The translations under genes were made by a program, and so were the position numbers. From Lachnospiraceae bacterium (GTDB lineage Bacteria > Bacillota > Clostridia > Lachnospirales > Lachnospiraceae), in assembly GCA_022781925.1 (NCBI GenBank), contig JALESO010000001.1:1-61513 (forward strand): a stretch of DNA of 61,513 nt, read 5' to 3'. Each line of letters opens with the position of its first letter. Positions within the stretch are counted from its first letter, which is position 1. The notes under the pieces were generated by a model, which was not told the origin of the DNA, ran no database searches, and worked only from the letters and a program-made list of their open reading frames with translations. This document shows positions 1 to 61,513 of the stretch, piece by piece.

Positions 1-2
1 CT

Positions 3-122
3 ATTGTAGGTGCAGATGGTATTGAGTCTGATATACCTATTAATTTAAGTGGCGAGGAAGCGTTAAAGCTTAAGGAATCTGCAGATTCATTGAAAAAGAT
101 TATGGAGACAATTGAATTATAA
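3..122 (+). CDS. L-lactate/malate dehydrogenase family, C-terminal 39 residues (partial)
   Basis: The reading frame is open from the window edge to a TAA at 120-122. The visible tail pairs a short beta segment (VGADGIESDIPINLS) with a terminal helix (EEALKLKESADSLKKIMETI). That is the usual end of NAD-dependent lactate and malate dehydrogenases, which interconvert pyruvate and lactate (or oxaloacetate and malate) in the cytoplasm. Lactate dehydrogenase is the likelier of the two in a fermentative Firmicute, but the catalytic His and substrate-specificity loop lie outside the window, so this is family inference from the C-terminus only. A redox-protein pair follows 27 bp downstream. Confidence 0.6.
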   Translation: MVGADGIESDIPINLSGEEALKLKESADSLKKIMETIEL

Positions 123-149
123 ATTTTACACATGGAAGGAGAAAAAGGC

Positions 150-386
150 ATGGAAGTAAGGTATTATATTTGTAAGCATTGTGGAAACATTGTTGAAAAG
201 GTAAAGGATAAGGGTGTGCCTGTAATTTGTTGCGGAGAACCTATGCAGGAATTAAATGCCGGAGTGACAGATGCTGCTGTTGAGAAGCATATACCTGTAT
301 ATGCAGTACAACACAATTATAACAGTAATATAGGCGGTGTATTAATATATTTACAAGGAGGAACAACGAATGAAATACGTATGTGA
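150..386 (+). CDS. Desulforedoxin-domain protein, truncated desulfoferrodoxin
   Basis: The first 36 residues form a desulforedoxin iron site (CKHC at 9-12 and the CC pair at 28-29). The segment VEKHIPV follows, which in desulfoferrodoxin carries the first histidine of the superoxide-reductase iron centre. After about residue 53 the similarity stops, and a 25-residue tail (ending GGTTNEIRM) runs into the start of rubredoxin. Desulfoferrodoxins are about 125 aa and need three more histidines and a cysteine for superoxide reduction; none are present. I start it at ATG 150 because AAGGAG lies just upstream; an ATG at 132 precedes that site. The stop overlaps the rubredoxin start by 17 bp. It is either a decayed superoxide reductase or a free desulforedoxin; the second iron centre is certainly missing. 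Confidence 0.75.
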
Positions 387-525
387 TGTTTGCGGATGGG
401 AATACGATGAGGAGAAGGGCTATCCAGAAGGTGGTATTGCACCTGGTACAAAGTGGGAGGATGTTCCGGAAGATTTTGAATGTCCGTTATGCTTTGTAGG
501 AAAAGACCAGTTCTCAGAAGCATAA
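370..525 (+). CDS. Rubredoxin
   Basis: This 51-aa one-electron carrier has the two CxxC iron knuckles of rubredoxin: YVCDVCGW at residues 3-10 and ECPLCF at 37-42. The conserved [18 protein letters not shown] and DQF segments lie around them. Length and motif spacing are normal for the family. Rubredoxin passes electrons in the cytoplasm to superoxide reductase, rubrerythrin and similar oxygen-defence proteins. Here it overlaps the 3' end of the desulforedoxin-type gene, so the two are translationally coupled, with the Shine-Dalgarno sequence (AAGGAGG at 353-361) inside the upstream frame. Since the partner has lost its superoxide-reductase centre, this rubredoxin probably serves an electron acceptor encoded elsewhere. 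Confidence 0.93.
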
Positions 526-558
526 GGGATAGAGTTAATAGCTGAATAATATCATGCA

Positions 559-583
559 GGCAGAGAGCCATTGGCTTTCTGCC
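559..583 (+). terminator. Hairpin after rubredoxin
   Basis: GGCAGAGAGCC and GGCTTTCTGCC pair over 11 bp (one G-U) around a 3-nt ATT loop, 33 bp after the rubredoxin stop. The T-tract is poor on the plus strand. It also lies just past the end of the leftward mobA gene and may stop transcripts from both sides. Confidence 0.6.
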
Positions 584-591
584 TTAGTTGA

Positions 592-2139
592 TTATAAAAC
601 TTGTTCAGATGTTTTGAAATATTCTGGCGTCTGATGATTTAGAATAGAATCTACATTTTGTCGGACAACATCCAGTTCATGTACCTGGCTTTTACAATCA
701 GAGAGAACATCTTTGTAGGCATTCAGAGAGAGTTGTAGACTGGATTTTTTTTCATATAATTTCTTAAGGGAAGGTATGGTTTCCTCTGATAAATTCTGTT
801 TTAACCAATCTCTGGCGGTCTCATATGCCTGAATTTCTGAGGCATGATTTTTTCGATAAAGTCCTTTGTTTTTGGAATTAAAAAATGCCGTATATGTCTT
901 TTTATTGCTCAGATACTGCCCGGTATAATGAATTTGCTGGTTCAAATCTTTTAGTTGTAAGAATAGATTCGTGACCTGATCCTGTGCTTTTTGTTGTTGC
1001 ATGTAGGAAGCAGCATAAGCTGATTCAAGGGAAGTTTTGTTATCTATGTCATGCTTTTGCAGATAGATGATCGTATTTGCCATCTGTTTTAAATTTGTGA
1101 TTTTTACCTTATTTGCATAAGCCGGATTCTGCATGGCTTTTATATTTGTCTGTAGGTCTACAACCAAGCGTAAATGTGATTTTACAAAAATAATAGCCAG
1201 CGGATCTTTCTGAAGAAATACCTGTTCCAAGTGTTCTTTTCCGTAGCGTGTTCCAAGTGCACGTTCAGTAATCCGTTTATTACGCTCTGGGTGCAGGTAA
1301 CTGTAACGACCCCGATGGTCAGTAACAGATATCTGGTATTTTTCAAAAAGCACAGATTGAAATTCTTCAAAATTTTTACAGACAGGGGCACATTCATCGA
1401 TGACATCTCTGAGATACTGTTTCTGTGTTTGAAATTTTTCGGATGTTGGTTTTAAGCCGGAATCAATGATTTCCTGATTTATCTTATCAAGTTTTTTCTG
1501 GCCGGATTGCTGCAACCGGTATTCTCTATCTGTGATTTTTTTCTCAGCCGGGGAGAGTAAATCCACCTGGTGCAGCCCATGCTCTTGGCACATATCCATA
1601 ATTTCCTTTTTGAAATATTTGGTGAATTTATCGGTGGCTCTATGTTTATATCCTGCTTCATGATCATGGGGCTGTGACATATAGGGAGCTCTTTCTGCCG
1701 TATATTTCCGCACACTGTTAATAACAATATGGGTATGGATATTTCCGGAATTGTTGTGCCCGTCTGTATGTGTGACGATAAGTGCCTGGTATCCTGGAAA
1801 TATTTTCTTTGCAAGAGCCAGACTGAGGGCTTGTGCTTTTTTACCTGTCAGTCCACAATCCGTTACATCAGCAGGATCATAACTTATAATATAATGATGG
1901 CTTTTAATGTCAGATGCCTTTTGATTTTTATGAAATTTTTTATTTGTGATTTCACATTCTTTATCAAAAGATTCTGGTGTACATAAATGTCCGTCGATAT
2001 AATACTCTTCCCGAAGGATAGGTCTGCCGGAATCATCAAGGATCTTTTTCCCATTATTTTCATCATGTTGAAAAAGCAGATAGTCGATCGAATCTGAATA
2101 ATTCGCATTTTTGCTTTTGATATGTTTAAGAACCGCCAT
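592..2139 (-). CDS. Relaxase / mobilization nuclease (MobA, MOB-P type)
   Basis: A relaxase nicks the element's oriT and becomes covalently attached to the DNA end that is transferred. The N-terminal domain has an early tyrosine region (NYSDSIDYLLFQHDE, about residues 11-25) and the metal-binding histidine motif (HTDGHNNSGNIHTHIVINSV, about residues 121-140). The C-terminal half is long, polar and helical, as in relaxases of vanB element Tn1549 and relatives. I start at ATG 2139, which has AGGTGA upstream, rather than the GTG at 2148. It overlaps mobC by 14 bp, so the two are one leftward operon. No conjugation channel or coupling protein is nearby, so transfer would need a helper element. 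Confidence 0.88.
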   Translation of the reverse strand: MAVLKHIKSKNANYSDSIDYLLFQHDENNGKKILDDSGRPILREEYYIDGHLCTPESFDKECEITNKKFHKNQKASDIKSHHYIISYDPADVTDCGLTGKKAQALSLALAKKIFPGYQALIVTHTDGHNNSGNIHTHIVINSVRKYTAERAPYMSQPHDHEAGYKHRATDKFTKYFKKEIMDMCQEHGLHQVDLLSPAEKKITDREYRLQQSGQKKLDKINQEIIDSGLKPTSEKFQTQKQYLRDVIDECAPVCKNFEEFQSVLFEKYQISVTDHRGRYSYLHPERNKRITERALGTRYGKEHLEQVFLQKDPLAIIFVKSHLRLVVDLQTNIKAMQNPAYANKVKITNLKQMANTIIYLQKHDIDNKTSLESAYAASYMQQQKAQDQVTNLFLQLKDLNQQIHYTGQYLSNKKTYTAFFNSKNKGLYRKNHASEIQAYETARDWLKQNLSEETIPSLKKLYEKKSSLQLSLNAYKDVLSDCKSQVHELDVVRQNVDSILNHQTPEYFKTSEQVL

Positions 2140-2503
2140 CTGTATCACCTGCCATTTCCAAAACTTTTTTCCTTAATTTGAAAAGATCTGCAATACACTG
2201 GTGGATTTCATCTTCTATGGCAAGAGAGCGCATACCGCCGGTATTAAAATATTTTGCGATCTGATTCAAATTGGAACCGATTTTTCCATATTCGCCAACA
2301 AGTTTTTTCAGATCGTCCATGTCTGCAACGATTTCATATCTAACAGGAACTGTTCCATTTAGAATTAGCTGTCGAATATATTCTGATCGTGATAATCCAG
2401 CCATAGTTGCAGCGCGATTTACAATATTCAATTCAATATCTGTAAGCTTGAGTGTGATAACATTTTTATATTTTAAGTGATTTTGTTTATTCCTTACAGT
2501 CAT
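2126..2503 (-). CDS. MobC-type relaxosome accessory protein
   Basis: This 125-aa protein carries a ribbon-helix-helix-like N-terminus (VITLKLTDIELNIVNRAA), then LSRSEYIRQLIL, and the MobC signature EYGKIGSNLNQIAKYFNTGG near residues 71-90. Such proteins bind oriT and help the relaxase open the strands. The start at ATG 2503 has GGAAAGAG upstream; a TTG at 2518 would add five residues. It lies directly upstream of and overlaps the relaxase, the order seen in the Tn1549 mobilization module, and the structured candidate oriT sits immediately 5' of it. Confidence 0.85.
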   Translation of the reverse strand: MTVRNKQNHLKYKNVITLKLTDIELNIVNRAATMAGLSRSEYIRQLILNGTVPVRYEIVADMDDLKKLVGEYGKIGSNLNQIAKYFNTGGMRSLAIEDEIHQCIADLFKLRKKVLEMAGDTDGGS

Positions 2504-2588
2504 AGCATCTCTTTCCAAAAATTAATAGATATTTTTAAAATCCACTGAAATATCGGCTGTCCCGTCCGATAAAGATTCAGTGTTGCGC

Positions 2589-2659
2589 CCACATTTAATG
2601 TGGAAGCCAGATTAGCACATTTTGTGCCAAACGAGGGTATGGGGAAACGTAATCCCCAT
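2589..2659. other. Candidate origin of transfer (oriT)
   Basis: The 380-bp gap upstream of mobC holds no gene but has three perfect inverted repeats within 71 bp. They are CCACAT-TTA-ATGTGG (2589-2603), GCACA-TTT-TGTGC (2615-2627) and ATGGGGA-N7-TCCCCAT (2639-2659). Clustered inverted repeats just upstream of mobC/mobA are where oriT lies in related mobilization modules. The nick site cannot be read from sequence alone. The rest of the gap (2660-2829) contains no ORF I would support. Confidence 0.45.
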
Positions 2660-2829
2660 CAAGATAACGACTTAGAAGTAGGACCGAAACCATGAAAATG
2701 GGTTAAGGTAATACCTAAGTGGATCTTGCTCTTGAAGAGATGTACCCTTTCATAAAACGTGTAGGTACAGAGAATTATACAAAAGAGATTGGATAAAAAA
2801 TAGAAAAATTATAGAAGAACAAATTGAAA

Positions 2830-2851
2830 GGCACCGGAAGAAACCGATGCC
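2830..2851 (-). terminator. Terminator of the dUTPase-thyX operon
   Basis: GGCACCGG and CCGATGCC pair with one mismatch around a 6-nt loop. Read on the minus strand the hairpin ends in GGTGCCTTTC, 33 bp past the dUTPase stop. Confidence 0.55.
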
Positions 2852-2883
2852 TCATTTTAATATGATCAGAAAAATCTGGTATT

Positions 2884-3297
2884 TTATTGCCCTGTGCTTC
2901 CAAATGCACCTGTTCCGCGTTCTGTGCCAAGTTCTAATACGAAATCTGCAATTACCACAGGTGTGATCACTAGCTGCCCGACGCGTGTATTTTTTGGAAT
3001 GGTCTGGGTAGATGTACTTACATTGCTGATGATCGCATGGACTTCACCCCGGTATCCGGAATCAATCGGTGGAAGTTCGCAGACAAGACCTTTTACTGCC
3101 ATGCTACTTCTGGGGAAAACATATCCGGCATATCCGTCTGGAATGATCAGTCCAAATCCAAGAGGGATTCTTGCAATCTCCCCCGGTTTTAAGGTGCAGT
3201 CATAAGGCATGAATACATCTGCACCGGCATCATTTTCGTGTGGTCGGAAAGGATGATGATCTTCTTTCAGCCCAAAGTCGATGAGTTTAATTTTCAT
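2884..3297 (-). CDS. dut: dUTP diphosphatase
   Basis: It hydrolyses dUTP to dUMP and pyrophosphate, keeping uracil out of DNA and feeding thymidylate synthesis. All five motifs of the trimeric dUTPase fold are present in 137 aa: DAGADVF (24-30), PRSSMA (about 62-67), IDSGYRGEV (about 78-86), RVGQLVI (about 104-110) and the C-terminal RGTGAFGSTG. It overlaps the thyX-like gene by 11 bp and is the last gene of a three-gene leftward operon inside the mobile element. dUTPase next to ThyX and an NTP-PPase is typical of phage nucleotide cassettes; here the unit sits between relaxase genes and an integrase. Confidence 0.93.
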   Translation of the reverse strand: MKIKLIDFGLKEDHHPFRPHENDAGADVFMPYDCTLKPGEIARIPLGFGLIIPDGYAGYVFPRSSMAVKGLVCELPPIDSGYRGEVHAIISNVSTSTQTIPKNTRVGQLVITPVVIADFVLELGTERGTGAFGSTGQ

Positions 3298-4066
3298 GAT
3301 GATTCACCTTTTTCTGTGCAAGCAGTGGATAGTCCGACTGCAGGATTTTATCAGGCGTCCAGATTTTGGGAATAGATCTGTTGCAGGACATTTGCTTTTC
3401 CATGCAGGAGCTTCTTTGACAGAAAGGTCCGGTCAGATCGGGGGCAAAGAGAATCGGACTCAACTGGTATAATTTTTCCCAGATTTGGAGCATAACGATA
3501 CGTGTCTCATCTGTATTTCTTCTGCAGGTTCTCTGCCCGATCATATGTTTCCACTGGTAAGGTGTTGCACTGATGATCAGGACATTTCGCAATCCCTGTG
3601 GTGTCGCATATCCAGCAGCATCATGACTGATTCCGGCAGCGCAGAGTTTTTCATAATTATTGAGATCAGACTGACAGCTTTTCGTGTAGAGTTCCTGAAT
3701 GTTTTCCTCTGCTTTGAGAATTTCATAAGGAATTGCAAATGCTGCATGTCCGGAATAATTGCTGTACTGCAAAGATGCGCTCATATATTTAACTTCATTC
3801 TGATGTCTTGTGATCTGTGTCAGAAAACGTCTGCTTGCGCCAACCACAGCAACGGTGATGACCATAAATTTCTGGACGGTTGGATGTGGAAGCCCCGCAA
3901 TATGCTCTACTGTTTCTTTGCTATAGGTCTGATGATAAAGATCCATCAGATCTTCCATGTTTCGGATTGTATGGCCACGTTGCGTGAGCCTGGCCGCGAA
4001 AACCATATTCTGTTCTGCTTCCTGAATGCCGTAACAGTTCAGGATAGCTGTCTCAATGTGATTCAT
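3287..4066 (-). CDS. thyX: ThyX-like flavin-dependent thymidylate synthase
   Basis: ThyX methylates dUMP to dTMP using methylenetetrahydrofolate, FAD and NADPH. The match is to the clostridial/phage branch: a helical N-terminus, the region FLTQITRHQNEVKYMSASLQ (residues 81-100) at the place of the ThyX motif, and a C-terminal MIGQRTCRRNTDETR segment. The classic RHR-X7-S motif is altered: the third residue is Gln (RHQ) and the downstream Ser is displaced by one position, so activity is uncertain. ATG 4066 sits 9 nt from GGAGG; ATG 4072 is also possible but only 3 nt away. The 3' end overlaps dut, and the 5' end overlaps the NTP-PPase gene. Confidence 0.8.
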   Translation of the reverse strand: MNHIETAILNCYGIQEAEQNMVFAARLTQRGHTIRNMEDLMDLYHQTYSKETVEHIAGLPHPTVQKFMVITVAVVGASRRFLTQITRHQNEVKYMSASLQYSNYSGHAAFAIPYEILKAEENIQELYTKSCQSDLNNYEKLCAAGISHDAAGYATPQGLRNVLIISATPYQWKHMIGQRTCRRNTDETRIVMLQIWEKLYQLSPILFAPDLTGPFCQRSSCMEKQMSCNRSIPKIWTPDKILQSDYPLLAQKKVNHHEN

Positions 4067-4379
4067 AGGCATGTTCCTCCTCTAAGAGTGCTTTCAGCAG
4101 GATCAAGTAATTAATGCAGTCAGTGATTTTTTCGTCCCATTGCTCCAATTCAAAATGAAACAGATTGGAATAGCACATATCGTATATGGATACGACATGC
4201 TTTGACATCATACCTGCAAGTGCAGCTTTTGGATCACAATTTTGTAAAGCTGCAGCCATCTTGAATGCACTGAGACGGTCTGTGTTGTCACCGGTGTATT
4301 CTTTCTTTTTGTGTGCAAGAATATCCGAACACTTTTTCATTTGAATTTCAAATACATCATTAAATTCTTCTTGAGTCAT
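4053..4379 (-). CDS. MazG-like / phage-type all-alpha NTP pyrophosphohydrolase-like protein
   Basis: This 108-aa all-helical protein starts at ATG 4379, with AAGGAGG upstream. It contains EIQMKKCSDILAHKKKEYTG, then DRLSAFKMAA, MMSKHVVSIYDM, and a C-terminal EKITDCINYLILLKALLEEE. This is the pattern of small phage-encoded all-alpha NTP-PPases and nucleotide-modification helpers: a K-K-x-E-Y helix followed by a D-x-x-x-D-x-x-N-Y helix. Such enzymes cleave dNTPs to monophosphates, here possibly making dUMP for ThyX. It is first in the NTP-PPase/thyX/dut operon, overlapping thyX by about 14 bp. The family assignment rests on pattern only; the catalytic Glu/Asp set cannot be proven by eye. Confidence 0.6.
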   Translation of the reverse strand: MTQEEFNDVFEIQMKKCSDILAHKKKEYTGDNTDRLSAFKMAAALQNCDPKAALAGMMSKHVVSIYDMCYSNLFHFELEQWDEKITDCINYLILLKALLEEEHAYESH

Positions 4380-4746
4380 GTGATAAATCCTCCTTCTGTA
4401 ATCAGGGGTTCTATGAAATGAACTGCACCGATCTGTCAGCTGTCCCTTCTGGCATGGTGCGATGCTGAGGATCATTTTATAGAAAAGCTCCTTCATAAAT
4501 TGTGTGGGTGAAAGGGCTTATACAAATATTTAGCGAAATAAAAAGTTAAAAATTTTACCAGATTCTTTTGTATAGCACTGAGCTGATAAACGATAAGTGA
4601 AAGAAGTAATAACCACATATACATGAGGACACTGACACGATGGGACAGGTGCCATTGCTGATGTATACACATGGCAAAATGCTGGAAAGGATTGGTGGAG
4701 ATAAGAATTAGAATATTACAAATTTATCGAATGGAAGAGGTAGAAG
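4380..4746. other. Divergent intergenic region, NTP-PPase / HTH regulator
   Basis: These 367 bp separate the leftward nucleotide operon from the rightward HTH-xis-int unit and must hold both promoters. It is AT-rich around 4500-4620. I found no convincing sigma-A pair and no gene; the open frame extending upstream of 4379 lacks a ribosome site and family similarity. Confidence 0.4.
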
Positions 4747-5097
4747 ATGATCTATAACATTTATGCAGTAGGAGATTCTTTGCGGAATATCAGAAAAAAA
4801 TACGGATATACACAAAATGATATGGCAGAGAGTCTAGGCATTAGTTATACGCATTATTCTCAGATTGAGCAGGGCAGGCATCGTATGAGTATGCAACTTA
4901 TGATGAAGATTGTATCAAAGTATGGTGTGGATCCTAATAGTCTGTTAGGAATACAACTGCAAGGAAAAAGTACGGATGAAGAGATCTTGATTCTGGAACA
5001 AAAATTGAAAAATCTGCAACCTGTTGAACGAGAATATGTGATTTCTATATGTCTGATTTTGATAGAAAAATTACAGAACCTGAATAAAAATGTATAA
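4747..5097 (+). CDS. XRE-family helix-turn-helix regulator
   Basis: A 116-aa DNA-binding protein with a Cro/CI-type HTH at residues 10-62: LRNIRKKYGYTQNDMAESLG followed by the recognition helix SYTHYSQIEQGR. After a DPNSLLG turn, the remaining 45 residues are a charged, probably dimer-forming helical tail. It is the first gene of the rightward HTH-xis-int unit, starting 11 bp before xis, and faces the nucleotide operon across the divergent gap. It is therefore the obvious candidate for controlling excision and the divergent promoter. A GGAAGAGG sequence precedes the ATG. Confidence 0.88.
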   Translation: MIYNIYAVGDSLRNIRKKYGYTQNDMAESLGISYTHYSQIEQGRHRMSMQLMMKIVSKYGVDPNSLLGIQLQGKSTDEEILILEQKLKNLQPVEREYVISICLILIEKLQNLNKNV

Positions 5098-5108
5098 GGA
5101 GAAAATAC

Positions 5109-5312
5109 ATGGCAAGAAAGATAGACATTCCAACATGGGAAAAGATAAATTTAACGCTAGATGAAGCCGCGGCTTACTCAAACATTGGAGTAAACAGGCT
5201 AAGTTCGTTGATTAGAGATCCTAATTGCAGATTTGTACTTCATGTTGGAACAAAAAATCTGATAAAGCGAAGAGAATTTGAACAGTACCTTAGGACAATA
5301 TCAGATTTGTAA
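5109..5312 (+). CDS. xis: Excisionase (Tn916 Xis type)
   Basis: This 67-aa winged-helix directionality factor binds the element ends and steers integrase toward excision. The MerR/excisionase signature is clear: PTWEKINLTLDEAAAYSNIG (8-27), a turn with NRLSSLIRD, and a basic C-terminus (GTKNLIKRREFEQYL) typical of Tn916-family Xis. It begins 11 bp after the HTH gene with AAGGAGAAAA upstream, and is followed by a stable hairpin before int. Length is normal for the family. Confidence 0.9.
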   Translation: MARKIDIPTWEKINLTLDEAAAYSNIGVNRLSSLIRDPNCRFVLHVGTKNLIKRREFEQYLRTISDL

Positions 5313-5330
5313 GAAAAGTAATTGAGGAAG

Positions 5331-5377
5331 AAAAGCCTGATATGTTAGAATAAAAATATCATATCAGACTTTTCTTT
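5331..5377 (+). terminator. Hairpin between xis and int
   Basis: AAAAGCCTGATATG (5331-5344) pairs with CATATCAGACTTTT (5360-5373) with one mismatch, followed by CTTTT. It lies 18 bp after the xis stop and 24 bp before the integrase start, so it probably terminates or attenuates read-through from xis into int. Confidence 0.6.
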
Positions 5378-5400
5378 TATTCTGTAGAAAGGAAATACAG

Positions 5401-6624
5401 ATGAGTAGAAAAGATTCTAAAGGAAGAGTTTTGAAAAAAGGTGAGAGCCAGAGAAAAAATGGATTGTATCAATATCGCTATAAAGATCTTACAGGAAAGA
5501 GAGAATATGTTTATAGCTGGAGACTTGTTGCATCCGACCGTATACCTGAAGGGAAAGAAAATTTACCACCTTTGCGTGAACGGGAAAAAGAAATTGAACT
5601 GATTTTACAAAAAGGAGGAATTGCATCAGAAATACAATTTACATTAAATAATATGTTTGATACTTATGTTATGCAAAAAAAGCATAAGGGAAAACCATTA
5701 AGTGAGACAACAAAAATCAACTATAAATCAATGTGGAATAATAATATCCGTGAGACTGCATGGGGAAATATGCGGATTGTGGATATTAAAAAGTCTAATA
5801 TCGTTGATTTATTAAATTACATTACCGAAGATGGAAAATCTTATGGAACTGCATTATTTTTCAAAAAAGTATTGTCGGGTGTCTTTAATATGGCGATAGA
5901 TGATGGGATTATAGATAAAAATCCAACGGTTCGTGTAATGGATGAAATCGAAGGAGAGCAAAAGATAAAAAATGCATTGACTGTTGAACAGCAGGAAGGT
6001 TTACTTGAGTTCGCAAAGGTTAATAATCCATACATGTATATGATATTGGTGTTTATGCTTGATACAATGTGCAGGTTCGGTGAAATGGCTGGCATTACGT
6101 GGAAAGATATTGATATGAAAAATCAAATTGTAAGTATTAATCATCAGTTAACCTATCGAAAGTATGAGGGAGATCCCCACGCAACATTTCGTATTACTCT
6201 GACCAAAGGTAAGAATACGCGAATAATCCCCATGACAAACAGATTACGTAAGGTGCTTCTTGATTTGAAAAAAGATTATAAGTACTTCCATACAGAGGAA
6301 ACTGTGGATGGAATGAATGGATTTTTGTTTTGCACTATGAGAGGAAGTCTACAGGTTACGTCAATGTTTAATAGTGATTTGAAAGCCTTAGTGAACGAGT
6401 ATAACAAGACTGCAGAATACCCGATTGATGAGATTAGTTCTCATACATTACGGCATACAGGATGTACCAGAAATGCGGAGGCAGGAATGGATTTAAGAGT
6501 ACTCCAGTATCTGATGGGACATAAAAGTATGCGTCTTACCACTCTTATTTATAATCATGTACAGATGCAGCGTGCAAAGAATGCTGTTGTTAGGTTAGAA
6601 ACACAGAAAGTACAGTCTATGTGA
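5401..6624 (+). CDS. int: Tyrosine recombinase / integrase (Tn916 family)
   Basis: This 407-aa site-specific recombinase integrates and excises the element through a covalent 3'-phosphotyrosine intermediate. An N-terminal AP2-like arm-binding domain (about 1-65, NGLYQYRYKDLTGKREYVYS) precedes a SAM-like core-binding domain (about 75-170). The catalytic domain follows, with Arg I in LDTMCRFGEMAG, the HxLRH box in SSHTLRHTGCTRN, LMGHKSM and the nucleophile Tyr in TTLIYNHV. All catalytic residues are visible, so it should be active. It is the last gene of the element, as in Tn916 and Tn1549, and is followed 50 bp later by phased short repeats that may be its arm sites. Confidence 0.95.
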   Translation: MSRKDSKGRVLKKGESQRKNGLYQYRYKDLTGKREYVYSWRLVASDRIPEGKENLPPLREREKEIELILQKGGIASEIQFTLNNMFDTYVMQKKHKGKPLSETTKINYKSMWNNNIRETAWGNMRIVDIKKSNIVDLLNYITEDGKSYGTALFFKKVLSGVFNMAIDDGIIDKNPTVRVMDEIEGEQKIKNALTVEQQEGLLEFAKVNNPYMYMILVFMLDTMCRFGEMAGITWKDIDMKNQIVSINHQLTYRKYEGDPHATFRITLTKGKNTRIIPMTNRLRKVLLDLKKDYKYFHTEETVDGMNGFLFCTMRGSLQVTSMFNSDLKALVNEYNKTAEYPIDEISSHTLRHTGCTRNAEAGMDLRVLQYLMGHKSMRLTTLIYNHVQMQRAKNAVVRLETQKVQSM

Positions 6625-6674
6625 GAGTGTGTGAAAATGGTCATATTATTTTGTGTTTGAAATAGTTTATGGCG

Positions 6675-6725
6675 TACACCAATTTACACCAATTTTTACA
6701 CCATCTATACACCATTTTTGGTGTA
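6675..6725. repeat. Phased TACACCA repeats next to int (putative Int arm sites / element end)
   Basis: Four direct copies of TACACCA start at 6675, 6685, 6697 and 6708 (10, 12 and 11 bp apart, about one helical turn). An inverted TGGTGTA follows at 6719-6725 and forms a 7-bp stem with the fourth copy. Placement 50 bp after int, and the spacing, suggest protein-binding sites on one DNA face, such as integrase arm sites near the element's right end. The 6625-7002 gap otherwise holds only the operator and promoter of the next gene. Confidence 0.6.
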
Positions 6726-6826
6726 GATATAAAGAATTATAAAGAAATACATGAAAGCGAAAGTATAAAGAATCCAGTAATACCGGGATATGAGGTGATT
6801 TATAGAGTTATAAAAATATGTTCAAG

Positions 6827-6891
6827 CTTACAAAAATGTAAGAAAACTGTAAGTCAAATCGATGGCTTGAACCCGGTCCATTTGTTATGAT
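6827..6891 (+). promoter_or_regulatory. BceR-like operator and promoter of the ABC transporter
   Basis: CTTACA-AAAA-TGTAAG (6827-6842) contains TTACA-N4-TGTAA, which fits the BceR-type consensus TnACA-N4-TGTAA known for peptide-antibiotic transporters. A third half-site TGTAA lies at 6848-6852, 11 bp further on. A -10-like TATGAT is at 6886-6891 with only a weak -35 (TGGCTT, 6863-6868), as expected of an activator-dependent promoter. Confidence 0.6.
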
Positions 6892-7002
6892 AGTCTCAAC
6901 AAAGAAACAAGCATGCTGAAACAAAAATAAAAACATTCTGCAAGACATGAAATTATGAAAATCATGCAATGTCGGGCAGAACACAGCAAAGGAGTGACCA
7001 TT

Positions 7003-7770
7003 ATGGCAATTTTGGAAGTAAATAATGTGAAAAAGATATACACGACACGATTTGGCGGCAACCAGGTACAGGCGTTGAGCAACATCAACTTTTCCGTGGA
7101 AAAAGGCGAGTATGTGGCGATTATGGGGGAATCCGGTTCCGGAAAAACAACCCTGTTAAACATTCTGGCAGCGTTAGATAAACCAACCTCAGGTGAGGTG
7201 TTGCTGAATGGCAAAAATCTGGTGTCTGTAAAGGAAAAAGAGATTTCCGCTTTTCGCCGGGATCATCTGGGATTTGTATTTCAGGACTTTAACCTGTTGG
7301 ACAATTTTTCCTTAAAGGATAACATCTTTCTTCCACTGGTGCTTTCCGGCGTGGATCACAAGGAGATGGGAAAACGCATCCGTCCCATCGCGCAGAAGCT
7401 TGGAATCACGGAACTTCTGGAAAAGTATCCCTATGAAGTGTCCGGCGGACAAAAACAGCGTGCGGCAGTTGCCCGCGCACTGATCACCCGTCCGGAACTG
7501 GTACTCGCGGATGAACCGACGGGCGCACTGGATTCCAAGGCAACGGACGGTCTGTTGAAACTTTTCTCCCAGATCAATGCAGAGGGACAGACCATTGTCA
7601 TGGTAACCCACAGCACAAAGGCGGCAAGCCATGCAAACCGCATTTTATTTATCAAGGATGGCGAAGTGTTCCATCAGATTTATCGTGGCAATGCGACAAA
7701 CGAGCAGTTATATGTGAAGATTTCCGATGCGCTGACCGTATTGACGACAGGTGGTGAAGATCATGAGTAA
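7003..7770 (+). CDS. ABC transporter ATP-binding protein, BceA type
   Basis: This 255-aa nucleotide-binding subunit probably powers a peptide-antibiotic resistance or sensing transporter. It shows Walker A GESGSGKTT (about 42-50), the Q-loop VFQDFNLL, signature VSGGQKQR, Walker B LVLADEPTGALD and the H-switch VTHS. The long TRFGGNQVQALSNINF opening is common in MacB/BceA-like ATPases. ATG 7003 follows AAAGGAGTG; an in-frame start at 6955 lacks a ribosome site. It overlaps the permease gene by 8 bp. The BceR-like operator upstream supports a cell-envelope stress role, but the usual two-component genes are not adjacent. Confidence 0.9.
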   Translation: MAILEVNNVKKIYTTRFGGNQVQALSNINFSVEKGEYVAIMGESGSGKTTLLNILAALDKPTSGEVLLNGKNLVSVKEKEISAFRRDHLGFVFQDFNLLDNFSLKDNIFLPLVLSGVDHKEMGKRIRPIAQKLGITELLEKYPYEVSGGQKQRAAVARALITRPELVLADEPTGALDSKATDGLLKLFSQINAEGQTIVMVTHSTKAASHANRILFIKDGEVFHQIYRGNATNEQLYVKISDALTVLTTGGEDHE

Positions 7771-9775
7771 TATTTATGTACGTCTGGCAAAGACAAATAT
7801 TCAGAATAACCGGCAGCTGTATCTGCCATATATTATCTCCGGTATCGTTACGGTGATGATGTTTTACCTGATGGTGTTCATCAATAACAATCCGGGACTG
7901 GATGGTATTCCGGGCTCCACAAACCTGAAAACAATCATGGCACTTGGTGTTGGTGTCGTTGCGATTTTTGCTTATATTTTCATTTTTTATACCAACAGTT
8001 TTATTATCAAACGCCGGAAAAAAGAAATCGGTGTGTACAACATTTTGGGTATGGAAAAACGTCATATTGCAAAAGTGCTTGGACTGGAAACGGTTTTTGT
8101 GGCAGTGATCGCGATTGTTTGTGGAATTTTATCCGGTATCGTGTTTTCCAAACTGATCCTGATGCTGCTTTACCGCATGTTGGGATTTCAGGAAAGCGTG
8201 TCATTTTTCATTGCAAAAGCAGGAATCAGGAAAGCAATTCTGATCTTCGGCGTGTTATATTTGCTGACCTTACTGTACAATCTGCTGCAGATCCGTCTGG
8301 CAAATCCTATTGAATTGCTGCGTGGCGGAAATGTAGGGGAAAAAGAGCCAAAGACAAAGGGCGTGATGGCAGTAGCCGGAGCAGCGTGTCTGGCGGTGGC
8401 GTACTATATTGCAATTACCACACAGAACCCGATCGAGGTATTATTCAAGTTTTTCCTTGCGGTTGTCCTTGTCATTGCCGGAACGTATTTCCTGTTCACC
8501 GCAGGAAGCATTGCCATTTTGAAAATGCTGCGGAATAATAAAAAGTTTTACTACAATAAAAAACATTTTACCGCAGTCTCCGGTATGTTGTATCGAATGA
8601 AACAGAATGCGGCAGGTCTGGCAAGTATCTGTGTGCTGTCTACCATGGTGCTGGTGATGATCTCCATGACGGTCAGCATGTTTGCCGGCGTGGATGACGA
8701 GTTGAAAGCGCGTTATCCGTATGAATTATCTTACACGATAAATGCAAATTCCATGGAGGAAAACGTAAACGGTCAGGAACTTTATCAGACAATCGCTGAT
8801 ACCATCGAGAAACAGGGCAGAAAAATCACGGATTCTTCTATGTGCAGTTATTTCCAGATTTTTATGAAGAGAAGCGGTTCTGAGTTCGAAATGATCAATC
8901 AGGATATGAACTATTCCGACATGGCGGTGCTGAATTTTCTGACAAGAGAAAATATGCTAGCCAATGACAGTTCTCTGAAAGCGGAGGATGTTCCGGAGCC
9001 GGAGGTTGGAAAAGTTGATATTTACAGCAAAACGAAATATGAGGACAGTGAATTTCACTTTCTGGGACAGGATTTTGCGGTGGATCATAGTTTTTCATAT
9101 GGATCGGAGGCGGATTCTTATCTGACCGTAAAAGATATCCTTTATGTGGTTGCGGACGAGGCTACATTAAATCAGATGTTTGAACTGCAGAAGGAAGCGG
9201 GAAGTGACCCGGACACCTCCAGTATGTATTCCCAGTATGAGACACAGATCGAGTTTGAGTATGATGGCACAAAAGAAGAAAAACTGGCCTGTGCGGATGC
9301 GGTCAAAAATGTTGTCGCATCTCAGAGAAAAGAGGTTTCCGGTTATCTGGAGAGCAGAACTGATAATGAAAAAGAATTTTATGCTTTATATGGCGGATTG
9401 TTTTTCTTAGGACTGTTCCTTGGCATCATGTTCCTGATGGTTACGGTAATGATCATTTTTTACAAACAAATTTCGGAAGGATATGACGACAGAGAGCGTT
9501 ACGTCATTATGGAAAAAGTCGGAATGAGCAATGCGGAAGTAAAAAGTTCCATCCAGTCGCAGATCCGGATCGTATTTTTCCTGCCGCTTGTGATGGCGGC
9601 TGTGCATGTAGCGGCAGCGTTTCCGATGATCCGCCGGTTGCTGGCATTGCTGAATCTGACAAATGTGCCGCTGTTTGTGACCTGTCTGATTGTTACGATC
9701 CTGGTATTTACCGCGATTTACTATCTGGTTTTCCGGATCACATCCAGAGCATATTACAAGATTGTATCCAGATAA
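7763..9775 (+). CDS. ABC transporter permease, BceB/FtsX type
   Basis: This 670-aa membrane subunit partners with the preceding ATPase. Four N-terminal hydrophobic segments (about residues 15-35, 55-75, 100-130 and 150-170) are followed by more membrane spans. A large extracellular domain of about 220 residues (about 315-535) then precedes a C-terminal group of three spans. That layout, with FtsX-like segments and the KRRKKEIGVYNILGM motif after the second helix, is characteristic of BceB permeases, where the outer domain recognizes cell-wall-active peptides. ATG 7763 lies within the end of the ATPase gene after GGTGGTG, so translation is coupled. Substrate is unknown. Confidence 0.88.
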   Translation: MSNIYVRLAKTNIQNNRQLYLPYIISGIVTVMMFYLMVFINNNPGLDGIPGSTNLKTIMALGVGVVAIFAYIFIFYTNSFIIKRRKKEIGVYNILGMEKRHIAKVLGLETVFVAVIAIVCGILSGIVFSKLILMLLYRMLGFQESVSFFIAKAGIRKAILIFGVLYLLTLLYNLLQIRLANPIELLRGGNVGEKEPKTKGVMAVAGAACLAVAYYIAITTQNPIEVLFKFFLAVVLVIAGTYFLFTAGSIAILKMLRNNKKFYYNKKHFTAVSGMLYRMKQNAAGLASICVLSTMVLVMISMTVSMFAGVDDELKARYPYELSYTINANSMEENVNGQELYQTIADTIEKQGRKITDSSMCSYFQIFMKRSGSEFEMINQDMNYSDMAVLNFLTRENMLANDSSLKAEDVPEPEVGKVDIYSKTKYEDSEFHFLGQDFAVDHSFSYGSEADSYLTVKDILYVVADEATLNQMFELQKEAGSDPDTSSMYSQYETQIEFEYDGTKEEKLACADAVKNVVASQRKEVSGYLESRTDNEKEFYALYGGLFFLGLFLGIMFLMVTVMIIFYKQISEGYDDRERYVIMEKVGMSNAEVKSSIQSQIRIVFFLPLVMAAVHVAAAFPMIRRLLALLNLTNVPLFVTCLIVTILVFTAIYYLVFRITSRAYYKIVSR

Positions 9776-9791
9776 AAGTAGAGAAATGATT

Positions 9792-9877
9792 GCCTGAAGT
9801 TTTGGTGTTACTGTATGCCAGCATGATCGATATATGGAGAAATATGCTGAGTGAACTGTAATGATAAAATTTCAGGC
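9792..9877. repeat. Long inverted repeat after the permease gene
   Basis: GCCTGAAGTTTT (9792-9803) pairs with AAAATTTCAGGC (9866-9877), 11 of 12 positions. The 62-nt intervening sequence contains a smaller CAGCAT/ATGCTG pair. It may be a branched terminator of the transporter operon; no T-tract of note follows. Confidence 0.4.
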
Positions 9878-9907
9878 GATTTTGCGTGGAAAAATGACTT
9901 TGCTTGG

Positions 9908-9936
9908 TTGAATTTCGGCGAATTTAATAGTATAAT
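9908..9936 (+). promoter_or_regulatory. Sigma-A promoter of pgi
   Basis: TTGAAT (9908-9913), a 17-bp spacer and a perfect TATAAT (9931-9936), about 60 bp upstream of the pgi start. The gene has its own AGGAGG ribosome site. Confidence 0.75.
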
Positions 9937-9998
9937 TTTCATAGATTGTTAGAATTATAACAAAGAAACTGGAAAACAGATATGAGGAGGAATCTATC

Positions 9999-11579
9999 AT
10001 GCTTAACTGGAAAAATTTAGATACCCTTGCTTCTTACGAGGAGCTGAAAAAAGTAGAGCCTGTCAATGTGGCAGAAGTAATGTCCGGGGAAAATGGCGCA
10101 GAGCGTGTAAAAAATTACAGCATCCCGATGATGGATGGTCTTACTTATAATTATGCTGCAAAAGCAGTAGATGACAAAGTGCTTGCAGCACTGGCAAAAC
10201 TTGCCGAAGAAGCACAGCTGATCGAGAAATATGAGTCTCTGTATAACGGAGCAGTCATCAATACAGGAGAGAAACGTCTGGTACTTCACCAGCTTACCCG
10301 TGGCCAGTTAGGTGACGATGTCGTTGCTGACGGTGTAAACAAACGTGAGTTTTATGTGGCACAGCAGCAGAGAATCGCTGATTTTGCAAATAAAGTACAT
10401 GCAGGCGAGATCACAAATGCAGCAGGCGAGAAATTTACAACTGTTGTTCAGATCGGTATCGGCGGAAGTGATTTAGGCCCGCGTGCCATGTATCTTGCAT
10501 TAGAGAACTGGGCAAAAGTAAACAACAAATTCAAAATGGAAGCAAAATTCATCAGCAATGTTGATCCGGATGATGCAGCAGCCGTATTAAAGTCCATCGA
10601 TGTGGCACATTCCATCTTCATTCTGGTTTCCAAATCAGGTACAACCTTAGAGACACTGACAAATGAGTCCTTCGTAAAAGATGCCCTTGCAAAAGCAGGT
10701 CTGGATGCTTCCAAGCATATGATCGCTGTTACAAGTGAGACATCTCCGCTGGCCAAGAGTGATGATTATCTTGCAGCATTCTTTATGGATGATTACATCG
10801 GCGGACGTTATTCTTCTTCTTCCGCAGTCGGCGGTGCTGTATTATCTCTGGCGTTCGGACCGGATGTATTTGCAGAGTTCCTTGCCGGTGCAGCAGAAGT
10901 AGATAAAGCAGCTACAAACAAAGATTTATTAAAGAACCCGGAAATGCTGGATGCGCTGATCGGTGTGTATGAGCGCAATGTACTTGGTTATCCGTCCACA
11001 GCAGTTCTTCCGTACTCTCAGGCACTGAGCCGTTTCCCGGCACATTTACAGCAGCTGGATATGGAGTCCAACGGAAAATCTGTCAACCGTTTCGGCGAGC
11101 CGGTTGATTATGTGACCGGACCGGTGATCTTTGGTGAGCCTGGTACAAACGGACAGCATTCCTTCTATCAGTTACTGCATCAGGGAACTGATATCGTACC
11201 GCTTCAGTTTATCGGATTTAAAAATAACCAGATCGGTACCGATGTCGTAATTCAGGACAGCACAAGTCAGCAGAAACTGTGTGCGAATGTGGCAGCTCAG
11301 ATCGTTGCATTTGCTTGCGGTAAAGAGGATGAGAATCGCAATAAAAACTTTGAGGGTGGTCGTCCTTCCAGTATTATCATCGGTGAGCAGCTGACACCGA
11401 AGACACTGGGCGCATTACTGGCTCACTTCGAGAACAAAGTAATGTTCCAGGGATTTGTATGGAATGTAAACAGTTTTGATCAGGAAGGTGTACAGCTTGG
11501 TAAAGTGCTGGCAAAACGTGTACTTGCACATGAAACCGATGGGGCACTGAAGGTGTACAGTGATTTGCTGAATATTTAA
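9999..11579 (+). CDS. pgi: Glucose-6-phosphate isomerase
   Basis: Interconverts glucose 6-phosphate and fructose 6-phosphate in glycolysis and gluconeogenesis. The 526-aa protein has the SIS-domain architecture of PGI. Visible elements are GIGGSDLGPRAMYLAL (about 151-166), the sugar-phosphate loop VSKSGTTLETLTN, GGRYSSSSAVGG, signature RFPAHLQQLDMESNGKSVNR, the catalytic Glu in FGEPGTNGQHSFYQL with its His, and a C-terminal Lys in QGVQLGKVLAKRVL. It is monocistronic: its own promoter is at 9908-9936 and the nested hairpin at 11656-11723 ends the transcript. ATG 9999 follows ATGAGGAGGAAT. Confidence 0.97.
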   Translation: MLNWKNLDTLASYEELKKVEPVNVAEVMSGENGAERVKNYSIPMMDGLTYNYAAKAVDDKVLAALAKLAEEAQLIEKYESLYNGAVINTGEKRLVLHQLTRGQLGDDVVADGVNKREFYVAQQQRIADFANKVHAGEITNAAGEKFTTVVQIGIGGSDLGPRAMYLALENWAKVNNKFKMEAKFISNVDPDDAAAVLKSIDVAHSIFILVSKSGTTLETLTNESFVKDALAKAGLDASKHMIAVTSETSPLAKSDDYLAAFFMDDYIGGRYSSSSAVGGAVLSLAFGPDVFAEFLAGAAEVDKAATNKDLLKNPEMLDALIGVYERNVLGYPSTAVLPYSQALSRFPAHLQQLDMESNGKSVNRFGEPVDYVTGPVIFGEPGTNGQHSFYQLLHQGTDIVPLQFIGFKNNQIGTDVVIQDSTSQQKLCANVAAQIVAFACGKEDENRNKNFEGGRPSSIIIGEQLTPKTLGALLAHFENKVMFQGFVWNVNSFDQEGVQLGKVLAKRVLAHETDGALKVYSDLLNI

Positions 11580-11655
11580 TGCCTTGGCTGCGTTTAGGTG
11601 GCTGAATGTAAGTCATGGCTATTGATTTAGATGGCTAAACGACAGGTTATGAATG

Positions 11656-11723
11656 GAACTCTGGAGATTTTGTCCCGGACGCTAACAATCGCTTTCCGGG
11701 AAAAAATATCCAGAGTTCTTTTT
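11656..11723 (+). terminator. Nested-hairpin terminator, copy A (conserved core GCTAACAATCGC)
   Basis: Outer stem GAACTCTGGA/TCCAGAGTTC (11656-11665, 11709-11718), A/T-rich interval, inner stem TCCCGGA/TCCGGGA (11673-11679, 11695-11701), and an apical loop carrying GCTAACAATCGC (11681-11692). TTCTTTTT follows. The same core is found in two other hairpins in this window (20572-20583 on the minus strand, 25816-25827) whose stems are different. Confidence 0.8.
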
Positions 11724-11907
11724 CAATGTTGTGAAGGTTAAACAAATTCAGATAGTGTATGAAAAGCAGGAAAAATATTCTAATTATTTTTTTAGGAACA
11801 TTATTGACGAAATGCTAATAGTTGAGTATGCTACAAAGAGGAAAACAGGCGATATCCTGTTGGTGTGGCTGACACCTAAAATCCGAAATGAAAGCCGAAT
11901 GATGATC

Positions 11908-11985
11908 GGAGAGTTGGCAGGCAACAGAAAAACCTGAAAGCAAAGCCAGACATATGAGCTGGAGAGTTGGCGGACAACAGAAAAA
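11908..11985 (+). repeat. Degenerate 53-bp direct repeat downstream of pgi
   Basis: GGAGAGTTGGCAGGCAACAG (11908-11927) recurs as GGAGAGTTGGCGGACAACAG (11961-11980), both followed by AAAAA and period 53 bp. The 672-bp gap 11580-12251 holds copy A of the nested hairpin, this repeat and the hairpin at 11995-12034. A 68-aa GTG-started frame at 11731-11937 has no ribosome site or family similarity and is not called. Confidence 0.5.
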
Positions 11986-11994
11986 TCAGTCTGT

Positions 11995-12034
11995 AAGGGA
12001 GATGCACAATGCTGAGGTATTGTAATCTCCCTTT
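11995..12034 (+). terminator. Intergenic hairpin with T-rich tail
   Basis: AAGGGAGAT pairs with ATCTCCCTT over 9 bp, with an inner ACAAT/ATTGT pair, followed by TAAATTTTTAT. It would end any transcript passing through the pgi downstream repeats. Confidence 0.55.
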
Positions 12035-12251
12035 AAATTTTTATAGATATAGAAAAAGTTGCCAGTTACCATTTATTTATTTTGAGTTTTGCGTTAATAT
12101 AGCATTTGTGAAATATTCAAATCGAATATATGTGAGATTTGATGCATAATTCTGTTCGGCGAAAGCAGACAGATTTTTTCAGATTTACTGTACATCTTTG
12201 TGGAATAGAAAACTGAGAGTGTATAAAATAATTACGGAAAGGAAGATTAAT

Positions 12252-12635
12252 ATGAGTCTGATAAAAGGAATTCATCATGTGGCATTGAAATGCTGTGGCA
12301 AAGAGGAGTTTGAGAAAACAAAACAGTTTTACGGTGAGGTGCTTGGACTTCCGGTGACAAGAAGCTGGGAGGGCGGCATTATGTACGATACCGGAGCCGG
12401 TCTGATGGAGATTTTTGAGACGGAGGAGACTCCGCTGGAGACAGGAACGATCCGTCATTTTGCATTTGCTGTGGAGAATACGGATGCCTGTGTGGAAGCG
12501 GTTCGTACTGCCGGGTATGAGGTGTTTGTGGAGCCGAAGGATATCGAGATCGCATCTGAGATTCCGTTCCCGGCGCGTATTGCGTTCTGCCGTGGACCGG
12601 TTGGCGAAGAGATTGAGTTTTTCCATGAAAAATAA
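12252..12635 (+). CDS. VOC-superfamily (glyoxalase-like) protein
   Basis: A 127-aa single-domain member of the vicinal-oxygen-chelate fold with two beta-alpha-beta-beta-beta modules. The first is IHHVALKCCG...TKQFYGEVLGLPV (about 7-35) and the second is IRHFAFAVENTDACVEAVRTAG (about 67-88) through EEIEFFHEK. Candidate metal ligands are His8 or His9, Glu51 (GLMEIFE), His69 and Glu121. Related small proteins are lactoylglutathione lyase-like or epimerase-like; the substrate cannot be told. ATG 12252 has GGAAAGGAAG upstream. It opens a three-gene unit with the antiporter (24-bp gap) and radical SAM genes. Confidence 0.82.
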   Translation: MSLIKGIHHVALKCCGKEEFEKTKQFYGEVLGLPVTRSWEGGIMYDTGAGLMEIFETEETPLETGTIRHFAFAVENTDACVEAVRTAGYEVFVEPKDIEIASEIPFPARIAFCRGPVGEEIEFFHEK

Positions 12636-12659
12636 AGAGATACAGGAGGAAATGCATTC

Positions 12660-13979
12660 GTGAGAAAAGGGAGAGCGATTGCGTTATTACCGATCGCAGT
12701 TTTTCTGGTTCTGTATCTGGGACTTGGTATTTTATTTGAATATATTATGAAGATTCCAATGGGATTTTATAATGTACCGATAGTGTTTGCTTTTTTAGTG
12801 GCGATCCTTGTGGCCTGTCTGCAGAACCGCAAGGTCAGTTTTGATGAAAAACTTGGCATTATGGCGCAGGGGCTGGCGGACAAAAATATTATCACAATGC
12901 TGCTGATCTTTCTGACAGCAGGTGTGTTTGTCGGCGTGGTTGGCCGCAGCAGTGCGGAGAGCGTGGCATATTTTATGCTGTCCATCATTCCGGCACGGTT
13001 TTCGGTAGCCGTTTTATTTGGTGTGGCATGTTTTGTGTCTCTGGCCATGGGAACTTCTGTGGGAACGATCACGCTTCTGACACCGATTGCGGTGGCAGTG
13101 TCGAGCGCTTCCGGTTTTGGACTGCCGCTTTGCGTGGCATCTGTCATGGGCGGTTCCATGTTTGGTGATAATCTGTCTTTTATTTCGGATACGACGATTG
13201 CAGCCTGCAATGGACAGGGATGTGAGATGAAGGACAAGTTCCGGGAGAATTTCTGGATTGCGCTTCCGGCGGCGGTTGCGACGTTACTTCTGATTTTGAT
13301 TCTGTCCTTCCGGACGGACATTTCCGGAACCGTGACAGAGAGTTATCATCTGCTTCAAATCGTGCCGTATATTCTGGTGCTGATCGGTGGAATCATCGGT
13401 GTCAACGTGTTTGTGGTACTGCTGATTGGAATTGTGTCCGGTGCGGTCATTATGCTGGCGGCGGGACATATCAGTCCGGCGGATCTGCTGGCGAATGTCG
13501 GAAACGGTGCTTCCGGGATGTTTGAGACCTGTATGGTGGCGATCCTTGTGGCAGCGCTTTGTGCATTGATCCGGGAATATGGCGGATTTGATGCATTATT
13601 GGCAGGCATCCATAAGGTGTTCAAAGGAAAAAGAGGCGGTCAGCTTGGTATGGGACTGCTGGTTGGCGCCATGGATGTGGCGACTGCAAATAATACCGTA
13701 GCTATCGTTATGGCAAATCCGATTGCAAAAGAAATGGCAGAGGAATACGGCATTACACCGCGAAAGACAGCGTCGATTCTGGACACGTTTTCCGCAGTTT
13801 CGCAGGGAATTATCCCCTATGGTGCGCAGATGCTGGTGGCAATTTCCGCGGCGCATGAACTGGGATACGATCTGTCGGCATTTCAAATCATGCCGAAGCT
13901 GTTTTATCCGATTCTGCTGCTGTTCAGTTCACTGGTATTTATATTTTTAGTGCCGCAGAAGGAAAGAAGAGACATATGA
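12660..13979 (+). CDS. Na+/H+ antiporter, NhaC family
   Basis: A 439-aa inner-membrane transporter with about eleven hydrophobic spans; the family exchanges Na+ (or an organic acid) for H+. The diagnostic segment is SMFGDNLSFISDTTIAACNG (about 166-185) with the following GCEMKDKFREN loop. GTSVGTITLLTPIAVAVSS and a late VATANNTVAIVMANPIA region with charged residues inside the membrane also fit the B. subtilis YuiF-like branch. It starts with GTG at 12660, 11 nt after AGGAGG. Its stop overlaps the radical SAM start (ATGA at 13976-13979), so the two are coupled. The ion or substrate is not proven. Confidence 0.88.
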   Translation: MRKGRAIALLPIAVFLVLYLGLGILFEYIMKIPMGFYNVPIVFAFLVAILVACLQNRKVSFDEKLGIMAQGLADKNIITMLLIFLTAGVFVGVVGRSSAESVAYFMLSIIPARFSVAVLFGVACFVSLAMGTSVGTITLLTPIAVAVSSASGFGLPLCVASVMGGSMFGDNLSFISDTTIAACNGQGCEMKDKFRENFWIALPAAVATLLLILILSFRTDISGTVTESYHLLQIVPYILVLIGGIIGVNVFVVLLIGIVSGAVIMLAAGHISPADLLANVGNGASGMFETCMVAILVAALCALIREYGGFDALLAGIHKVFKGKRGGQLGMGLLVGAMDVATANNTVAIVMANPIAKEMAEEYGITPRKTASILDTFSAVSQGIIPYGAQMLVAISAAHELGYDLSAFQIMPKLFYPILLLFSSLVFIFLVPQKERRDI

Positions 13980-14845
13980 ATTACGAAGGAATGATTTACC
14001 GTCCGCCAAGCGAGGCATACAGTCTAATTTTGCAGGTGACGGTGGGATGTGCGCACAACAGCTGCACATTCTGTACGATGTACAAGGAAAAAAGCTTTCA
14101 TGTAAAGCCTTTGCGTGAAGTGGAAGAGGATTTGAGAGAAGCCCGAAGTTATTACGGAAACCGCAGCCTGCGGATCTTTCTGGCAGACGGGGATGCACTG
14201 GTGCTTTCACAGGAAAAACTGTGTACGATCTTACGTCTGTGCAGACAGTATTTTCCGAAGGCAGAGCGTATTACTTCTTATGGAACCGCACAGGATATTT
14301 TGCGGAAATCAAAAGAGGAACTTCAGGAGTTACATGAACTTGGTCTGGATATGATCTATCTGGGTGCAGAATCCGGAAGCCCGGAAATTTTGGAACATAT
14401 CCACAAAGGTGTGACAGTGGAGGAATATGTGAAGGCAGCGGAGCGGCTGCGCGGAACCGGGGTCCGGCTCAGCGTGACGCTGATCTCCGGTCTTGGCGGG
14501 CAGAAAATGCTGGAAGAACATGCGATTGCATCGGCAAAATTAATTACAGCCATGAAACCGGATTATCTGGGATTTCTGACACTGCTTCTGGAGCCGGGGG
14601 CACCGATGCTGCAGGAAGTAAAATTCGGTGCGATGCAGCTTCTGACACCGGCGCAGGTGCTGGAGGAGATGGAGCTGTTTTTAACACATGTGGATTCGGA
14701 AGGAACCGTATTTCGTTCCAATCACGCTTCTAATTATATTTCCCTGGCGGGCAATCTGAACCGGGACATTCCGGCGATGCTGGAGAAAATTCAGAAAAGC
14801 AGGGAGCGGGACGCATTTAAAAACGAGTCTATGCGTAGACTGTAA
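13976..14845 (+). CDS. Radical SAM protein, B12-independent YgiQ/HemN-like group
   Basis: A 289-aa S-adenosylmethionine radical enzyme. The cluster motif is CAHNSCTFC (residues 23-31), a CX4CX2C spacing seen in this subgroup instead of the usual CX3CX2C. It is followed by MYKEKSFHVKP, the SAM-binding FLADGDALV and the LGAESGSPEIL strand of the TIM barrel. No extra domain is visible, so substrate and reaction are unknown. It overlaps the antiporter by 4 bp and is followed 25 bp later by a strong terminator, so it closes this operon. Confidence 0.87.
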   Translation: MNYEGMIYRPPSEAYSLILQVTVGCAHNSCTFCTMYKEKSFHVKPLREVEEDLREARSYYGNRSLRIFLADGDALVLSQEKLCTILRLCRQYFPKAERITSYGTAQDILRKSKEELQELHELGLDMIYLGAESGSPEILEHIHKGVTVEEYVKAAERLRGTGVRLSVTLISGLGGQKMLEEHAIASAKLITAMKPDYLGFLTLLLEPGAPMLQEVKFGAMQLLTPAQVLEEMELFLTHVDSEGTVFRSNHASNYISLAGNLNRDIPAMLEKIQKSRERDAFKNESMRRL

Positions 14846-14870
14846 ATAAGAAAAACTGAATAAAATATTG

Positions 14871-14911
14871 TATGGCAGGAAAATTTTTCAAATTTCCTGT
14901 CATATTTTTTT
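14871..14911 (+). terminator. Rho-independent terminator after the radical SAM gene
   Basis: TATGGCAGGAAA pairs with TTTCCTGTCATA, one mismatch, followed by seven T residues. It separates the antiporter operon from the pilus locus. Confidence 0.85.
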
Positions 14912-14939
14912 GACTTTCTGCATATAAATTACCTAGAAA
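14910..14939 (+). promoter_or_regulatory. Possible promoter of the FCT-like pilus locus
   Basis: TTGACT (14910-14915), an 18-bp spacer and TAGAAA (14934-14939), about 60 bp before the first pilus gene. The -35 overlaps the terminator T-tract. The -10 is weak, so either expression is low or an activator is needed. Confidence 0.35.
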
Positions 14940-14999
14940 TAAAAGTGGAACTTTGGGTTACAGGGAATCCGGCTTTATTTCGGGAATGGAGATGGTGGA

Positions 15000-16973
15000 A
15001 TGCGAAGAAAATTCAAAAGACCTCTCACATTTTTACTGGCGTTGCTGCTCCTTTTTTCACTGACCGGGGCATCTGTACAGGCAGAAGAATCTGCGCAAGC
15101 AGGTATTTCTGATTATATGCAGACGGTTGTGATGCAGGAGGATGGTACGCAGAAAGAAGATGATGTGGGAGCGACTGCATCCACGGAAGAAAACGTGCAA
15201 CAGGAGATACCGGAGATAAGTGCGAAGGAGCTGCAACAGGAAGAATCCCAAAAAGAACAGAGTGATAAGACGGATGGAAACGATGCTTTGCAGGAAAAAA
15301 TATCTTCCGAGAATCAAACAGGTGAAACTGTGAATGATTCAGATGAAGAAAAAGATGCACAGAATGCAGCAGAAGCAGATTTATCTGAGACAGAAAATGC
15401 AGATGCTTCAAATGCAGGAACGTATGAAGGTGATATATCTGAAAGGGTATCATCGGGAGTAACGGCTCAGTTGCAGGATGTATCTGGAACATCAGCAACG
15501 GTGGAACCGCAGGCGGCAGGCAGCATCACAGTCGCCATTCAGGATGACATCGAGAATACCGGCACATTGACAGCACAGCTGACCGGTGATGCACCGAATG
15601 GTATTACACTGGAATGGTACAAACATGCGGAAGGGGGCAATACCTGGACAAAGGTGGAACGCCATAAGGTGACCGGTGATTTTTACAACGTGTCTGAGGA
15701 TGGAAGCGCACTGAATGTGGCACTGGATAAAGGTGCCCGCTGTTACTATAAGGTTCAGGTAAAGGATGCTTCCGGTCAGCTGCTGGCGGAATCTGCAGCA
15801 CTTCAGGTCAGCTACTACAATCAGTTGGAAAATGGTGATTTCGAGACACCGGCTACCACAAAGAATACCGGTTATCAGCCGTTCTATTCCAATGGGACCC
15901 CGGGGTTGATATGGAAAACCACTGCCTCGGATGCAGAGATTGAGTATGTCAGTGCTGCCACAGATAAGTATGATAAAAATACCGGAAAGACGCATGCACA
16001 GCAGTCCCAGGATTGGCATAAGGTGGAAGCAGCAGCCAGTGGAACACAGTTTGCAGAGTTGAATGCAAACGAACCGGGAGCCTTGTATCAGGATGTACTG
16101 ACCACGCCCGGAGCAAAGCTGTACTGGAAGCTTTATCATCGGGGACGAGGCACAACAGCCTATGACAACACGCAGACAGATACTATGTATGTGCTGATCA
16201 TGTCCACGAAGCTGGCAAAACAGTACAACGTAGATAATCAGACAGCAGTGCAGGATGTTATCACGAATGTACGGAACAGCACCGGGAAATATCCGGGAGC
16301 ATCTGTGGCCACGATTACGGATGACAATGTGCAGTGGTATTACCATGCAGGAGACTATGATGTCAGTGAAAATCAGTATCTGACCCGGTTTTTCTTTGTA
16401 GCGGGTGCAACTGCTTATGATGGAAGTGGGGACACAAGTGCAAAAAAAGGAACGGTTGGTAATCATCTGGATAATGTGTCTTTCAGTGAGACGTTGCCGG
16501 ATCCGAACCCGGATACCGGACATCTGCAGATCACAAAAACCGTGCGTGGACTGTCGGAGGACAATGCAGCCTCTTACAGTCTGCAGCTGAAGATCACAGC
16601 ACCGGACCAGAAGGTAAAGACGGTAACGTTACATCAGTTCAGCCGGAATGAGGACGGCTCCTATTCCTGCACATACACGGAGACAAATGTTGCGGCAGGA
16701 ACGTATCGGATCGAAGAGATTCTGCCTTCCGGCCTGCCGGATTATCGGGTGGATTCCACCTTTAACGGCGAAGAGGCAACGAAAGGAAATGTCACGGTGC
16801 AGGATCAGAAAACAGCTACAGCTGAGATCGTAAACACATACACTTACGATATTGTATTGCCGCCAACCGGTATCTCGGGGGCAGCCGTTCCGATGGCAGT
16901 CCTGGTCGTGACAGCATTTGGAGCGGGCACGGCATATCTGATTTTTTTCAGGCGGAGAAAACTGTTTCGCTGA
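15000..16973 (+). CDS. Sortase-anchored tip adhesin of the FCT-like pilus (Cpa position)
   Basis: A 657-aa secreted surface protein. Residues 1-28 are a signal peptide (SLTGASVQA). Residues 30-165 are an acidic Gln/Glu/Asp-rich linker and 170-270 an Ig-like strand-rich domain. Residues about 278-500 resemble a jelly-roll carbohydrate-binding domain (LENGDFETP opening, FAELNANEPGALYQ, closing LDNVSFSE). Residues 510-620 are a Cna-B-like domain (HLQITKTVRG ... YRIEEILPSGLPDY), followed by the sorting signal LPPTG, a membrane span and RRRK. It stands where cpa lies in streptococcal FCT loci, and LPPTG resembles the VPPTG motif of Cpa. It has no Cys-Gln thioester domain, so binding would be lectin-like. 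The ligand is unknown. Confidence 0.85.
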   Translation: MRRKFKRPLTFLLALLLLFSLTGASVQAEESAQAGISDYMQTVVMQEDGTQKEDDVGATASTEENVQQEIPEISAKELQQEESQKEQSDKTDGNDALQEKISSENQTGETVNDSDEEKDAQNAAEADLSETENADASNAGTYEGDISERVSSGVTAQLQDVSGTSATVEPQAAGSITVAIQDDIENTGTLTAQLTGDAPNGITLEWYKHAEGGNTWTKVERHKVTGDFYNVSEDGSALNVALDKGARCYYKVQVKDASGQLLAESAALQVSYYNQLENGDFETPATTKNTGYQPFYSNGTPGLIWKTTASDAEIEYVSAATDKYDKNTGKTHAQQSQDWHKVEAAASGTQFAELNANEPGALYQDVLTTPGAKLYWKLYHRGRGTTAYDNTQTDTMYVLIMSTKLAKQYNVDNQTAVQDVITNVRNSTGKYPGASVATITDDNVQWYYHAGDYDVSENQYLTRFFFVAGATAYDGSGDTSAKKGTVGNHLDNVSFSETLPDPNPDTGHLQITKTVRGLSEDNAASYSLQLKITAPDQKVKTVTLHQFSRNEDGSYSCTYTETNVAAGTYRIEEILPSGLPDYRVDSTFNGEEATKGNVTVQDQKTATAEIVNTYTYDIVLPPTGISGAAVPMAVLVVTAFGAGTAYLIFFRRRKLFR

Positions 16974-16992
16974 AAAAAATGCGGATGAATCA

Positions 16993-17070
16993 GGCAGGTA
17001 GCATTTCATAAGGACAATGACAGAAAAGCTGAATCGGGCAGATAGCATTTGGTAAAGACAATGAATGAAA
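16993..17070 (+). repeat. 44-bp-period direct repeat between tip adhesin and sipA-like genes
   Basis: A 34-bp unit at 16993-17026 (GGCAGGTAGCATTTCATAAG and onward) is repeated at 17037-17070 (GGCAGATAGCATTTGGTAAA and onward) with about six differences. It lies in the only sizeable gap between the first two pilus genes. Role unknown; it may be a duplication that changed the sipA translation region. Confidence 0.6.
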
Positions 17071-17098
17071 AAAGGAAAAATGGAAGAAGTATAACGAT

Positions 17099-17671
17099 GT
17101 GGAAGAGATTTTGAGAAGTAGAAGAAATGGAAGGAAAGGAAACAGAAATAGTAAGCGTTCCATGCGCCCGGTTTCTGAAAGCCTGCGCGGGCAGTGGCGG
17201 TGGTTTCTGATCCGTCTGCTGATCCTCATTGGCATTTTATATGTGCTGTTTGGCTGCATATTTGGAATCACCACAGTCAAAAACGAGGATATGGCTCCGC
17301 GGATCAGCGCCGGAGATCTGGTGCTGTATTATCGCCTGGATAAAAAACCGGTGGCAGGGGATGTCATAATCTGTAAAAAAAATGGGAAGCAGTATGTGGG
17401 ACGCGTTGTTGGGAAAGGAGGCGATTCGGTAGAGGTCACAGAGGAAGCAACGGTAAAAGTCAATGGAAGTATTGTGCTGGACCAGAATATTTTTTATGAG
17501 ACACCGCAGTATGAGAGCGAGGTGAAATACCCGCTGCAGCTGCAGGAGGGAGAATGCTTTATTCTGGGAGATCACCGGGAAGGTGCGACAGACAGCCGCT
17601 ATTTTGGCGCGGTGGATACACAGGAGATAAGAGGAAAAATCATCACCGTCATACGACGGAATCAGTTATAA
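17099..17671 (+). CDS. SipA-like inactive signal peptidase (pilus assembly factor)
   Basis: This 190-aa protein has the type I signal peptidase fold: a basic N-terminus, one membrane anchor (about 36-57) and boxes B to E. Box E (LGDHREGATDSRYFG) is intact. The catalytic Ser of box B is Asp64 (KNEDMAPRI instead of SMxP), and the catalytic Lys of box D is Gly101 (QYVGRVVG instead of YVKRVVG). It therefore should not cleave peptides. From memory, S. pyogenes SipA, needed for pilus assembly but not a protease, has the same Ser-to-Asp and Lys-to-Gly changes. The GTG start at 17099 follows GGAAGAAG. The gene lies directly before the shaft pilin, as sipA does in FCT loci. Confidence 0.87.
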   Translation: MEEILRSRRNGRKGNRNSKRSMRPVSESLRGQWRWFLIRLLILIGILYVLFGCIFGITTVKNEDMAPRISAGDLVLYYRLDKKPVAGDVIICKKNGKQYVGRVVGKGGDSVEVTEEATVKVNGSIVLDQNIFYETPQYESEVKYPLQLQEGECFILGDHREGATDSRYFGAVDTQEIRGKIITVIRRNQL

Positions 17672-17687
17672 AGGAAGGTAAAAGAGT

Positions 17688-18785
17688 ATGAAAAATAGAG
17701 TGATCGGATGTGTATCTGCAATGACAATGGCAGGAGTAATGGCTTTTGGAGGATTTCAGGTTCCGGCAATGGCAGCCACCGGGGACAACGATGGAGTAAT
17801 CCAGTTCCAGAAAGTGTTGGAAATGCAGAATGCAGCAGGTGCCAGCGTACCAGATGTGACCTATACTTATACGATTGTTCCGGGAACCGGAATCGGAGCG
17901 ACAGCCACTTCACCGGAGGTCAAACCGGGTGTCGGTACACCGACTGTTTCGGATGTATCTTACACAAATGCAGATACGATCACAGCGCAGGAAGTGGCAA
18001 AAACCGGATCCATTACATTCCCGGAGGGAACCTTTACCGCACCGGGTATTTACCGCTATGTACTGACGGAAAGTGCAAACTCAAATACCGATATCACCGA
18101 TGTAGACGGCAATGTACGATATGTGGATGTCTATGTGGTAAATGATGATGTAAACGGCGGCTACAAAATCAATGCTTCCGTATTTACCGAGGCGGCCGTG
18201 ACACCGACCTTTGATGAGAATAACCGGGCACAGTACGGTGACAAAAACGATGAGATCACAGATAAGTATCAAACCTATGAGCTGAGTCTGGATAAGGTCG
18301 TTGAAGGAAATATGGGTGACAAGAACCGTAAATTTAATTTTACGATCAACTTCAGTGGCCCTGCGAATGCATCGTTTACCTTTGGCGATGAGACCGTTAC
18401 GCTGGATGGCAGAGGAAACGGTTCTGTGAGCCTTGCACTGTCACATACAGATGTAGCTGCGGAGATCACAGGTATTCCGTCCACGGTTACTTATACGGTG
18501 ACAGAGAACCTGAACAGCTCGGAAGGTTATGATACTGGTTTTGCGGTAGCAAAAGGAACTGGTGCTGCTCAGACAGTGGCAAAAGATGAGACTGCAAGTG
18601 ATGCTACGAAAGTGACGGCAACGGAGCAGACCATGACAAAAGCAGACAATGCGGTAACGGTAACCAATACCCGTGTAACCCCATCTCCGACCGGTGTAAT
18701 GCTGAGTGTGACACCGTATGCGTTACTGGCAGGTTTGGCTTCTGCCCTGGGTGCGCTGTTCTTTCGCAGAAAAAAATTATCTTAA
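17688..18785 (+). CDS. FctA-like major shaft pilin
   Basis: A 365-aa secreted pilin with a signal peptide ending AMA (about residue 29). Two FctA-type isopeptide domains follow: about 37-165 (VIQFQKVLEMQN ... GIYRYVLTES) and about 195-325 (YELSLDKVVEGNMGDKNRKF ... VTYTVTENL). Each has the strand Lys and Glu expected for internal Lys-Asn bonds. The sorting signal is PSPTG (xxPTG rather than LPxTG), then a hydrophobic span and RRKK. Streptococcal T-antigen pilins likewise carry an xVPTG motif read by a class B-type pilus sortase, and such a sortase gene follows here. A GGAAGG ribosome site precedes the ATG. Confidence 0.88.
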   Translation: MKNRVIGCVSAMTMAGVMAFGGFQVPAMAATGDNDGVIQFQKVLEMQNAAGASVPDVTYTYTIVPGTGIGATATSPEVKPGVGTPTVSDVSYTNADTITAQEVAKTGSITFPEGTFTAPGIYRYVLTESANSNTDITDVDGNVRYVDVYVVNDDVNGGYKINASVFTEAAVTPTFDENNRAQYGDKNDEITDKYQTYELSLDKVVEGNMGDKNRKFNFTINFSGPANASFTFGDETVTLDGRGNGSVSLALSHTDVAAEITGIPSTVTYTVTENLNSSEGYDTGFAVAKGTGAAQTVAKDETASDATKVTATEQTMTKADNAVTVTNTRVTPSPTGVMLSVTPYALLAGLASALGALFFRRKKLS

Positions 18786-18863
18786 GCAGTCAAAATGGAA
18801 TCGACAGGAAACGGAAGAGTTAAAAAAGCAGCATCAGAACATGAAAAAGAACAGTGATATAAA

Positions 18864-19718
18864 ATGACAGGAAGCAGGGAATTACAAACAAAAACGAAAC
18901 AACTGGAAAAAGTAAAGATGCAGAATGTGGATGCAGAAGCATCAGACAGCCGCAGAATAACAATTGCAGAAAAGCTGCTACGGTTTGCGAACCGTGCGCT
19001 GAGCATTTTCGCAGCCTGCCTTATGGCGGTACTGTTTCTGTATGGAGGCTATTCGTTATGGGATACCTGGCGCATTTATCACAGTGCTTTTGTGGATGAT
19101 GAACTGATGAAACTGAAACCTGTAAAGGGGGAGGATACCAATCCCTCTTTACAGGATCTGCAGAACATCAATGCAGATGTCTGTGCCTGGCTGACGATTG
19201 ATGATACCAGCATCGATTATCCGGTGGTCCGTGGAAAAGACGATATGGAATATGTCAACAAAGATGTCTACGGCAATTTTGCACTGTCCGGATCTGTTTT
19301 TCTGCGCAGTGCAAATCAGCCGGATTTCTCGGATCCGTATAATCTGATCTACGGACACCATATGAGCAACGGAGCCATGTTTGGTGATGTGGTGGAATTT
19401 ACGGACGAGGCATATTTTGCGGCACATCAGACCGGTACGTTGTATCTGCCGGAAGAAACCAGAGCAATCACAATCTTTGCCTGTGTGGAGACCGATGCCA
19501 CAGACAGTCAGATTTATGGCTATATCGCAGAGCCGGATACCGCCGGTCTGATGCAGCAGCTTCTGGCCTATGTGCAGGAGCATGCCGTGCAGTATCGGGA
19601 TGTCGGGGTGACAGCGGATGACTCCATTGTGGCATTGTCCACCTGCGCAGAGTCTGCCACAAACGGAAGGGTGGTGTTATTCGGAAAAATGGAAAGGAGG
19701 TGCGGGAGAAACACATGA
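18864..19718 (+). CDS. Class B sortase (pilus polymerase of the FCT-like locus)
   Basis: A 284-aa membrane-anchored transpeptidase that would join the shaft pilins. One span lies at about 43-64. The class B domain runs from about 95 (NPSLQDLQNINADVCAWL) and includes IDYPVVRG, IYGHHM with catalytic His165, STCAE with nucleophile Cys261 and NGRVVLFG with Arg269. The class B form is telling: only FCT-type pili use a SrtB-like enzyme as pilus polymerase, whereas most Gram-positive pili use class C. It overlaps the next gene by 4 bp (ATGA). Confidence 0.92.
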   Translation: MTGSRELQTKTKQLEKVKMQNVDAEASDSRRITIAEKLLRFANRALSIFAACLMAVLFLYGGYSLWDTWRIYHSAFVDDELMKLKPVKGEDTNPSLQDLQNINADVCAWLTIDDTSIDYPVVRGKDDMEYVNKDVYGNFALSGSVFLRSANQPDFSDPYNLIYGHHMSNGAMFGDVVEFTDEAYFAAHQTGTLYLPEETRAITIFACVETDATDSQIYGYIAEPDTAGLMQQLLAYVQEHAVQYRDVGVTADDSIVALSTCAESATNGRVVLFGKMERRCGRNT

Positions 19719-20470
19719 AACAGAAAGATATGAGCCGGACAAAAGGGATGCAGTACAAATCCGGGAAACTGGATTATGGGATTGTTGAAAAGATCAGTGA
19801 GAGTAAAAAACGAGGCGTCCTGCTGCTGGCGCTGGTTCTGACATTCTGGTTTGTTCTGCTGACAGCACTGCCTGTCCTGGCAGCGGAGAGAACCTGCATG
19901 GTATCTGTTCCGGTGTCGGTACAGCTGACAGGAACTGCAGGCAGCGGACAGACACAGAATACTCCGGTTTTTACCGTGGTAATGGAAGCTGAAAATGACC
20001 GGAAGGAGCTTCCCATGCCGGAGCAGAACCAGATACAGATCGGAGCGAATGGGAGCGGAACATTCGACTCCATTCTGTATACAACGCCGGGGGATTATCA
20101 GTATCGGATCCGCCAGATCGCCGGAAATGATCAGGATATCGTGTATGATACCACAGAATACGATGTGACCGTGCGTGTCCTGAATGCGGAAGACGGCGGG
20201 CTGGAAGCAGAGGTGTGGGCGATAAAGCCCGGACAGTCAGAGAAGCAGAGCAGGATTGTTTTCCGGAATGAGTGGAAAACAGCGACGACACCGGGAACTG
20301 TGCAGGAACCGGTACAGACCGGTACCACAACCACGACGACTACTATGCGGACACCAAAAACCGGTGATATGCAGAATCCGACACTTTACGTGATTGTAAT
20401 GATCATTGCAGCCGGAACAGCTATCGGTGTTAGTTTATATCGTAAGTATAAAAAGAAAGAAGAACTGTAA
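19715..20470 (+). CDS. FctB-like minor (basal) pilin
   Basis: A 251-aa protein with a signal or anchor span at about 33-55 (GVLLLALVLTFWFVLLTALP, ending VLAA). One FctA-type domain follows at about 60-200 (CMVSVPVSVQLTG, TPGDYQYRIRQ, YDVTVRVLNAE). A Thr-rich linker (TGTTTTTTTMRTPK), a TPKTG sorting motif, a hydrophobic span and a KKKEEL tail end it. In FCT loci the small last pilin anchors the fibre to the wall. ATG 19715 is coupled to the sortase stop; AAGGAGG lies 14 nt upstream, so the GTG at 19700 directly after it is unlikely. It ends the locus, and a nested hairpin follows. Confidence 0.82.
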   Translation: MKQKDMSRTKGMQYKSGKLDYGIVEKISESKKRGVLLLALVLTFWFVLLTALPVLAAERTCMVSVPVSVQLTGTAGSGQTQNTPVFTVVMEAENDRKELPMPEQNQIQIGANGSGTFDSILYTTPGDYQYRIRQIAGNDQDIVYDTTEYDVTVRVLNAEDGGLEAEVWAIKPGQSEKQSRIVFRNEWKTATTPGTVQEPVQTGTTTTTTTMRTPKTGDMQNPTLYVIVMIIAAGTAIGVSLYRKYKKKEEL

Positions 20471-20545
20471 AGGTTCAGGAGAAAACAGTAATATTTGCAG
20501 AGTGTTAATAAGCGGTCTCGATAAAAAGATTTATGTGTAGATAAA

Positions 20546-20608
20546 GAAAAAGGAAGCACTTTCCCTGGAAGGCGATTGTTAGCCGACAGGGTAAGTGCTT
20601 CCTTTTTC
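20546..20608 (-). terminator. Nested-hairpin terminator, copy C (between convergent genes)
   Basis: A perfect 16-bp outer stem GAAAAAGGAAGCACTT/AAGTGCTTCCTTTTTC encloses CCCTG/CAGGG and the core GCGATTGTTAGC (20572-20583), the reverse complement of GCTAACAATCGC. The core therefore reads on the minus strand, in line with yitT. A- and T-tracts on both flanks should let it terminate both the pilus operon and yitT. Confidence 0.82.
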
Positions 20609-20647
20609 GATTTACAAAACCTACCGAGATAACGAGAGAACACATGC

Positions 20648-21526
20648 TCAATCGTTCGGCTTATAATAGAAATGTCCAAACAGCCGCTCGGTTTTCACCA
20701 CATTGATAAAGGCATTCGGATCCGCTTCCTTCACCGCTTTCCGGACTTTTTTACTCTCAGCGCTGGAGACCACAGAGTACACCACCTGGCGTTCCGTGTG
20801 TTCATAAGGACCCTCGCCATCCAGGATCGTGGCACCGTGATTGGTCGCTTTTGATATGGCCTGATATACCTGTTCTCCATGATTGGTGACGATGAAAAAT
20901 GTCTCCTGCTGATATTTTTTATACAGCGCATGCAGTACCTGAGTGGATGCAAACTGGAAAATAATGGAGTAGAGCGCCTTGTCCCATCCAAACATAAATC
21001 CGGCTGCCACCAGAATGACAGCATTCAGTCCGAGAATGATATTAAAGGCATCCATGCCTTTTTTCTCTGACAGATAGATGGAGATGAAATCAGTTCCCCC
21101 GGTGGTGGAACCCATCAGCAGACAGAGACTGATGGCAAAACCATTGATGATGCCGCCGAAGATACTGATCAGCAGTACATCTGAGGTGATGGCGATGCCC
21201 GGGATCACATCCGTAAGCACACTGGTCAGCACAATGCACAGACAGGAGTAAAGGGTAAATTTTTTCCCGATAAAACGAAATCCAATGTAAATCGGAATCG
21301 CATTCAGGATCACGTTGATCACAGTATAAGGGAGCGCCAGTCCGAGGTACATCTGGGCACCACGCTGGATCAGCAGGGAAAGTCCGGTAGCGCCGCCCGG
21401 ATACAGACCGCCGGTGCGGACAAAGGACTTGATATTCAATGCCATCAGCACAGAGGCGAGGCATACGACCAGAAGCCGTTTCAGATCTTTTTTTAAATCA
21501 AATTTCAAAATAAATTCCTCCTTCAT
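20648..21526 (-). CDS. YitT-family membrane protein
   Basis: A 292-aa member of the YitT family, found throughout Firmicutes with unknown function. Five or six hydrophobic spans fill residues about 15-200, including the conserved FVRTGGLYPGGATGLSLLIQ and GSTTGGTDFISIYLSEKKGM segments. A cytoplasmic DUF2179 domain (TFFIVTNHGEQVYQAIS to the end) follows, thought to bind a small ligand. Length is typical. It is monocistronic, convergent with the pilus locus, and read on the minus strand behind a GGAGGAATT ribosome site. Confidence 0.9.
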   Translation of the reverse strand: MKEEFILKFDLKKDLKRLLVVCLASVLMALNIKSFVRTGGLYPGGATGLSLLIQRGAQMYLGLALPYTVINVILNAIPIYIGFRFIGKKFTLYSCLCIVLTSVLTDVIPGIAITSDVLLISIFGGIINGFAISLCLLMGSTTGGTDFISIYLSEKKGMDAFNIILGLNAVILVAAGFMFGWDKALYSIIFQFASTQVLHALYKKYQQETFFIVTNHGEQVYQAISKATNHGATILDGEGPYEHTERQVVYSVVSSAESKKVRKAVKEADPNAFINVVKTERLFGHFYYKPND

Positions 21527-21575
21527 ATAGCAAATTCATTATTATACACAGAGAAACATTTTTGTACAGTAAAAG

Positions 21576-22481
21576 TTAAAAATGTTCCGGATGTTCCTGC
21601 ATATATTCCCGGAAAACTTCCAGAAACAGCGGCACCGCCGGATTGGTTATTTCGTGTTCCCATGCAATGGCCAGATCCAGTGTATCGTTGCTTCCATCCA
21701 GCAAAGTGAAAGCCAGATTATTGGCATGCATATAGCTGCGGCTCCGATAAGGCAGAATGGAAATACCGGTACCTGCTTCCACTGCCTGAAGCAGATTTTC
21801 GTACAGATCAAACTGTTCCGTGATGCGGGGATGGAATCCAATCTGCGCACACAACTCCATAATCCGCTGGTTCATATATTTGGCATGATCCGGATGAAAA
21901 ACCAGAAACGGTTCACTGGCCAGCTTGTCATAATCCAGAATCATTTTCTGCAGCGCCGGGTGATCTTTCCGGGTAACCAGACAGAAGGAATCCGACTGGA
22001 TTTTTTTGACATCCAGAGAGGCAATCTGCTGCAGATCCGGCATCATGGAAAAATAGATATCCGCATCCTGACGGGCGGCGGATTCTGAAATCTGCAAAGC
22101 GTCCTGCCGTATCAGCTTGATTTTTACATGCGGATATCGGATGTGGAACTGATTCACGACATCCGGCAAAAACTGATGAGTGGGAGCGGACAGATGACTG
22201 ATGCGCAGTACGGAAGGCTGCTCTTTTGCCAGTGCCAGTTTCTGCTTTGCCTGCTCCATGGCATCCAGAATGGATTTTGCATCTTCGAGAAAGAGCTCGC
22301 CGCTGTCTGTCAGGGTAACTTTTTTTGTATTTCGGACAAAAAGCTCCGTGTCCAGTTCCTTCTCCAGCATTTTGATCTGATGGCTGATGGCGGGCTGGGT
22401 CAGATAAAAATCCTGAGCTGCCCGGGAAAAGTTGCGGTATTTGGCTACGGCAATGAAATAGGCCAGTTGTTTCTGATCCAT
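21576..22481 (-). CDS. LysR-family transcriptional regulator
   Basis: A 301-aa regulator with the LysR winged HTH at 1-60 (YFIAVAKYRNFSRAAQDFYL, then TQPAISHQIKMLEKEL) and a two-lobed effector domain from about 90 on. It is divergent from the flavoprotein/OYE operon, and the 269-bp gap between them contains interleaved inverted repeats. The standard inference is that it activates that operon in response to its substrate and represses itself. The effector is unknown. Confidence 0.92.
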   Translation of the reverse strand: MDQKQLAYFIAVAKYRNFSRAAQDFYLTQPAISHQIKMLEKELDTELFVRNTKKVTLTDSGELFLEDAKSILDAMEQAKQKLALAKEQPSVLRISHLSAPTHQFLPDVVNQFHIRYPHVKIKLIRQDALQISESAARQDADIYFSMMPDLQQIASLDVKKIQSDSFCLVTRKDHPALQKMILDYDKLASEPFLVFHPDHAKYMNQRIMELCAQIGFHPRITEQFDLYENLLQAVEAGTGISILPYRSRSYMHANNLAFTLLDGSNDTLDLAIAWEHEITNPAVPLFLEVFREYMQEHPEHF

Positions 22482-22530
22482 AAGTACCTCCGGTCTGCGT
22501 GTATGCTCACTTTTTTACAGACAAATTATT

Positions 22531-22648
22531 TTGATAAAAATATTTGCATAAATATCATGTCGAAATCAGTTATAAAAAATATTTATCAATTATGCAAAAA
22601 TATCTGAATTTCACAAATGAAAATTCTCATGTTACAATCAATGTAACA
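22531..22648. promoter_or_regulatory. Operator cluster between lysR and the flavoprotein operon
   Basis: There are two interleaved inverted repeats: TTGATAAAAATATT (22531-22544) with AATATTTATCAA (22578-22589), and TTTGCATAA (22543-22551) with TTATGCAAA (22590-22598). A separate palindrome TGTTACA-N5-TGTAACA follows at 22630-22648. The first pair are plausible LysR sites; the last looks like a site for a second regulator near the transcription start. Confidence 0.5.
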
Positions 22649-22670
22649 CAAAAAAGGTTAGGTGTAAACG

Positions 22671-22723
22671 AAAAACATGCAGGCATCAGGCCAGGTACTT
22701 CCCTACCGAAAGGCATGTTTTTT
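22671..22723 (+). promoter_or_regulatory. Leader hairpin with T-tract upstream of the flavoprotein gene
   Basis: AAAACATGC pairs with GCATGTTTT and ends in six T residues, so it is an intrinsic-terminator shape 28 bp before the start codon. The interior (GGCCAGGTACTTCCCTACC) can fold further. This suggests attenuation in the leader. No known riboswitch consensus was recognized. Confidence 0.45.
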
Positions 22724-22750
22724 GGTTGCGATTCAGAAGGAGGAAATGGT

Positions 22751-23698
22751 ATGGCATTTCAGGTTATGGGAGTTACTGCAGGAAGAAAAAACAGTAATTC
22801 AGAAATTTTATTAAAAGAGGCACTGCTTGTCTGTCAGGAGATGGGGGCAGAGGTTCGGATGATCAATTTAAAGGATTACAACATCATTGACTGTAACGGA
22901 TGCACATCCTGCACCATGGGTATGTCCATGGGAAAATATACCGGATGTTCCCTGGATGATGCCGATGACAAAAAGAAGATCATGGATGTGATGCTGAATC
23001 AGGATGCGGTTATTTTTTCCGCACCGACGTATGATCTCATGCCGTCATCTTTATTTTTGAAATTTATGCACAGAAATCTTGCATATGAATCTGCATTTTT
23101 GACAAAGATCGGAGCAATCGAACCGAGAGACCGTGTCGGCGCACTGATCGCAGTGGGCGGTTCTACCCGTTCCTGGCAGTCCATGGCACTTGAGTGTATG
23201 CAGGCGACCACATTTACAAACAGTTTCAAGATTGTAGATATGTATATGGCCACACAGGTTCCGGCACCGGGGCAGGTTCTGTTATATGATGAAAAAATTG
23301 CCCGCGCAAGAGAAATTGGCAAAAATGTTATGGAAGCGCTGAAGACGAAACCGGAAGAGCGGAAATGGCTGGGTGACCCGGATTATGGATGGTGTCCGAA
23401 CTGTCACAGCAATTCACTGTGTCTGGGTGAACCGCAGTGGAAAGGCCTGCAGTATCCGATTGAGTGTACCGTATGTGGTGCAGGCGGAGATCTGGAGCGT
23501 ACCCCGGATGGTAAATGGAAATTTGTCATTGCGGCAAACGGATTGGAGCGTGACCGTACTACGGAGGAAGGCCGAGGTGTGCACTGTGACGAGATTGCAG
23601 AGACCCAGGGAGGATTTTTCATGGATCCGAAGAAACGGGAAGAAGTTGCGGCAAAACTGCCAAAATACAAAGAACTGAAATTCCCGGAACTGGATTAA
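22751..23698 (+). CDS. Iron-sulfur flavoprotein (NADPH-dependent FMN reductase family)
   Basis: A 315-aa flavodoxin-like reductase. The FMN-binding start VMGVTAGRKNSNSEILL is followed by a cysteine cluster CNGCTSC (residues 53-59) and a later Cys near 71. The rest of the flavodoxin fold includes IFSAPTYDLMPSSLFLKFMH and ALIAVGGSTRSW. A C-terminal zinc-ribbon-like module carries WCPNCH and ECTVCG. ATG 22751 has AAGGAGG upstream; the frame is open further 5' but that part overlaps the leader hairpin. It probably supplies electrons to, or acts with, the OYE-type enzyme 34 bp downstream. Substrate unknown. Confidence 0.8.
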   Translation: MAFQVMGVTAGRKNSNSEILLKEALLVCQEMGAEVRMINLKDYNIIDCNGCTSCTMGMSMGKYTGCSLDDADDKKKIMDVMLNQDAVIFSAPTYDLMPSSLFLKFMHRNLAYESAFLTKIGAIEPRDRVGALIAVGGSTRSWQSMALECMQATTFTNSFKIVDMYMATQVPAPGQVLLYDEKIARAREIGKNVMEALKTKPEERKWLGDPDYGWCPNCHSNSLCLGEPQWKGLQYPIECTVCGAGGDLERTPDGKWKFVIAANGLERDRTTEEGRGVHCDEIAETQGGFFMDPKKREEVAAKLPKYKELKFPELD

Positions 23699-23732
23699 TT
23701 CGATATTATTTTGAAGAAAAGGAGCAAAAATT

Positions 23733-25751
23733 ATGGCATTCACACATTTATTAAGCCCGATGAAAGTCGGCAACAAAGTTTACAAAAATCGTATCGTAAG
23801 TGCACCGATGGCATTCAGTCTGGTAGCACAGAATCCGATGGCAGCAGAGGTTTCTTATCGAAAATTGGAAGGACCTGCAAAGGGCGGAAATGCCTGTGTT
23901 ATTCTTGGTGAGACAGATGTCAACTTCCGTGATGCAGTACGTATCCCGGGATTCAAACCATTTGACTTTGCAAAACCGGAAGAGGATATGGATACATTCA
24001 ATGCGGTAAAAACATATGCAGACCGCATCAAAAAACATGACTGTATCGCACTGGCAGAGCTGGTTCACTGCGGAAAAGAGAAAGTTCCGTTTAACGATCA
24101 GCAGGAAGCCATCGGGCCGGTGGCCTGTACAAACTCCGCTGGAGTTCCGGTGCGTGCAATGACAAAAGATGACATGGATCGTATTGCAAATGATTTTGCG
24201 GTGGCTGCCACTTATATGCAGAAAGCAGGGTTTGACGGAATCCTGATCCACGGCGGACATGGATTTATTTTTACACAGTACCTTTCCCCGTTGATGAATA
24301 CACGTACCGATGAGTATGGCGGATCTCTGGAGAACCGCGCAAAATTCCCGATTCAGATCTGCAAATCCATTCGTGAAGCAGTGGGACCGGATTTCCTGAT
24401 CGAGCTTCGTATCGATGGAACGGATCATCAGCCGGGCGGAATCACACCAGAGGAGACTGGAAAATTCATTCAGATGGTAGAGCAGTATATCACATCCGTA
24501 CATGTTACCTGCGGTATTTACGAGGAGTCTGTAAAATCCGGTACAGAGTCCAGTATGTTCCATGAGCACGGACTGAATATTGAGCCAGCATCTATTATTA
24601 AAAAATATACTTCTCTGCCGGTTGGAGCAGTTGGCGGTATCAACTCTCCGGAGCAGGTGGATCAGGCGATTGCAGATGGCAAGATCGACTTCGCAATTTT
24701 CGGACGTCAGATGCTGGCAGATCCGGAGTTTGCACAGAAATGCATGGATGGCGATGAGGCACAGATCCGCCGTTGTTTAAGATGCTACAAATGTTTCCCG
24801 GGATCTCCGGAGGAAGGCTATGACGACCTGCCATTCAACAGTGAACAGCTGGCGGTATATGTAGGTCACTGTACCATTAACCCGATGGCACATCTGCCAT
24901 TTGACATTGAGCAGCTTCCGCCAGCCGAAAAAGGTTCTCAGAAAGTGCTGATCGTAGGTGGTGGTATCGCAGGTATCCAGGCAGCCATTACAGCGGCAGA
25001 GCGTGGACATAAAGTGACACTGGCTGAGAAATCAGACAAACTGGGCGGACTTCTGTATTTCACAGATGTAGATATCGACAAACCGGATCTGCGCAATTTC
25101 AAGGACATGATGATCCGTGAAGTAAAACGTCACGATGTGGAAATTCTCATGAATACAGAAGTGACACCGGAATTTATCAGAGAATTTGCACCGGATGCAG
25201 TAATCCTTGCAACCGGTTCTGTTCCGGCATGCCCGCCGATCAACGGTATTGAACATGCACATCAGGCAATGTCTGTATACGATGGAACCTGTGAGCCGGG
25301 CAAAAAAGTAGTCATGATCGGCGGCGGTCTGGTTGGCTGCGAGACAGGACTTTATCTGCAGAAAACCGGTCATGAGGTAACCGTAGTAGAGATGCTCGAC
25401 CGTGTGGCAAACGAGTCCTTCGGTATGTACCGCGAGGCACTTGTCTGGGAGATGGAGAAAAATCATATGACCATACTTCCGAAAACAAAATGTCTGGAGA
25501 TCACACCAAACAGCGTGAAGATTGAAAATGCAGACGGTGTACAGGAACTTGAGGCTGATACCGTACTGTATGCGCTTGGTATGAAATCTGTGGATTACAG
25601 TGCACTGAAAGAAGCTGCCGGTGATGCAAGTGTATTTGTCATCGGTGATGCGATCCATCCGGGCAAAGTAGATCAGTGTACAAGAACCGGTTATATCGCA
25701 GCTCTGAAAGTCGGTGCAAGTGAGGAATCCGTGGCTTATATCCAGGAGTAA
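23733..25751 (+). CDS. Old Yellow Enzyme / 2,4-dienoyl-CoA reductase-type oxidoreductase
   Basis: A 672-aa multidomain flavoenzyme. Residues 1-345 are an FMN TIM barrel (LVHCGKEK, IHGGHGFIFTQYLSPLMN, YGGSLENRAKF). Next comes a 4Fe-4S motif CLRCYKC (about 350-356) with a further Cys at about 381, then an FAD/NAD(P) domain with GGGIAGIQAAITAAERGHKV and GGGLVGCETGLYLQKTGHEV. This family reduces C=C bonds of enoates, dienoyl-CoA, bile-acid or plant-phenolic intermediates in gut anaerobes. It is co-transcribed with the flavoprotein and probably LysR-controlled. The active-site HGGH is the ordinary OYE pattern, not the HGDR I recall for the bilirubin reductase BilR. Substrate unassigned. Confidence 0.87.
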   Translation: MAFTHLLSPMKVGNKVYKNRIVSAPMAFSLVAQNPMAAEVSYRKLEGPAKGGNACVILGETDVNFRDAVRIPGFKPFDFAKPEEDMDTFNAVKTYADRIKKHDCIALAELVHCGKEKVPFNDQQEAIGPVACTNSAGVPVRAMTKDDMDRIANDFAVAATYMQKAGFDGILIHGGHGFIFTQYLSPLMNTRTDEYGGSLENRAKFPIQICKSIREAVGPDFLIELRIDGTDHQPGGITPEETGKFIQMVEQYITSVHVTCGIYEESVKSGTESSMFHEHGLNIEPASIIKKYTSLPVGAVGGINSPEQVDQAIADGKIDFAIFGRQMLADPEFAQKCMDGDEAQIRRCLRCYKCFPGSPEEGYDDLPFNSEQLAVYVGHCTINPMAHLPFDIEQLPPAEKGSQKVLIVGGGIAGIQAAITAAERGHKVTLAEKSDKLGGLLYFTDVDIDKPDLRNFKDMMIREVKRHDVEILMNTEVTPEFIREFAPDAVILATGSVPACPPINGIEHAHQAMSVYDGTCEPGKKVVMIGGGLVGCETGLYLQKTGHEVTVVEMLDRVANESFGMYREALVWEMEKNHMTILPKTKCLEITPNSVKIENADGVQELEADTVLYALGMKSVDYSALKEAAGDASVFVIGDAIHPGKVDQCTRTGYIAALKVGASEESVAYIQE

Positions 25752-25787
25752 GTCTTGCTTGTGTGACTGAAAAATATAGTTCTATGA

Positions 25788-25856
25788 GGAGAAATCCGTC
25801 AGTTTTGTCTCAGTGGCTAATAATCGCTCCCTGAGAAAAAACTGACGGATTTCTCC
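25788..25856 (+). terminator. Nested-hairpin terminator, copy B (core GCTAATAATCGC)
   Basis: A perfect 19-bp outer stem (25788-25806 with 25838-25856) encloses TCTCAG/CTGAGA and an apical loop with GCTAATAATCGC (25816-25827). It follows the OYE gene by 36 bp. The remaining 25857-26053 is AT-rich with a short GC-rich patch near 25930; no gene or clear promoter is seen there. Confidence 0.82.
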
Positions 25857-26053
25857 ATTTTCGTATTGGCTTTTAATGATTTTTGCTTTCTTGATTTACG
25901 TTTTATTATATTAAATTTTTCATTTACGACGGCGCTGCGTGCCGCTCGTCAAGAAAAAATAAATTGAGGGCGCCATTTACATACTTGCGGGGGGACTTTT
26001 TGCGTGATAGTATGAACGCAGAAAAATAATAGAAATTTAGAGGAATTACCACT

Positions 26054-26587
26054 GTGAAAAGAGCAATGAAAACAACGACGGTACTTGCGGTTCTGGCAGC
26101 TGTCATATGTACAATTTTATATAGGGCAACGGAAAATGGTGTGATGTTGTCACTGGCTATTACGGCGGGAACCATCAGTTATCATTTTGTCATGCGCTAT
26201 GCGGTGGCAGGCATTTTCAATCATGTGATGCACAATCAGGCAGATCTGTCACGAAAATGGTATCAGCAGAAAGTATGGGAAAAGAAATTATACGAGACAT
26301 TGCATGTGAAACGGTGGAAAAGTAAGATGCCAACCTATGAACCGAGCTATTTTGATCTGCGTTTACATACGCCGGAAGAAATTGCGGGAGCCATGTGCCA
26401 GGCAGAGGTAAGTCACGAAGTGATCGTGATATTCAGTTTCCTTCCTCTGCTTACAGTTCCGGTATTTGGGGCATTCTGGGTATTTTTGATCACGTCTGTG
26501 CTGGCGGCACTGATGGATCTGTCCTTTGCGATCATGCAGCGGTATAACCGGCCGAGAATTTTGAAATTGTGCAGAGCAGGAAAGTAA
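26054..26587 (+). CDS. Integral membrane protein, CrtO-like acyltransferase family
   Basis: A 177-aa protein with two hydrophobic segments near the N-terminus (about 8-50) and two at 120-155. The middle carries KKLYETLHVKRWKSKMPTYE and, later, MCQAEVSHEVIVIFS. This W-K-x-x-x-P and E-x-x-H pattern recalls glycosyl-diaponeurosporenoate acyltransferase-like proteins, which are widespread in Firmicutes without carotenoid genes. Function in this setting is unknown. It begins with GTG at 26054 after TTAGAGGAA. It precedes the MGMT gene by 89 bp and may share its transcript. Confidence 0.55.
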   Translation: MKRAMKTTTVLAVLAAVICTILYRATENGVMLSLAITAGTISYHFVMRYAVAGIFNHVMHNQADLSRKWYQQKVWEKKLYETLHVKRWKSKMPTYEPSYFDLRLHTPEEIAGAMCQAEVSHEVIVIFSFLPLLTVPVFGAFWVFLITSVLAALMDLSFAIMQRYNRPRILKLCRAGK

Positions 26588-26676
26588 GAGGCATGGCATG
26601 ATGGGATGTTTTGGAACGATGGAAGATTGGATGAGACAGTTGTCTGGAGACGGAGTAAAAAGGAACGGATTGTAAT

Positions 26677-26991
26677 ATGAAAGCGGAGAAAGTATTAGAC
26701 GATGATCTTGCATACGAGATCTTATCAGTAGTGGAGGAAATCCCGGAAGGGAATGTGGCGACTTATGGCCAGATTGCCCGGCTGATCGGCCGGGAGAAAA
26801 ATGCCCGTCTGGTGGCACGGGTGCTTTCCCATGCGGAGTATTATGGCGAATTCCCCTGTCATCGTGTGGTCAATCATATGGGACGGACGGCACCGGGCTG
26901 GCGGGAACAGCGTTTCCTTTTGGAAGACGAGGGCGTAAAGTTTAAGGAAAACGGCTGTGTGGATATGAAAAAGTATCAGTGGGAGTGCTGA
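26677..26991 (+). CDS. MGMT-family DNA methyltransferase-like protein
   Basis: A 104-aa protein made only of the DNA-binding and active-site domain of O6-alkylguanine transferases. It has the helix-turn-helix IPEGNVATYGQIARLIG (22-38), the active-site Cys in FPCHRVVNHMG (59-69) and the late segment RFLLEDEGVKF. Because the PCHR cysteine is kept, it could accept alkyl groups, unlike ATL proteins, where Trp replaces Cys. The N-terminal domain of Ada/Ogt is absent, as in many bacterial short forms. It probably repairs or recognizes alkylated guanine in DNA. A terminator follows 46 bp after the stop. Confidence 0.85.
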   Translation: MKAEKVLDDDLAYEILSVVEEIPEGNVATYGQIARLIGREKNARLVARVLSHAEYYGEFPCHRVVNHMGRTAPGWREQRFLLEDEGVKFKENGCVDMKKYQWEC

Positions 26992-27037
26992 GTTACAATT
27001 ATTATGTCAAAACAGTTAAAATAGAAATTGATTTTAT

Positions 27038-27074
27038 ACAGGATATGGCAAAATGCTGTATCCTGTCTTTTTTT
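27038..27074 (+). terminator. Terminator after the MGMT gene
   Basis: ACAGGATA pairs with TATCCTGT around a 13-nt loop and is followed by CTTTTTTT. Confidence 0.85.
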
Positions 27075-27108
27075 ATAATTAGTGATTAAAAAATATCAAA
27101 AACAGTGT

Positions 27109-27129
27109 TATAATGAGAAAAGTTTCTCA
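27109..27129 (+). promoter_or_regulatory. feoAB -10 box with overlapping palindromic operator
   Basis: A perfect TATAAT (27109-27114) lies 62 bp before the start codon with a weak -35 (TTAAAA). Its last T begins the palindrome TGAGAAA-AG-TTTCTCA (27114-27129, 7-bp arms). Position over the start of transcription fits a repressor, presumably iron-responsive. The sequence is not the classical Fur 19-bp box. Confidence 0.6.
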
Positions 27130-27176
27130 AAAACAGAACTTACATAGAAAATACATAAGAGGAAGAACAAGACATT

Positions 27177-29522
27177 ATGACATTACGAGAACTTGAAATT
27201 GGAAAAAGTGCGGTCATCAAGACAGTAGGCGGTGAAGGTGCCCTGCGTCAGCATTTTTTAGATATGGGAATGATTCCCGGAGCAGAAGTGACGGTGGTTA
27301 AGCTTGCACCCATGGGAGATCCGATGGAACTTCAGATCCATGGTTATGAGCTGACCCTGCGTCTGGCGGAAGCAGATCAGATCGAGATTAATCCGATTGG
27401 AAAACGAAGCAATGAGCATAAGCGTACCGTAAAGGAACTTGGTTCGGAGCATCCGGGTATCGGTGAAACCGGAAAGTTTCATTCCAAAAAGGATGAGCAC
27501 CCACTGCCGGAAGGTACGAAACTGACCTATGCACTGGTTGGAAATCAGAACTGTGGAAAGACAACGCTGTTTAATCAGCTGACGGGATCGAATCAGCATG
27601 TGGGAAATTTCCCTGGGGTGACCGTGGATCGTAAGGATGGTTCTATCAAAGGACATCCGGAGACGAATGTGACGGATCTGCCGGGTATTTATTCCATGTC
27701 TCCGTACAGCAGCGAGGAGATCGTATCCCGGAATTTTGTCCTGGATGAAAAGCCAAAGGCTATCATCAACATTCTGGATGCTACCAATATTGAGCGAAAT
27801 CTGTATCTGACGATGCAGCTGCTTGAGATGGATATTCCGATGGTTGTGGCATTGAATATGATGGACGAGGTAATCGGAAATCAGGGATCCATTGATGTTA
27901 ACGGTATGGAAGCACTGCTTGGTGTTCCGGTGATTCCGATTTCTGCAGCCAAAAACCAGGGGGTGGATGAGCTGGTACGGCATGCATTACATATTGCAAA
28001 ATATCAGGAACGGTCGCTTCGCCAGGATTTCTGTGATAAAAATGATCACAACGGCTCTGTGCACCGCTGTATTCATGCAGTTATTCATCTGATCGAAGAT
28101 CATGCACAGGCGGCGCAGATCCCGGTGCGGTTCGCGGCAACCAAAGCGATTGAAGGAGATCCACTGATCCTGGAGCAGTTAAAGCTGGATCAGAACGAGC
28201 GGGAGATGCTGGAGCATATCGTGCAGCAGATGGAGACGGAGCGTGAAGTTGACCGGAGTGCGGCAATTGCGGATATGCGGTTTGATTTTATTGAACGTCT
28301 GTGTGAACAGACGGTGGTAAAACCAAAAGAGAGTAAGGAACGTATCCGGAGCGAGAAGATTGACCGGATCCTGACAGGAAAATATACGGCGATTCCATGT
28401 TTTGTGGGAATCATGGTACTGGTATTTTATCTGACCTTCAATGTGATCGGAGCAGGTTTACAGACACTGCTTGAAATGGGAATCGATAAACTGTCGGCCA
28501 TTGTGGATGCTGCGATGACAGCAACGCATGTAAATGGAGCCATGCACAGTCTCGTCATCGACGGCATTTTTACCGGTGTTGGAAGTGTGCTGAGTTTTCT
28601 GCCGATCATCGTGACACTGTTTTTCTTCCTGTCTCTGATGGAAGACAGCGGCTATATTGCCAGAGTTGCTTTCGTCATGGATAAATTACTGCGCAAGATC
28701 GGACTTTCCGGACGAAGTATCGTGCCGATGCTGATCGGATTTGGCTGTACGGTGCCGGCGGTTATGGCGACACGTACCCTGACCAGTGAGCGGGATCGGA
28801 AGATGACGATTCTGCTGACTCCGTTTATGAGCTGTACGGCAAAGCTGCCGATATATTCCTTCTTTGTCAGTGCATTTTTCCCGAAACGCGGTGGATTTAT
28901 CATGGCGGGCTTATATCTCCTTGGCATTGGTGTCGGAATTCTGATCGCATTCCTTTATAAAGGAACATTATTTAAGGGCGAACCGGTTCCGTTTGTCATG
29001 GAACTACCGAATTACCGTCTGCCGGGAGCAAAAAATGTGACACAGCTTCTGTGGGAGAAAGCAAAAGACTTTCTGCAGCGTGCGTTTTCTGTTATTTTTA
29101 TCGCAACGATCGTAGTGTGGTTCCTGCAGAGTTTTGATCTGCATATGAATATGGTGACGGATTCCGCAGACAGTATCCTGGCGGCAGTGGCCGGTGTGCT
29201 GGTGCCGGTTTTCCGACCGCTTGGTATGGGAGACTGGAGGATCTGTACATCTCTGATCAGTGGTTTTATTGCAAAAGAAAGCGTGGTATCTACGCTGGAA
29301 GTGCTGTTTGGCGGAAGCATTAGTACGATGATTACATCTCTGACAGCGGCTTCTATTCTGGTGTTCAGTCTGTTATATACACCTTGTGTGGCGGCAATTG
29401 CATCGATCAAGCGGGAACTTGGACGAAAATGGGCCATCGGAATGGTGATCTGGCAGTGTGTGATCGCATGGATCGCAGCATGGATCGTACATTTGATTGG
29501 TTTACTGACAGGTGTAGTCTGA
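27177..29522 (+). CDS. feoB: Ferrous iron transporter, FeoA-FeoB fusion
   Basis: A 781-aa Fe(II) importer of the cytoplasmic membrane. Residues 1-75 are a complete FeoA SH3-like domain (GALRQHFLDMGMIPGAEVTV), joined by a 40-residue linker to FeoB. The G domain has G1 VGNQNCGKTT (about 121-130), G3 DLPGIYSMSPYSSEE, G4 NMMD and G5 SAAK. The membrane part carries both gate motifs, GFGCTVPAVMATR and PFMSCTAKLPIYS, in a normal span arrangement. Fusion of FeoA to FeoB is known in several clostridia. Expression is probably iron-repressed through the palindrome at 27114-27129. A strong terminator follows. Confidence 0.95.
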   Translation: MTLRELEIGKSAVIKTVGGEGALRQHFLDMGMIPGAEVTVVKLAPMGDPMELQIHGYELTLRLAEADQIEINPIGKRSNEHKRTVKELGSEHPGIGETGKFHSKKDEHPLPEGTKLTYALVGNQNCGKTTLFNQLTGSNQHVGNFPGVTVDRKDGSIKGHPETNVTDLPGIYSMSPYSSEEIVSRNFVLDEKPKAIINILDATNIERNLYLTMQLLEMDIPMVVALNMMDEVIGNQGSIDVNGMEALLGVPVIPISAAKNQGVDELVRHALHIAKYQERSLRQDFCDKNDHNGSVHRCIHAVIHLIEDHAQAAQIPVRFAATKAIEGDPLILEQLKLDQNEREMLEHIVQQMETEREVDRSAAIADMRFDFIERLCEQTVVKPKESKERIRSEKIDRILTGKYTAIPCFVGIMVLVFYLTFNVIGAGLQTLLEMGIDKLSAIVDAAMTATHVNGAMHSLVIDGIFTGVGSVLSFLPIIVTLFFFLSLMEDSGYIARVAFVMDKLLRKIGLSGRSIVPMLIGFGCTVPAVMATRTLTSERDRKMTILLTPFMSCTAKLPIYSFFVSAFFPKRGGFIMAGLYLLGIGVGILIAFLYKGTLFKGEPVPFVMELPNYRLPGAKNVTQLLWEKAKDFLQRAFSVIFIATIVVWFLQSFDLHMNMVTDSADSILAAVAGVLVPVFRPLGMGDWRICTSLISGFIAKESVVSTLEVLFGGSISTMITSLTAASILVFSLLYTPCVAAIASIKRELGRKWAIGMVIWQCVIAWIAAWIVHLIGLLTGVV

Positions 29523-29560
29523 AAAAATAAAAGTTGTGGGAACGATACGGTTTCAAGATG

Positions 29561-29598
29561 CCCCGGCAGGATGGAAAAAGTCCCGCCGGGGATTTTTT
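29561..29598 (+). terminator. Terminator of feoAB
   Basis: CCCCGGCAGGA pairs with TCCCGCCGGGG (one mismatch) around a 9-nt loop, followed by ATTTTTT. Confidence 0.9.
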
Positions 29599-29781
29599 GA
29601 CCGGAAATGATGCAGATGGAGCAATAGCAGCAGAATGGGGAATATGAATTGTAACTATTTTATTGATTGCAAAACATATGTTTGGTATAATGAAAGAACA
29701 TTGAAATAGAAGAGAAAAAGACAACAGATAGCATGAGAAACAGGAAAAATAATAGAAAGTTTGGGAAAGGACAGACAGTAT

Positions 29782-30930
29782 ATGAAATTTTTTCATTTAT
29801 CGGATCTTCATATTGGTTTGAAGCTGATTAATTGGGATCTGCGGGAGGATCAGGAATATATATTACACCAGATTGTCGAACTTGCAGTGCGGGAACGGCC
29901 GGATGCCCTGGTCATTGCCGGTGATATCTATGATAAAGCGGTTCCGTCAGCGGAAGCAATGGAGGTACTGGACGGATTTATTGCGGAACTGACGCAAAAA
30001 CTGCCGGAACTGGTGATCATGATGATCAGCGGGAATCATGACAGCGCTTCCAGAGTGAACTGTTACCGGAGTGTGCTGGCGCGGCAGAATCTCTATATGA
30101 TCGGTGTGCCACCGGTCCGGCCGGAGGAATTTATGGAAAAGGTTGTGCTGCGGGATGCGTATGGTCCGGTGAATTTTTATCTGCTTCCTTTTGTGAAACC
30201 GTCGACGGTGAAACAGATCACCGGCACGGATGAAAAAGGAAATAACCTGTCTTATGATGAGACGCTGCACCGGCTGCTTGCACGGGAAACTGTTGATACG
30301 GTTGAGCGGAACGTGCTGGTAAGCCATCAGTTTTATCTGCCGGTGGGAAAATCTGCAGACGAGGTGGAGCGTATGGATTCTGAAATCCGCACCGTGGGAA
30401 ATATCGATGAAGTATCGGTAGAAGTATTGCAGTTGTTTGATTATGCGGCGCTTGGTCATATTCACAAACCGATGAAGGTGGGAAGTGAAGTTGCACGCTA
30501 CTGCGGTACACCGCTGGCTTGTTCCGTCAGTGAGGCAGGACAGCAAAAAGGTGTCATTGAAGTGGAACTTGGGGCAAAAGGTCAGGTACAGACCAGGGTA
30601 TTGCCGCTTCATCCGCTGCGCCAGATCCGGGTGCTGCGGGGAACGGCAGCGGAAGTGCTGGCGCAGGCCTGCGATGATTATGTGTCTGTGATGTTGACGG
30701 ATCTGCCGGATTTTGATACACAGGACCGGATCCGTGCGGCGTTTCCATATCTGCTGGAAATCCGCCGGGAGACATTGCTACAGCGGGATTATGTGGGTGC
30801 ACTGAAAGCACAGGAGAAACTGGATCCCTATGAGATCTGCTGTTCTTTTCTGGGAGATGTTCCGGAGAAAGAAATGGCGATATTGCAGGACGTTGTAAAT
30901 CATGTGTTTACGGAGGGAGAGACAGAATGA
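29782..30930 (+). CDS. sbcD: Exonuclease subunit SbcD
   Basis: The nuclease half of SbcCD (Mre11 homologue), which trims DNA ends and opens hairpins at palindromes. The 382-aa protein has all phosphoesterase motifs: DLHIG (8-12), GDIYDKAVPS (about 50-59), GNHDSASRV, LVSHQFY and LGHIHKP, which bind two Mn ions. The C-terminal capping domain is complete. ATG 29782 follows GGGAAAGGA; the open frame starts seven codons earlier with TTG. Its stop overlaps the sbcC start (ATGA), which is the usual coupling. Confidence 0.95.
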   Translation: MKFFHLSDLHIGLKLINWDLREDQEYILHQIVELAVRERPDALVIAGDIYDKAVPSAEAMEVLDGFIAELTQKLPELVIMMISGNHDSASRVNCYRSVLARQNLYMIGVPPVRPEEFMEKVVLRDAYGPVNFYLLPFVKPSTVKQITGTDEKGNNLSYDETLHRLLARETVDTVERNVLVSHQFYLPVGKSADEVERMDSEIRTVGNIDEVSVEVLQLFDYAALGHIHKPMKVGSEVARYCGTPLACSVSEAGQQKGVIEVELGAKGQVQTRVLPLHPLRQIRVLRGTAAEVLAQACDDYVSVMLTDLPDFDTQDRIRAAFPYLLEIRRETLLQRDYVGALKAQEKLDPYEICCSFLGDVPEKEMAILQDVVNHVFTEGETE

Positions 30931-33900
30931 AACCATTGAAATTAACGATACAGGCATTTGGTTCTTATGTCACGCCGGGAACCATTGATTTTGAAAAGCC
31001 GGAGCAGAATCTGTTTCTGATCACGGGAGACACCGGTGCGGGCAAGACGACGATCTTTGATGCAATCGTATTTGCCCTGTATGGAGAGGCAAGTTCGAGT
31101 GCGAATAAAAAAAGTGGAAATGAGCTGCAGAGTCAGTACGCCGATCCACAGCTTTCCCCTTTTGTGGAACTGACCTTTTCAGAGGGGGATGGTATCAGCC
31201 GGCAGATTTATACAGTACGGCGTACCCCGCGGCATATCCGTCCGGTAAAGCGCGGACATGGGACGACAGAAGAAAAAGAGACGGTGTCATTGCGGATGCC
31301 GGATCAGACGGAATTTTCCCGGAACAAAAAAGAGACAGACGAAAAGATCGTGGAAATCCTGGGGCTGACCAAAGGACAGTTTATGCAGGTGGCGATGATC
31401 GCCCAGGGCGAATTTATGGAACTGCTGCGGGCAAAATCCGATGATAAGAAAGAGATTTTCCGCAAACTGTTCAACACGGAGCCTTATCAGAAGATCGTGG
31501 AAGAACTGAGACTTAGATGTAAGGAAAAGGAGAAAGACATCGGAAAGATCAAAACGGTGTGTCAGACAGAGGCTGGACATATCACTGTGCCGGAAGCGTA
31601 TGAGCGCAGGGAGGCGATACAGGAGATTTTTGCCAGAGTTGTGGATTCCAAACGGTTTCATGCAGAGGATATGGAACTGCTGTTACAGGAATTACAGCAG
31701 ATGTGCAGTTCTATACAGACAAGACAGCAGGAAATACAGTGTACCACAGAAGGAGCAGAACAGGAACGCAGTCAGGCACAGGATCGTTTTTCACGGGCAG
31801 AGCAACTGCAGCAGGCATATGAACAGATGGAGAGCGCAGCAGCTGTGTTACAGCAGTGTGAGGAAAGTGCCAGAGAGATGCAGGAACTGGAGCAGCAGGT
31901 CCGGATCATCCGCGGTGCCTGGGAGATTTCCGACTGTTTTCAACTGGTGCAGAACAGTCAGAAAACGGTGGAGCAGACAGAGACGGAATTGAAGAAACTG
32001 GAAACACAGCTGCCGGGGCTGTTGCAGCAGGCAGAGGAATGTGCGGAGACGGAAAAAGCTGCCGGGGAACTCAGCCAGCAGAAAAACAGTGTATACAGTC
32101 AGGTATCCGAGCGGGTGGCACAGGCGTTGAAGCAGTTCCAGAAGATGACAGATACGCAGAAGGAACTTGAGGATCAGGAGAAAAAACTGCGTCAGGCGAA
32201 GCAGAACACCAAAGCGGTACAGACACAAAAGGAACAGCTGTCAGAACAGATCGCAGACTGGAAAAAGCAGGAGACGGAAAAGCAGGAGGCACCGACACAG
32301 CTTGCACGGCTGGAAAGTCAGCAGAAAAGCGTGCAGCAGCTGAACCAGGAAGTGAAAGATGCAAAGGAATCAGAAGAAGCATGGAATCGTCAGAAGAAAA
32401 CACTGTTGAGGGCACAGCAGAACTTTCAGAAGGCGAGTCTGGAATATCGGCAGGAGCATGAGCAGTATGAAGCCATGCGCCAGATGTTTTTCAACATTCA
32501 GGCAGGGCTTATCGCAAGGGAACAACTGAAAACGGGACAGCCCTGTCCGGTGTGCGGATCCCTGAAGCATCCGGCACCCTGTGAACTTGCAGAAGAACAC
32601 AGTACACTCACCCGGGAAAAGCTGGACGAGATGAGCATTTCCGTAGAAGCGCGCAGGGCGGAGCAGGAAACCTGCGCAGCGAAAGCGGAGGCGGCGTTGG
32701 AACTGGCAAACGAAAAAGAGACACAGCGAAAGGAAGCGTTGGAGCGGTTGTTTGGTCATCTGCAGGAGCATGGACGTGAGATTACGGAAGCGATGGAACT
32801 GGCACTGGCAGAAGCCGTGGTGCAGGATGAGATGCAGCAGTTAAAAGAAGCGGAGCAGCGGCTCCGTGTAGATGTCACAGAGTTGAGACAGGCACAGAAG
32901 CATCTTCAGGAGGCAGAGGAACGGACAGAGACGCTGGAAGCACAGTATGAGGCGGCACAGCAGAAAGAACAGGAAATCCATACGGCACTGGAGGGTATCC
33001 GTGCGGTGTTAAAGCAGCTGCAGGAGGAGCAGCGTTATACTTCCAAGGAAGCAGCGAAGAAAGAACTTGATACGGCGCAGAGAGAAAAAGAGCAGGCAGA
33101 GCATGCATCCCAAAAGGCTTCAGAAGCAGCGGAGCGGGCGAGACGGGCACGGGATGAAGCCCTGGCGCTGCAGAAGCGTTACCGGCAGGAACTTCCGCAG
33201 CAGAAAGCGCAGGTGTTACAGTGCCGGGAAAAATATGAGACCCGGATGGCAGCATTTACGATGACAGAAGAGCAGTGGCAGTCAATGATACGGCAGTATA
33301 CAAGAAAAGATGCGGAAGCATTTCAGCAGAAAGTGGATGACTATAAGAACCGCCGGGCGCAGGCAATTGGCAGCTACCATTTCGCAAAGGAGCAGATCGG
33401 AGAACAGGAAAAACCGGATCTGGAACAGTTGCGAAAGAAATTGGATGAAGCGGAATGTAATTTGAAAACTCTGCAGACGGAGCGGGAACAGTGGGGCACA
33501 TATGCACATGTCAACAGTGGAATCTATGACAGGCTGATGCCAATAATGGAGGAGCGTGCACAGATTTTGAAGGAGCATCAGCAGATCAATGATCTGTATC
33601 AGCGGTTGTCCGGAAATATCAGCGGATTCCGTATGGATCTGGAGACCTTTGTGCAGCGTCAGTATCTGGAGCGGATTCTGTATGCAGCTAACCGTCGGTT
33701 CCTGGAGATGTCTGCGGGACAGTTTGAACTGCGGATGTATGATCTGAACAAAGCCGGGGAGGGCAAAAACCGTGGACTGGATCTGATGGTATATTCCGCA
33801 GTCACCGGAAAAGTGCGGGAAGTCCGTACCCTGTCCGGCGGAGAGTCCTTTATGGCTGCTCTGTCCCTGGCACTTGGCATGGCGGATCAGATTCAGGAAA

Positions 33901-34124
33901 GTTCTGCGGCAATCCATCTGGATGTAATGTTTATTGATGAAGGATTTGGTTCCCTGGACGAACATTCCCGTAACCAGGCAGTCCGTGTATTGCAGGAGAT
34001 GGCCGGAGGAAGCAAGCTGATCGGTATTATCTCTCATGTAACGGAACTGAAGCAGGAGATTGACGATCAGCTGCTGGTCAGCAAGGATGAAAACGGAAGT
34101 CATGTGCGCTGGCAGATCAGCTGA
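30927..34124 (+). CDS. sbcC: Exonuclease subunit SbcC
   Basis: The 1065-aa SMC-like ATPase half of SbcCD (Rad50 homologue). Walker A GDTGAGKTT lies at about 34-42. Two long Gln/Glu-rich coiled coils (about 180-530 and 570-870) flank the zinc hook CPVCG (about 539-543), through which two arms dimerize. The C-terminal lobe has TLSGGESFMAALSLALG, Walker B LDVMFIDEGFGSLD and the VISH-like IISHVTEL switch. It ends the sbcDC operon. The next gap (34125-34350) has a small hairpin (34163-34182) but no clear terminator. Confidence 0.95.
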   Translation: MKPLKLTIQAFGSYVTPGTIDFEKPEQNLFLITGDTGAGKTTIFDAIVFALYGEASSSANKKSGNELQSQYADPQLSPFVELTFSEGDGISRQIYTVRRTPRHIRPVKRGHGTTEEKETVSLRMPDQTEFSRNKKETDEKIVEILGLTKGQFMQVAMIAQGEFMELLRAKSDDKKEIFRKLFNTEPYQKIVEELRLRCKEKEKDIGKIKTVCQTEAGHITVPEAYERREAIQEIFARVVDSKRFHAEDMELLLQELQQMCSSIQTRQQEIQCTTEGAEQERSQAQDRFSRAEQLQQAYEQMESAAAVLQQCEESAREMQELEQQVRIIRGAWEISDCFQLVQNSQKTVEQTETELKKLETQLPGLLQQAEECAETEKAAGELSQQKNSVYSQVSERVAQALKQFQKMTDTQKELEDQEKKLRQAKQNTKAVQTQKEQLSEQIADWKKQETEKQEAPTQLARLESQQKSVQQLNQEVKDAKESEEAWNRQKKTLLRAQQNFQKASLEYRQEHEQYEAMRQMFFNIQAGLIAREQLKTGQPCPVCGSLKHPAPCELAEEHSTLTREKLDEMSISVEARRAEQETCAAKAEAALELANEKETQRKEALERLFGHLQEHGREITEAMELALAEAVVQDEMQQLKEAEQRLRVDVTELRQAQKHLQEAEERTETLEAQYEAAQQKEQEIHTALEGIRAVLKQLQEEQRYTSKEAAKKELDTAQREKEQAEHASQKASEAAERARRARDEALALQKRYRQELPQQKAQVLQCREKYETRMAAFTMTEEQWQSMIRQYTRKDAEAFQQKVDDYKNRRAQAIGSYHFAKEQIGEQEKPDLEQLRKKLDEAECNLKTLQTEREQWGTYAHVNSGIYDRLMPIMEERAQILKEHQQINDLYQRLSGNISGFRMDLETFVQRQYLERILYAANRRFLEMSAGQFELRMYDLNKAGEGKNRGLDLMVYSAVTGKVREVRTLSGGESFMAALSLALGMADQIQESSAAIHLDVMFIDEGFGSLDEHSRNQAVRVLQEMAGGSKLIGIISHVTELKQEIDDQLLVSKDENGSHVRWQIS

Positions 34125-34350
34125 CAGCGTGTGGGTTGTCAGGTCTGCCTGCAGAAGTGGGAATCTCAACTCAGACTGAGATGAAAAACGGTACAGGATC
34201 CGGGGAAACGGTTGAAAAGCAGTGTAATTATCGGTATGATGTAATGAGTGCAAACGAGTCAACATGCTTGCATGATTGACGAGTGACGAAATTATTGAGT
34301 GATGAAATCACGATGTAATAAGACTATAATTTTTTCAGGAGGAATATAAC

Positions 34351-34974
34351 GTGAAAGTTTTAATGTTAAATGGAAGTGCGAAAGCAAATGGCAATACTTA
34401 TACATCTTTGCTGGAAGTCGGCAAACAGCTGGAGAAAGAAGGCATTGAATATGAGATTTTCCAGATGGGCGGTGCGCCGGTGAGAGATTGTCTCGGCTGT
34501 GGTCAGTGCACAGACAAAGGCTGTGTGTTTGATGATGACAAAGTGAATGAGTTTGTGGCAAAGGCAAAAGAAGCAGATGGATTTGTATTTGGAACACCGG
34601 TGTATTATGCACATCCGAGCGGACGGGTGATGTCCTTCCTGGACCGCGCATTTTACAGCAGCGGAAGCAGTGCGTTTGCGTTCAAACCGGGAGCATCTGT
34701 GGCAGTGGCACGCCGTGGCGGCACAACCGCATCCTTCGATGCCATGAACAAATATTTTGGAATCTGTCAGATGCCGGTTGCAGGTTCCACTTACTGGAAT
34801 CAGGTGCACGGAGCTGTTCCGGGAGAAGTCTGTCTGGACGAAGAAGGTCTGCAGACCATGCGGAATCTGGCCCGTAACCTGGCATGGATGATGAAATGCT
34901 TTGAGGCCGGAAAGAAAGCCGGTGTGGAACTTCCACAGACAGAACGCGATTACAAGACGAATTTTATCCGATAA
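34351..34974 (+). CDS. Iron-sulfur flavoprotein (Isf-like, flavodoxin fold)
   Basis: A 207-aa FMN reductase-family protein. The start KVLMLNGSAKANGNTYTSL binds FMN phosphate. The compact cysteine motif CLGCGQCTDKGC (residues 47-58, CX2CX2CX4C) is the 4Fe-4S motif of archaeal and clostridial iron-sulfur flavoproteins. The segment FGTPVYYAHPSGRVMSFLDR completes the flavin site. Such proteins pass electrons between ferredoxin-type carriers and small acceptors such as quinones, peroxide or oxygen. It starts with GTG at 34351, six nt after AGGAGG. It lies between sbcC and the Hsp70 gene without an obvious functional tie. Confidence 0.88.
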   Translation: MKVLMLNGSAKANGNTYTSLLEVGKQLEKEGIEYEIFQMGGAPVRDCLGCGQCTDKGCVFDDDKVNEFVAKAKEADGFVFGTPVYYAHPSGRVMSFLDRAFYSSGSSAFAFKPGASVAVARRGGTTASFDAMNKYFGICQMPVAGSTYWNQVHGAVPGEVCLDEEGLQTMRNLARNLAWMMKCFEAGKKAGVELPQTERDYKTNFIR

Positions 34975-35007
34975 GTTTTTAGACTGAGAGAAAAGGCAGG
35001 AGTTTGT

Positions 35008-36744
35008 ATGGCGATACTAGGGATTGACCTTGGAACAACGAATTCACTGGGAGCGGTATACCGAAACGGAAAAGTGGAGCTGATCCCGAACCGTTTCGGT
35101 TCCTTTCTGACTCCAAGTGTAGTAAGTGTCATGGAGGATGGCAGCGTGGTGACCGGACAGATCGCAAAGGAACGTCTGATCACGCATCCGGAGGATACCG
35201 TGGCATCTTTTAAAAAAGATATGGGATCGGACCGAAAATATATACTTGGCGGTCGAAAGTTTCTGCCGGAGGAACTATCAGGATTTGTGGTGGGCTCCAT
35301 CGTGGAAGATGCCAGAAATTATCTGAAGGAAGACGTGGAAGATGTTATTATATCTGTTCCGGCATATTTCCATGACAGACAGCGGGTGGCTACGAAACGG
35401 TCAGGAGCTCTGGCCGGTGTGTCAGTAAAGCGGATTGTCAATGAGCCAAGTGCAGCGGCACTGGCCTCTTATTTTGATACACAGCAGGAGCAGCTGTTTC
35501 TTGTGTTTGATTTTGGCGGCGGCACGCTGGACGTTTCCATTGTAGACTGTTTTGATACGATGGTGGAGATTCTGGCAGTTTCCGGAGATAACCATCTAGG
35601 AGGCGATGATTTTAACGAAGCCATTGCGCAGGGATTTTTGAAAGAACATCATGTGGATCAGAAAGATCTGAGTGCGACGGAATATGCCATTTTATTGCGG
35701 CAGGCAGAAAAATGCAAAATTGCTTTGTCTATGTTGCAGGAAGTTAAAATGACAGCTGTATTTGGCAGTCAGACGTATCAGAGTGTGTATACAAATGAGC
35801 GGGTGATGCGGGAGAGTTCTGCCATCTGGCAGAAAATCCAGAACGTATTGCGGCATGCTCTGCGGGACAGCCGCGTGGATCTGGAGGATATCGATGCAGT
35901 GATCCTGGCAGGTGGTTCCGGGAAGATGCCACTGGTGCAGTCTTATATGGAGCAGCTTTTTGACCAGACACCGCTGGTGACGGGATTCAGTGACCAGCTG
36001 ATCGCCCGTGGTCTGGGTCTCGTCTGTGGTGTGATGGAGCGGAAGGACAAAGTGCGGGATTATATTTTGACGGATATCTGCCCGTTTACCCTTGGCACCA
36101 GTGTTGATAATGACGCTGATCGCCAGCATCCGTATATGAGTGCGATCATTGAACGGAATACAGTGCTGCCCTGCTCACGGATGCAGCGGTATTATACCGC
36201 TGCGGATTATCAGTCAGAGGTAGAAGTTGATATCCGACAGGGAGAAGAACTTTATGCAGAGGATAATCTGCAGCTTGGTATGCTCAAAGTACCGATTCCA
36301 AAAAAGAAAAAGGGGGAAGAGTCCGTTGATATCCGTTTTACTTATGACATCAATGGTATTCTTGAGGTGGAAGTGACGGTTGTTTCCACCGGAAAGAAAG
36401 TTTCCAAAATTTTGTCACAGGATATGGATGAAAAGGAAATCACGAAGCGCATGCAGCAGTTGCAGAAACTGAAGGTGCATCCGAAGGATGTGACAGAAAA
36501 CAGGTTGATGATGGAGCGTCTTCAGGCGGTATATGAGGAAGCACTTCCAGAAACGAGGGAAATGCTTATGTCCTATATCAGGCAGTTTGAACAGATTCTT
36601 GCCAGTCAGGATCCACGCAGGATCCGCCGTTTTCGAGAATTTTTAGACAGGACGATCGCATCTGTGGAAAACTATGATCCATTTGCCGGAACGCTGAAGT
36701 TTCCGGAATGGAAGGATGATGGAGGAGAAGACGAACCGGAATAG
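35008..36744 (+). CDS. hscC: Hsp70-family chaperone, HscC-like
   Basis: A 578-aa DnaK relative. The ATPase domain shows GIDLGTTNSLGAVY (5-18), the VNEPSAAALASY site, FDFGGGTLDVSI and ILAGGSGKMPLVQS. The substrate domain (about 365-490) is short and the helical lid reduced, as in HscC-type Hsp70s, which do not replace DnaK. It is followed 135 bp later by a membrane-anchored J-protein, its likely private co-chaperone. The role is probably membrane-associated protein quality control, inferred only from this pairing. The TTTTTAGACTGAGAG stretch before the start resembles two other upstream sequences nearby. Confidence 0.9.
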   Translation: MAILGIDLGTTNSLGAVYRNGKVELIPNRFGSFLTPSVVSVMEDGSVVTGQIAKERLITHPEDTVASFKKDMGSDRKYILGGRKFLPEELSGFVVGSIVEDARNYLKEDVEDVIISVPAYFHDRQRVATKRSGALAGVSVKRIVNEPSAAALASYFDTQQEQLFLVFDFGGGTLDVSIVDCFDTMVEILAVSGDNHLGGDDFNEAIAQGFLKEHHVDQKDLSATEYAILLRQAEKCKIALSMLQEVKMTAVFGSQTYQSVYTNERVMRESSAIWQKIQNVLRHALRDSRVDLEDIDAVILAGGSGKMPLVQSYMEQLFDQTPLVTGFSDQLIARGLGLVCGVMERKDKVRDYILTDICPFTLGTSVDNDADRQHPYMSAIIERNTVLPCSRMQRYYTAADYQSEVEVDIRQGEELYAEDNLQLGMLKVPIPKKKKGEESVDIRFTYDINGILEVEVTVVSTGKKVSKILSQDMDEKEITKRMQQLQKLKVHPKDVTENRLMMERLQAVYEEALPETREMLMSYIRQFEQILASQDPRRIRRFREFLDRTIASVENYDPFAGTLKFPEWKDDGGEDEPE

Positions 36745-36764
36745 AAGTAAATTCTCGTAGAATG

Positions 36765-36849
36765 TTTATCTCAGACGGAGATTGTAGCATTCCTGTTGGG
36801 AAAGATTTGCACTTATAGAAGAGGATGTCTTAATTTCGACTGAGATAAA
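36765..36849. repeat. Long-spaced inverted repeat between hscC and the J-protein gene
   Basis: TTTATCTCAG (36765-36774) is perfectly complementary to CTGAGATAAA (36840-36849), 65 nt apart, filling the gap between the chaperone genes. It may be a paired operator or an RNA stem that uncouples the two genes. Confidence 0.5.
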
Positions 36850-36879
36850 ATAAGGCAGATACAGTTGGAGGAATGAAAA

Positions 36880-38031
36880 ATGGATAAACCCAAGGCATAT
36901 GCCATATTGCAGATAAAACCGGGAAGCTCCCAGGAAGAAATCAGAGAAGCGTATGTTGCGCTGTCCAGACAATATCATCCTGAGGAACATCCGGAGGAAT
37001 TTCAACAAATCCATGAAGCGTATATGACGCTGCGCAGGCGAGAGCGGGGACAGCGTACCCGGCAGCAACAGTCGACAGACCAGCAGGAACTGGCAGATAC
37101 TGCGAAGATACATATTGAGGATGTTGATAAGCGGAACACAGTGAAAGAAGAGCAGATTCCGACAGATGCAGCAGAATCGGCAGACTTCCATGTGGAAGGG
37201 GAAACTGTTTCACAGACTGATGAGCCCGTACAGGCTGGTTCTGAGTGGAAGGAATATTCAGAACCGGAAGAATCTGTTGAATCGGAAGCTTCGCCTAGAT
37301 ATGATTTTGATGAAGTGCTGGAAGAAAGCCAGCGACAGGAAGTTCAGCGGCAGATTGATCTGATCCGGAAAGCTCTTGTGGAAATGGAGATGCTGCTGAA
37401 ACCACCGTTTTGCAATAAGCAGAAAATGTTTCAGGAATATTTTCAGAAAGCGGAATATCAGGATGCTCTGAAGCAGCCGGCATTTATGGAAAAATTTGCG
37501 GAACTGCTGGAAGATACACGACTCAAGCCTGTGACTTATGATTATATTATTGAGTATTATCGGTTTCGCGGTCTGAATCCGGAAGATATGTATGAGGAAG
37601 CGGCAAAGCTTTACTATGTACTGGATGAAAAACGTGGAATGAAGAAAAAGAATCTCGGAGCTGTGAAGACGATCGTTGCTGTTGGAGCTGTGGCAGGTAT
37701 CCGTGCGGGAACACGATCTGCGCATGGAAATGTTGGCGGATTCTTGGTGGTTCTGCTCGTTGTCATTGCGCTGATATATTTTCTTTACCGTCAGTTGTAC
37801 AAGAATCATTCCAGTCTGTTTGCACAGGCGATCGTAGCCCTGTTATTGACAGTTTCACAGTTTGTCGTGCTGATGGGATCCCTGTATGCACCGCTGATGG
37901 GAACGGATGCGGGAGATGTTCTGGCAGTGTTTCTGTTTCTGATGGGTGGTGTATGGCTTATCGGTGTGGCCATCGCTGCGGTGGTGAAGAAACTGTTGTC
38001 TCTCAGACACAGAAATAGACAGGTAAGATAA
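36880..38031 (+). CDS. Membrane-anchored J-domain protein with HPE instead of HPD
   Basis: A 383-aa protein. Residues 1-52 are a short J-domain (YAILQIKPGSSQEEIREAYV, then LSRQYHPEEHPEEFQQIHEAY). The invariant HPD tripeptide, which stimulates Hsp70 ATPase, reads HPE (codons CAT CCT GAG at 36976-36984). A polar acidic linker (55-145) leads to a helical middle (about 150-245). Hydrophobic spans follow at about 256-275, 282-300, 307-330 and 340-365, and the protein ends with a basic tail. It probably recruits the preceding HscC-like Hsp70 to the membrane; whether HPE still stimulates it is unknown. GGAGG lies 9 nt before the ATG. Confidence 0.8.
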   Translation: MDKPKAYAILQIKPGSSQEEIREAYVALSRQYHPEEHPEEFQQIHEAYMTLRRRERGQRTRQQQSTDQQELADTAKIHIEDVDKRNTVKEEQIPTDAAESADFHVEGETVSQTDEPVQAGSEWKEYSEPEESVESEASPRYDFDEVLEESQRQEVQRQIDLIRKALVEMEMLLKPPFCNKQKMFQEYFQKAEYQDALKQPAFMEKFAELLEDTRLKPVTYDYIIEYYRFRGLNPEDMYEEAAKLYYVLDEKRGMKKKNLGAVKTIVAVGAVAGIRAGTRSAHGNVGGFLVVLLVVIALIYFLYRQLYKNHSSLFAQAIVALLLTVSQFVVLMGSLYAPLMGTDAGDVLAVFLFLMGGVWLIGVAIAAVVKKLLSLRHRNRQVR

Positions 38032-38046
38032 GAAAATAGTTGTTGG

Positions 38047-38076
38047 AAAATGCCATTTGAAATGAATGGCATTTTT
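38047..38076 (+). terminator. Terminator after the J-protein gene
   Basis: AAAATGCCATT pairs with AATGGCATTTTT around a short loop, with T residues continuing the stem. Confidence 0.8.
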
Positions 38077-38136
38077 CGCTGCATGAAAAAATAAACTGAC
38101 AATTAGAAATGAAATAAAAAAGATAACAGAAAAGTA

Positions 38137-38382
38137 TTGACAAAATACAGAAGATGCGTTACTATAATGTCAACAAAAGAAATAAGAAACAGAGGTACAG
38201 TCCAATGAAATGAGAAAGAAGATTTCATAATTTAAGAACAGGAGGTACGGTCCAAAAGGAACATAAGTAATAAAATCATAATCTGAGAAAGTTGAAGGTG
38301 TAGACAATGAAATTACAGGAAATTCATTAAAAGCCCGGTCGTAAGAAAAAATTATCGATCGGGCTTAAATTTTGTCTTTTTT
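38137..38382 (+). ncRNA. Candidate short intergenic transcript (promoter to terminator)
   Basis: TTGACA (38137-38142), a 17-bp spacer and TACTAT (38160-38165) are followed about 170 bp later by a strong hairpin (AAGCCCGGTCG 38331-38341 with CGATCGGGCTT 38356-38366) and a T-tract to 38382. Between them is a 22-bp imperfect direct repeat, 38184-38205 and 38234-38255 (core AGGTACRGTCCAA). Only tiny frames occur, for example MKLQEIH at 38307. This could be a small RNA, a peptide leader or the remnant of a lost gene. The hairpin also serves the leftward fliB-like gene. Confidence 0.4.
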
Positions 38383-39532
38383 ACACATCTGCAAGGATCA
38401 TTGCAAAATATCCCCATTTCCAATACAAAGATTCAAAACTGTTTTCCAGATATTCATAAATATCCTCATCTTCATAGCCGGTCATGCGGGTCAGAATAAC
38501 AATCGTATCACAGACTGTTTTGTAATGCAGCTCTTCCCGTCCGGAAAGCAGCCAGGCCAGAAAGACTGCATAGCGGATGGCTGCATATTCCATGCCAATC
38601 CACTGCAGGTGGATCTGCATACTGTTCGGATCACCGCCTGGAAGCAGCAGGTCTGAAAAGATCTCATTGGATAAAAAGGTTCGTAGCAGAGGTTCCTGTT
38701 TTTTCCATTCAATGTGAAATTGCTGCCATTTCCGGCACAAATCCCATTGACAGGAATCAGCAGAAATCTGGGTGGCAAGGTTTAGGAGCGGTGTCAGAAA
38801 ACTCTGGTAAAGGCCTTCTTTCTGATAGTTGACAGCCAAATCCTGGAGCAGTTCGTTACACTCATACAGCATATCTTCCGGAGAAAAATCCATGGCTGTG
38901 ATAGTATCCGTAAGCTGTGTCAGTGTTTCCGGTGAAAAATAGTCGGAAATGAGTGAGGGGGACAGAGTCTCTGTCGCAAGCTCGGATAATAGGTAAAAAC
39001 ATTCCATCAATGCCAGCTCCGGAGTGTAATCCGGACATTGAATGATCTGTAAAATATATTCCCGTACCTGGAAGAGAAGTTCTTTATCTTTCGAAACAGA
39101 GGAAAAGTCTGCGGGTTGTGGAAACGTAATCTGTGGCTGTGCATGCCAGAGATTCAGAACGGCAGGGCAGCCTGGCATCAGTGTGGCTTCTTGGTGTGAG
39201 GCAAAATCGTGATATTCTCTTGGAAACATGGTACAGGTTTCAGAGAGAATGCCATCTCCGTGAGCCAGCACAAGACGACAGAGTTTATCTTCGCGCAGAA
39301 ACGGACATTTTTTCTGCTTATCCAGTGTGATGACACGCTGTTCTTCCCTGGTGGAAGTGTAGTCGGAGAGTTTTGGGTACTGGATCGGGGTATCCGCAGG
39401 TGGTGTTACCTGGCACCAGTGCTTATAAGTAGCGTCATCAATGTTGATTTTCCATTCCTGACAACAGGTAATCGGACATTTATCCGCAATGCAGACAAAA
39501 TTTTTATAATAGCTTGGGTAATATGTTTTCAT
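38381..39532 (-). CDS. FliB-like lysine N-methylase family protein
   Basis: A 383-aa cysteine-rich protein. The N-terminal pattern is FVCIADKCPITCCQEWKINI (12-31), and KKCPFLREDKLCRLV, LSETCTMFPREY and MPGCPAV follow within the first 125 residues. These cysteines are the family's metal or Fe-S ligand set. The rest is helical. Flagellin lysine methylase FliB is the named member, but many clostridia without flagella carry homologues. No flagellar gene is in this window, so the substrate is open; a surface-protein target near the pilus locus would only be a guess. It is leftward, convergent with the candidate short transcript. Confidence 0.8.
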   Translation of the reverse strand: MKTYYPSYYKNFVCIADKCPITCCQEWKINIDDATYKHWCQVTPPADTPIQYPKLSDYTSTREEQRVITLDKQKKCPFLREDKLCRLVLAHGDGILSETCTMFPREYHDFASHQEATLMPGCPAVLNLWHAQPQITFPQPADFSSVSKDKELLFQVREYILQIIQCPDYTPELALMECFYLLSELATETLSPSLISDYFSPETLTQLTDTITAMDFSPEDMLYECNELLQDLAVNYQKEGLYQSFLTPLLNLATQISADSCQWDLCRKWQQFHIEWKKQEPLLRTFLSNEIFSDLLLPGGDPNSMQIHLQWIGMEYAAIRYAVFLAWLLSGREELHYKTVCDTIVILTRMTGYEDEDIYEYLENSFESLYWKWGYFAMILADV

Positions 39533-39710
39533 AATGCGTATTCTCTTTCTGTAAAAATCAATGGATATTGTCTCTGTATTCTAAAAACAGCTGCCTGTAT
39601 TGTAGCATAATAATGCACAAAATTGCATCTGAAATGGGAGAACCCGATGGAGAAAAAACAGAAGGATTTTTCCACTCAGCCGTTGAAATATAAGAGTTTC
39701 TCCTTCTTTG
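39533..39710. other. Intergenic region upstream of the pilus-2 operator
   Basis: First part of the 628-bp gap between the divergent fliB-like gene and pilus locus 2. It is AT-rich and must contain the fliB promoter on the minus strand. I see no gene or clean promoter here; the remainder of the gap is described in the next two entries. Confidence 0.4.
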
Positions 39711-39779
39711 TGCAATTTGTACAATTGCAAAAACTGCAAGAAAAACAGGATTGACAGCGGACCATCCACTCCGTATACT
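39711..39779 (+). promoter_or_regulatory. Promoter and palindromic operator of pilus locus 2
   Basis: A sigma-A promoter TTGACA (39751-39756), 17-bp spacer, TATACT (39774-39779) is close to consensus. The palindrome TGCAATT-TGTAC-AATTGCA (39711-39729) ends 21 bp before the -35, a position typical of an activator site. Confidence 0.75.
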
Positions 39780-39785
39780 GGGGGT

Positions 39786-40160
39786 ACATCAAAATCACAG
39801 GCACGAAACATTCTGTTTCCTATCAGCCTGTACGGACATGAGATATAGTTTGTGATCGCCCATGTCCGGTTTGCAACATCGTGTGCAGACAAGTCTTGAA
39901 TCTGGCCATTTTGGCAGCAACAATCCATTTTTGATGAAACGAAAAAGGACAGAGATACGAATACATTTTTTTGAAAAAAGAAAACGAAACCGTATTTTAG
40001 AATCCGGAAAGGAAGCGGTGATAGCGTATGAAATGATAACTGACGGAAATAAATAAATTCTTGAATATTTGCAAAAATACATAACTTATAAATGCCAAGC
40101 TGAGTGAAGTTTAATGATTTTACCGGCGAAAGCGGAAGAAAAATAAAAAAAGGAAAACAT
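39786..40160 (+). other. Long 5' leader of pilus locus 2
   Basis: From the predicted start to the pilin ATG there are about 375 nt. It contains a CGGACATG/CATGTCCG stem near 39832-39868. A basic 64-codon frame (39862-40056) has no ribosome site and is not called. No known riboswitch consensus was recognized. The length suggests post-transcriptional control. Confidence 0.45.
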
Positions 40161-42398
40161 ATGAAGAAAAAACAGTTGATGATTATGCTTGGAGCTATGA
40201 CCTTTGCGTTGATTCTCGGGACAGCTCCAATGGTACAGAATGTGGCAGCGGCAGGACTTCCGGTGTCTGTCAGTCGGAATGCACATCAGAATGCACTGGA
40301 TCATAACGACATTATTGATTCTCTGAGAAAAGGATCCGTTACCATTCGAAAATATGATATGACAGCCGCACAGGCGGCAGGGGATTATGCTACGGATGCG
40401 TATAAAGCGACAGGAGAAAAAGATGCGGATGTGGAAACCAGGCTGGCGGATTATGCCGTGGAAGGCGTGCAGTTTTCCTGTCTGCGTGTAGGAAACATCG
40501 AGACACACAGTGTAAGGAAAGGAACAGTGACATCGCTGGAACTGGTGTATGAGATTCCGGAGAAACTGGCGGAAATTCTGGGATTGCAGCAGGCAGATGC
40601 TGTGGATATGAGCAAAGCGGAAGAGGCATATCCCTGCCAGAATGCCGGCGTGTGCCACTATGGCGGACAGCAGATCATGGATGCACTGGAAGGCATTTTA
40701 AAGGCAGATGAAGTGGCGGCAAAAAATGCATTGGAACGTTACCTGTACGATTATGGGACGTTGAATTCCACCACAGATCAGACAGCAGCCACTGGAGTTT
40801 TGAATCTGCCAAAGACGGATAAAAACGGTTACACCTGCGTGGATGATCTGGAACTAGGCCTGTATCTTTTTGTGGAAACAGAAGTGCCGGAGCAGGTGAC
40901 AGATACTGTAAATCCATGGTTTGTGCAGCTGCCTTTTACCAGTGCGGATGGAGATATGTGGCTGTATGACATGAATGTATATCCGAAAAATCAGACGGGT
41001 AATCCGACGCTGGACAAGAGTGTCAGAAATGCATATCGTGATCTGGCAACGGCAAATACACAGGGGGATTCTGAAACGGATGAAAATGCTGCTGCTCCTG
41101 CAGGAGAGGATTACATCTACCGGGACACCACCACGGCTTCTGAGGGAAATCTGCTGGATTATATTCTGGTATCCAAACTGCCGCATATTACTTCGGAAGC
41201 GACATTTTTAAGCGAGTACACATTTCAGGATACACTGTCAAAGGGACTTGCCTACAACAAAGATGTGCATATTGCTTTTTATGACAATGCGACAGATGCA
41301 AATGTAAATAATACAGAAAATGCGGTGGCTTTGTGGAACCTGGAATCCGGAGATTATACGCAGGATTATGTGGATGTGACGGTCGGAGATCCGGTTACCG
41401 GGACACAGAATACAGATGGATCCACGCGGCTTACAGTGGCTTTGACAGAAGATGGTCTGCGGGCGATCAACGGAGTGGATGCGACTGAAGATCATACAGA
41501 TAGTCTGTCTGATTATTATATGGTTGTATATTATACGGCAACGGTCAATTCCGATGCTTCCGTAGTGCTGGGAGATGAAGGAAATCCAAATCATGTCAGT
41601 CTGATCTGGAGCCGTACTTCTGATGGATATTACAATATGCTGGAGGACCAGAACTATGTATATACTTATGGTCTGGATCTGACCAAGACATTTTCAGACC
41701 AGAAAGGAAAGTTTGAAAATGTAAAATTTACACTCTACAACAGCACAGATGATTATTATGTCGTGGCGGACAAATCTCCGACGGAAGATGGAGTATATTA
41801 TGTCACCGGAAAGACGGCGGAGGAAGAACTGGCTACGGTATTTATCCCGAATGCGGAAAATGGAAAGATGCTTGTAAACGGAACAGAAGCTGACCATTAT
41901 CAGCTGACTGAGATTGCCACAGATAGAGGATATCAGCTGCTGAAGGACCAGATTCAGATCGACATATCCGCGTCAGACCGGGACATTATCGCATCGGTTG
42001 CCGGAGTAACCGGAATGGATGCGGCAGCAGTGAATGCGATTGTAAAAAATTACCAGGGCGGTATCTATGATGAAAATGGTAATCTGGTAACAGCTCAGCA
42101 GGATGAACTGACCGGTGCAGCAGCAGGGACACCGACGGCTGAACGGGCGAACGGAAGAACCATTGGAAAGACAGATCTGTATGTCGGAACTTTGCAGAAA
42201 GCATCTGCAAAGATTGATGGTCAGAATGCCCGTATGACGGAAGGCAACCAGTCGGTACTGCTTACTGTGAATAATACGAAAGAATTTCTGCTCCCACAGA
42301 CCGGTGGAAAGGGTCTGTATCTTGTAACAATTCTGGGAGTGATTGCTGTGGCAGGCGGCTTCTATCTTGTATTTCGAAAAAGAGAATCCAGATCTTAA
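40161..42398 (+). CDS. Major shaft pilin of pilus locus 2 (SpaA/EbpB type)
   Basis: A 745-aa LPxTG pilin. Its signal peptide ends NVAAA (about residue 31). An N-terminal domain (about 55-280) closes with the pilin motif MNVYPKNQTG (271-280), whose Lys276 would form the bond to the next subunit. Middle domains follow (about 285-520), the first including NLLDYILVSKLP. A Cna-B-like domain then has an altered E-box (YQLTEIATDRGYQLL). The sorting signal is LPQTG (711-715), with a membrane span and RKRE tail. ATG 40161 follows AAAAAAAGGAAAA. This is a conventional class C-sortase pilin, unrelated to the FctA-like shaft of the first locus. Confidence 0.92.
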   Translation: MKKKQLMIMLGAMTFALILGTAPMVQNVAAAGLPVSVSRNAHQNALDHNDIIDSLRKGSVTIRKYDMTAAQAAGDYATDAYKATGEKDADVETRLADYAVEGVQFSCLRVGNIETHSVRKGTVTSLELVYEIPEKLAEILGLQQADAVDMSKAEEAYPCQNAGVCHYGGQQIMDALEGILKADEVAAKNALERYLYDYGTLNSTTDQTAATGVLNLPKTDKNGYTCVDDLELGLYLFVETEVPEQVTDTVNPWFVQLPFTSADGDMWLYDMNVYPKNQTGNPTLDKSVRNAYRDLATANTQGDSETDENAAAPAGEDYIYRDTTTASEGNLLDYILVSKLPHITSEATFLSEYTFQDTLSKGLAYNKDVHIAFYDNATDANVNNTENAVALWNLESGDYTQDYVDVTVGDPVTGTQNTDGSTRLTVALTEDGLRAINGVDATEDHTDSLSDYYMVVYYTATVNSDASVVLGDEGNPNHVSLIWSRTSDGYYNMLEDQNYVYTYGLDLTKTFSDQKGKFENVKFTLYNSTDDYYVVADKSPTEDGVYYVTGKTAEEELATVFIPNAENGKMLVNGTEADHYQLTEIATDRGYQLLKDQIQIDISASDRDIIASVAGVTGMDAAAVNAIVKNYQGGIYDENGNLVTAQQDELTGAAAGTPTAERANGRTIGKTDLYVGTLQKASAKIDGQNARMTEGNQSVLLTVNNTKEFLLPQTGGKGLYLVTILGVIAVAGGFYLVFRKRESRS

Positions 42399-42406
42399 AT
42401 TCAAAC

Positions 42407-43294
42407 ATGTTTCATAAAAGAATAATCAGAATATTGTTGATCGTAACCGGAGGTATGCTGCTGGTATATCCGTGGATCGGAAACTGGTTTTATGATCATA
42501 CTGTCCGTTCACAGGCAGCCGGATATGAAAAGAATGTGGAAGCGAAAACAGATGAAAAACTTCAAAAGATGATGCAGGCGGCACAACGCTATAACAGGAT
42601 ACTTCAGGAATCTCAGGGGGCACTTATCTATCCGCCGGTAGAACCGGTTTGGGATCACGAAAATTATGAATCGGTACTGCGTATGGATGAAGATGGACTC
42701 ATGGGATTTATTGAGATACCTCAGATTCATGTGTATCTGCCAATCTATCATGGCACTTCGGAAGCTGTGCTGCAACGGGGAGCCGGACATCTGGAAGGTT
42801 CGTCATTACCAATTGGTGGTCCGGGGACAAAAGCGGTGATTTCAGCACATACCGGACTGAATAATGCGGCAATGTTCAGTGATCTTACAGAACTGCAGGA
42901 GGGGGATCTGTTTTTAATCCATGTGCTGAATGAGACGCTGATCTATGAGGTATATGATATAGAAGTTGTTTTACCGGAAGAGACACAGATACTGGCGGCA
43001 GAGTCTGACCGGGATCTGGTAACGCTACTGACCTGTACTCCCTATGGACAGAATACGCATCGTCTGCTTGTGACCGGGCAGCGTACAGAGGGCGTGGGGC
43101 CTGGTGTGGATGATACAGTGAGGAAAAAGCGGCATACAGGCCGGAATTCTCAGTGGATGAACAGTTATGCAAAGGCAGTCTGCGTCGGTGTTGGAATGCT
43201 CGGTGGTCTGTATGTGGCAAGCTGGATTATCCGTAAATGTTCCCTGTCTGGCGTGAAATCGTTCCAGGCAGGAAGGAAGAAGCACGACAGGTAA
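42407..43294 (+). CDS. Class C sortase, first of two in pilus locus 2
   Basis: A 295-aa pilus polymerase, anchored by an N-terminal span (about 8-25) and a C-terminal span (about 256-276), as class C enzymes usually are. The lid region lies near PPVEPVWDHENYESV (76-90). The catalytic triad is His148 (SAHTG), Cys210 (TLLTCTPYG) and Arg219 (NTHRLLVTG). It follows the shaft pilin by 8 bp and is its obvious polymerase. The lid lacks the exact DPF/DPW tripeptide, so self-inhibition may differ. Confidence 0.92.
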   Translation: MFHKRIIRILLIVTGGMLLVYPWIGNWFYDHTVRSQAAGYEKNVEAKTDEKLQKMMQAAQRYNRILQESQGALIYPPVEPVWDHENYESVLRMDEDGLMGFIEIPQIHVYLPIYHGTSEAVLQRGAGHLEGSSLPIGGPGTKAVISAHTGLNNAAMFSDLTELQEGDLFLIHVLNETLIYEVYDIEVVLPEETQILAAESDRDLVTLLTCTPYGQNTHRLLVTGQRTEGVGPGVDDTVRKKRHTGRNSQWMNSYAKAVCVGVGMLGGLYVASWIIRKCSLSGVKSFQAGRKKHDR

Positions 43295-43388
43295 TGGAAA
43301 TCTCGGGAAGGGGAGATTCATCAGAACAACGCATGGAAATACTTGGGAGTATGAATGCATTAGAATAGGGTATGAAAACGGAGAAAAG

Positions 43389-44423
43389 ATGCTGAAGAAA
43401 AGACGGATAAAAATACTGGCTGGATGGCTGATGATTTTTATCGGGATAGGAATATTTGGGCTTCCGGACTACGAAAACCGAAAGGAAAACCAACGGGAGC
43501 AGGCACGGATACTTGCGTTTCAACGCGAAAATGATCCGGAAGACAGTTTGATGTATCACACAGGAGAACGACCAGAAGATTCTGGCAATGGCGCGACTGA
43601 TATTTTTAAGAAGACGGAATCTTTAAAGCGTAAAATCCAGCAGTACAATGAGGATCTTGCCTCTGGTAACCAACAGGAAGTTTTTAATGCGGAAAACATT
43701 ACAAAGGCTCCGGCATTTTTAACCGAATATCAGGACAAAATGTTTGGCTATCTTGAAATCCCAAAGATCGACTGCAGGATGTCACTCTATCTTGGAAGTT
43801 CTGATGCACATATGGATATGGGGGCTGCCGTGCTGGGTGGCACTTCCCTTCCACTGGGAGGGGAAAATACAAATTGTGTGATCGCGGGGCACCGTGGCTG
43901 GAAGCAGCGTGCATATTTTAAGCGTATAGAAGAACTGAAAACAGGGGATGAGATCCGGGTGACAAATCCATGGCAGTGTCTGCATTATCAGGTTGCGTAC
44001 ACAGAAATTATTCTGCCGACAGACAGTGAGAAACTGGAGATACAGGATGGAAAGGATATGTTGACATTGCTGACCTGCCATCCTTACCGCTCCGGTGGAA
44101 AATATCGGTATGCAGTGTACTGCCTGAGAATGAATGCGCAGCAGGATGTAACAGGAAATCTGACAGATGAAGAACGCGGACAGATGATACCGAAAATGGA
44201 AGCGGCACAGGTGGAAAACGTCACTGGGAGAACGGCCACTTCTGTTGGAGACATTGAACTGGAAGTATTTTTTCGAAAGGCAGGAAAATGTATCATAGCA
44301 GGCTTATTGGGAGTGTTGTGTGTGGTTCAGATAACACACGTGTTTCACAGATTTGCGCGGAGAAGAAAAGATGTGTATGGACGAAAGAAAAGGAGGATGC
44401 TTTGGATAGAAAGAAGAAAATAA
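43389..44423 (+). CDS. Class C-like sortase, second of pilus locus 2
   Basis: A 344-aa sortase with an N-terminal span (about 8-24), a long charged spacer (30-110) and a class C core: FGYLEIPKIDCRMSLYLG, His168 in AGHRG, Cys230 in TLLTCHPYR and Arg240 in KYRYAVY. A second span lies near residues 300-320. Two class C sortases in one locus often divide the work: one polymerizes the shaft, the other adds the tip or basal pilin. The spacer is longer than usual. The last 22 bp overlap the next gene. Confidence 0.9.
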   Translation: MLKKRRIKILAGWLMIFIGIGIFGLPDYENRKENQREQARILAFQRENDPEDSLMYHTGERPEDSGNGATDIFKKTESLKRKIQQYNEDLASGNQQEVFNAENITKAPAFLTEYQDKMFGYLEIPKIDCRMSLYLGSSDAHMDMGAAVLGGTSLPLGGENTNCVIAGHRGWKQRAYFKRIEELKTGDEIRVTNPWQCLHYQVAYTEIILPTDSEKLEIQDGKDMLTLLTCHPYRSGGKYRYAVYCLRMNAQQDVTGNLTDEERGQMIPKMEAAQVENVTGRTATSVGDIELEVFFRKAGKCIIAGLLGVLCVVQITHVFHRFARRRKDVYGRKKRRMLWIERRK

Positions 44424-45439
44424 AGAAAGACAGAAAAAATGGTGTACAGCCGTTGATGTATAACAGAAATATAAAGCCCAGATGGGGGCATCTGATATTG
44501 GCTGGTCTTTTATTTGCACTGGAAGTGGCAGCATTTCCGGCAAAAGCGCAGGAATTGCAATCAGACAGCACACAGGATATTGTGAGGGCATTTTCGAAAG
44601 GTTCTGATTCTGCAATTCAGTCAGTGGAATCACAAAATTTTGAAGAACAGATATTGGAAACACATACTTTAGAAGTTCAGGCGACAGTGAACTGGAAACT
44701 GGTTTCGCAGGAAATTAATGAGAAAAATGAGTATGTATATGATGGAGATAAAACAGACGACACCATGTCGGACAGGGTCTTACCGAAAGTCAGTGATGGA
44801 AGCTGGGGATATATTGTAAATGGAAAAGTGCAGGATACCGCATCTGTCAATGCAGCAAATCTTGCGGGCTGGTGGCATGTGAAGAATGGATGGGTAGACT
44901 GGTCAGATGGAATTTTGTATACAACTGATGGATGGCATAAGTATGTGGGGGGAAAAAAAGAGCTGACGGCGAATGAAACCGTGGAAAATAATGCGGCCGG
45001 CTGGTTTTATTTGAAAGATGGTACCGTTGATTTTTCCTATACCGGTCTGGCACAGAATGAGAATGGGGTGTTCTGGATGAATGCCGGAGTATTTGATACC
45101 GGGATGACAGGAATTGTCCCGGATACGATAGGTGTGTCCGCAGACGGTTCCGGATGGCTTTATCTGCTGGGTGGAATTTTTGATGCAACGGCGGATACGA
45201 TTGCTGCAAATGAAGCTGGATGGTGGAAAATCCGGGACGGACTGGTGGATTTTACCTACAACGGTCTGGCTTGTAATGATACTGGATGGTATTACCTGGA
45301 AAATGGAATGGTGGACTTTGGATATTACGGAGCTGTCCAGAATGAAGCCGGCATCTGGTATGTGGAACATGGGCGCGTCAATATGGAATATAACGGCAGT
45401 GCCTATGGATACTATTTTTCAAATGGAAAGGCGCAATAA
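44402..45439 (+). CDS. Secreted repeat protein of pilus locus 2 (wall-binding-like repeats)
   Basis: A 345-aa protein starting at TTG 44402, five nt after AGGAGG and inside the sortase gene; ATG 44456 is an alternative. A signal sequence (LILAGLLFALEVAAFPAKAQ) is followed by a polar region to about residue 130. About seven aromatic repeats of 20-25 residues then follow, with the theme GWW(Y)-x-x-x-D/E-G-x-VDF-x-Y-x-G, for example AGWWKIRDGLVDFTYNGLAC and TGWYYLENGMVDFGYYGA. These resemble choline- or glucan-binding repeats, so non-covalent wall attachment is likely; no LPxTG motif or C-terminal span exists. Its place between sortases and tip adhesin suggests a pilus-associated wall or assembly factor. 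Function is not established. Confidence 0.75.
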   Translation: MDRKKKIKKDRKNGVQPLMYNRNIKPRWGHLILAGLLFALEVAAFPAKAQELQSDSTQDIVRAFSKGSDSAIQSVESQNFEEQILETHTLEVQATVNWKLVSQEINEKNEYVYDGDKTDDTMSDRVLPKVSDGSWGYIVNGKVQDTASVNAANLAGWWHVKNGWVDWSDGILYTTDGWHKYVGGKKELTANETVENNAAGWFYLKDGTVDFSYTGLAQNENGVFWMNAGVFDTGMTGIVPDTIGVSADGSGWLYLLGGIFDATADTIAANEAGWWKIRDGLVDFTYNGLACNDTGWYYLENGMVDFGYYGAVQNEAGIWYVEHGRVNMEYNGSAYGYYFSNGKAQ

Positions 45440-45448
45440 GGAGCAAAT

Positions 45449-48376
45449 ATGATGAAAACAAAATGTAAGAGGATATGTTTTATTTGGCTGGCTGTGATTT
45501 CCAGTATTGTAATGTTGTTTTCTGTCGTATATCCGGCGCAACCGGTTTATGCGTCACAGCGGATAGAAGAAAAGAAAGAAGGTGAGGCGGACGGATTGGA
45601 AAACACGCCGGGAAATACACAGGATCAGCCAGAAGCAGCCTGGCAGCAGATAGATGGTGGGAATGTGTGGAAGAAACCGGAAAGTATTGAAATTTCGGAA
45701 ATATTGGATGCAATAGGACTGCAGAATGCATTAGCAGTAAAAATGAACAGGTTGGAGCGGGCATTGCAGACGATGACACTGACAAAAAGTGTACAGAAGA
45801 TGTTTGCAGCCTATTATGCAGATGGAACATTTAACGGGCAGGAATCCGTATTGTATCTGGATCAGGAGCCGGCGTGGTGCCTGGAACCTTCTGAACTGGT
45901 AGGAAATGTAGGATCGGGAATCACCTATGCACTGGCGGATCCATCAGATGCAGCCCAGTGGCTGCAGAACCGATATGGATGGAGCTGGACGAAGATCAAT
46001 AATCTGGCAAAAGCAGTATGCTTTGCAAAACAATATTTTGGTGATCATGGGCTGTGCGGATATGCATTGGTACAGGATCTGATCTGGTCTGAGATTCAGC
46101 CTTATGAAGATGCCGGAGAAGCAGGGTATTATCTGCTGACGAATGGCGCCGGAAATACCGCGTATGCGTGTGAACATTTAAAGACAAAAGAGAAAATGGA
46201 TGAGGCAATCCAGGCCGTCTGGCAGCAGTTTTATACATATGATACACTGCCATCCTATCAGGGACAGACGATTTATCTGGTGCCGGGACAGACCTGCTGG
46301 ATCCCGGATGTAAATAGTGTGACGGATAAAACAAGCTTTATCGTACCTGATGGTGTACAGGTGACACCCGGATGGAATGAAAACAGTGCCGGTATCTGGC
46401 TGAAAGTGGATGACAGTCTGGCAGGACGGACGATAACAGTGAATCTGTACAAGAATGAGATCCCGGCAGGAACAGAAGGTATTCTTGTATATGGAGCCAC
46501 AGATAAGAAGCGGCAGTCGCTGGGACTCTGGTCAGGGGCGATATCACCGACCTATGGAAGCTTTCGTATCATCTGTGAACGCAATTCCTATCTGAACGCA
46601 AGGTACAGGGCCAGAGATGCAGTGGCACCTTCCTTTGATATCCATATCCAGAAAACGGATGCGCAGACCGGAGAAGATCTGGCGGGAGCGGTCTTTGAAA
46701 TTTCCATGGACGGACGGAGAGCAGCATCTGTTGTGACGGATGCAGAGGGAAAAGCCGCTTATCATTGGAGAGGCGATACACTGTATACTTCTTATTATGA
46801 AAGTATTCAGCCGGTGAAAGCATTTTCTGATTGGAAAACTGCATATGAAGCTGCACGGAAGGTGGTGACACAGCAGGTGCAGGAGGCGGTAACACAGCTG
46901 AAATCCACAACGACGCACACCTGGCGGGTGGAAGAAATACAGGCACCGGAAGGATATGTTAGAAACGAAGAAATCTGGGAACAGACATTTGATCTGAATG
47001 CGCTGGCGGTGGAAGTACAGTATACGGATGTGCCGACGAATGGTTATCTGAAATTGCAGAAAGTATCCGGAAGTCCGGAAGTGACGAAGCAGAATCCTTG
47101 TTACAGTCTGGAAGGAGCAGAGTACGGTGTGTATCAGAAGCTGGAAGATGCGCAGAAGGACAGCAATCGGATTGTGACATTAAAAACAGATGAGACAGGC
47201 GTATCAGATATTCAGACAATGTGTGCGGGAACCTACTATATAAAAGAAGTGACAGCGTCGCCGGGTTATCTGCTGTGCACAGAAAAAACAGAGGACGAAC
47301 TTCCGGAAGGCGTTCATCGTGTAACTGTAAAAAGCGAAGAGACAACGGAGTTTACCTGTGTGGAAGAACCGGCGGGAAAACCACTGACTTTACATCTGCA
47401 AAAATATGAGCAGGAAAATGGAACGACGGAATCTCTGGGAACAGCATCTTTACAGGGAGCCGTATTTGCACTGGAATATTATGCTGCAACGGATGCCGTT
47501 TCGGATGATATGCCCGCCGTTCGTACCTGGTATTTCCAGACCAATGAGAAAGGGCAGATAGACAGTGGCAAAGAAGGATATCTGATATCGGAACTGAAAG
47601 GTGAGGACGGAAGTGTGCTTCTATCGGATGCTTTGTATAAAGATAAAGAAGGAACTGTATTTTATCCGCTTGGTACCTATCGCATCCGGGAAATCTCTCC
47701 GCCAAAGTATTTCAGATTGGAAGGCACAATGAATTTTGCAGAGAGAACAGATATTAAAGAAGATGTGACAAGAGGCCTGTATGCGGTGCTGCGCCAGCCA
47801 TATGCCGGTGCGGCAGCAGAACTATATGCAGGGGGAGGAAAGTCACAGGGTGAGATCGTGATCAAAAATCTGTCGGTTCATGCTTATGATACATTGCAAT
47901 ATGGTTCCATTACCCTTTATAAAACAACATCGGATGGAACAAAACAGCCGTTGTCCGGCGTAACATTTCATATGACAGGGCAGACAGATCAGGAGGAATA
48001 CACGGCTGTCACAGATGAAGATGGAAAAGCAGCCTGGGAACATCTGGTGCCACAGACATATCTGATCACAGAGGTAAAAACCGCAGAGGGAAAAAATCTG
48101 CTGAAGGATAGTATTAAGGTAACACTGCCTCTGGAGATGGATCTGTCCGATCTCTTAAAAAAGGGAATGAGTACAGAGGAGGCTGTATATGATGCGGTAA
48201 CTGGAAAATACTGCTTTTATGATCTGACATATAATATAGAAAACACAGCGGTTCTGGAGATGCCATTTACCGGCGAAACAGACAGGAAAAACTGTGTGTT
48301 GCTTATCTGTGGGCTTGGAATACTGGCAGCAGGTATTATGCTTAAATGGCATAGATCGAAGTGTAATTGCAAGTAA
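45449..48376 (+). CDS. Thioester-domain tip adhesin with Cna-B repeats
   Basis: A 975-aa surface protein. Its signal peptide spans about 1-35. A thioester domain (about 120-380) has the expected pair Cys144 (PAWCLEPSE) and Gln209 (ALVQDLIWSE), which can form a thioester that binds host proteins covalently. At least four Cna-B-type domains follow, with E-box-like closings WRVEEIQAPEGY, YYIKEVTASPGYL, YRIREISPPKYF and YLITEVKTAEGK. The sorting signal is the variant MPFTG (938-942), then a membrane span and a basic, Cys-containing tail. It lies 9 bp after the repeat protein with AAGGAG upstream. As last and largest gene it is the probable pilus tip. Confidence 0.88.
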   Translation: MMKTKCKRICFIWLAVISSIVMLFSVVYPAQPVYASQRIEEKKEGEADGLENTPGNTQDQPEAAWQQIDGGNVWKKPESIEISEILDAIGLQNALAVKMNRLERALQTMTLTKSVQKMFAAYYADGTFNGQESVLYLDQEPAWCLEPSELVGNVGSGITYALADPSDAAQWLQNRYGWSWTKINNLAKAVCFAKQYFGDHGLCGYALVQDLIWSEIQPYEDAGEAGYYLLTNGAGNTAYACEHLKTKEKMDEAIQAVWQQFYTYDTLPSYQGQTIYLVPGQTCWIPDVNSVTDKTSFIVPDGVQVTPGWNENSAGIWLKVDDSLAGRTITVNLYKNEIPAGTEGILVYGATDKKRQSLGLWSGAISPTYGSFRIICERNSYLNARYRARDAVAPSFDIHIQKTDAQTGEDLAGAVFEISMDGRRAASVVTDAEGKAAYHWRGDTLYTSYYESIQPVKAFSDWKTAYEAARKVVTQQVQEAVTQLKSTTTHTWRVEEIQAPEGYVRNEEIWEQTFDLNALAVEVQYTDVPTNGYLKLQKVSGSPEVTKQNPCYSLEGAEYGVYQKLEDAQKDSNRIVTLKTDETGVSDIQTMCAGTYYIKEVTASPGYLLCTEKTEDELPEGVHRVTVKSEETTEFTCVEEPAGKPLTLHLQKYEQENGTTESLGTASLQGAVFALEYYAATDAVSDDMPAVRTWYFQTNEKGQIDSGKEGYLISELKGEDGSVLLSDALYKDKEGTVFYPLGTYRIREISPPKYFRLEGTMNFAERTDIKEDVTRGLYAVLRQPYAGAAAELYAGGGKSQGEIVIKNLSVHAYDTLQYGSITLYKTTSDGTKQPLSGVTFHMTGQTDQEEYTAVTDEDGKAAWEHLVPQTYLITEVKTAEGKNLLKDSIKVTLPLEMDLSDLLKKGMSTEEAVYDAVTGKYCFYDLTYNIENTAVLEMPFTGETDRKNCVLLICGLGILAAGIMLKWHRSKCNCK

Positions 48377-48490
48377 AGAGAAAGACTGTTTTGCAAATAT
48401 TCTCCTTAGTAAGAACTGTTGCAGGGATAGATGTGTCGGATCTTCAAACTTTCGTCATTTGTTTTATTTATTTTATTTCAGAAAAAATGG

Positions 48491-48520
48491 TTGACGTGAT
48501 ACAGATACCTGTGCTATATT
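48491..48520 (+). promoter_or_regulatory. Promoter of the rpmG-secE-nusG operon
   Basis: TTGACG (48491-48496), an 18-bp spacer and TATATT (48515-48520), about 100 bp before rpmG. No clear terminator is seen after the pilus locus (48377-48490). Confidence 0.7.
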
Positions 48521-48623
48521 AGATGGGCGATGGAAGTAGGTCTTTTTTTTATGCCTAAAATTGAATGTACATGATTTTTCATGGACACACAGTTGCAAAG
48601 AAATTTAATGGAGGTGGAAAGTT

Positions 48624-48773
48624 GTGCGCGTAAAGATTACATTGGCATGCACAGAGTGCAAACAGCGTAATTACAACCTGACTAAGGATAAGAAAGCTCA
48701 TCCTGAAAGAATGGAAGTAAACAAGTATTGCAAATTCTGTAGAAAGCATACATTACACAAAGAAACCAAATAA
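48624..48773 (+). CDS. rpmG: 50S ribosomal protein L33
   Basis: A 49-aa large-subunit protein starting with GTG 48624 after GGAGGTGG. The zinc-binding type is shown by [10 protein letters not shown] (residues 9-18) and CKFCRKHT (36-43), with the [17 protein letters not shown] stretch between. Its position before secE-nusG is the standard Firmicute order. Lachnospiraceae often hold only the zinc form; no second copy is visible here. Confidence 0.97.
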
Positions 48774-48799
48774 TCCGGCGATGCAAAGGATGTGACAAA

Positions 48800-49006
48800 A
48801 TGGAAGAAACCAAAAAGAATGATGTTCAGAAAAAGAGCTGGTTCGCTGGTCTGAAATCTGAATTCCAGAAAATTGTCTGGCTGGACAAAAAGTCACTTGG
48901 GAAACAGACCGTAGCAGTACTTGTCGTTTCCGTGATCCTGGGTGCGATTATCGCGGTACTGGATCTTGGTATTCAGTATGGTGTTGATTTCCTTGTAAAT
49001 CTGTAG
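48800..49006 (+). CDS. secE: Preprotein translocase subunit SecE
   Basis: A 68-aa essential clamp subunit of the SecYEG channel. It has a charged amphipathic helix (FAGLKSEFQKIVWLDKKSLG, about 15-34) and a single membrane span (VLVVSVILGAIIAVLDLGIQ). This is the short Gram-positive form, shorter than the three-span E. coli protein. It lies between rpmG and nusG, 26 bp after the former, with AAAGGATGTG upstream. Confidence 0.96.
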   Translation: MEETKKNDVQKKSWFAGLKSEFQKIVWLDKKSLGKQTVAVLVVSVILGAIIAVLDLGIQYGVDFLVNL

Positions 49007-49026
49007 GAAGGCAAAGGTGAGTTTTT

Positions 49027-49542
49027 ATGGCTGAGGCGAACTGGTATGTGGTTCATACTTATTCCGGATATGAGAATAAGGTAAAAGCAGACATTGAGAA
49101 AACAATTGAAAACAGACATCTGGAGGATGAGATCCTTGAAGTTCGTATTCCGATGCAGGATGTTGTTGAAATGAAGAACGGTGCGAAGAAGCAGGTTCAG
49201 AAAAAAATGTTTCCTGGATATGTGCTCATCAACATGGTGATGAATGATGACACGTGGTACGTTGTCAGAAATACCAGAGGCGTTACCGGGTTCGTAGGTC
49301 CGGGGTCAAAGCCGGTGCCACTCACGGAAGCCGAGATGAGACCGTTGGGAATCAAAGAAGAAAATGTGGTAGTTGACTTCAAAGAAGGCGACATGGTAAC
49401 AATCATTGGCGGCGTATGGAAAGATACCGTTGGTGTTATCCAGAGCATGAATGAGAGTAAACAGATCGTGACTATCAATGTAGAGCTTTTCGGTCGCGAA
49501 ACACCGGTAGAAATAAGTTTCGCAGAAGTGAAGAAAATGTAA
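49027..49542 (+). CDS. nusG: Transcription termination/antitermination factor NusG
   Basis: A 171-aa elongation factor that binds the RNA polymerase clamp and, through its KOW domain, the ribosome or Rho. The NGN domain starts WYVVHTYSGYENKVKADIE and includes KMFPGYVLINM and VRNTRGVTGFVG. The KOW domain is FKEGDMVTIIGGVWKDTVGV (about 117-136) and ends with IEISFAEV-like residues. Length is typical. It lies 20 bp after secE and 48 bp before rplK. Confidence 0.97.
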   Translation: MAEANWYVVHTYSGYENKVKADIEKTIENRHLEDEILEVRIPMQDVVEMKNGAKKQVQKKMFPGYVLINMVMNDDTWYVVRNTRGVTGFVGPGSKPVPLTEAEMRPLGIKEENVVVDFKEGDMVTIIGGVWKDTVGVIQSMNESKQIVTINVELFGRETPVEISFAEVKKM

Positions 49543-49590
49543 GTGTAAGTAAAGGAACGATTACGAAAAATTCAAAGGAGGCAATCTCAA

Positions 49591-50019
49591 ATGGCAAAAA
49601 AAGTAGAAGGATATATCAAACTGCAGATTCCTGCTGGTAAAGCTACACCGGCTCCTCCAGTTGGTCCTGCACTTGGACAGCACGGCGTAAACATCGTAGA
49701 GTTTACAAAACAGTTCAACGCAAAGACAGCTGATCAGGGTGATCTGATCATTCCTGTAGTTATCACAGTATATGCAGATAGAAGCTTCAGCTTCGTTACA
49801 AAGACTCCGCCAGCACCGGTTCTGATCAAGAAAGCATGCGGAATCAAATCTGGTTCAGGCGTACCGAACAAAACTAAAGTTGCTACTATCACAAAAGCTC
49901 AGATCAAAGAGATCGCAGAGCTGAAAATGCCAGACTTAAATGCAGCATCCTTAGAGAGTGCTATGAGCATGATCGAAGGTACAGCAAGAAGTATGGGTGT
50001 TACTGTAGCTGAGGACTAA
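49591..50019 (+). CDS. rplK: 50S ribosomal protein L11
   Basis: A 142-aa protein of the GTPase-associated stalk base. Recognizable features are [40 protein letters not shown] and the rRNA-binding C-domain with [18 protein letters not shown]. Near its end it has the helix [15 protein letters not shown]. It is followed by rplA with a short gap containing a GGGAG/CTCCC hairpin (50034-50049), typical of this junction. Confidence 0.97.
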
Positions 50020-50076
50020 TTAACAAAAATAAGTGGGAGGGTCCTCTCCCGATACAACCACAGGAGGTTATAATTC

Positions 50077-50769
50077 ATGAAAAGAGGAAAAAGATATGTC
50101 GACGGAGCGAAAAAAGTCGACAGAACAGTTCAGTATGAGAGTGCAGATGCAATCAAACTTGTAAAAGAGAATGCTACAGCAAAGTTTGACGAGACCATCG
50201 AACTTCACATCCGTACAGGTTGTGATGGACGTCACGCTGAGCAGCAGATCCGTGGTGCTGTTGTACTGCCGCACGGAACAGGTAAAACTGTTCGTGTTCT
50301 GGTATTTGCAAAAGGCACAAAAGTAGATGAGGCTCAGGCAGCAGGTGCTGATTTCGTTGGTGGAGAGGAATTAATTCCGAAGATCCAGAACGAAGGATGG
50401 CTTGATTTTGATGTAGTAGTAGCTACACCGGATATGATGGGTGTTGTTGGACGTCTTGGTCGTGTACTTGGACCGAAAGGCTTAATGCCAAACCCAAAAG
50501 CTGGTACAGTAACTATGGATGTTACAAAAGCTATCAACGATATTAAAGCAGGTAAGATTGAGTACAGACTGGACAAAACAAATATTATCCATGTGCCAAT
50601 TGGAAAAGCATCCTTTACAGAAGAGCAATTAGCGGACAACTTCCAGACCCTTATGGATGCCATCATCAAAGCAAGACCAAGCGCATTAAAAGGTCAGTAT
50701 CTGAAGAGCGTAACAATGACTTCAACAATGGGACCTGGTGTTAAATTAAACACTGCTAAATATGTGTAA
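50077..50769 (+). CDS. rplA: 50S ribosomal protein L1
   Basis: A 230-aa L1-stalk protein involved in tRNA release, and in many bacteria a repressor of its own operon. Features are [57 protein letters not shown] and the signature region [18 protein letters not shown] (near residues 128-145). An ACAGGAGGTTATAATTC ribosome site precedes the ATG. It ends the L11-L1 unit; rplJ has its own promoter downstream. Confidence 0.97.
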
Positions 50770-50786
50770 AAAGTTTTGAATTGTTG

Positions 50787-50815
50787 TTGACATCACGTTG
50801 ATACAATGATATAAT
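50787..50815 (+). promoter_or_regulatory. Consensus promoter of the rplJL operon
   Basis: A perfect TTGACA (50787-50792), 17-bp spacer and perfect TATAAT (50810-50815), as expected for a strong ribosomal protein promoter. Confidence 0.9.
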
Positions 50816-50821
50816 TGCACC

Positions 50822-50990
50822 GTTGTGTGAAAACATGACGGTGCGTAATCGCAAGATTACAAAATTGCCGAAGACAGCAGGTGCCATTAAGGCATAAACG
50901 CAGAACCTGCCGAGGGAATTTACAAAACAGATGAATGTTTATGTAAAAAGAATTTTCTCCCTCTGTCTGCGTGGCAGAGGGATTTTTTAT
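50822..50990 (+). promoter_or_regulatory. Ribosomal protein L10 leader with attenuator
   Basis: The 5' UTR of rplJ contains the L10-leader hallmarks GCCGAAGACAGCAGGTGCC (50872 on) and CGCAGAACCTGCCGAGGG. The intrinsic terminator CCCTCTG/CAGAGGG with six T residues follows (50958-50989). L10, alone or with L7/L12, binds such leaders and stops transcription when in excess. It fills the 307-bp gap before rplJ. Confidence 0.85.
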
Positions 50991-51076
50991 GTAGCATGGA
51001 AAGTGACTGCTTCCTATGTGAATGGATTCCCGTTTTCGTCTGAGGAAACAAAATTTAAGAAGGAGGTGCACGATTC

Positions 51077-51637
51077 GTGGCAAAAGTAGAACTGAAACAG
51101 CCTATCGTTCAGGAAATCGCAGCTCAGATCGATGGTGCACAGTCTGTAGTAGTTGTAGACTACCGTGGACTTACCGTATCTGAGGATACACAGTTACGTA
51201 AAGAATTAAGAGAAGCTGGTGTTGCTTATAAAGTATATAAGAACACATTAATGAATTTCGCATTCAAAGGCACAGATTTTGAAGCACTTGCACCGGTTCT
51301 TGAAGGACCAAGCGCAATTGCAATCTCAAAAGAAGATGCAACAGCTCCGGCAAGAATTCTTGCAAAATTTGCTAAAACAGCTCCGGCACTTGAAATCAAA
51401 GCTGGTGTTGTAGAAGGCGATTATTATGATGCAGCAGGAATGCAGACAATCGCAAGCATTCCGTCCAGACAGGATCTTCTTTCCAAATTACTTGGAAGCA
51501 TCCAGTCTCCGATCACAAACTTCGCTCGCGTTATCAATCAGATCGCAGAGCAGGGTGGCGCTGCAAACTGCGAGCCAGCAGCTGCTGAAGAAACAGCAGA
51601 GGAAGCTCCGACAGCAGAAGAGACACCGGCAGAGTAA
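51077..51637 (+). CDS. rplJ: 50S ribosomal protein L10
   Basis: A 186-aa stalk protein that carries L7/L12 dimers. The GTG start at 51077 follows AAGGAGGTG. Features are KVELKQPIVQEIAAQIDGAQ, VVVDYRGLTVSEDTQLRKEL, VYKNTLMNFAFKGT, ILAKFAKTAP and the helical tail LLSKLLGSIQSPITNFARVI that binds L12. An Ala/Glu-rich extension (AAAEETAEEAPTAEETPAE) makes it longer than the E. coli form, as in other clostridia. Confidence 0.97.
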   Translation: MAKVELKQPIVQEIAAQIDGAQSVVVVDYRGLTVSEDTQLRKELREAGVAYKVYKNTLMNFAFKGTDFEALAPVLEGPSAIAISKEDATAPARILAKFAKTAPALEIKAGVVEGDYYDAAGMQTIASIPSRQDLLSKLLGSIQSPITNFARVINQIAEQGGAANCEPAAAEETAEEAPTAEETPAE

Positions 51638-51718
51638 TCCGGTCACAAAGCTGCAGACAGCGGCTTAAATTAAGAATAAGAAAAGATGAAAATATCGAAA
51701 AATTGGAGGTAAAGAATA

Positions 51719-52096
51719 ATGGCAAAATTAACAACCGCAGAATTTATTGAAGCGATTAAAGAGTTAACTGTTTTAGAGTTAAATGACCTTGTAAAAGCAT
51801 GTGAAGAAGAGTTTGGCGTATCTGCAGCAGCAGGCGTTGTAGTTGCAGCAGCAGGCGGAGACGCAGCAGGCGCAGCTGAAGAGAAAACAGAGTTCGACGT
51901 TGAGTTAACAGAGGTTGGCCCGAACAAAGTTAAAGTTATCAAAGTTGTTCGTGAGTTAACAGGCTTAGGCTTAAAAGAAGCTAAAGCTGTTGTTGACGAG
52001 GCTCCGAAGATGGTTAAAGAGGGTGCTGACAAAGCAGAAGCTGAGGATATCAAAGCTAAACTTGAGGCTGAAGGCGCTAAAGTTACTCTTAAATAA
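51719..52096 (+). CDS. rplL: 50S ribosomal protein L7/L12
   Basis: A 125-aa protein of the flexible stalk that recruits translation GTPases. It has the dimerization domain [20 protein letters not shown], an Ala/Gly-rich hinge ([20 protein letters not shown]) and the C-terminal domain [20 protein letters not shown] with [19 protein letters not shown]. Codon use is strongly biased as expected of a very highly expressed gene. A strong terminator follows before rpoB. Confidence 0.98.
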
Positions 52097-52114
52097 TTTT
52101 ATCCGAATTATTTG

Positions 52115-52144
52115 CACCAACCGGGAAACCGGTTGGTGTTTTTT
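52115..52144 (+). terminator. Terminator between rplL and rpoB
   Basis: CACCAACCGG pairs with CCGGTTGGTG, followed by TTTTTT. It separates the abundant stalk-protein message from rpoBC. Confidence 0.9.
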
Positions 52145-52167
52145 GATGTAAAAAACAAAAATAATCC

Positions 52168-52196
52168 TTGACTTGGCAAAAAGTCTGTGCTACTAT
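52168..52196 (+). promoter_or_regulatory. Promoter of rpoBC
   Basis: TTGACT (52168-52173), 17-bp spacer and TACTAT (52191-52196), about 80 bp before rpoB. Confidence 0.7.
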
Positions 52197-52277
52197 GATA
52201 AATGCACTATTGTGGTTTGATGGGGCTTTGTGCGCCCTTTTCAGGGATAGAAAAAGAAAACGAGAGGTGAAGCGTCA

Positions 52278-55200
52278 ATGGAGAAAAACAGGATACGTCC
52301 GGTCATAAACGGAAAAAGTTTGCGTATGAGTTATTCGAGACAAAAAGAGGTTCTGGAAATGCCAAACCTGATTGAGGTTCAGAAGAATTCCTACAATTGG
52401 TTTTTGGAAGAAGGCCTTAAAGAAGTGTTTGCGGATATTTCGCCGATTGCTGATTACAGTGGACATCTGAGTCTGGAATTTACAGATTTCACATTGTGTG
52501 AAAAGGATGTAAAATATTCCATTCCAGAGTGTAAAGAGCGTGATGCGACATATGCAGCTCCTTTAAAAGTAAAGGTAAGACTTTATAATAAAGAAGCAGA
52601 CGAGATCAATGAACATGAGATCTTCATGGGTGATCTGCCGCTGATGACAGAGACAGGTACATTTGTAATTAACGGTGCTGAGCGTGTAATTGTAAGTCAG
52701 CTTGTTCGTTCCCCGGGTATTTATTATGGAATTGCCCATGATAAGATCGGAAAAGAACTGTATTCCTGTACTGTTATTCCGAACCGTGGTGCATGGTTGG
52801 AATATGAGACAGACTCCAATGATGTCTTCTATGTTCGTGTTGACCGTACCCGTAAAGTGCCGATCACAGTTCTGATCCGTGCACTTGGTATCGGTACAAA
52901 CCAGGAGATTATTGATCTGTTTGGTGAGGAACCAAAGATCATTGCAAGTTTTGGTAAAGACGTTTCTACAAATTATCAGGAAGGTCTTTTGGAATTATAC
53001 AAGAAAATCCGTCCAGGTGAGCCGCTGTCTGTGGAAAGTGCAGAGAGCCTTATCATGGCTATGTTCTTTGACCCGAGAAGATATGATCTTGCTAAGGTCG
53101 GAAGATATAAATTTAATAAGAAATTAATGCTGAAAAACCGCATTAATGGACATGTGCTGGCAGAGGATGTTATGGATCCGAGCACAGGCGAAGTGCTGGC
53201 AGAGGCAGGTCAGAAAGTTGATCGTGAGCTGGCAGACGCTATCCAGAATGCGGCAGTTCCTTATGTATGGATCCAGACAGAGGAGCGCAATGCAAAAGTT
53301 CTGTCCAATATGATGGTTGATCTGCGTCATTATGTAGATGTGGATCCAAAAGAAGTCGGTGTTACAGAGCTGGTTTACTATCCGGTACTGGCACAGATTC
53401 TGGAAGAGCATACAGAACTGGAAGAGATCAAGGATGCAATCCGCAGAAATATCCACGATCTGATTCCGAAACATATTACAAAAGAAGATATTCTTGCTTC
53501 TATTAACTATAACATGCATCTTGAGTATGGTATTGGTAATGAGGATGATATCGATCACCTTGGAAACCGTCGTATCCGTGCGGTTGGTGAGCTGCTTCAG
53601 AATCAGTACAGAATCGGTCTTTCCCGTCTGGAGAGAGTGGTTCGTGAGAGAATGACAACTCAGGATCTTGAGACAATCACACCGCAGAGTCTGATCAATA
53701 TCAAACCGGTAACAGCTGCTGTTAAAGAGTTCTTTGGTTCTTCCCAGCTGTCACAGTTCATGGATCAGAATAACCCTCTGGGTGAGCTGACTCACAAACG
53801 TCGTCTGTCTGCACTGGGACCTGGTGGTCTGTCCAGAGATCGTGCGGGATTCGAGGTTCGAGATATTCATTATTCTCATTATGGAAGAATGTGTCCGGTA
53901 GAGACACCTGAGGGACCGAATATCGGTCTGATCAACTCCCTTGCATCTTACGCAAGAATCAACGAGTATGGTTTCGTTGAGGCACCATACCGTAAAATTG
54001 ATAAAACAGATCCTAAGAACCCGCGTGTAACAGATGAAGTTGTATACATGACAGCGGATGAAGAGGATAATTACCATGTAGCACAGGCGAATGAGAAACT
54101 GGATGAGAACGGATACTTCGTCCGTAATTCTGTATCCGGTCGTTACAGAGAAGAGACACAGGAGTATGACAAGACATTATTTGATTATATGGATGTATCT
54201 CCGCAGATGGTATTCTCAGTCGCTACTGCATTGATCCCGTTCCTTGAGAACGACGATGCGAACCGTGCACTGATGGGAGCAAACATGCAGCGTCAGGCTG
54301 TACCGCTTCTGACCACAGAAGCACCGGTTGTCGGTACAGGTATGGAGCCGAAGGCAGCTGTCGATTCCGGTGTCTGCGTTGTTGCAAAACGTGCCGGTGT
54401 GATCGAGCGCGCTTGCTCCAATGAAATTACGATCAAATACGATGATGACGGAAGCAAAGAGACAATCAAACTTACAAAATTCTCTCGGAGCAACCAGTCT
54501 AACTGTTACAACCAGAGACCGATCGTATTCAAAGGCAACCATGTAGAGGCAGGACAGGTTATCGCTGATGGTCCTTCCACATCCAATGGTGAACTCGGTC
54601 TTGGTAAGAATCCGCTGATCGGATTCATGACCTGGGAAGGTTATAACTACGAGGATGCTGTACTGTTAAGTGAGCGTCTTGTTCAGGATGATGTGTATAC
54701 ATCTATCCATATCGAAGAGTATGAGGCAGAAGCCCGTGATACAAAACTCGGACCGGAAGAGATCACAAGAGACGTTCCGGGTGTCGGTGACGATGCACTG
54801 AAAGATCTGGATGAGAGAGGTATCATCCGTATCGGTGCCGAGGTTCGTGCCGGTGATATTCTGGTTGGTAAAGTAACTCCGAAGGGAGAGACTGAGCTGA
54901 CAGCAGAAGAGAGACTGCTTCGTGCGATCTTTGGTGAAAAAGCAAGAGAAGTACGTGATACTTCCTTAAAAGTACCGCATGGTGAGTACGGTATCGTTGT
55001 AGATGCAAAAGTATTTACCCGTGAGAATGGTGATGAATTATCACCGGGTGTAAACCAGGCAGTTCGTATCTATATCGCTCAGAAGAGAAAAATCTCTGTT
55101 GGTGATAAGATGGCCGGCCGTCATGGTAACAAGGGTGTCGTTTCCCGTGTACTTCCGGTAGAAGATATGCCGTTCCTTCCGAACGGACGTCCGCTGGATA

Positions 55201-56138
55201 TCGTGTTGAATCCGCTGGGTGTACCTTCCCGAATGAATATCGGACAGGTGCTGGAGATCCATCTGAGTCTTGCTGCAAAAGCACTTGGATTTAACGTAGC
55301 AACACCTATTTTTGCCGGCGCAAAAGAGACCGATATCATGGATACTCTGGATCTGGCAAATGATTATGTAAACCTGACATGGGAAGAGTTCAAAGAGAAA
55401 CATGAGGAAGAGTTACTTCCGGAAGTTCTTGATTATCTGTATGAGAACAGAGATCATCGTGAACTGTGGAAAGGTGTTCCGATTTCCCGTGATGGTAAAG
55501 TAAGACTGCGTGATGGACGTACCGGTGAGTATTTTGACAGCCCGGTAACAATCGGACACATGCATTACCTGAAACTGCATCATCTGGTAGACGACAAGAT
55601 CCATGCACGTTCTACCGGTCCTTACTCTCTCGTTACACAGCAGCCTCTGGGTGGTAAAGCTCAGTTCGGTGGACAGCGTTTCGGTGAGATGGAGGTATGG
55701 GCACTTGAGGCTTACGGTGCTGCATACACACTGCAGGAGATCCTGACAGTAAAATCCGATGATGTGATTGGTCGTGTGAAAACTTATGAAGCGATCATCA
55801 AAGGTGATAATATTCCTGAGCCGGGTATTCCGGAATCCTTCAAGGTATTGTTAAAAGAGTTACAGTCTCTTGGTCTGGATGTAACACTGGAAGACGAAAA
55901 CGGCGAGGAAGTAAAACTGCTTGAGACAAGCGAATATGGAAATACAGACCTGAATGCCATTATTTCCGGAGACAGAAACTTCAATTATGAAGAGAAAGAA
56001 TCTTTCGGAGCAATGGGCTTCTCAAAACAGGAATTCAATGAAAACGAAGAGCTGGTAGATGTAGAAGAAAATCAGGATAATTCCGATACAGATGAATTTA
56101 TGGATGCATTTGACGATAGCATTCTTGACGAAGAATAA
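52278..56138 (+). CDS. rpoB: DNA-directed RNA polymerase subunit beta
   Basis: The 1286-aa beta subunit, forming one side of the catalytic cleft. Landmarks run from [20 protein letters not shown] at the N-terminus, through the rifampicin pocket ([31 protein letters not shown]), to [20 protein letters not shown] near the C-terminus. The rifampicin-contact residues are all of the sensitive type (Gln-Asp in FMDQ, His in THKR, Ser in RRLSAL). An acidic tail ends the protein. rpoC follows by 18 bp. Confidence 0.98.
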
Positions 56139-56156
56139 GAGGAAGGAGCGTTGTAA

Positions 56157-59100
56157 ATGCCAGAAACAAACAATAAAGAAGTCGGCACAAACATAGCGTT
56201 CGATGCCATCCGCATCGGACTGGCTTCACCGGAAAAAATATTGGAATGGTCCCGGGGCGAAGTAAAAAAACCGGAAACCATTAATTATAGAACTTTAAAA
56301 CCAGAAAAAGACGGTTTGTTCTGTGAGCGTATTTTTGGACCGAGCAAAGACTGGGAATGCCACTGCGGTAAATACAAAAAAATCCGTTACAAAGGCGTTG
56401 TCTGCGATCGATGCGGAGTAGAAATTACAAAATCTAATGTTCGTAGAGAGCGTATGGGACATATTGAGCTGGCAGCTCCGGTATCTCATATCTGGTACTT
56501 CAAAGGTATTCCGAGCCGTATGGGATTAATCCTTGATATTTCTCCTCGTACACTGGAGAAAGTTCTGTATTTTGCTTCTTACATCGTTCTGGACAAAGGC
56601 GAGACAGACCTGCAGTATAAGCAGGTCCTGTCCGAGGCAGAATATCAGGAAGCATATGAAAAATATGGAAATACTTTCCGTGTAGGTATGGGTGCTGAAT
56701 CCATCAAAGAACTTCTGGAAGCAATCGATCTGGAGAAAGATTCCGCAGAACTGAAAGCAGCATTAAAGACTGCTACCGGTCAGAAACGTGCGAGAATCAT
56801 CAAGAGACTGGAAGTAGTTGAGGCGTTCCGTGAGTCTGGCAACAGACCGGAGTGGATGATCATGACTGTTATTCCGGTTATCCCACCAGATTTACGTCCG
56901 ATGGTACAGTTGGATGGTGGACGTTTTGCAACATCCGATCTGAATGATCTGTATCGTCGTATCATCAACCGTAACAACCGTCTGAGAAGACTGTTAGAGC
57001 TTGGAGCCCCGGATATCATTGTCCGCAATGAGAAACGTATGCTTCAAGAGGCAGTAGATGCCCTGATCGATAATGGCCGTCGTGGAAGACCGGTTACAGG
57101 ACCTGGTAACAGAGCATTAAAATCTCTGTCAGATATGCTGAAAGGTAAATCCGGACGTTTCCGTCAGAACCTGCTTGGTAAACGAGTTGACTATTCCGGA
57201 CGTTCCGTTATCGTAGTTGGACCGGAATTAAAGATTTATCAGTGTGGTCTGCCAAAAGAGATGGCGATCGAACTGTTCAAACCGTTCGTTATGAAAGAAC
57301 TGGTTGCAAATGGAACCGCACACAATATTAAGAGTGCAAAGAAAATGGTAGAGAAACTTCAGACAGAGGTCTGGGACGTTCTGGAAGAAGTTATCAAAGA
57401 GCATCCGGTTATGCTGAACCGTGCTCCTACACTGCACAGACTTGGTATTCAGGCATTTGAGCCGATCCTTGTAGAAGGTAAGGCTATCAAGCTTCATCCA
57501 CTTGTTTGTACCGCATACAATGCCGATTTCGATGGTGACCAGATGGCTGTCCATCTTCCACTTTCCGTGGAAGCACAGGCAGAGTGCCGTTTCATGTTAC
57601 TGTCTCCGAACAACCTGTTAAAACCGTCCGATGGTGGTCCGGTAGCCGTTCCTTCTCAGGATATGGTCCTTGGTATTTACTATCTGACACAGGAGAGACC
57701 GGGAAGCATCGGTGAGGGACATTACTTCAAGAACCTGAACGAGGCAATTCTTGCATACGAGAATGGTTATGTGAAATTACATTCCAGAATCCATGTACGT
57801 GTGACAAAGAAAATGCCAGATGGAACCGAGAAGACAGGAACCGTTGAGTCCACACTGGGACGTTTCATCTTCAATGAAATTCTTCCGCAGGATCTTGGTT
57901 TTGTAGACAGAAGCAAACCGGAAAATGATCTGGTACTGGAAGTAGATTTCCATGTAGGTAAAAAAGGACTGAAACAGATCCTTGAGAAAGTTATCAACAT
58001 TCATGGTGCAACCACAACCGCAGAGGTTCTGGATGACATCAAAGCAATGGGTTATAAATACTCCACAAGAGCTGCTATGACCGTATCCATTTCCGATATG
58101 ACCGTACCGGAGAAGAAACCGGCACTGATCAAACAGGCACAGGATACCGTAGATCTGATCACAAAGAACTACAAACGTGGACTTATCACAGAGGAAGAGC
58201 GTTACAAAGAGGTTGTTGAGACCTGGAAAGAGACCGATGATGAGCTTACACATGAGCTGTTATCCGGACTTGATAAATACAACAACATCTTCATGATGGC
58301 TGACTCCGGAGCCCGTGGTTCTGATAAACAGATCAAACAGCTGGCTGGTATGCGTGGTCTGATGGCTGATACAACAGGTAAGACCATCGAGCTGCCGATC
58401 AAATCAAACTTCCGTGAGGGACTTGATGTACTGGAATACTTCATGTCCGCCCATGGAGCTCGTAAAGGTATGTCCGATACTGCGCTTCGTACTGCCGATT
58501 CCGGATACCTTACAAGACGTCTGGTAGACGTATCACAGGATCTAATCATTCGTGAGACAGATTGCTGTAAGGACAGAGATGAGACTGCTGGTATGTATGT
58601 GAGTGCATTCATGGATGGCAAAGAGGAAATCGAGAGCCTTCAGGAACGTATCACAGGACGTTTTGCATGTGAAGATATTCACGATGCAGACGGAAACGTA
58701 CTTGTTGCAGCAAATCATATGATCACACCGAAGCGTGCTGCTCTGGTTATGAGCAAAGGTGTAGATGAGAACGGAGAACCGCTTGAGAAAGTTAAGATCC
58801 GTACTATTCTTACCTGCCGTTCCAAAGTCGGTGTTTGTGCAAAATGCTACGGAGCAAACATGGCAACCGGTCAGGCTGTACAGGTCGGCGAGGCAGTAGG
58901 TATCATTGCTGCTCAGTCTATCGGTGAGCCTGGTACACAGCTTACAATGCGTACCTTCCACTCCGGTGGTGTTGCCGGTGATGATATCACACAGGGTCTT
59001 CCTCGTGTCGAGGAGCTTTTTGAGGCAAGAAAACCGAAAGGACTTGCCATCATCACAGAGTTCGCCGGTATTGCTACTATTAAAGATACAAAGAAAAAAC

Positions 59101-59861
59101 GTGAGATTATCGTTACAAGCCCGGAGACAGGTGAGACAAAAGCATACCTTATTCCTTACGGTTCCAGAATCAAGATCACAGATGGTTCCTTCCTTGAGGC
59201 TGGTGATGAGCTTACCGAAGGTAGTGTAAACCCGCATGATATCCTGAAGATTAAAGGTGTTCGTGCAGTTCAGGATTACATGCTCCAGGAAGTTCAGCGT
59301 GTATACCGTCTGCAGGGTGTAGAAATCAACGATAAGCACGTTGAGGTTATTGTTCGTCAGATGCTGAAGAAGATCCGTATCGAGAACAACGGAGATTCTG
59401 ATTTCCTGCCAGGAACAATGGTTGACTTCCTTGACTATGAGGAAGAGAACGAAAGACTGGCAGCAGAAGGAAAAGAGCCGGCAGAAGGTAAACAGGTACT
59501 GCTTGGTATTACCAAAGCTTCCCTGGCAACCAACTCATTCCTGTCAGCTGCATCCTTCCAGGAGACAACAAAAGTTCTGACAGAAGCTGCGATTAAAGGA
59601 AAGATTGATCCGTTGATCGGTCTGAAAGAGAACGTAATCATTGGTAAACTGATTCCGGCCGGAACAGGAATGAAGAGATATCGTTCCATCCGCCTGGATT
59701 CCGATATCGATGAGAATGCAGAGATCAACGCAGATGATCTGATGGGTGAAGATGTATTTTCCGATGGAGAAGATGTGGAAATCACTGAGACAGATTTAAC
59801 TGCTGATGCAGATGTTGCAGATGAGACAATTCTTGAGGAAGAAGCTGTAACAGAAGAGTAA
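56157..59861 (+). CDS. rpoC: DNA-directed RNA polymerase subunit beta'
   Basis: The 1234-aa beta' subunit. The N-terminal zinc ribbon is [20 protein letters not shown] followed by CGVEI (about 62-86). The catalytic Mg-binding loop [17 protein letters not shown] (about 452-468) carries three Asp residues. The trigger loop region includes [19 protein letters not shown], with the second zinc site [13 protein letters not shown] and [16 protein letters not shown] after it. The acidic C-terminal tail is normal for Firmicutes. A terminator follows 29 bp after the stop. Confidence 0.98.
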
Positions 59862-59889
59862 GCAGAACGAAAATAATATATATAGAAGA

Positions 59890-59920
59890 GACGGTGTCAG
59901 TAATGGCATCGTCTTTTTTT
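59890..59920 (+). terminator. Terminator of rpoBC
   Basis: GACGGTG pairs with CATCGTC (one G-U) around a short loop and is followed by seven T residues. Confidence 0.85.
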
Positions 59921-59947
59921 GTCTGATCATACACGTTATTAAAACCG

Positions 59948-60001
59948 GTACAGCTGTACACGTACATGTAGCTTTTCTTATTTAATAATTTAATAAGAAA
60001 A
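59948..60001. repeat. Palindrome cluster between rpoC and rpsL
   Basis: GTACAGCTGTAC (59948-59959), TACATGTA (59963-59970) and TTTTCTTATT-N9-AATAAGAAAA (59973-60001) stand side by side in the 294-bp gap where many Firmicutes carry an L7Ae-type gene. The last ends 63 bp before the rpsL -35. They may be operators of the str operon or cruciform-forming sequence. Confidence 0.55.
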
Positions 60002-60064
60002 ATGTGTGAATTTTGCATGTTTATGTATAAAAACAGAAAAATTGGGAAAATTTAAAAAATGCGC

Positions 60065-60093
60065 TTGACAAGTACGAAGTCAGTCACTATACT
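60065..60093 (+). promoter_or_regulatory. Promoter of the str operon (rpsL-rpsG-fusA)
   Basis: TTGACA (60065-60070), 17-bp spacer and TATACT (60088-60093), about 60 bp before rpsL. Confidence 0.85.
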
Positions 60094-60155
60094 ATTTTAG
60101 TGTGCATAAAAGCGCACAGGAAACTTTTTTACAAAATATACAGGAGGTGAATAGA

Positions 60156-60575
60156 ATGCCAACATTTAATCAGTTAGTAAGAAAAGGTCGTCAGACAACT
60201 GTAAAAAAATCTACAGCACCTGCATTACAGAAAGGTTATAACTCTTTACAGAAGAGACCTACAGATGCATCTTCTCCGCAGAAGAGAGGTGTTTGTACAG
60301 CAGTTAAGACTGCAACCCCGAAAAAACCTAACTCAGCTCTTAGAAAAATCGCCAGAGTTCGTCTTTCTAACGGAATCGAAGTAACAAGCTACATTCCGGG
60401 TGAAGGTCATAACTTACAGGAGCATAGCGTTGTTCTGATCCGTGGTGGTCGTGTAAAAGACTTACCAGGTACAAGATACCACATCATCAGAGGAACACTG
60501 GATACAGCAGGCGTTGCAAACAGACGTCAGGCTCGTTCCAAATACGGCGCTAAGAGACCGAAAGCAGGTAAATAG
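60156..60575 (+). CDS. rpsL: 30S ribosomal protein S12
   Basis: A 139-aa decoding-centre protein. ATG 60156 follows CAGGAGGTGA. Features are [33 protein letters not shown] and [20 protein letters not shown]. The streptomycin-contact lysines (TPKKPNS and [11 protein letters not shown]) are wild type. It starts the str operon. The 198-bp gap to rpsG has an AATAGT/ACTATT stem (60591-60614) and no gene; such a long rpsL-rpsG spacer may hold S7 regulatory structure. Confidence 0.97.
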
Positions 60576-60707
60576 GACCTGTAAAAGACCAATAGTATCA
60601 CAAACAGAACTATTGTAAGTGTTGGAATTCTTTTTATCGACGATAACAGATAAAGATAGATGTTCCCAGCATGAACACATTAGAAAGACACATGTGAGTA
60701 CCGTTGA

Positions 60708-61244
<537 letters not shown>

Positions 61245-61259
61245 GAGGAGGAAATCACC

Positions 61260-61513
61260 ATGGCAGGAAGAGAATATCCGCTTGAGAGAACCAGAAATAT
61301 TGGTATCATGGCTCATATCGATGCAGGTAAAACTACATTAACAGAGCGTATCCTTTATTACACTGGTATTAACTATAAAATTGGTGATACTCACGAAGGT
61401 ACTGCTACCATGGACTGGATGGAGCAGGAGCAGGAGAGAGGTATCACAATTACTTCAGCTGCTACAACATGCCACTGGACACCGCAGAAAGAAAATAAAC
61501 CTGCACCGGGTGC
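61260..61513 (+). CDS. fusA: Elongation factor G (N-terminal part)
   Basis: The first 84 codons of the translocation GTPase EF-G, cut by the window edge. [20 protein letters not shown] is followed by the P-loop [19 protein letters not shown], switch I with [20 protein letters not shown] and [14 protein letters not shown] 61260 lies after AGAGGAGGAAATCACC. It completes the canonical rpsL-rpsG-fusA order. Confidence 0.97.

Follow-up and report, generated by a model that had tools for sequence, protein, structure and literature searches.

The window, i.e. the whole stretch of DNA that was analysed (61,513 nucleotides), belongs to the genome of a Lachnospiraceae gut bacterium near Eubacterium ramulus and contains three hairpins that each follow a gene. 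Indeed, folding and covariance-model matches place (i) copy A on the forward strand (11656..11718), after a gene coding for a protein of 526 aa (9999..11579, forward strand), for which pgi is only the name given in a preliminary description, (ii) copy C on the reverse strand (20546..20608), after a YitT family gene (20648..21526, reverse strand; domain matches PF02588 and PF10035), and (iii) copy B on the forward strand (25788..25856), after an NADH:flavin oxidoreductase gene of the old-yellow-enzyme type (23733..25751, forward strand; domain matches Oxidored_FMN and Pyr_redox). Exact matches locate the 12-nt core, namely GCTAACAATCGC in copy A (11681..11692, forward strand) and in copy C (20572..20583, reverse strand), and GCTAATAATCGC in copy B (25816..25827, forward strand); it lies 101 nt (A), 64 nt (B) and 64 nt (C) after the upstream stop. 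In copy A, the variable arms (11656-11665 / 11709-11718) enclose a constant inner stem (ATTTT / AAAAT and TCCCGGA / TCCGGGA), and the left flank (11639..11655) contains the family motif GGTTATGAA at 11645-11653.

Folding agrees with the preliminary description as to the existence and limits of the three hairpins, the core at their folded tip and the lengths of their perfect outer stems (10, 19 and 16 bp for A, B and C). Fold z-scores are -7.4 (A), -9.0 (C) and -11.2 (B), and none of 200 shuffles was equally stable. The exact core occurs three times in the window, always within these hairpins; six further core matches have two mismatches each, and the total of nine is near the shuffle level (mean 7.3). 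A consensus terminator scan, which is simple and tolerates no internal mismatch, omits A, B and C. The hairpins correspond to no Rfam family: with Rfam 15, the L10 leader alone scored above threshold in the window, far from the hairpins, 12 further loci gave no match, and the sub-threshold matches around A and B were to microRNA models and other families, far under their cut-offs.

A hairpin family at gene 3' ends

The exact core GCTAAYAATCGC is present 64 times in the 2.93 Mb genome (30 forward, 34 reverse), versus about 0.7 expected by chance according to our own estimate. A control search with the core pattern reversed gave 19 matches genome-wide, which are read as the same elements since a C directly preceding the core (19/60 copies) lets the reversed pattern match too. 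Covariance model R1 returned 107 rows at E<=10, corresponding to 85 places once merged, 81 of which are distinct hairpins at E<=1.1e-6; the genome search suggested in the preliminary description therefore yielded further copies in number and a genome-wide family of 81 hairpins. Four of the 64 exact cores, having 20-nt flanks identical to another's, were removed, leaving a set of 60 copies. In this set, 59 copies pair at least 12 of 18 arm positions, versus 4-11 in 13 chance cores from other genomes; by this stem-depth count, the core is not found equally often outside hairpins. Stem depth was preferred to a core-only tip-folding test, which 59/60 copies passed, because shuffled flanks also formed a mini-hairpin with the core in 85/180 cases.

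The unit consists of an A-rich left flank, a variable arm, the constant inner stem, the almost fixed 12-nt tip, the matching arms and a T-rich right flank, usually with an internal mismatch and a bulge beneath the tip. Several copies form inverted pairs spaced by 86-244 bp. Other dispersed intergenic repeats are present at the same places.

Placement is mostly at gene 3' ends, as had been described for the window: a same-strand ORF stop lies at most 150 nt upstream in 45/60 copies, and the median stop distance is 64 nt over the 52 copies for which the stretch read contains a stop of this kind. Orientation of the core with the preceding gene, which holds for A, B and C, is a bias and not a rule elsewhere, with 29 sense-only and 8 antisense-only copies among the 60 (p = 0.0008). 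In the inverted pairs formed by copies 7 and 8 and by copies 21 and 22, every copy follows its own gene. The proteins encoded upstream have no function in common among the 20 considered.

Covariation and kinship of the arms

The proposal of a nearly fixed tip on covarying arms is borne out over the genome-wide copies, with 365 double-change cells versus 125 in shuffles, in an alignment of 59 rows in which L012 is represented without its second tandem copy. The outer stems, previously termed unrelated, do vary from copy to copy, but sub-families have arms in common: for the 12-nt variable arm, the nearest neighbour is within two mismatches in 25/60 copies, versus about 1.4 in column shuffles. 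The copies can thus be aligned over their stems in part, within these sub-families. Simple sequence duplication had been dismissed; however, the flanks, the constant inner stem and the arm sub-families are common between copies, which are therefore regarded as diverged duplicates. Many are related by descent, and pairing was kept through changes on both sides.

A fixed loop and covariation do not by themselves prove RNA function. Selection on RNA structure, as suggested earlier, is not supported for the core strand by the mismatches of the variable arm, where G.T (43) and A.C (44) are balanced; taken by themselves, the 28 sense-only copies counted give 30 and 27. Of the two strands, the one bearing the core is the stabler in only 13/59 whole hairpins and 17/59 stems alone. 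The pairs next to the tip have the opposite balance (G.T 20 versus A.C 4), which is the pattern that selection on RNA would give and which argues against the reading as a mobile DNA palindrome considered below.

It is possible, though rather doubtful, that the family is a specialised 3'-UTR RNA element, in which the hairpin would end the mRNA and the UAAYAAUC loop would bind a protein or RNA with a role in protecting, processing or terminating the transcript; a loop-binding partner of the tip, as the preliminary description proposed, may exist. The strong covariation and the G.T excess next to the tip are consistent with such an element, as are the short stop distance, the sense bias and the inverted pairs in which copies follow their own genes; the bias and the distance thus also fit a 3'-UTR function, against a mobile palindrome. 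The balanced mismatches and strand stabilities of the variable arm argue against it, together with the antisense-only copies (8/60 here, 4/8 in genome G385), the lack of a common function upstream and the places without a copy in a close species (12/22, see below).

Distribution and turnover in related genomes

Across 20 genomes of the genus, exact cores are present in four (64, 60, 12 and 3) and absent from 16, high copy number being confined to this genome and two close species. The same tip is carried on quite different arms in G005, another species of the genus (3 exact cores), and in G385, of another genus (5 exact cores). All eight tip-bearing hairpins of G385 and G005 pair 9-15 of 18 arm positions, versus 4-11 in the 13 chance cores; an internal loop brings the lowest G385 score down to the level of the chance cores. 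A single plausible match was found at L240 (G066); L241 (G279), which is without the core, was discarded as a family member.

In G385, four of eight copies are antisense-only, with only opposite-strand gene ends nearby, and five of eight lie inside a perfect outer stem of 10-15 bp, versus 16/1600 in left-flank shuffles; the enclosing stem is terminator-like in three of eight (T run, judged by eye). Two copies of the present genome (10 and 42) likewise sit inside a larger outer stem. In view of these antisense-only copies and this nesting, a 3'-UTR RNA signal is no better a fit than a mobile DNA palindrome.

Within 40 stretches of the close species G009, the upstream flank was located for 26 copies: nine have a counterpart with the same stem, one a counterpart of a different sub-family and 12 none, the remaining sites falling in assembly gaps (3) or at a contig end (1). 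Copies are hence missing at 12/22 comparable places, one of these 12 holding a degraded remnant and the surroundings usually differing too. The counterparts of copies B and C have nearly identical stems, the loop of the latter being altered to CAGTAATC. Copies appear to turn over between close species; about 80 places, mostly gene ends, would be rewritten in this way in one gut bacterium. No clean empty site was found in the loci searched; the single gap-like site, at copy 3, cannot be polarised between gain and loss. By eye, no convincing terminator in G009 or the other loci searched was a core-less twin of the variable arms, the nearest core-less hairpin, at L193:5977 in G009 and unplaced, having arms two mismatches from those of copy 6. 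At the butyrate kinase locus of one genus-mate of G385, the terminator region is unrelated and says nothing on an empty site.

The hairpins could also be ordinary intrinsic terminators spread by homologous recombination or gene conversion between repeats, the tip being a stable loop with no partner, but this is unlikely. The different sub-family at the gene end of G009 corresponding to that of copy 13, as well as the presence of other dispersed repeats at the same places, would suit such exchange. However, a 12-letter tip kept on quite different arms is unexpected of a merely stable loop: among 109 other strong hairpins with A-/T-rich flanks in the G009 stretches, not all of which are terminators, the tips are varied and the commonest 6-mer occurs four times.

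With Rho-independent terminators in general, the family has in common a strong hairpin with a GC-rich stem near the 3' end of a gene, preceded by an A-rich and followed by a T-rich stretch. It differs from them by its common inner stem and 12-nt tip, with an internal mismatch and a bulge, and by a T run that is weak in many copies, the mean T fraction over 10 nt being 0.5 (0.50 after sense-only and 0.44 after antisense-only stems).

A DNA-level binding site for a chromosome protein, spread by selection and not by mobility, appears quite improbable. The palindromes, the inverted pairs and the variable arm without strand preference are consistent with such a site, of the kind that PMC2267715 describes for the PU-BIME repeats of E. 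coli (gyrase, IHF). The patchiness within one genus and the turnover between close species make the family ill-suited to a general chromosome function.

Proposed spread as palindromic repeats

Our best explanation, held with middling confidence, is that the hairpins are REP-like non-coding palindromic repeats that spread in a few Lachnospiraceae and settle at gene 3' ends, at or inside the loops of intrinsic terminators. The evidence points to a spreading family that had gone unrecognised, with a tip that may be read by something. It comprises the copy number, the sub-families with common arms and flanks, the patchy distribution and the differences from G009, the same tip on quite different arms, the antisense-only and enclosed copies of G385, the enclosed copies 10 and 42 here and the variable arm without strand preference of mismatches. 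A mobilising or recombining enzyme would recognise the tip, together with the mismatch and bulge below it, on folded single-stranded DNA (or RNA), leaving the arms free to drift so long as pairing is kept; a copy at a gene end could double as the terminator of that gene, which would explain why it is chiefly sense copies that are tolerated there. More tentatively, the repeat might be a candidate gene-less mobile hairpin that enters terminator-hairpin loops and owes its mobility to an enzyme, acting in trans, that reads the GC-TAAYAATC-GC tip in folded single strands, which would produce nested hairpins and drifting arms. PMC8266576 describes how TnpA-REP enzymes recognise the loops and mismatches that single-stranded REP DNA forms on folding, which is consistent with such a reading of the tip. 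The tip, held at 12 nt despite drifting arms, could be used to fish for an enzyme or protein that reads it.

A survey of Y1 transposases gave no candidate mobilising enzyme, which weighs against the mobile reading, as does the lack of a clean empty site in the loci searched. Genome G000 (91% complete) encodes two full Y1 transposases of IS200 size, with three partial Y1 matches outside the loci read; in G005 (79% complete), none of the Y1 matches reached E<=1e-5. No core-like hairpins were seen near Y1 genes at the five loci read (L225, L228, L231, L232, L235), L228 and L235 each having one 2-mismatch core match not judged a hairpin and L225 none. A Y1/IS200 transposase as partner was rejected, there being no clean correlation with the hairpins. 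The extended core pattern was found in none of the viral contigs; a looser pattern gave 15 stretches, one at E 0.03, poorly paired and judged to be chance, and a viral scan with the G385 butyrate kinase found no relative.

Certain insertion sequences target the loops of REP hairpins, and group IIC introns target terminators. Nested insertion at or in hairpins would be a likeness to these elements, whereas the present insert would be the short hairpin itself and carry no gene. A probable difference from stem-loop repeats such as ERIC and BOX is that these are conserved along their arms, whereas in the present family drift affects the arms and spares the tip. Both are non-coding, dispersed, foldable stem-loops, the known families being surveyed in PMC2267715. 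REP elements, in the portion of PMC3733652 consulted, are intergenic hairpins in many copies, occurring singly and as inverted dimers, unevenly across strains, with alternative complementary stem residues by sub-family and, in the GTAG and CGTC super-families, the tetranucleotide of that name left unpaired at an end of the stem. The present hairpins are likewise short intergenic palindromes in many copies, but they lack this tag (GTAG in 6/60 and CGTC in 2/60, within 20 nt at the 5' foot), their arms are longer and widely variable, the constant part is the tip, and, unlike REPs with a RAYT (REPtron), they are not linked to a tyrosine transposase at the five Y1 loci read.

In the titles and abstract openings searched, no description of such a family was found; the hairpin may already figure among the candidates of PMC8040213. 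A likeness of the core to 16S rRNA (GCUAGUAAUCGC) as a hairpin-loop mimic was dropped as a likely coincidence, because the matching letters presumably span a junction there and not a loop. Among the papers searched, the core string appears in a single one, on a cyanobacterial regulator (text match only).

A dispersed family of tip hairpins

The three hairpins of the window (copy A, 11656-11718, plus strand, behind a gene called pgi; copy B, 25788-25856, plus strand, behind an OYE-type NADH:flavin oxidoreductase gene; copy C, 20546-20608, minus strand, behind a YitT family gene) lie and fold as in the preliminary description: the 12-nt core forms the tip, and shuffled sequences fold far less well. 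Their common core was also recovered: the window contains three exact cores, each inside one of these hairpins. The whole genome (G000; 2.93 Mb, 85 contigs, 91% complete) carries 64 exact cores for an estimated chance expectation of 0.7; the pattern read backwards, as a control, gave 19 matches, attributed to the hairpin elements themselves. A search of this genome with a hairpin model (R1) returned 85 places, 81 of them at E<=1.1e-6. Removal of four cores whose 20-nt flanks equal those of another copy left a study set of 60 copies.

Fifty-nine copies (the second tandem copy of stretch L012 was omitted) align nearly without gaps across the tip and beyond. From 5' to 3', they comprise: an A-rich left flank, often GGTTATGAAA; a variable arm, some 10-14 nt long; an inner 5' side with ATTTT, a usual G.A mismatch, TCTC or similar and then a loosely paired step; the tip (GC, loop TAAYAATC, GC); a bulged base; the matching 3' strand; and a T-rich right flank, often ATTTACG. 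Paired cells reach 84.5% in this alignment (64.4% in shuffles) and double changes number 365 (125 in shuffles). A better control, because shuffles lose the relatedness of the copies, was to slide the partner by one column, which gave 49-56% paired cells and 133-185 double changes. The loop differs between orthologues of two close species (TAACAATC or TAATAATC to TAGCAATC; TAACAATC to CAGTAATC) and is therefore nearly, not wholly, fixed.

Duplication, distribution and turnover

The outer stems of copies A, B and C had been called unrelated, which does not hold for all arms of the family: 25 of the 60 12-nt arms have a neighbour at two mismatches or fewer, where column shuffles give about 1.4. 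When arms are linked at three mismatches, groups of 3 to 9 copies form. Some copies also have longer surroundings in common, outer complementary pair included; such a pair of at least 8 bp occurs in 16/60 copies, against 4 in shuffles. These arm neighbours and common surroundings do not support the proposal of something other than simple sequence duplication: the copies are duplicates that have drifted under pairing.

Among 20 genomes of the genus, exact cores number 64 in G000, 60 and 12 in the close species G012 and G009, 3 in the further species G005 and none in the other 16. At least one is present in 47 of 397 family genomes, in which, besides G000 and G009, only G385, of another genus, exceeds three (5 copies). 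A second model (R2) had matches at E<=0.001 in 5/397 genomes of the family, that in G279 being false, and at E<=1e-4 in 1/391 class genomes, namely G000 itself; weak copies may have escaped both searches because filters were strict and 15 candidates were scored per genome. One narrow exact pattern retrieved, from named genomes, six stretches in two Eubacterium ramulus strains and no others. The protein preceding copy A shows 98% identity in G009 and G012; from both findings we infer that the window belongs to E. ramulus or a close relative. Scaffold gaps (N) occur in or beside tip hairpins in G009 (L180, L187, L189) and several G000 and G012 contigs terminate within 400 nt of one, so that assemblies probably understate the number of copies.

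Twenty-six G000 copies had their upstream flank located in 40 G009 stretches. There, G009 has the same stem at nine sites, another sub-family at one, no tip hairpin at 12 (scored against 19 primary R1 matches), assembly gaps at three and a contig end at one. The 12 sites without a tip hairpin include a degraded remnant (copy 51), the second member of a tandem (copy 12) and half of an inverted pair whose other half is kept in G009 (copy 14); no clean empty site was found in the loci searched. Copies B and C have G009 orthologues; copy A has none, and an unrelated hairpin ends the gene there.

Hairpins of G385 and G005 have quite different arms beneath an identical tip. In G385, a perfect outer stem of 10-15 bp encloses 5/8 copies, and left-flank shuffles reached 10 bp in 16/1600; three outer stems with a T run (L253, L256, L259) look, by eye, like host terminators, and that at L163 consists exclusively of A and T. 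In G000, copies 10 and 42 are enclosed by a larger outer stem.

Gene ends and the level of selection

A same-strand stop lies within 150 nt upstream of 45/60 G000 copies; the median distance is 64 nt for the 52 copies with any same-strand stop in the stretch read (ORFs of at least 80 codons called mechanically, some stretches being just 500 nt). The orientation with the preceding gene noted for the three window copies extends to part of the family: at 150 nt, 29 copies are sense only and 16 have genes on both sides, but 8 are antisense only and 7 neither. In G385, ORF ends within 150 nt are opposite-strand only for 4/8 copies, same-strand only for 1/8 and on both strands for 3/8. Forty-nine upstream proteins were extracted; the 20 scanned, one of which lacked a Pfam family, had no common function. 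One G005 tip hairpin (L164, about 900-1060) separates two genes that run in the same direction, presumably pgk and tpiA, and is hardly a terminator there because it has no T run.

Taken singly, the explanation that fits best is a REP-like (repetitive extragenic palindrome) mobile palindrome using gene ends, of which the tip would be the recognition site for a mobilising or recombining enzyme. According to PMC8266576, TnpA-REP enzymes read both the loops and the mismatches in folded single strands. The GTAG/CGTC tag, ascribed to REP super-families in passages of PMC3733652, is missing from the tip hairpins, and membership is for this reason not claimed.

The main rival is an RNA reading of the hairpins, as in the preliminary description, which proposed selection on RNA structure; G.U should then be tolerated above A.C on the core strand. 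Variable-arm mismatches comprise 43 G.T and 44 A.C (75 and 69 when the same letters are paired at random). The corresponding counts are 9 and 6 in the cleanest 36 stems, numbers too small to decide, and 20 and 4 in pairs adjoining the tip. Of the two strands, that with the core is the more stable in 13/59 copies and, for stems alone, in 17/59. These mismatch and stability counts therefore give no sign of RNA selection on the core strand in the arms, and the tip is compatible with it.

Neighbouring elements

Downstream of copy A (11908-11985, plus strand), a 25-nt element, GGAGAGTTGGCRGRCAACAGAAAAA, occurs twice, 53 nt apart; the pair could be a tandem structured RNA, and Rfam gave no match of note in this region. 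An ordinary ribosomal protein L10 leader (RF00557, 82.7 bits) is located at 50850-50997 (plus strand). A second dispersed intergenic repeat, CACTGCGTGCCGC or similar, is found in G009 (L186:6721, L186:12317, L187:13195, L189:14049), preceded by a tip hairpin or without one, and also behind copy B at 25933. Another repeated, terminator-like hairpin, GGGCAAATCTGAAGC ... GATTTGCC, lies at G009 gene ends before L186:12317, L187:13195 and L189:14049, with an assembly gap in two of these three places, and once stands at a G009 gene end where G000 has tip hairpin copy 33.
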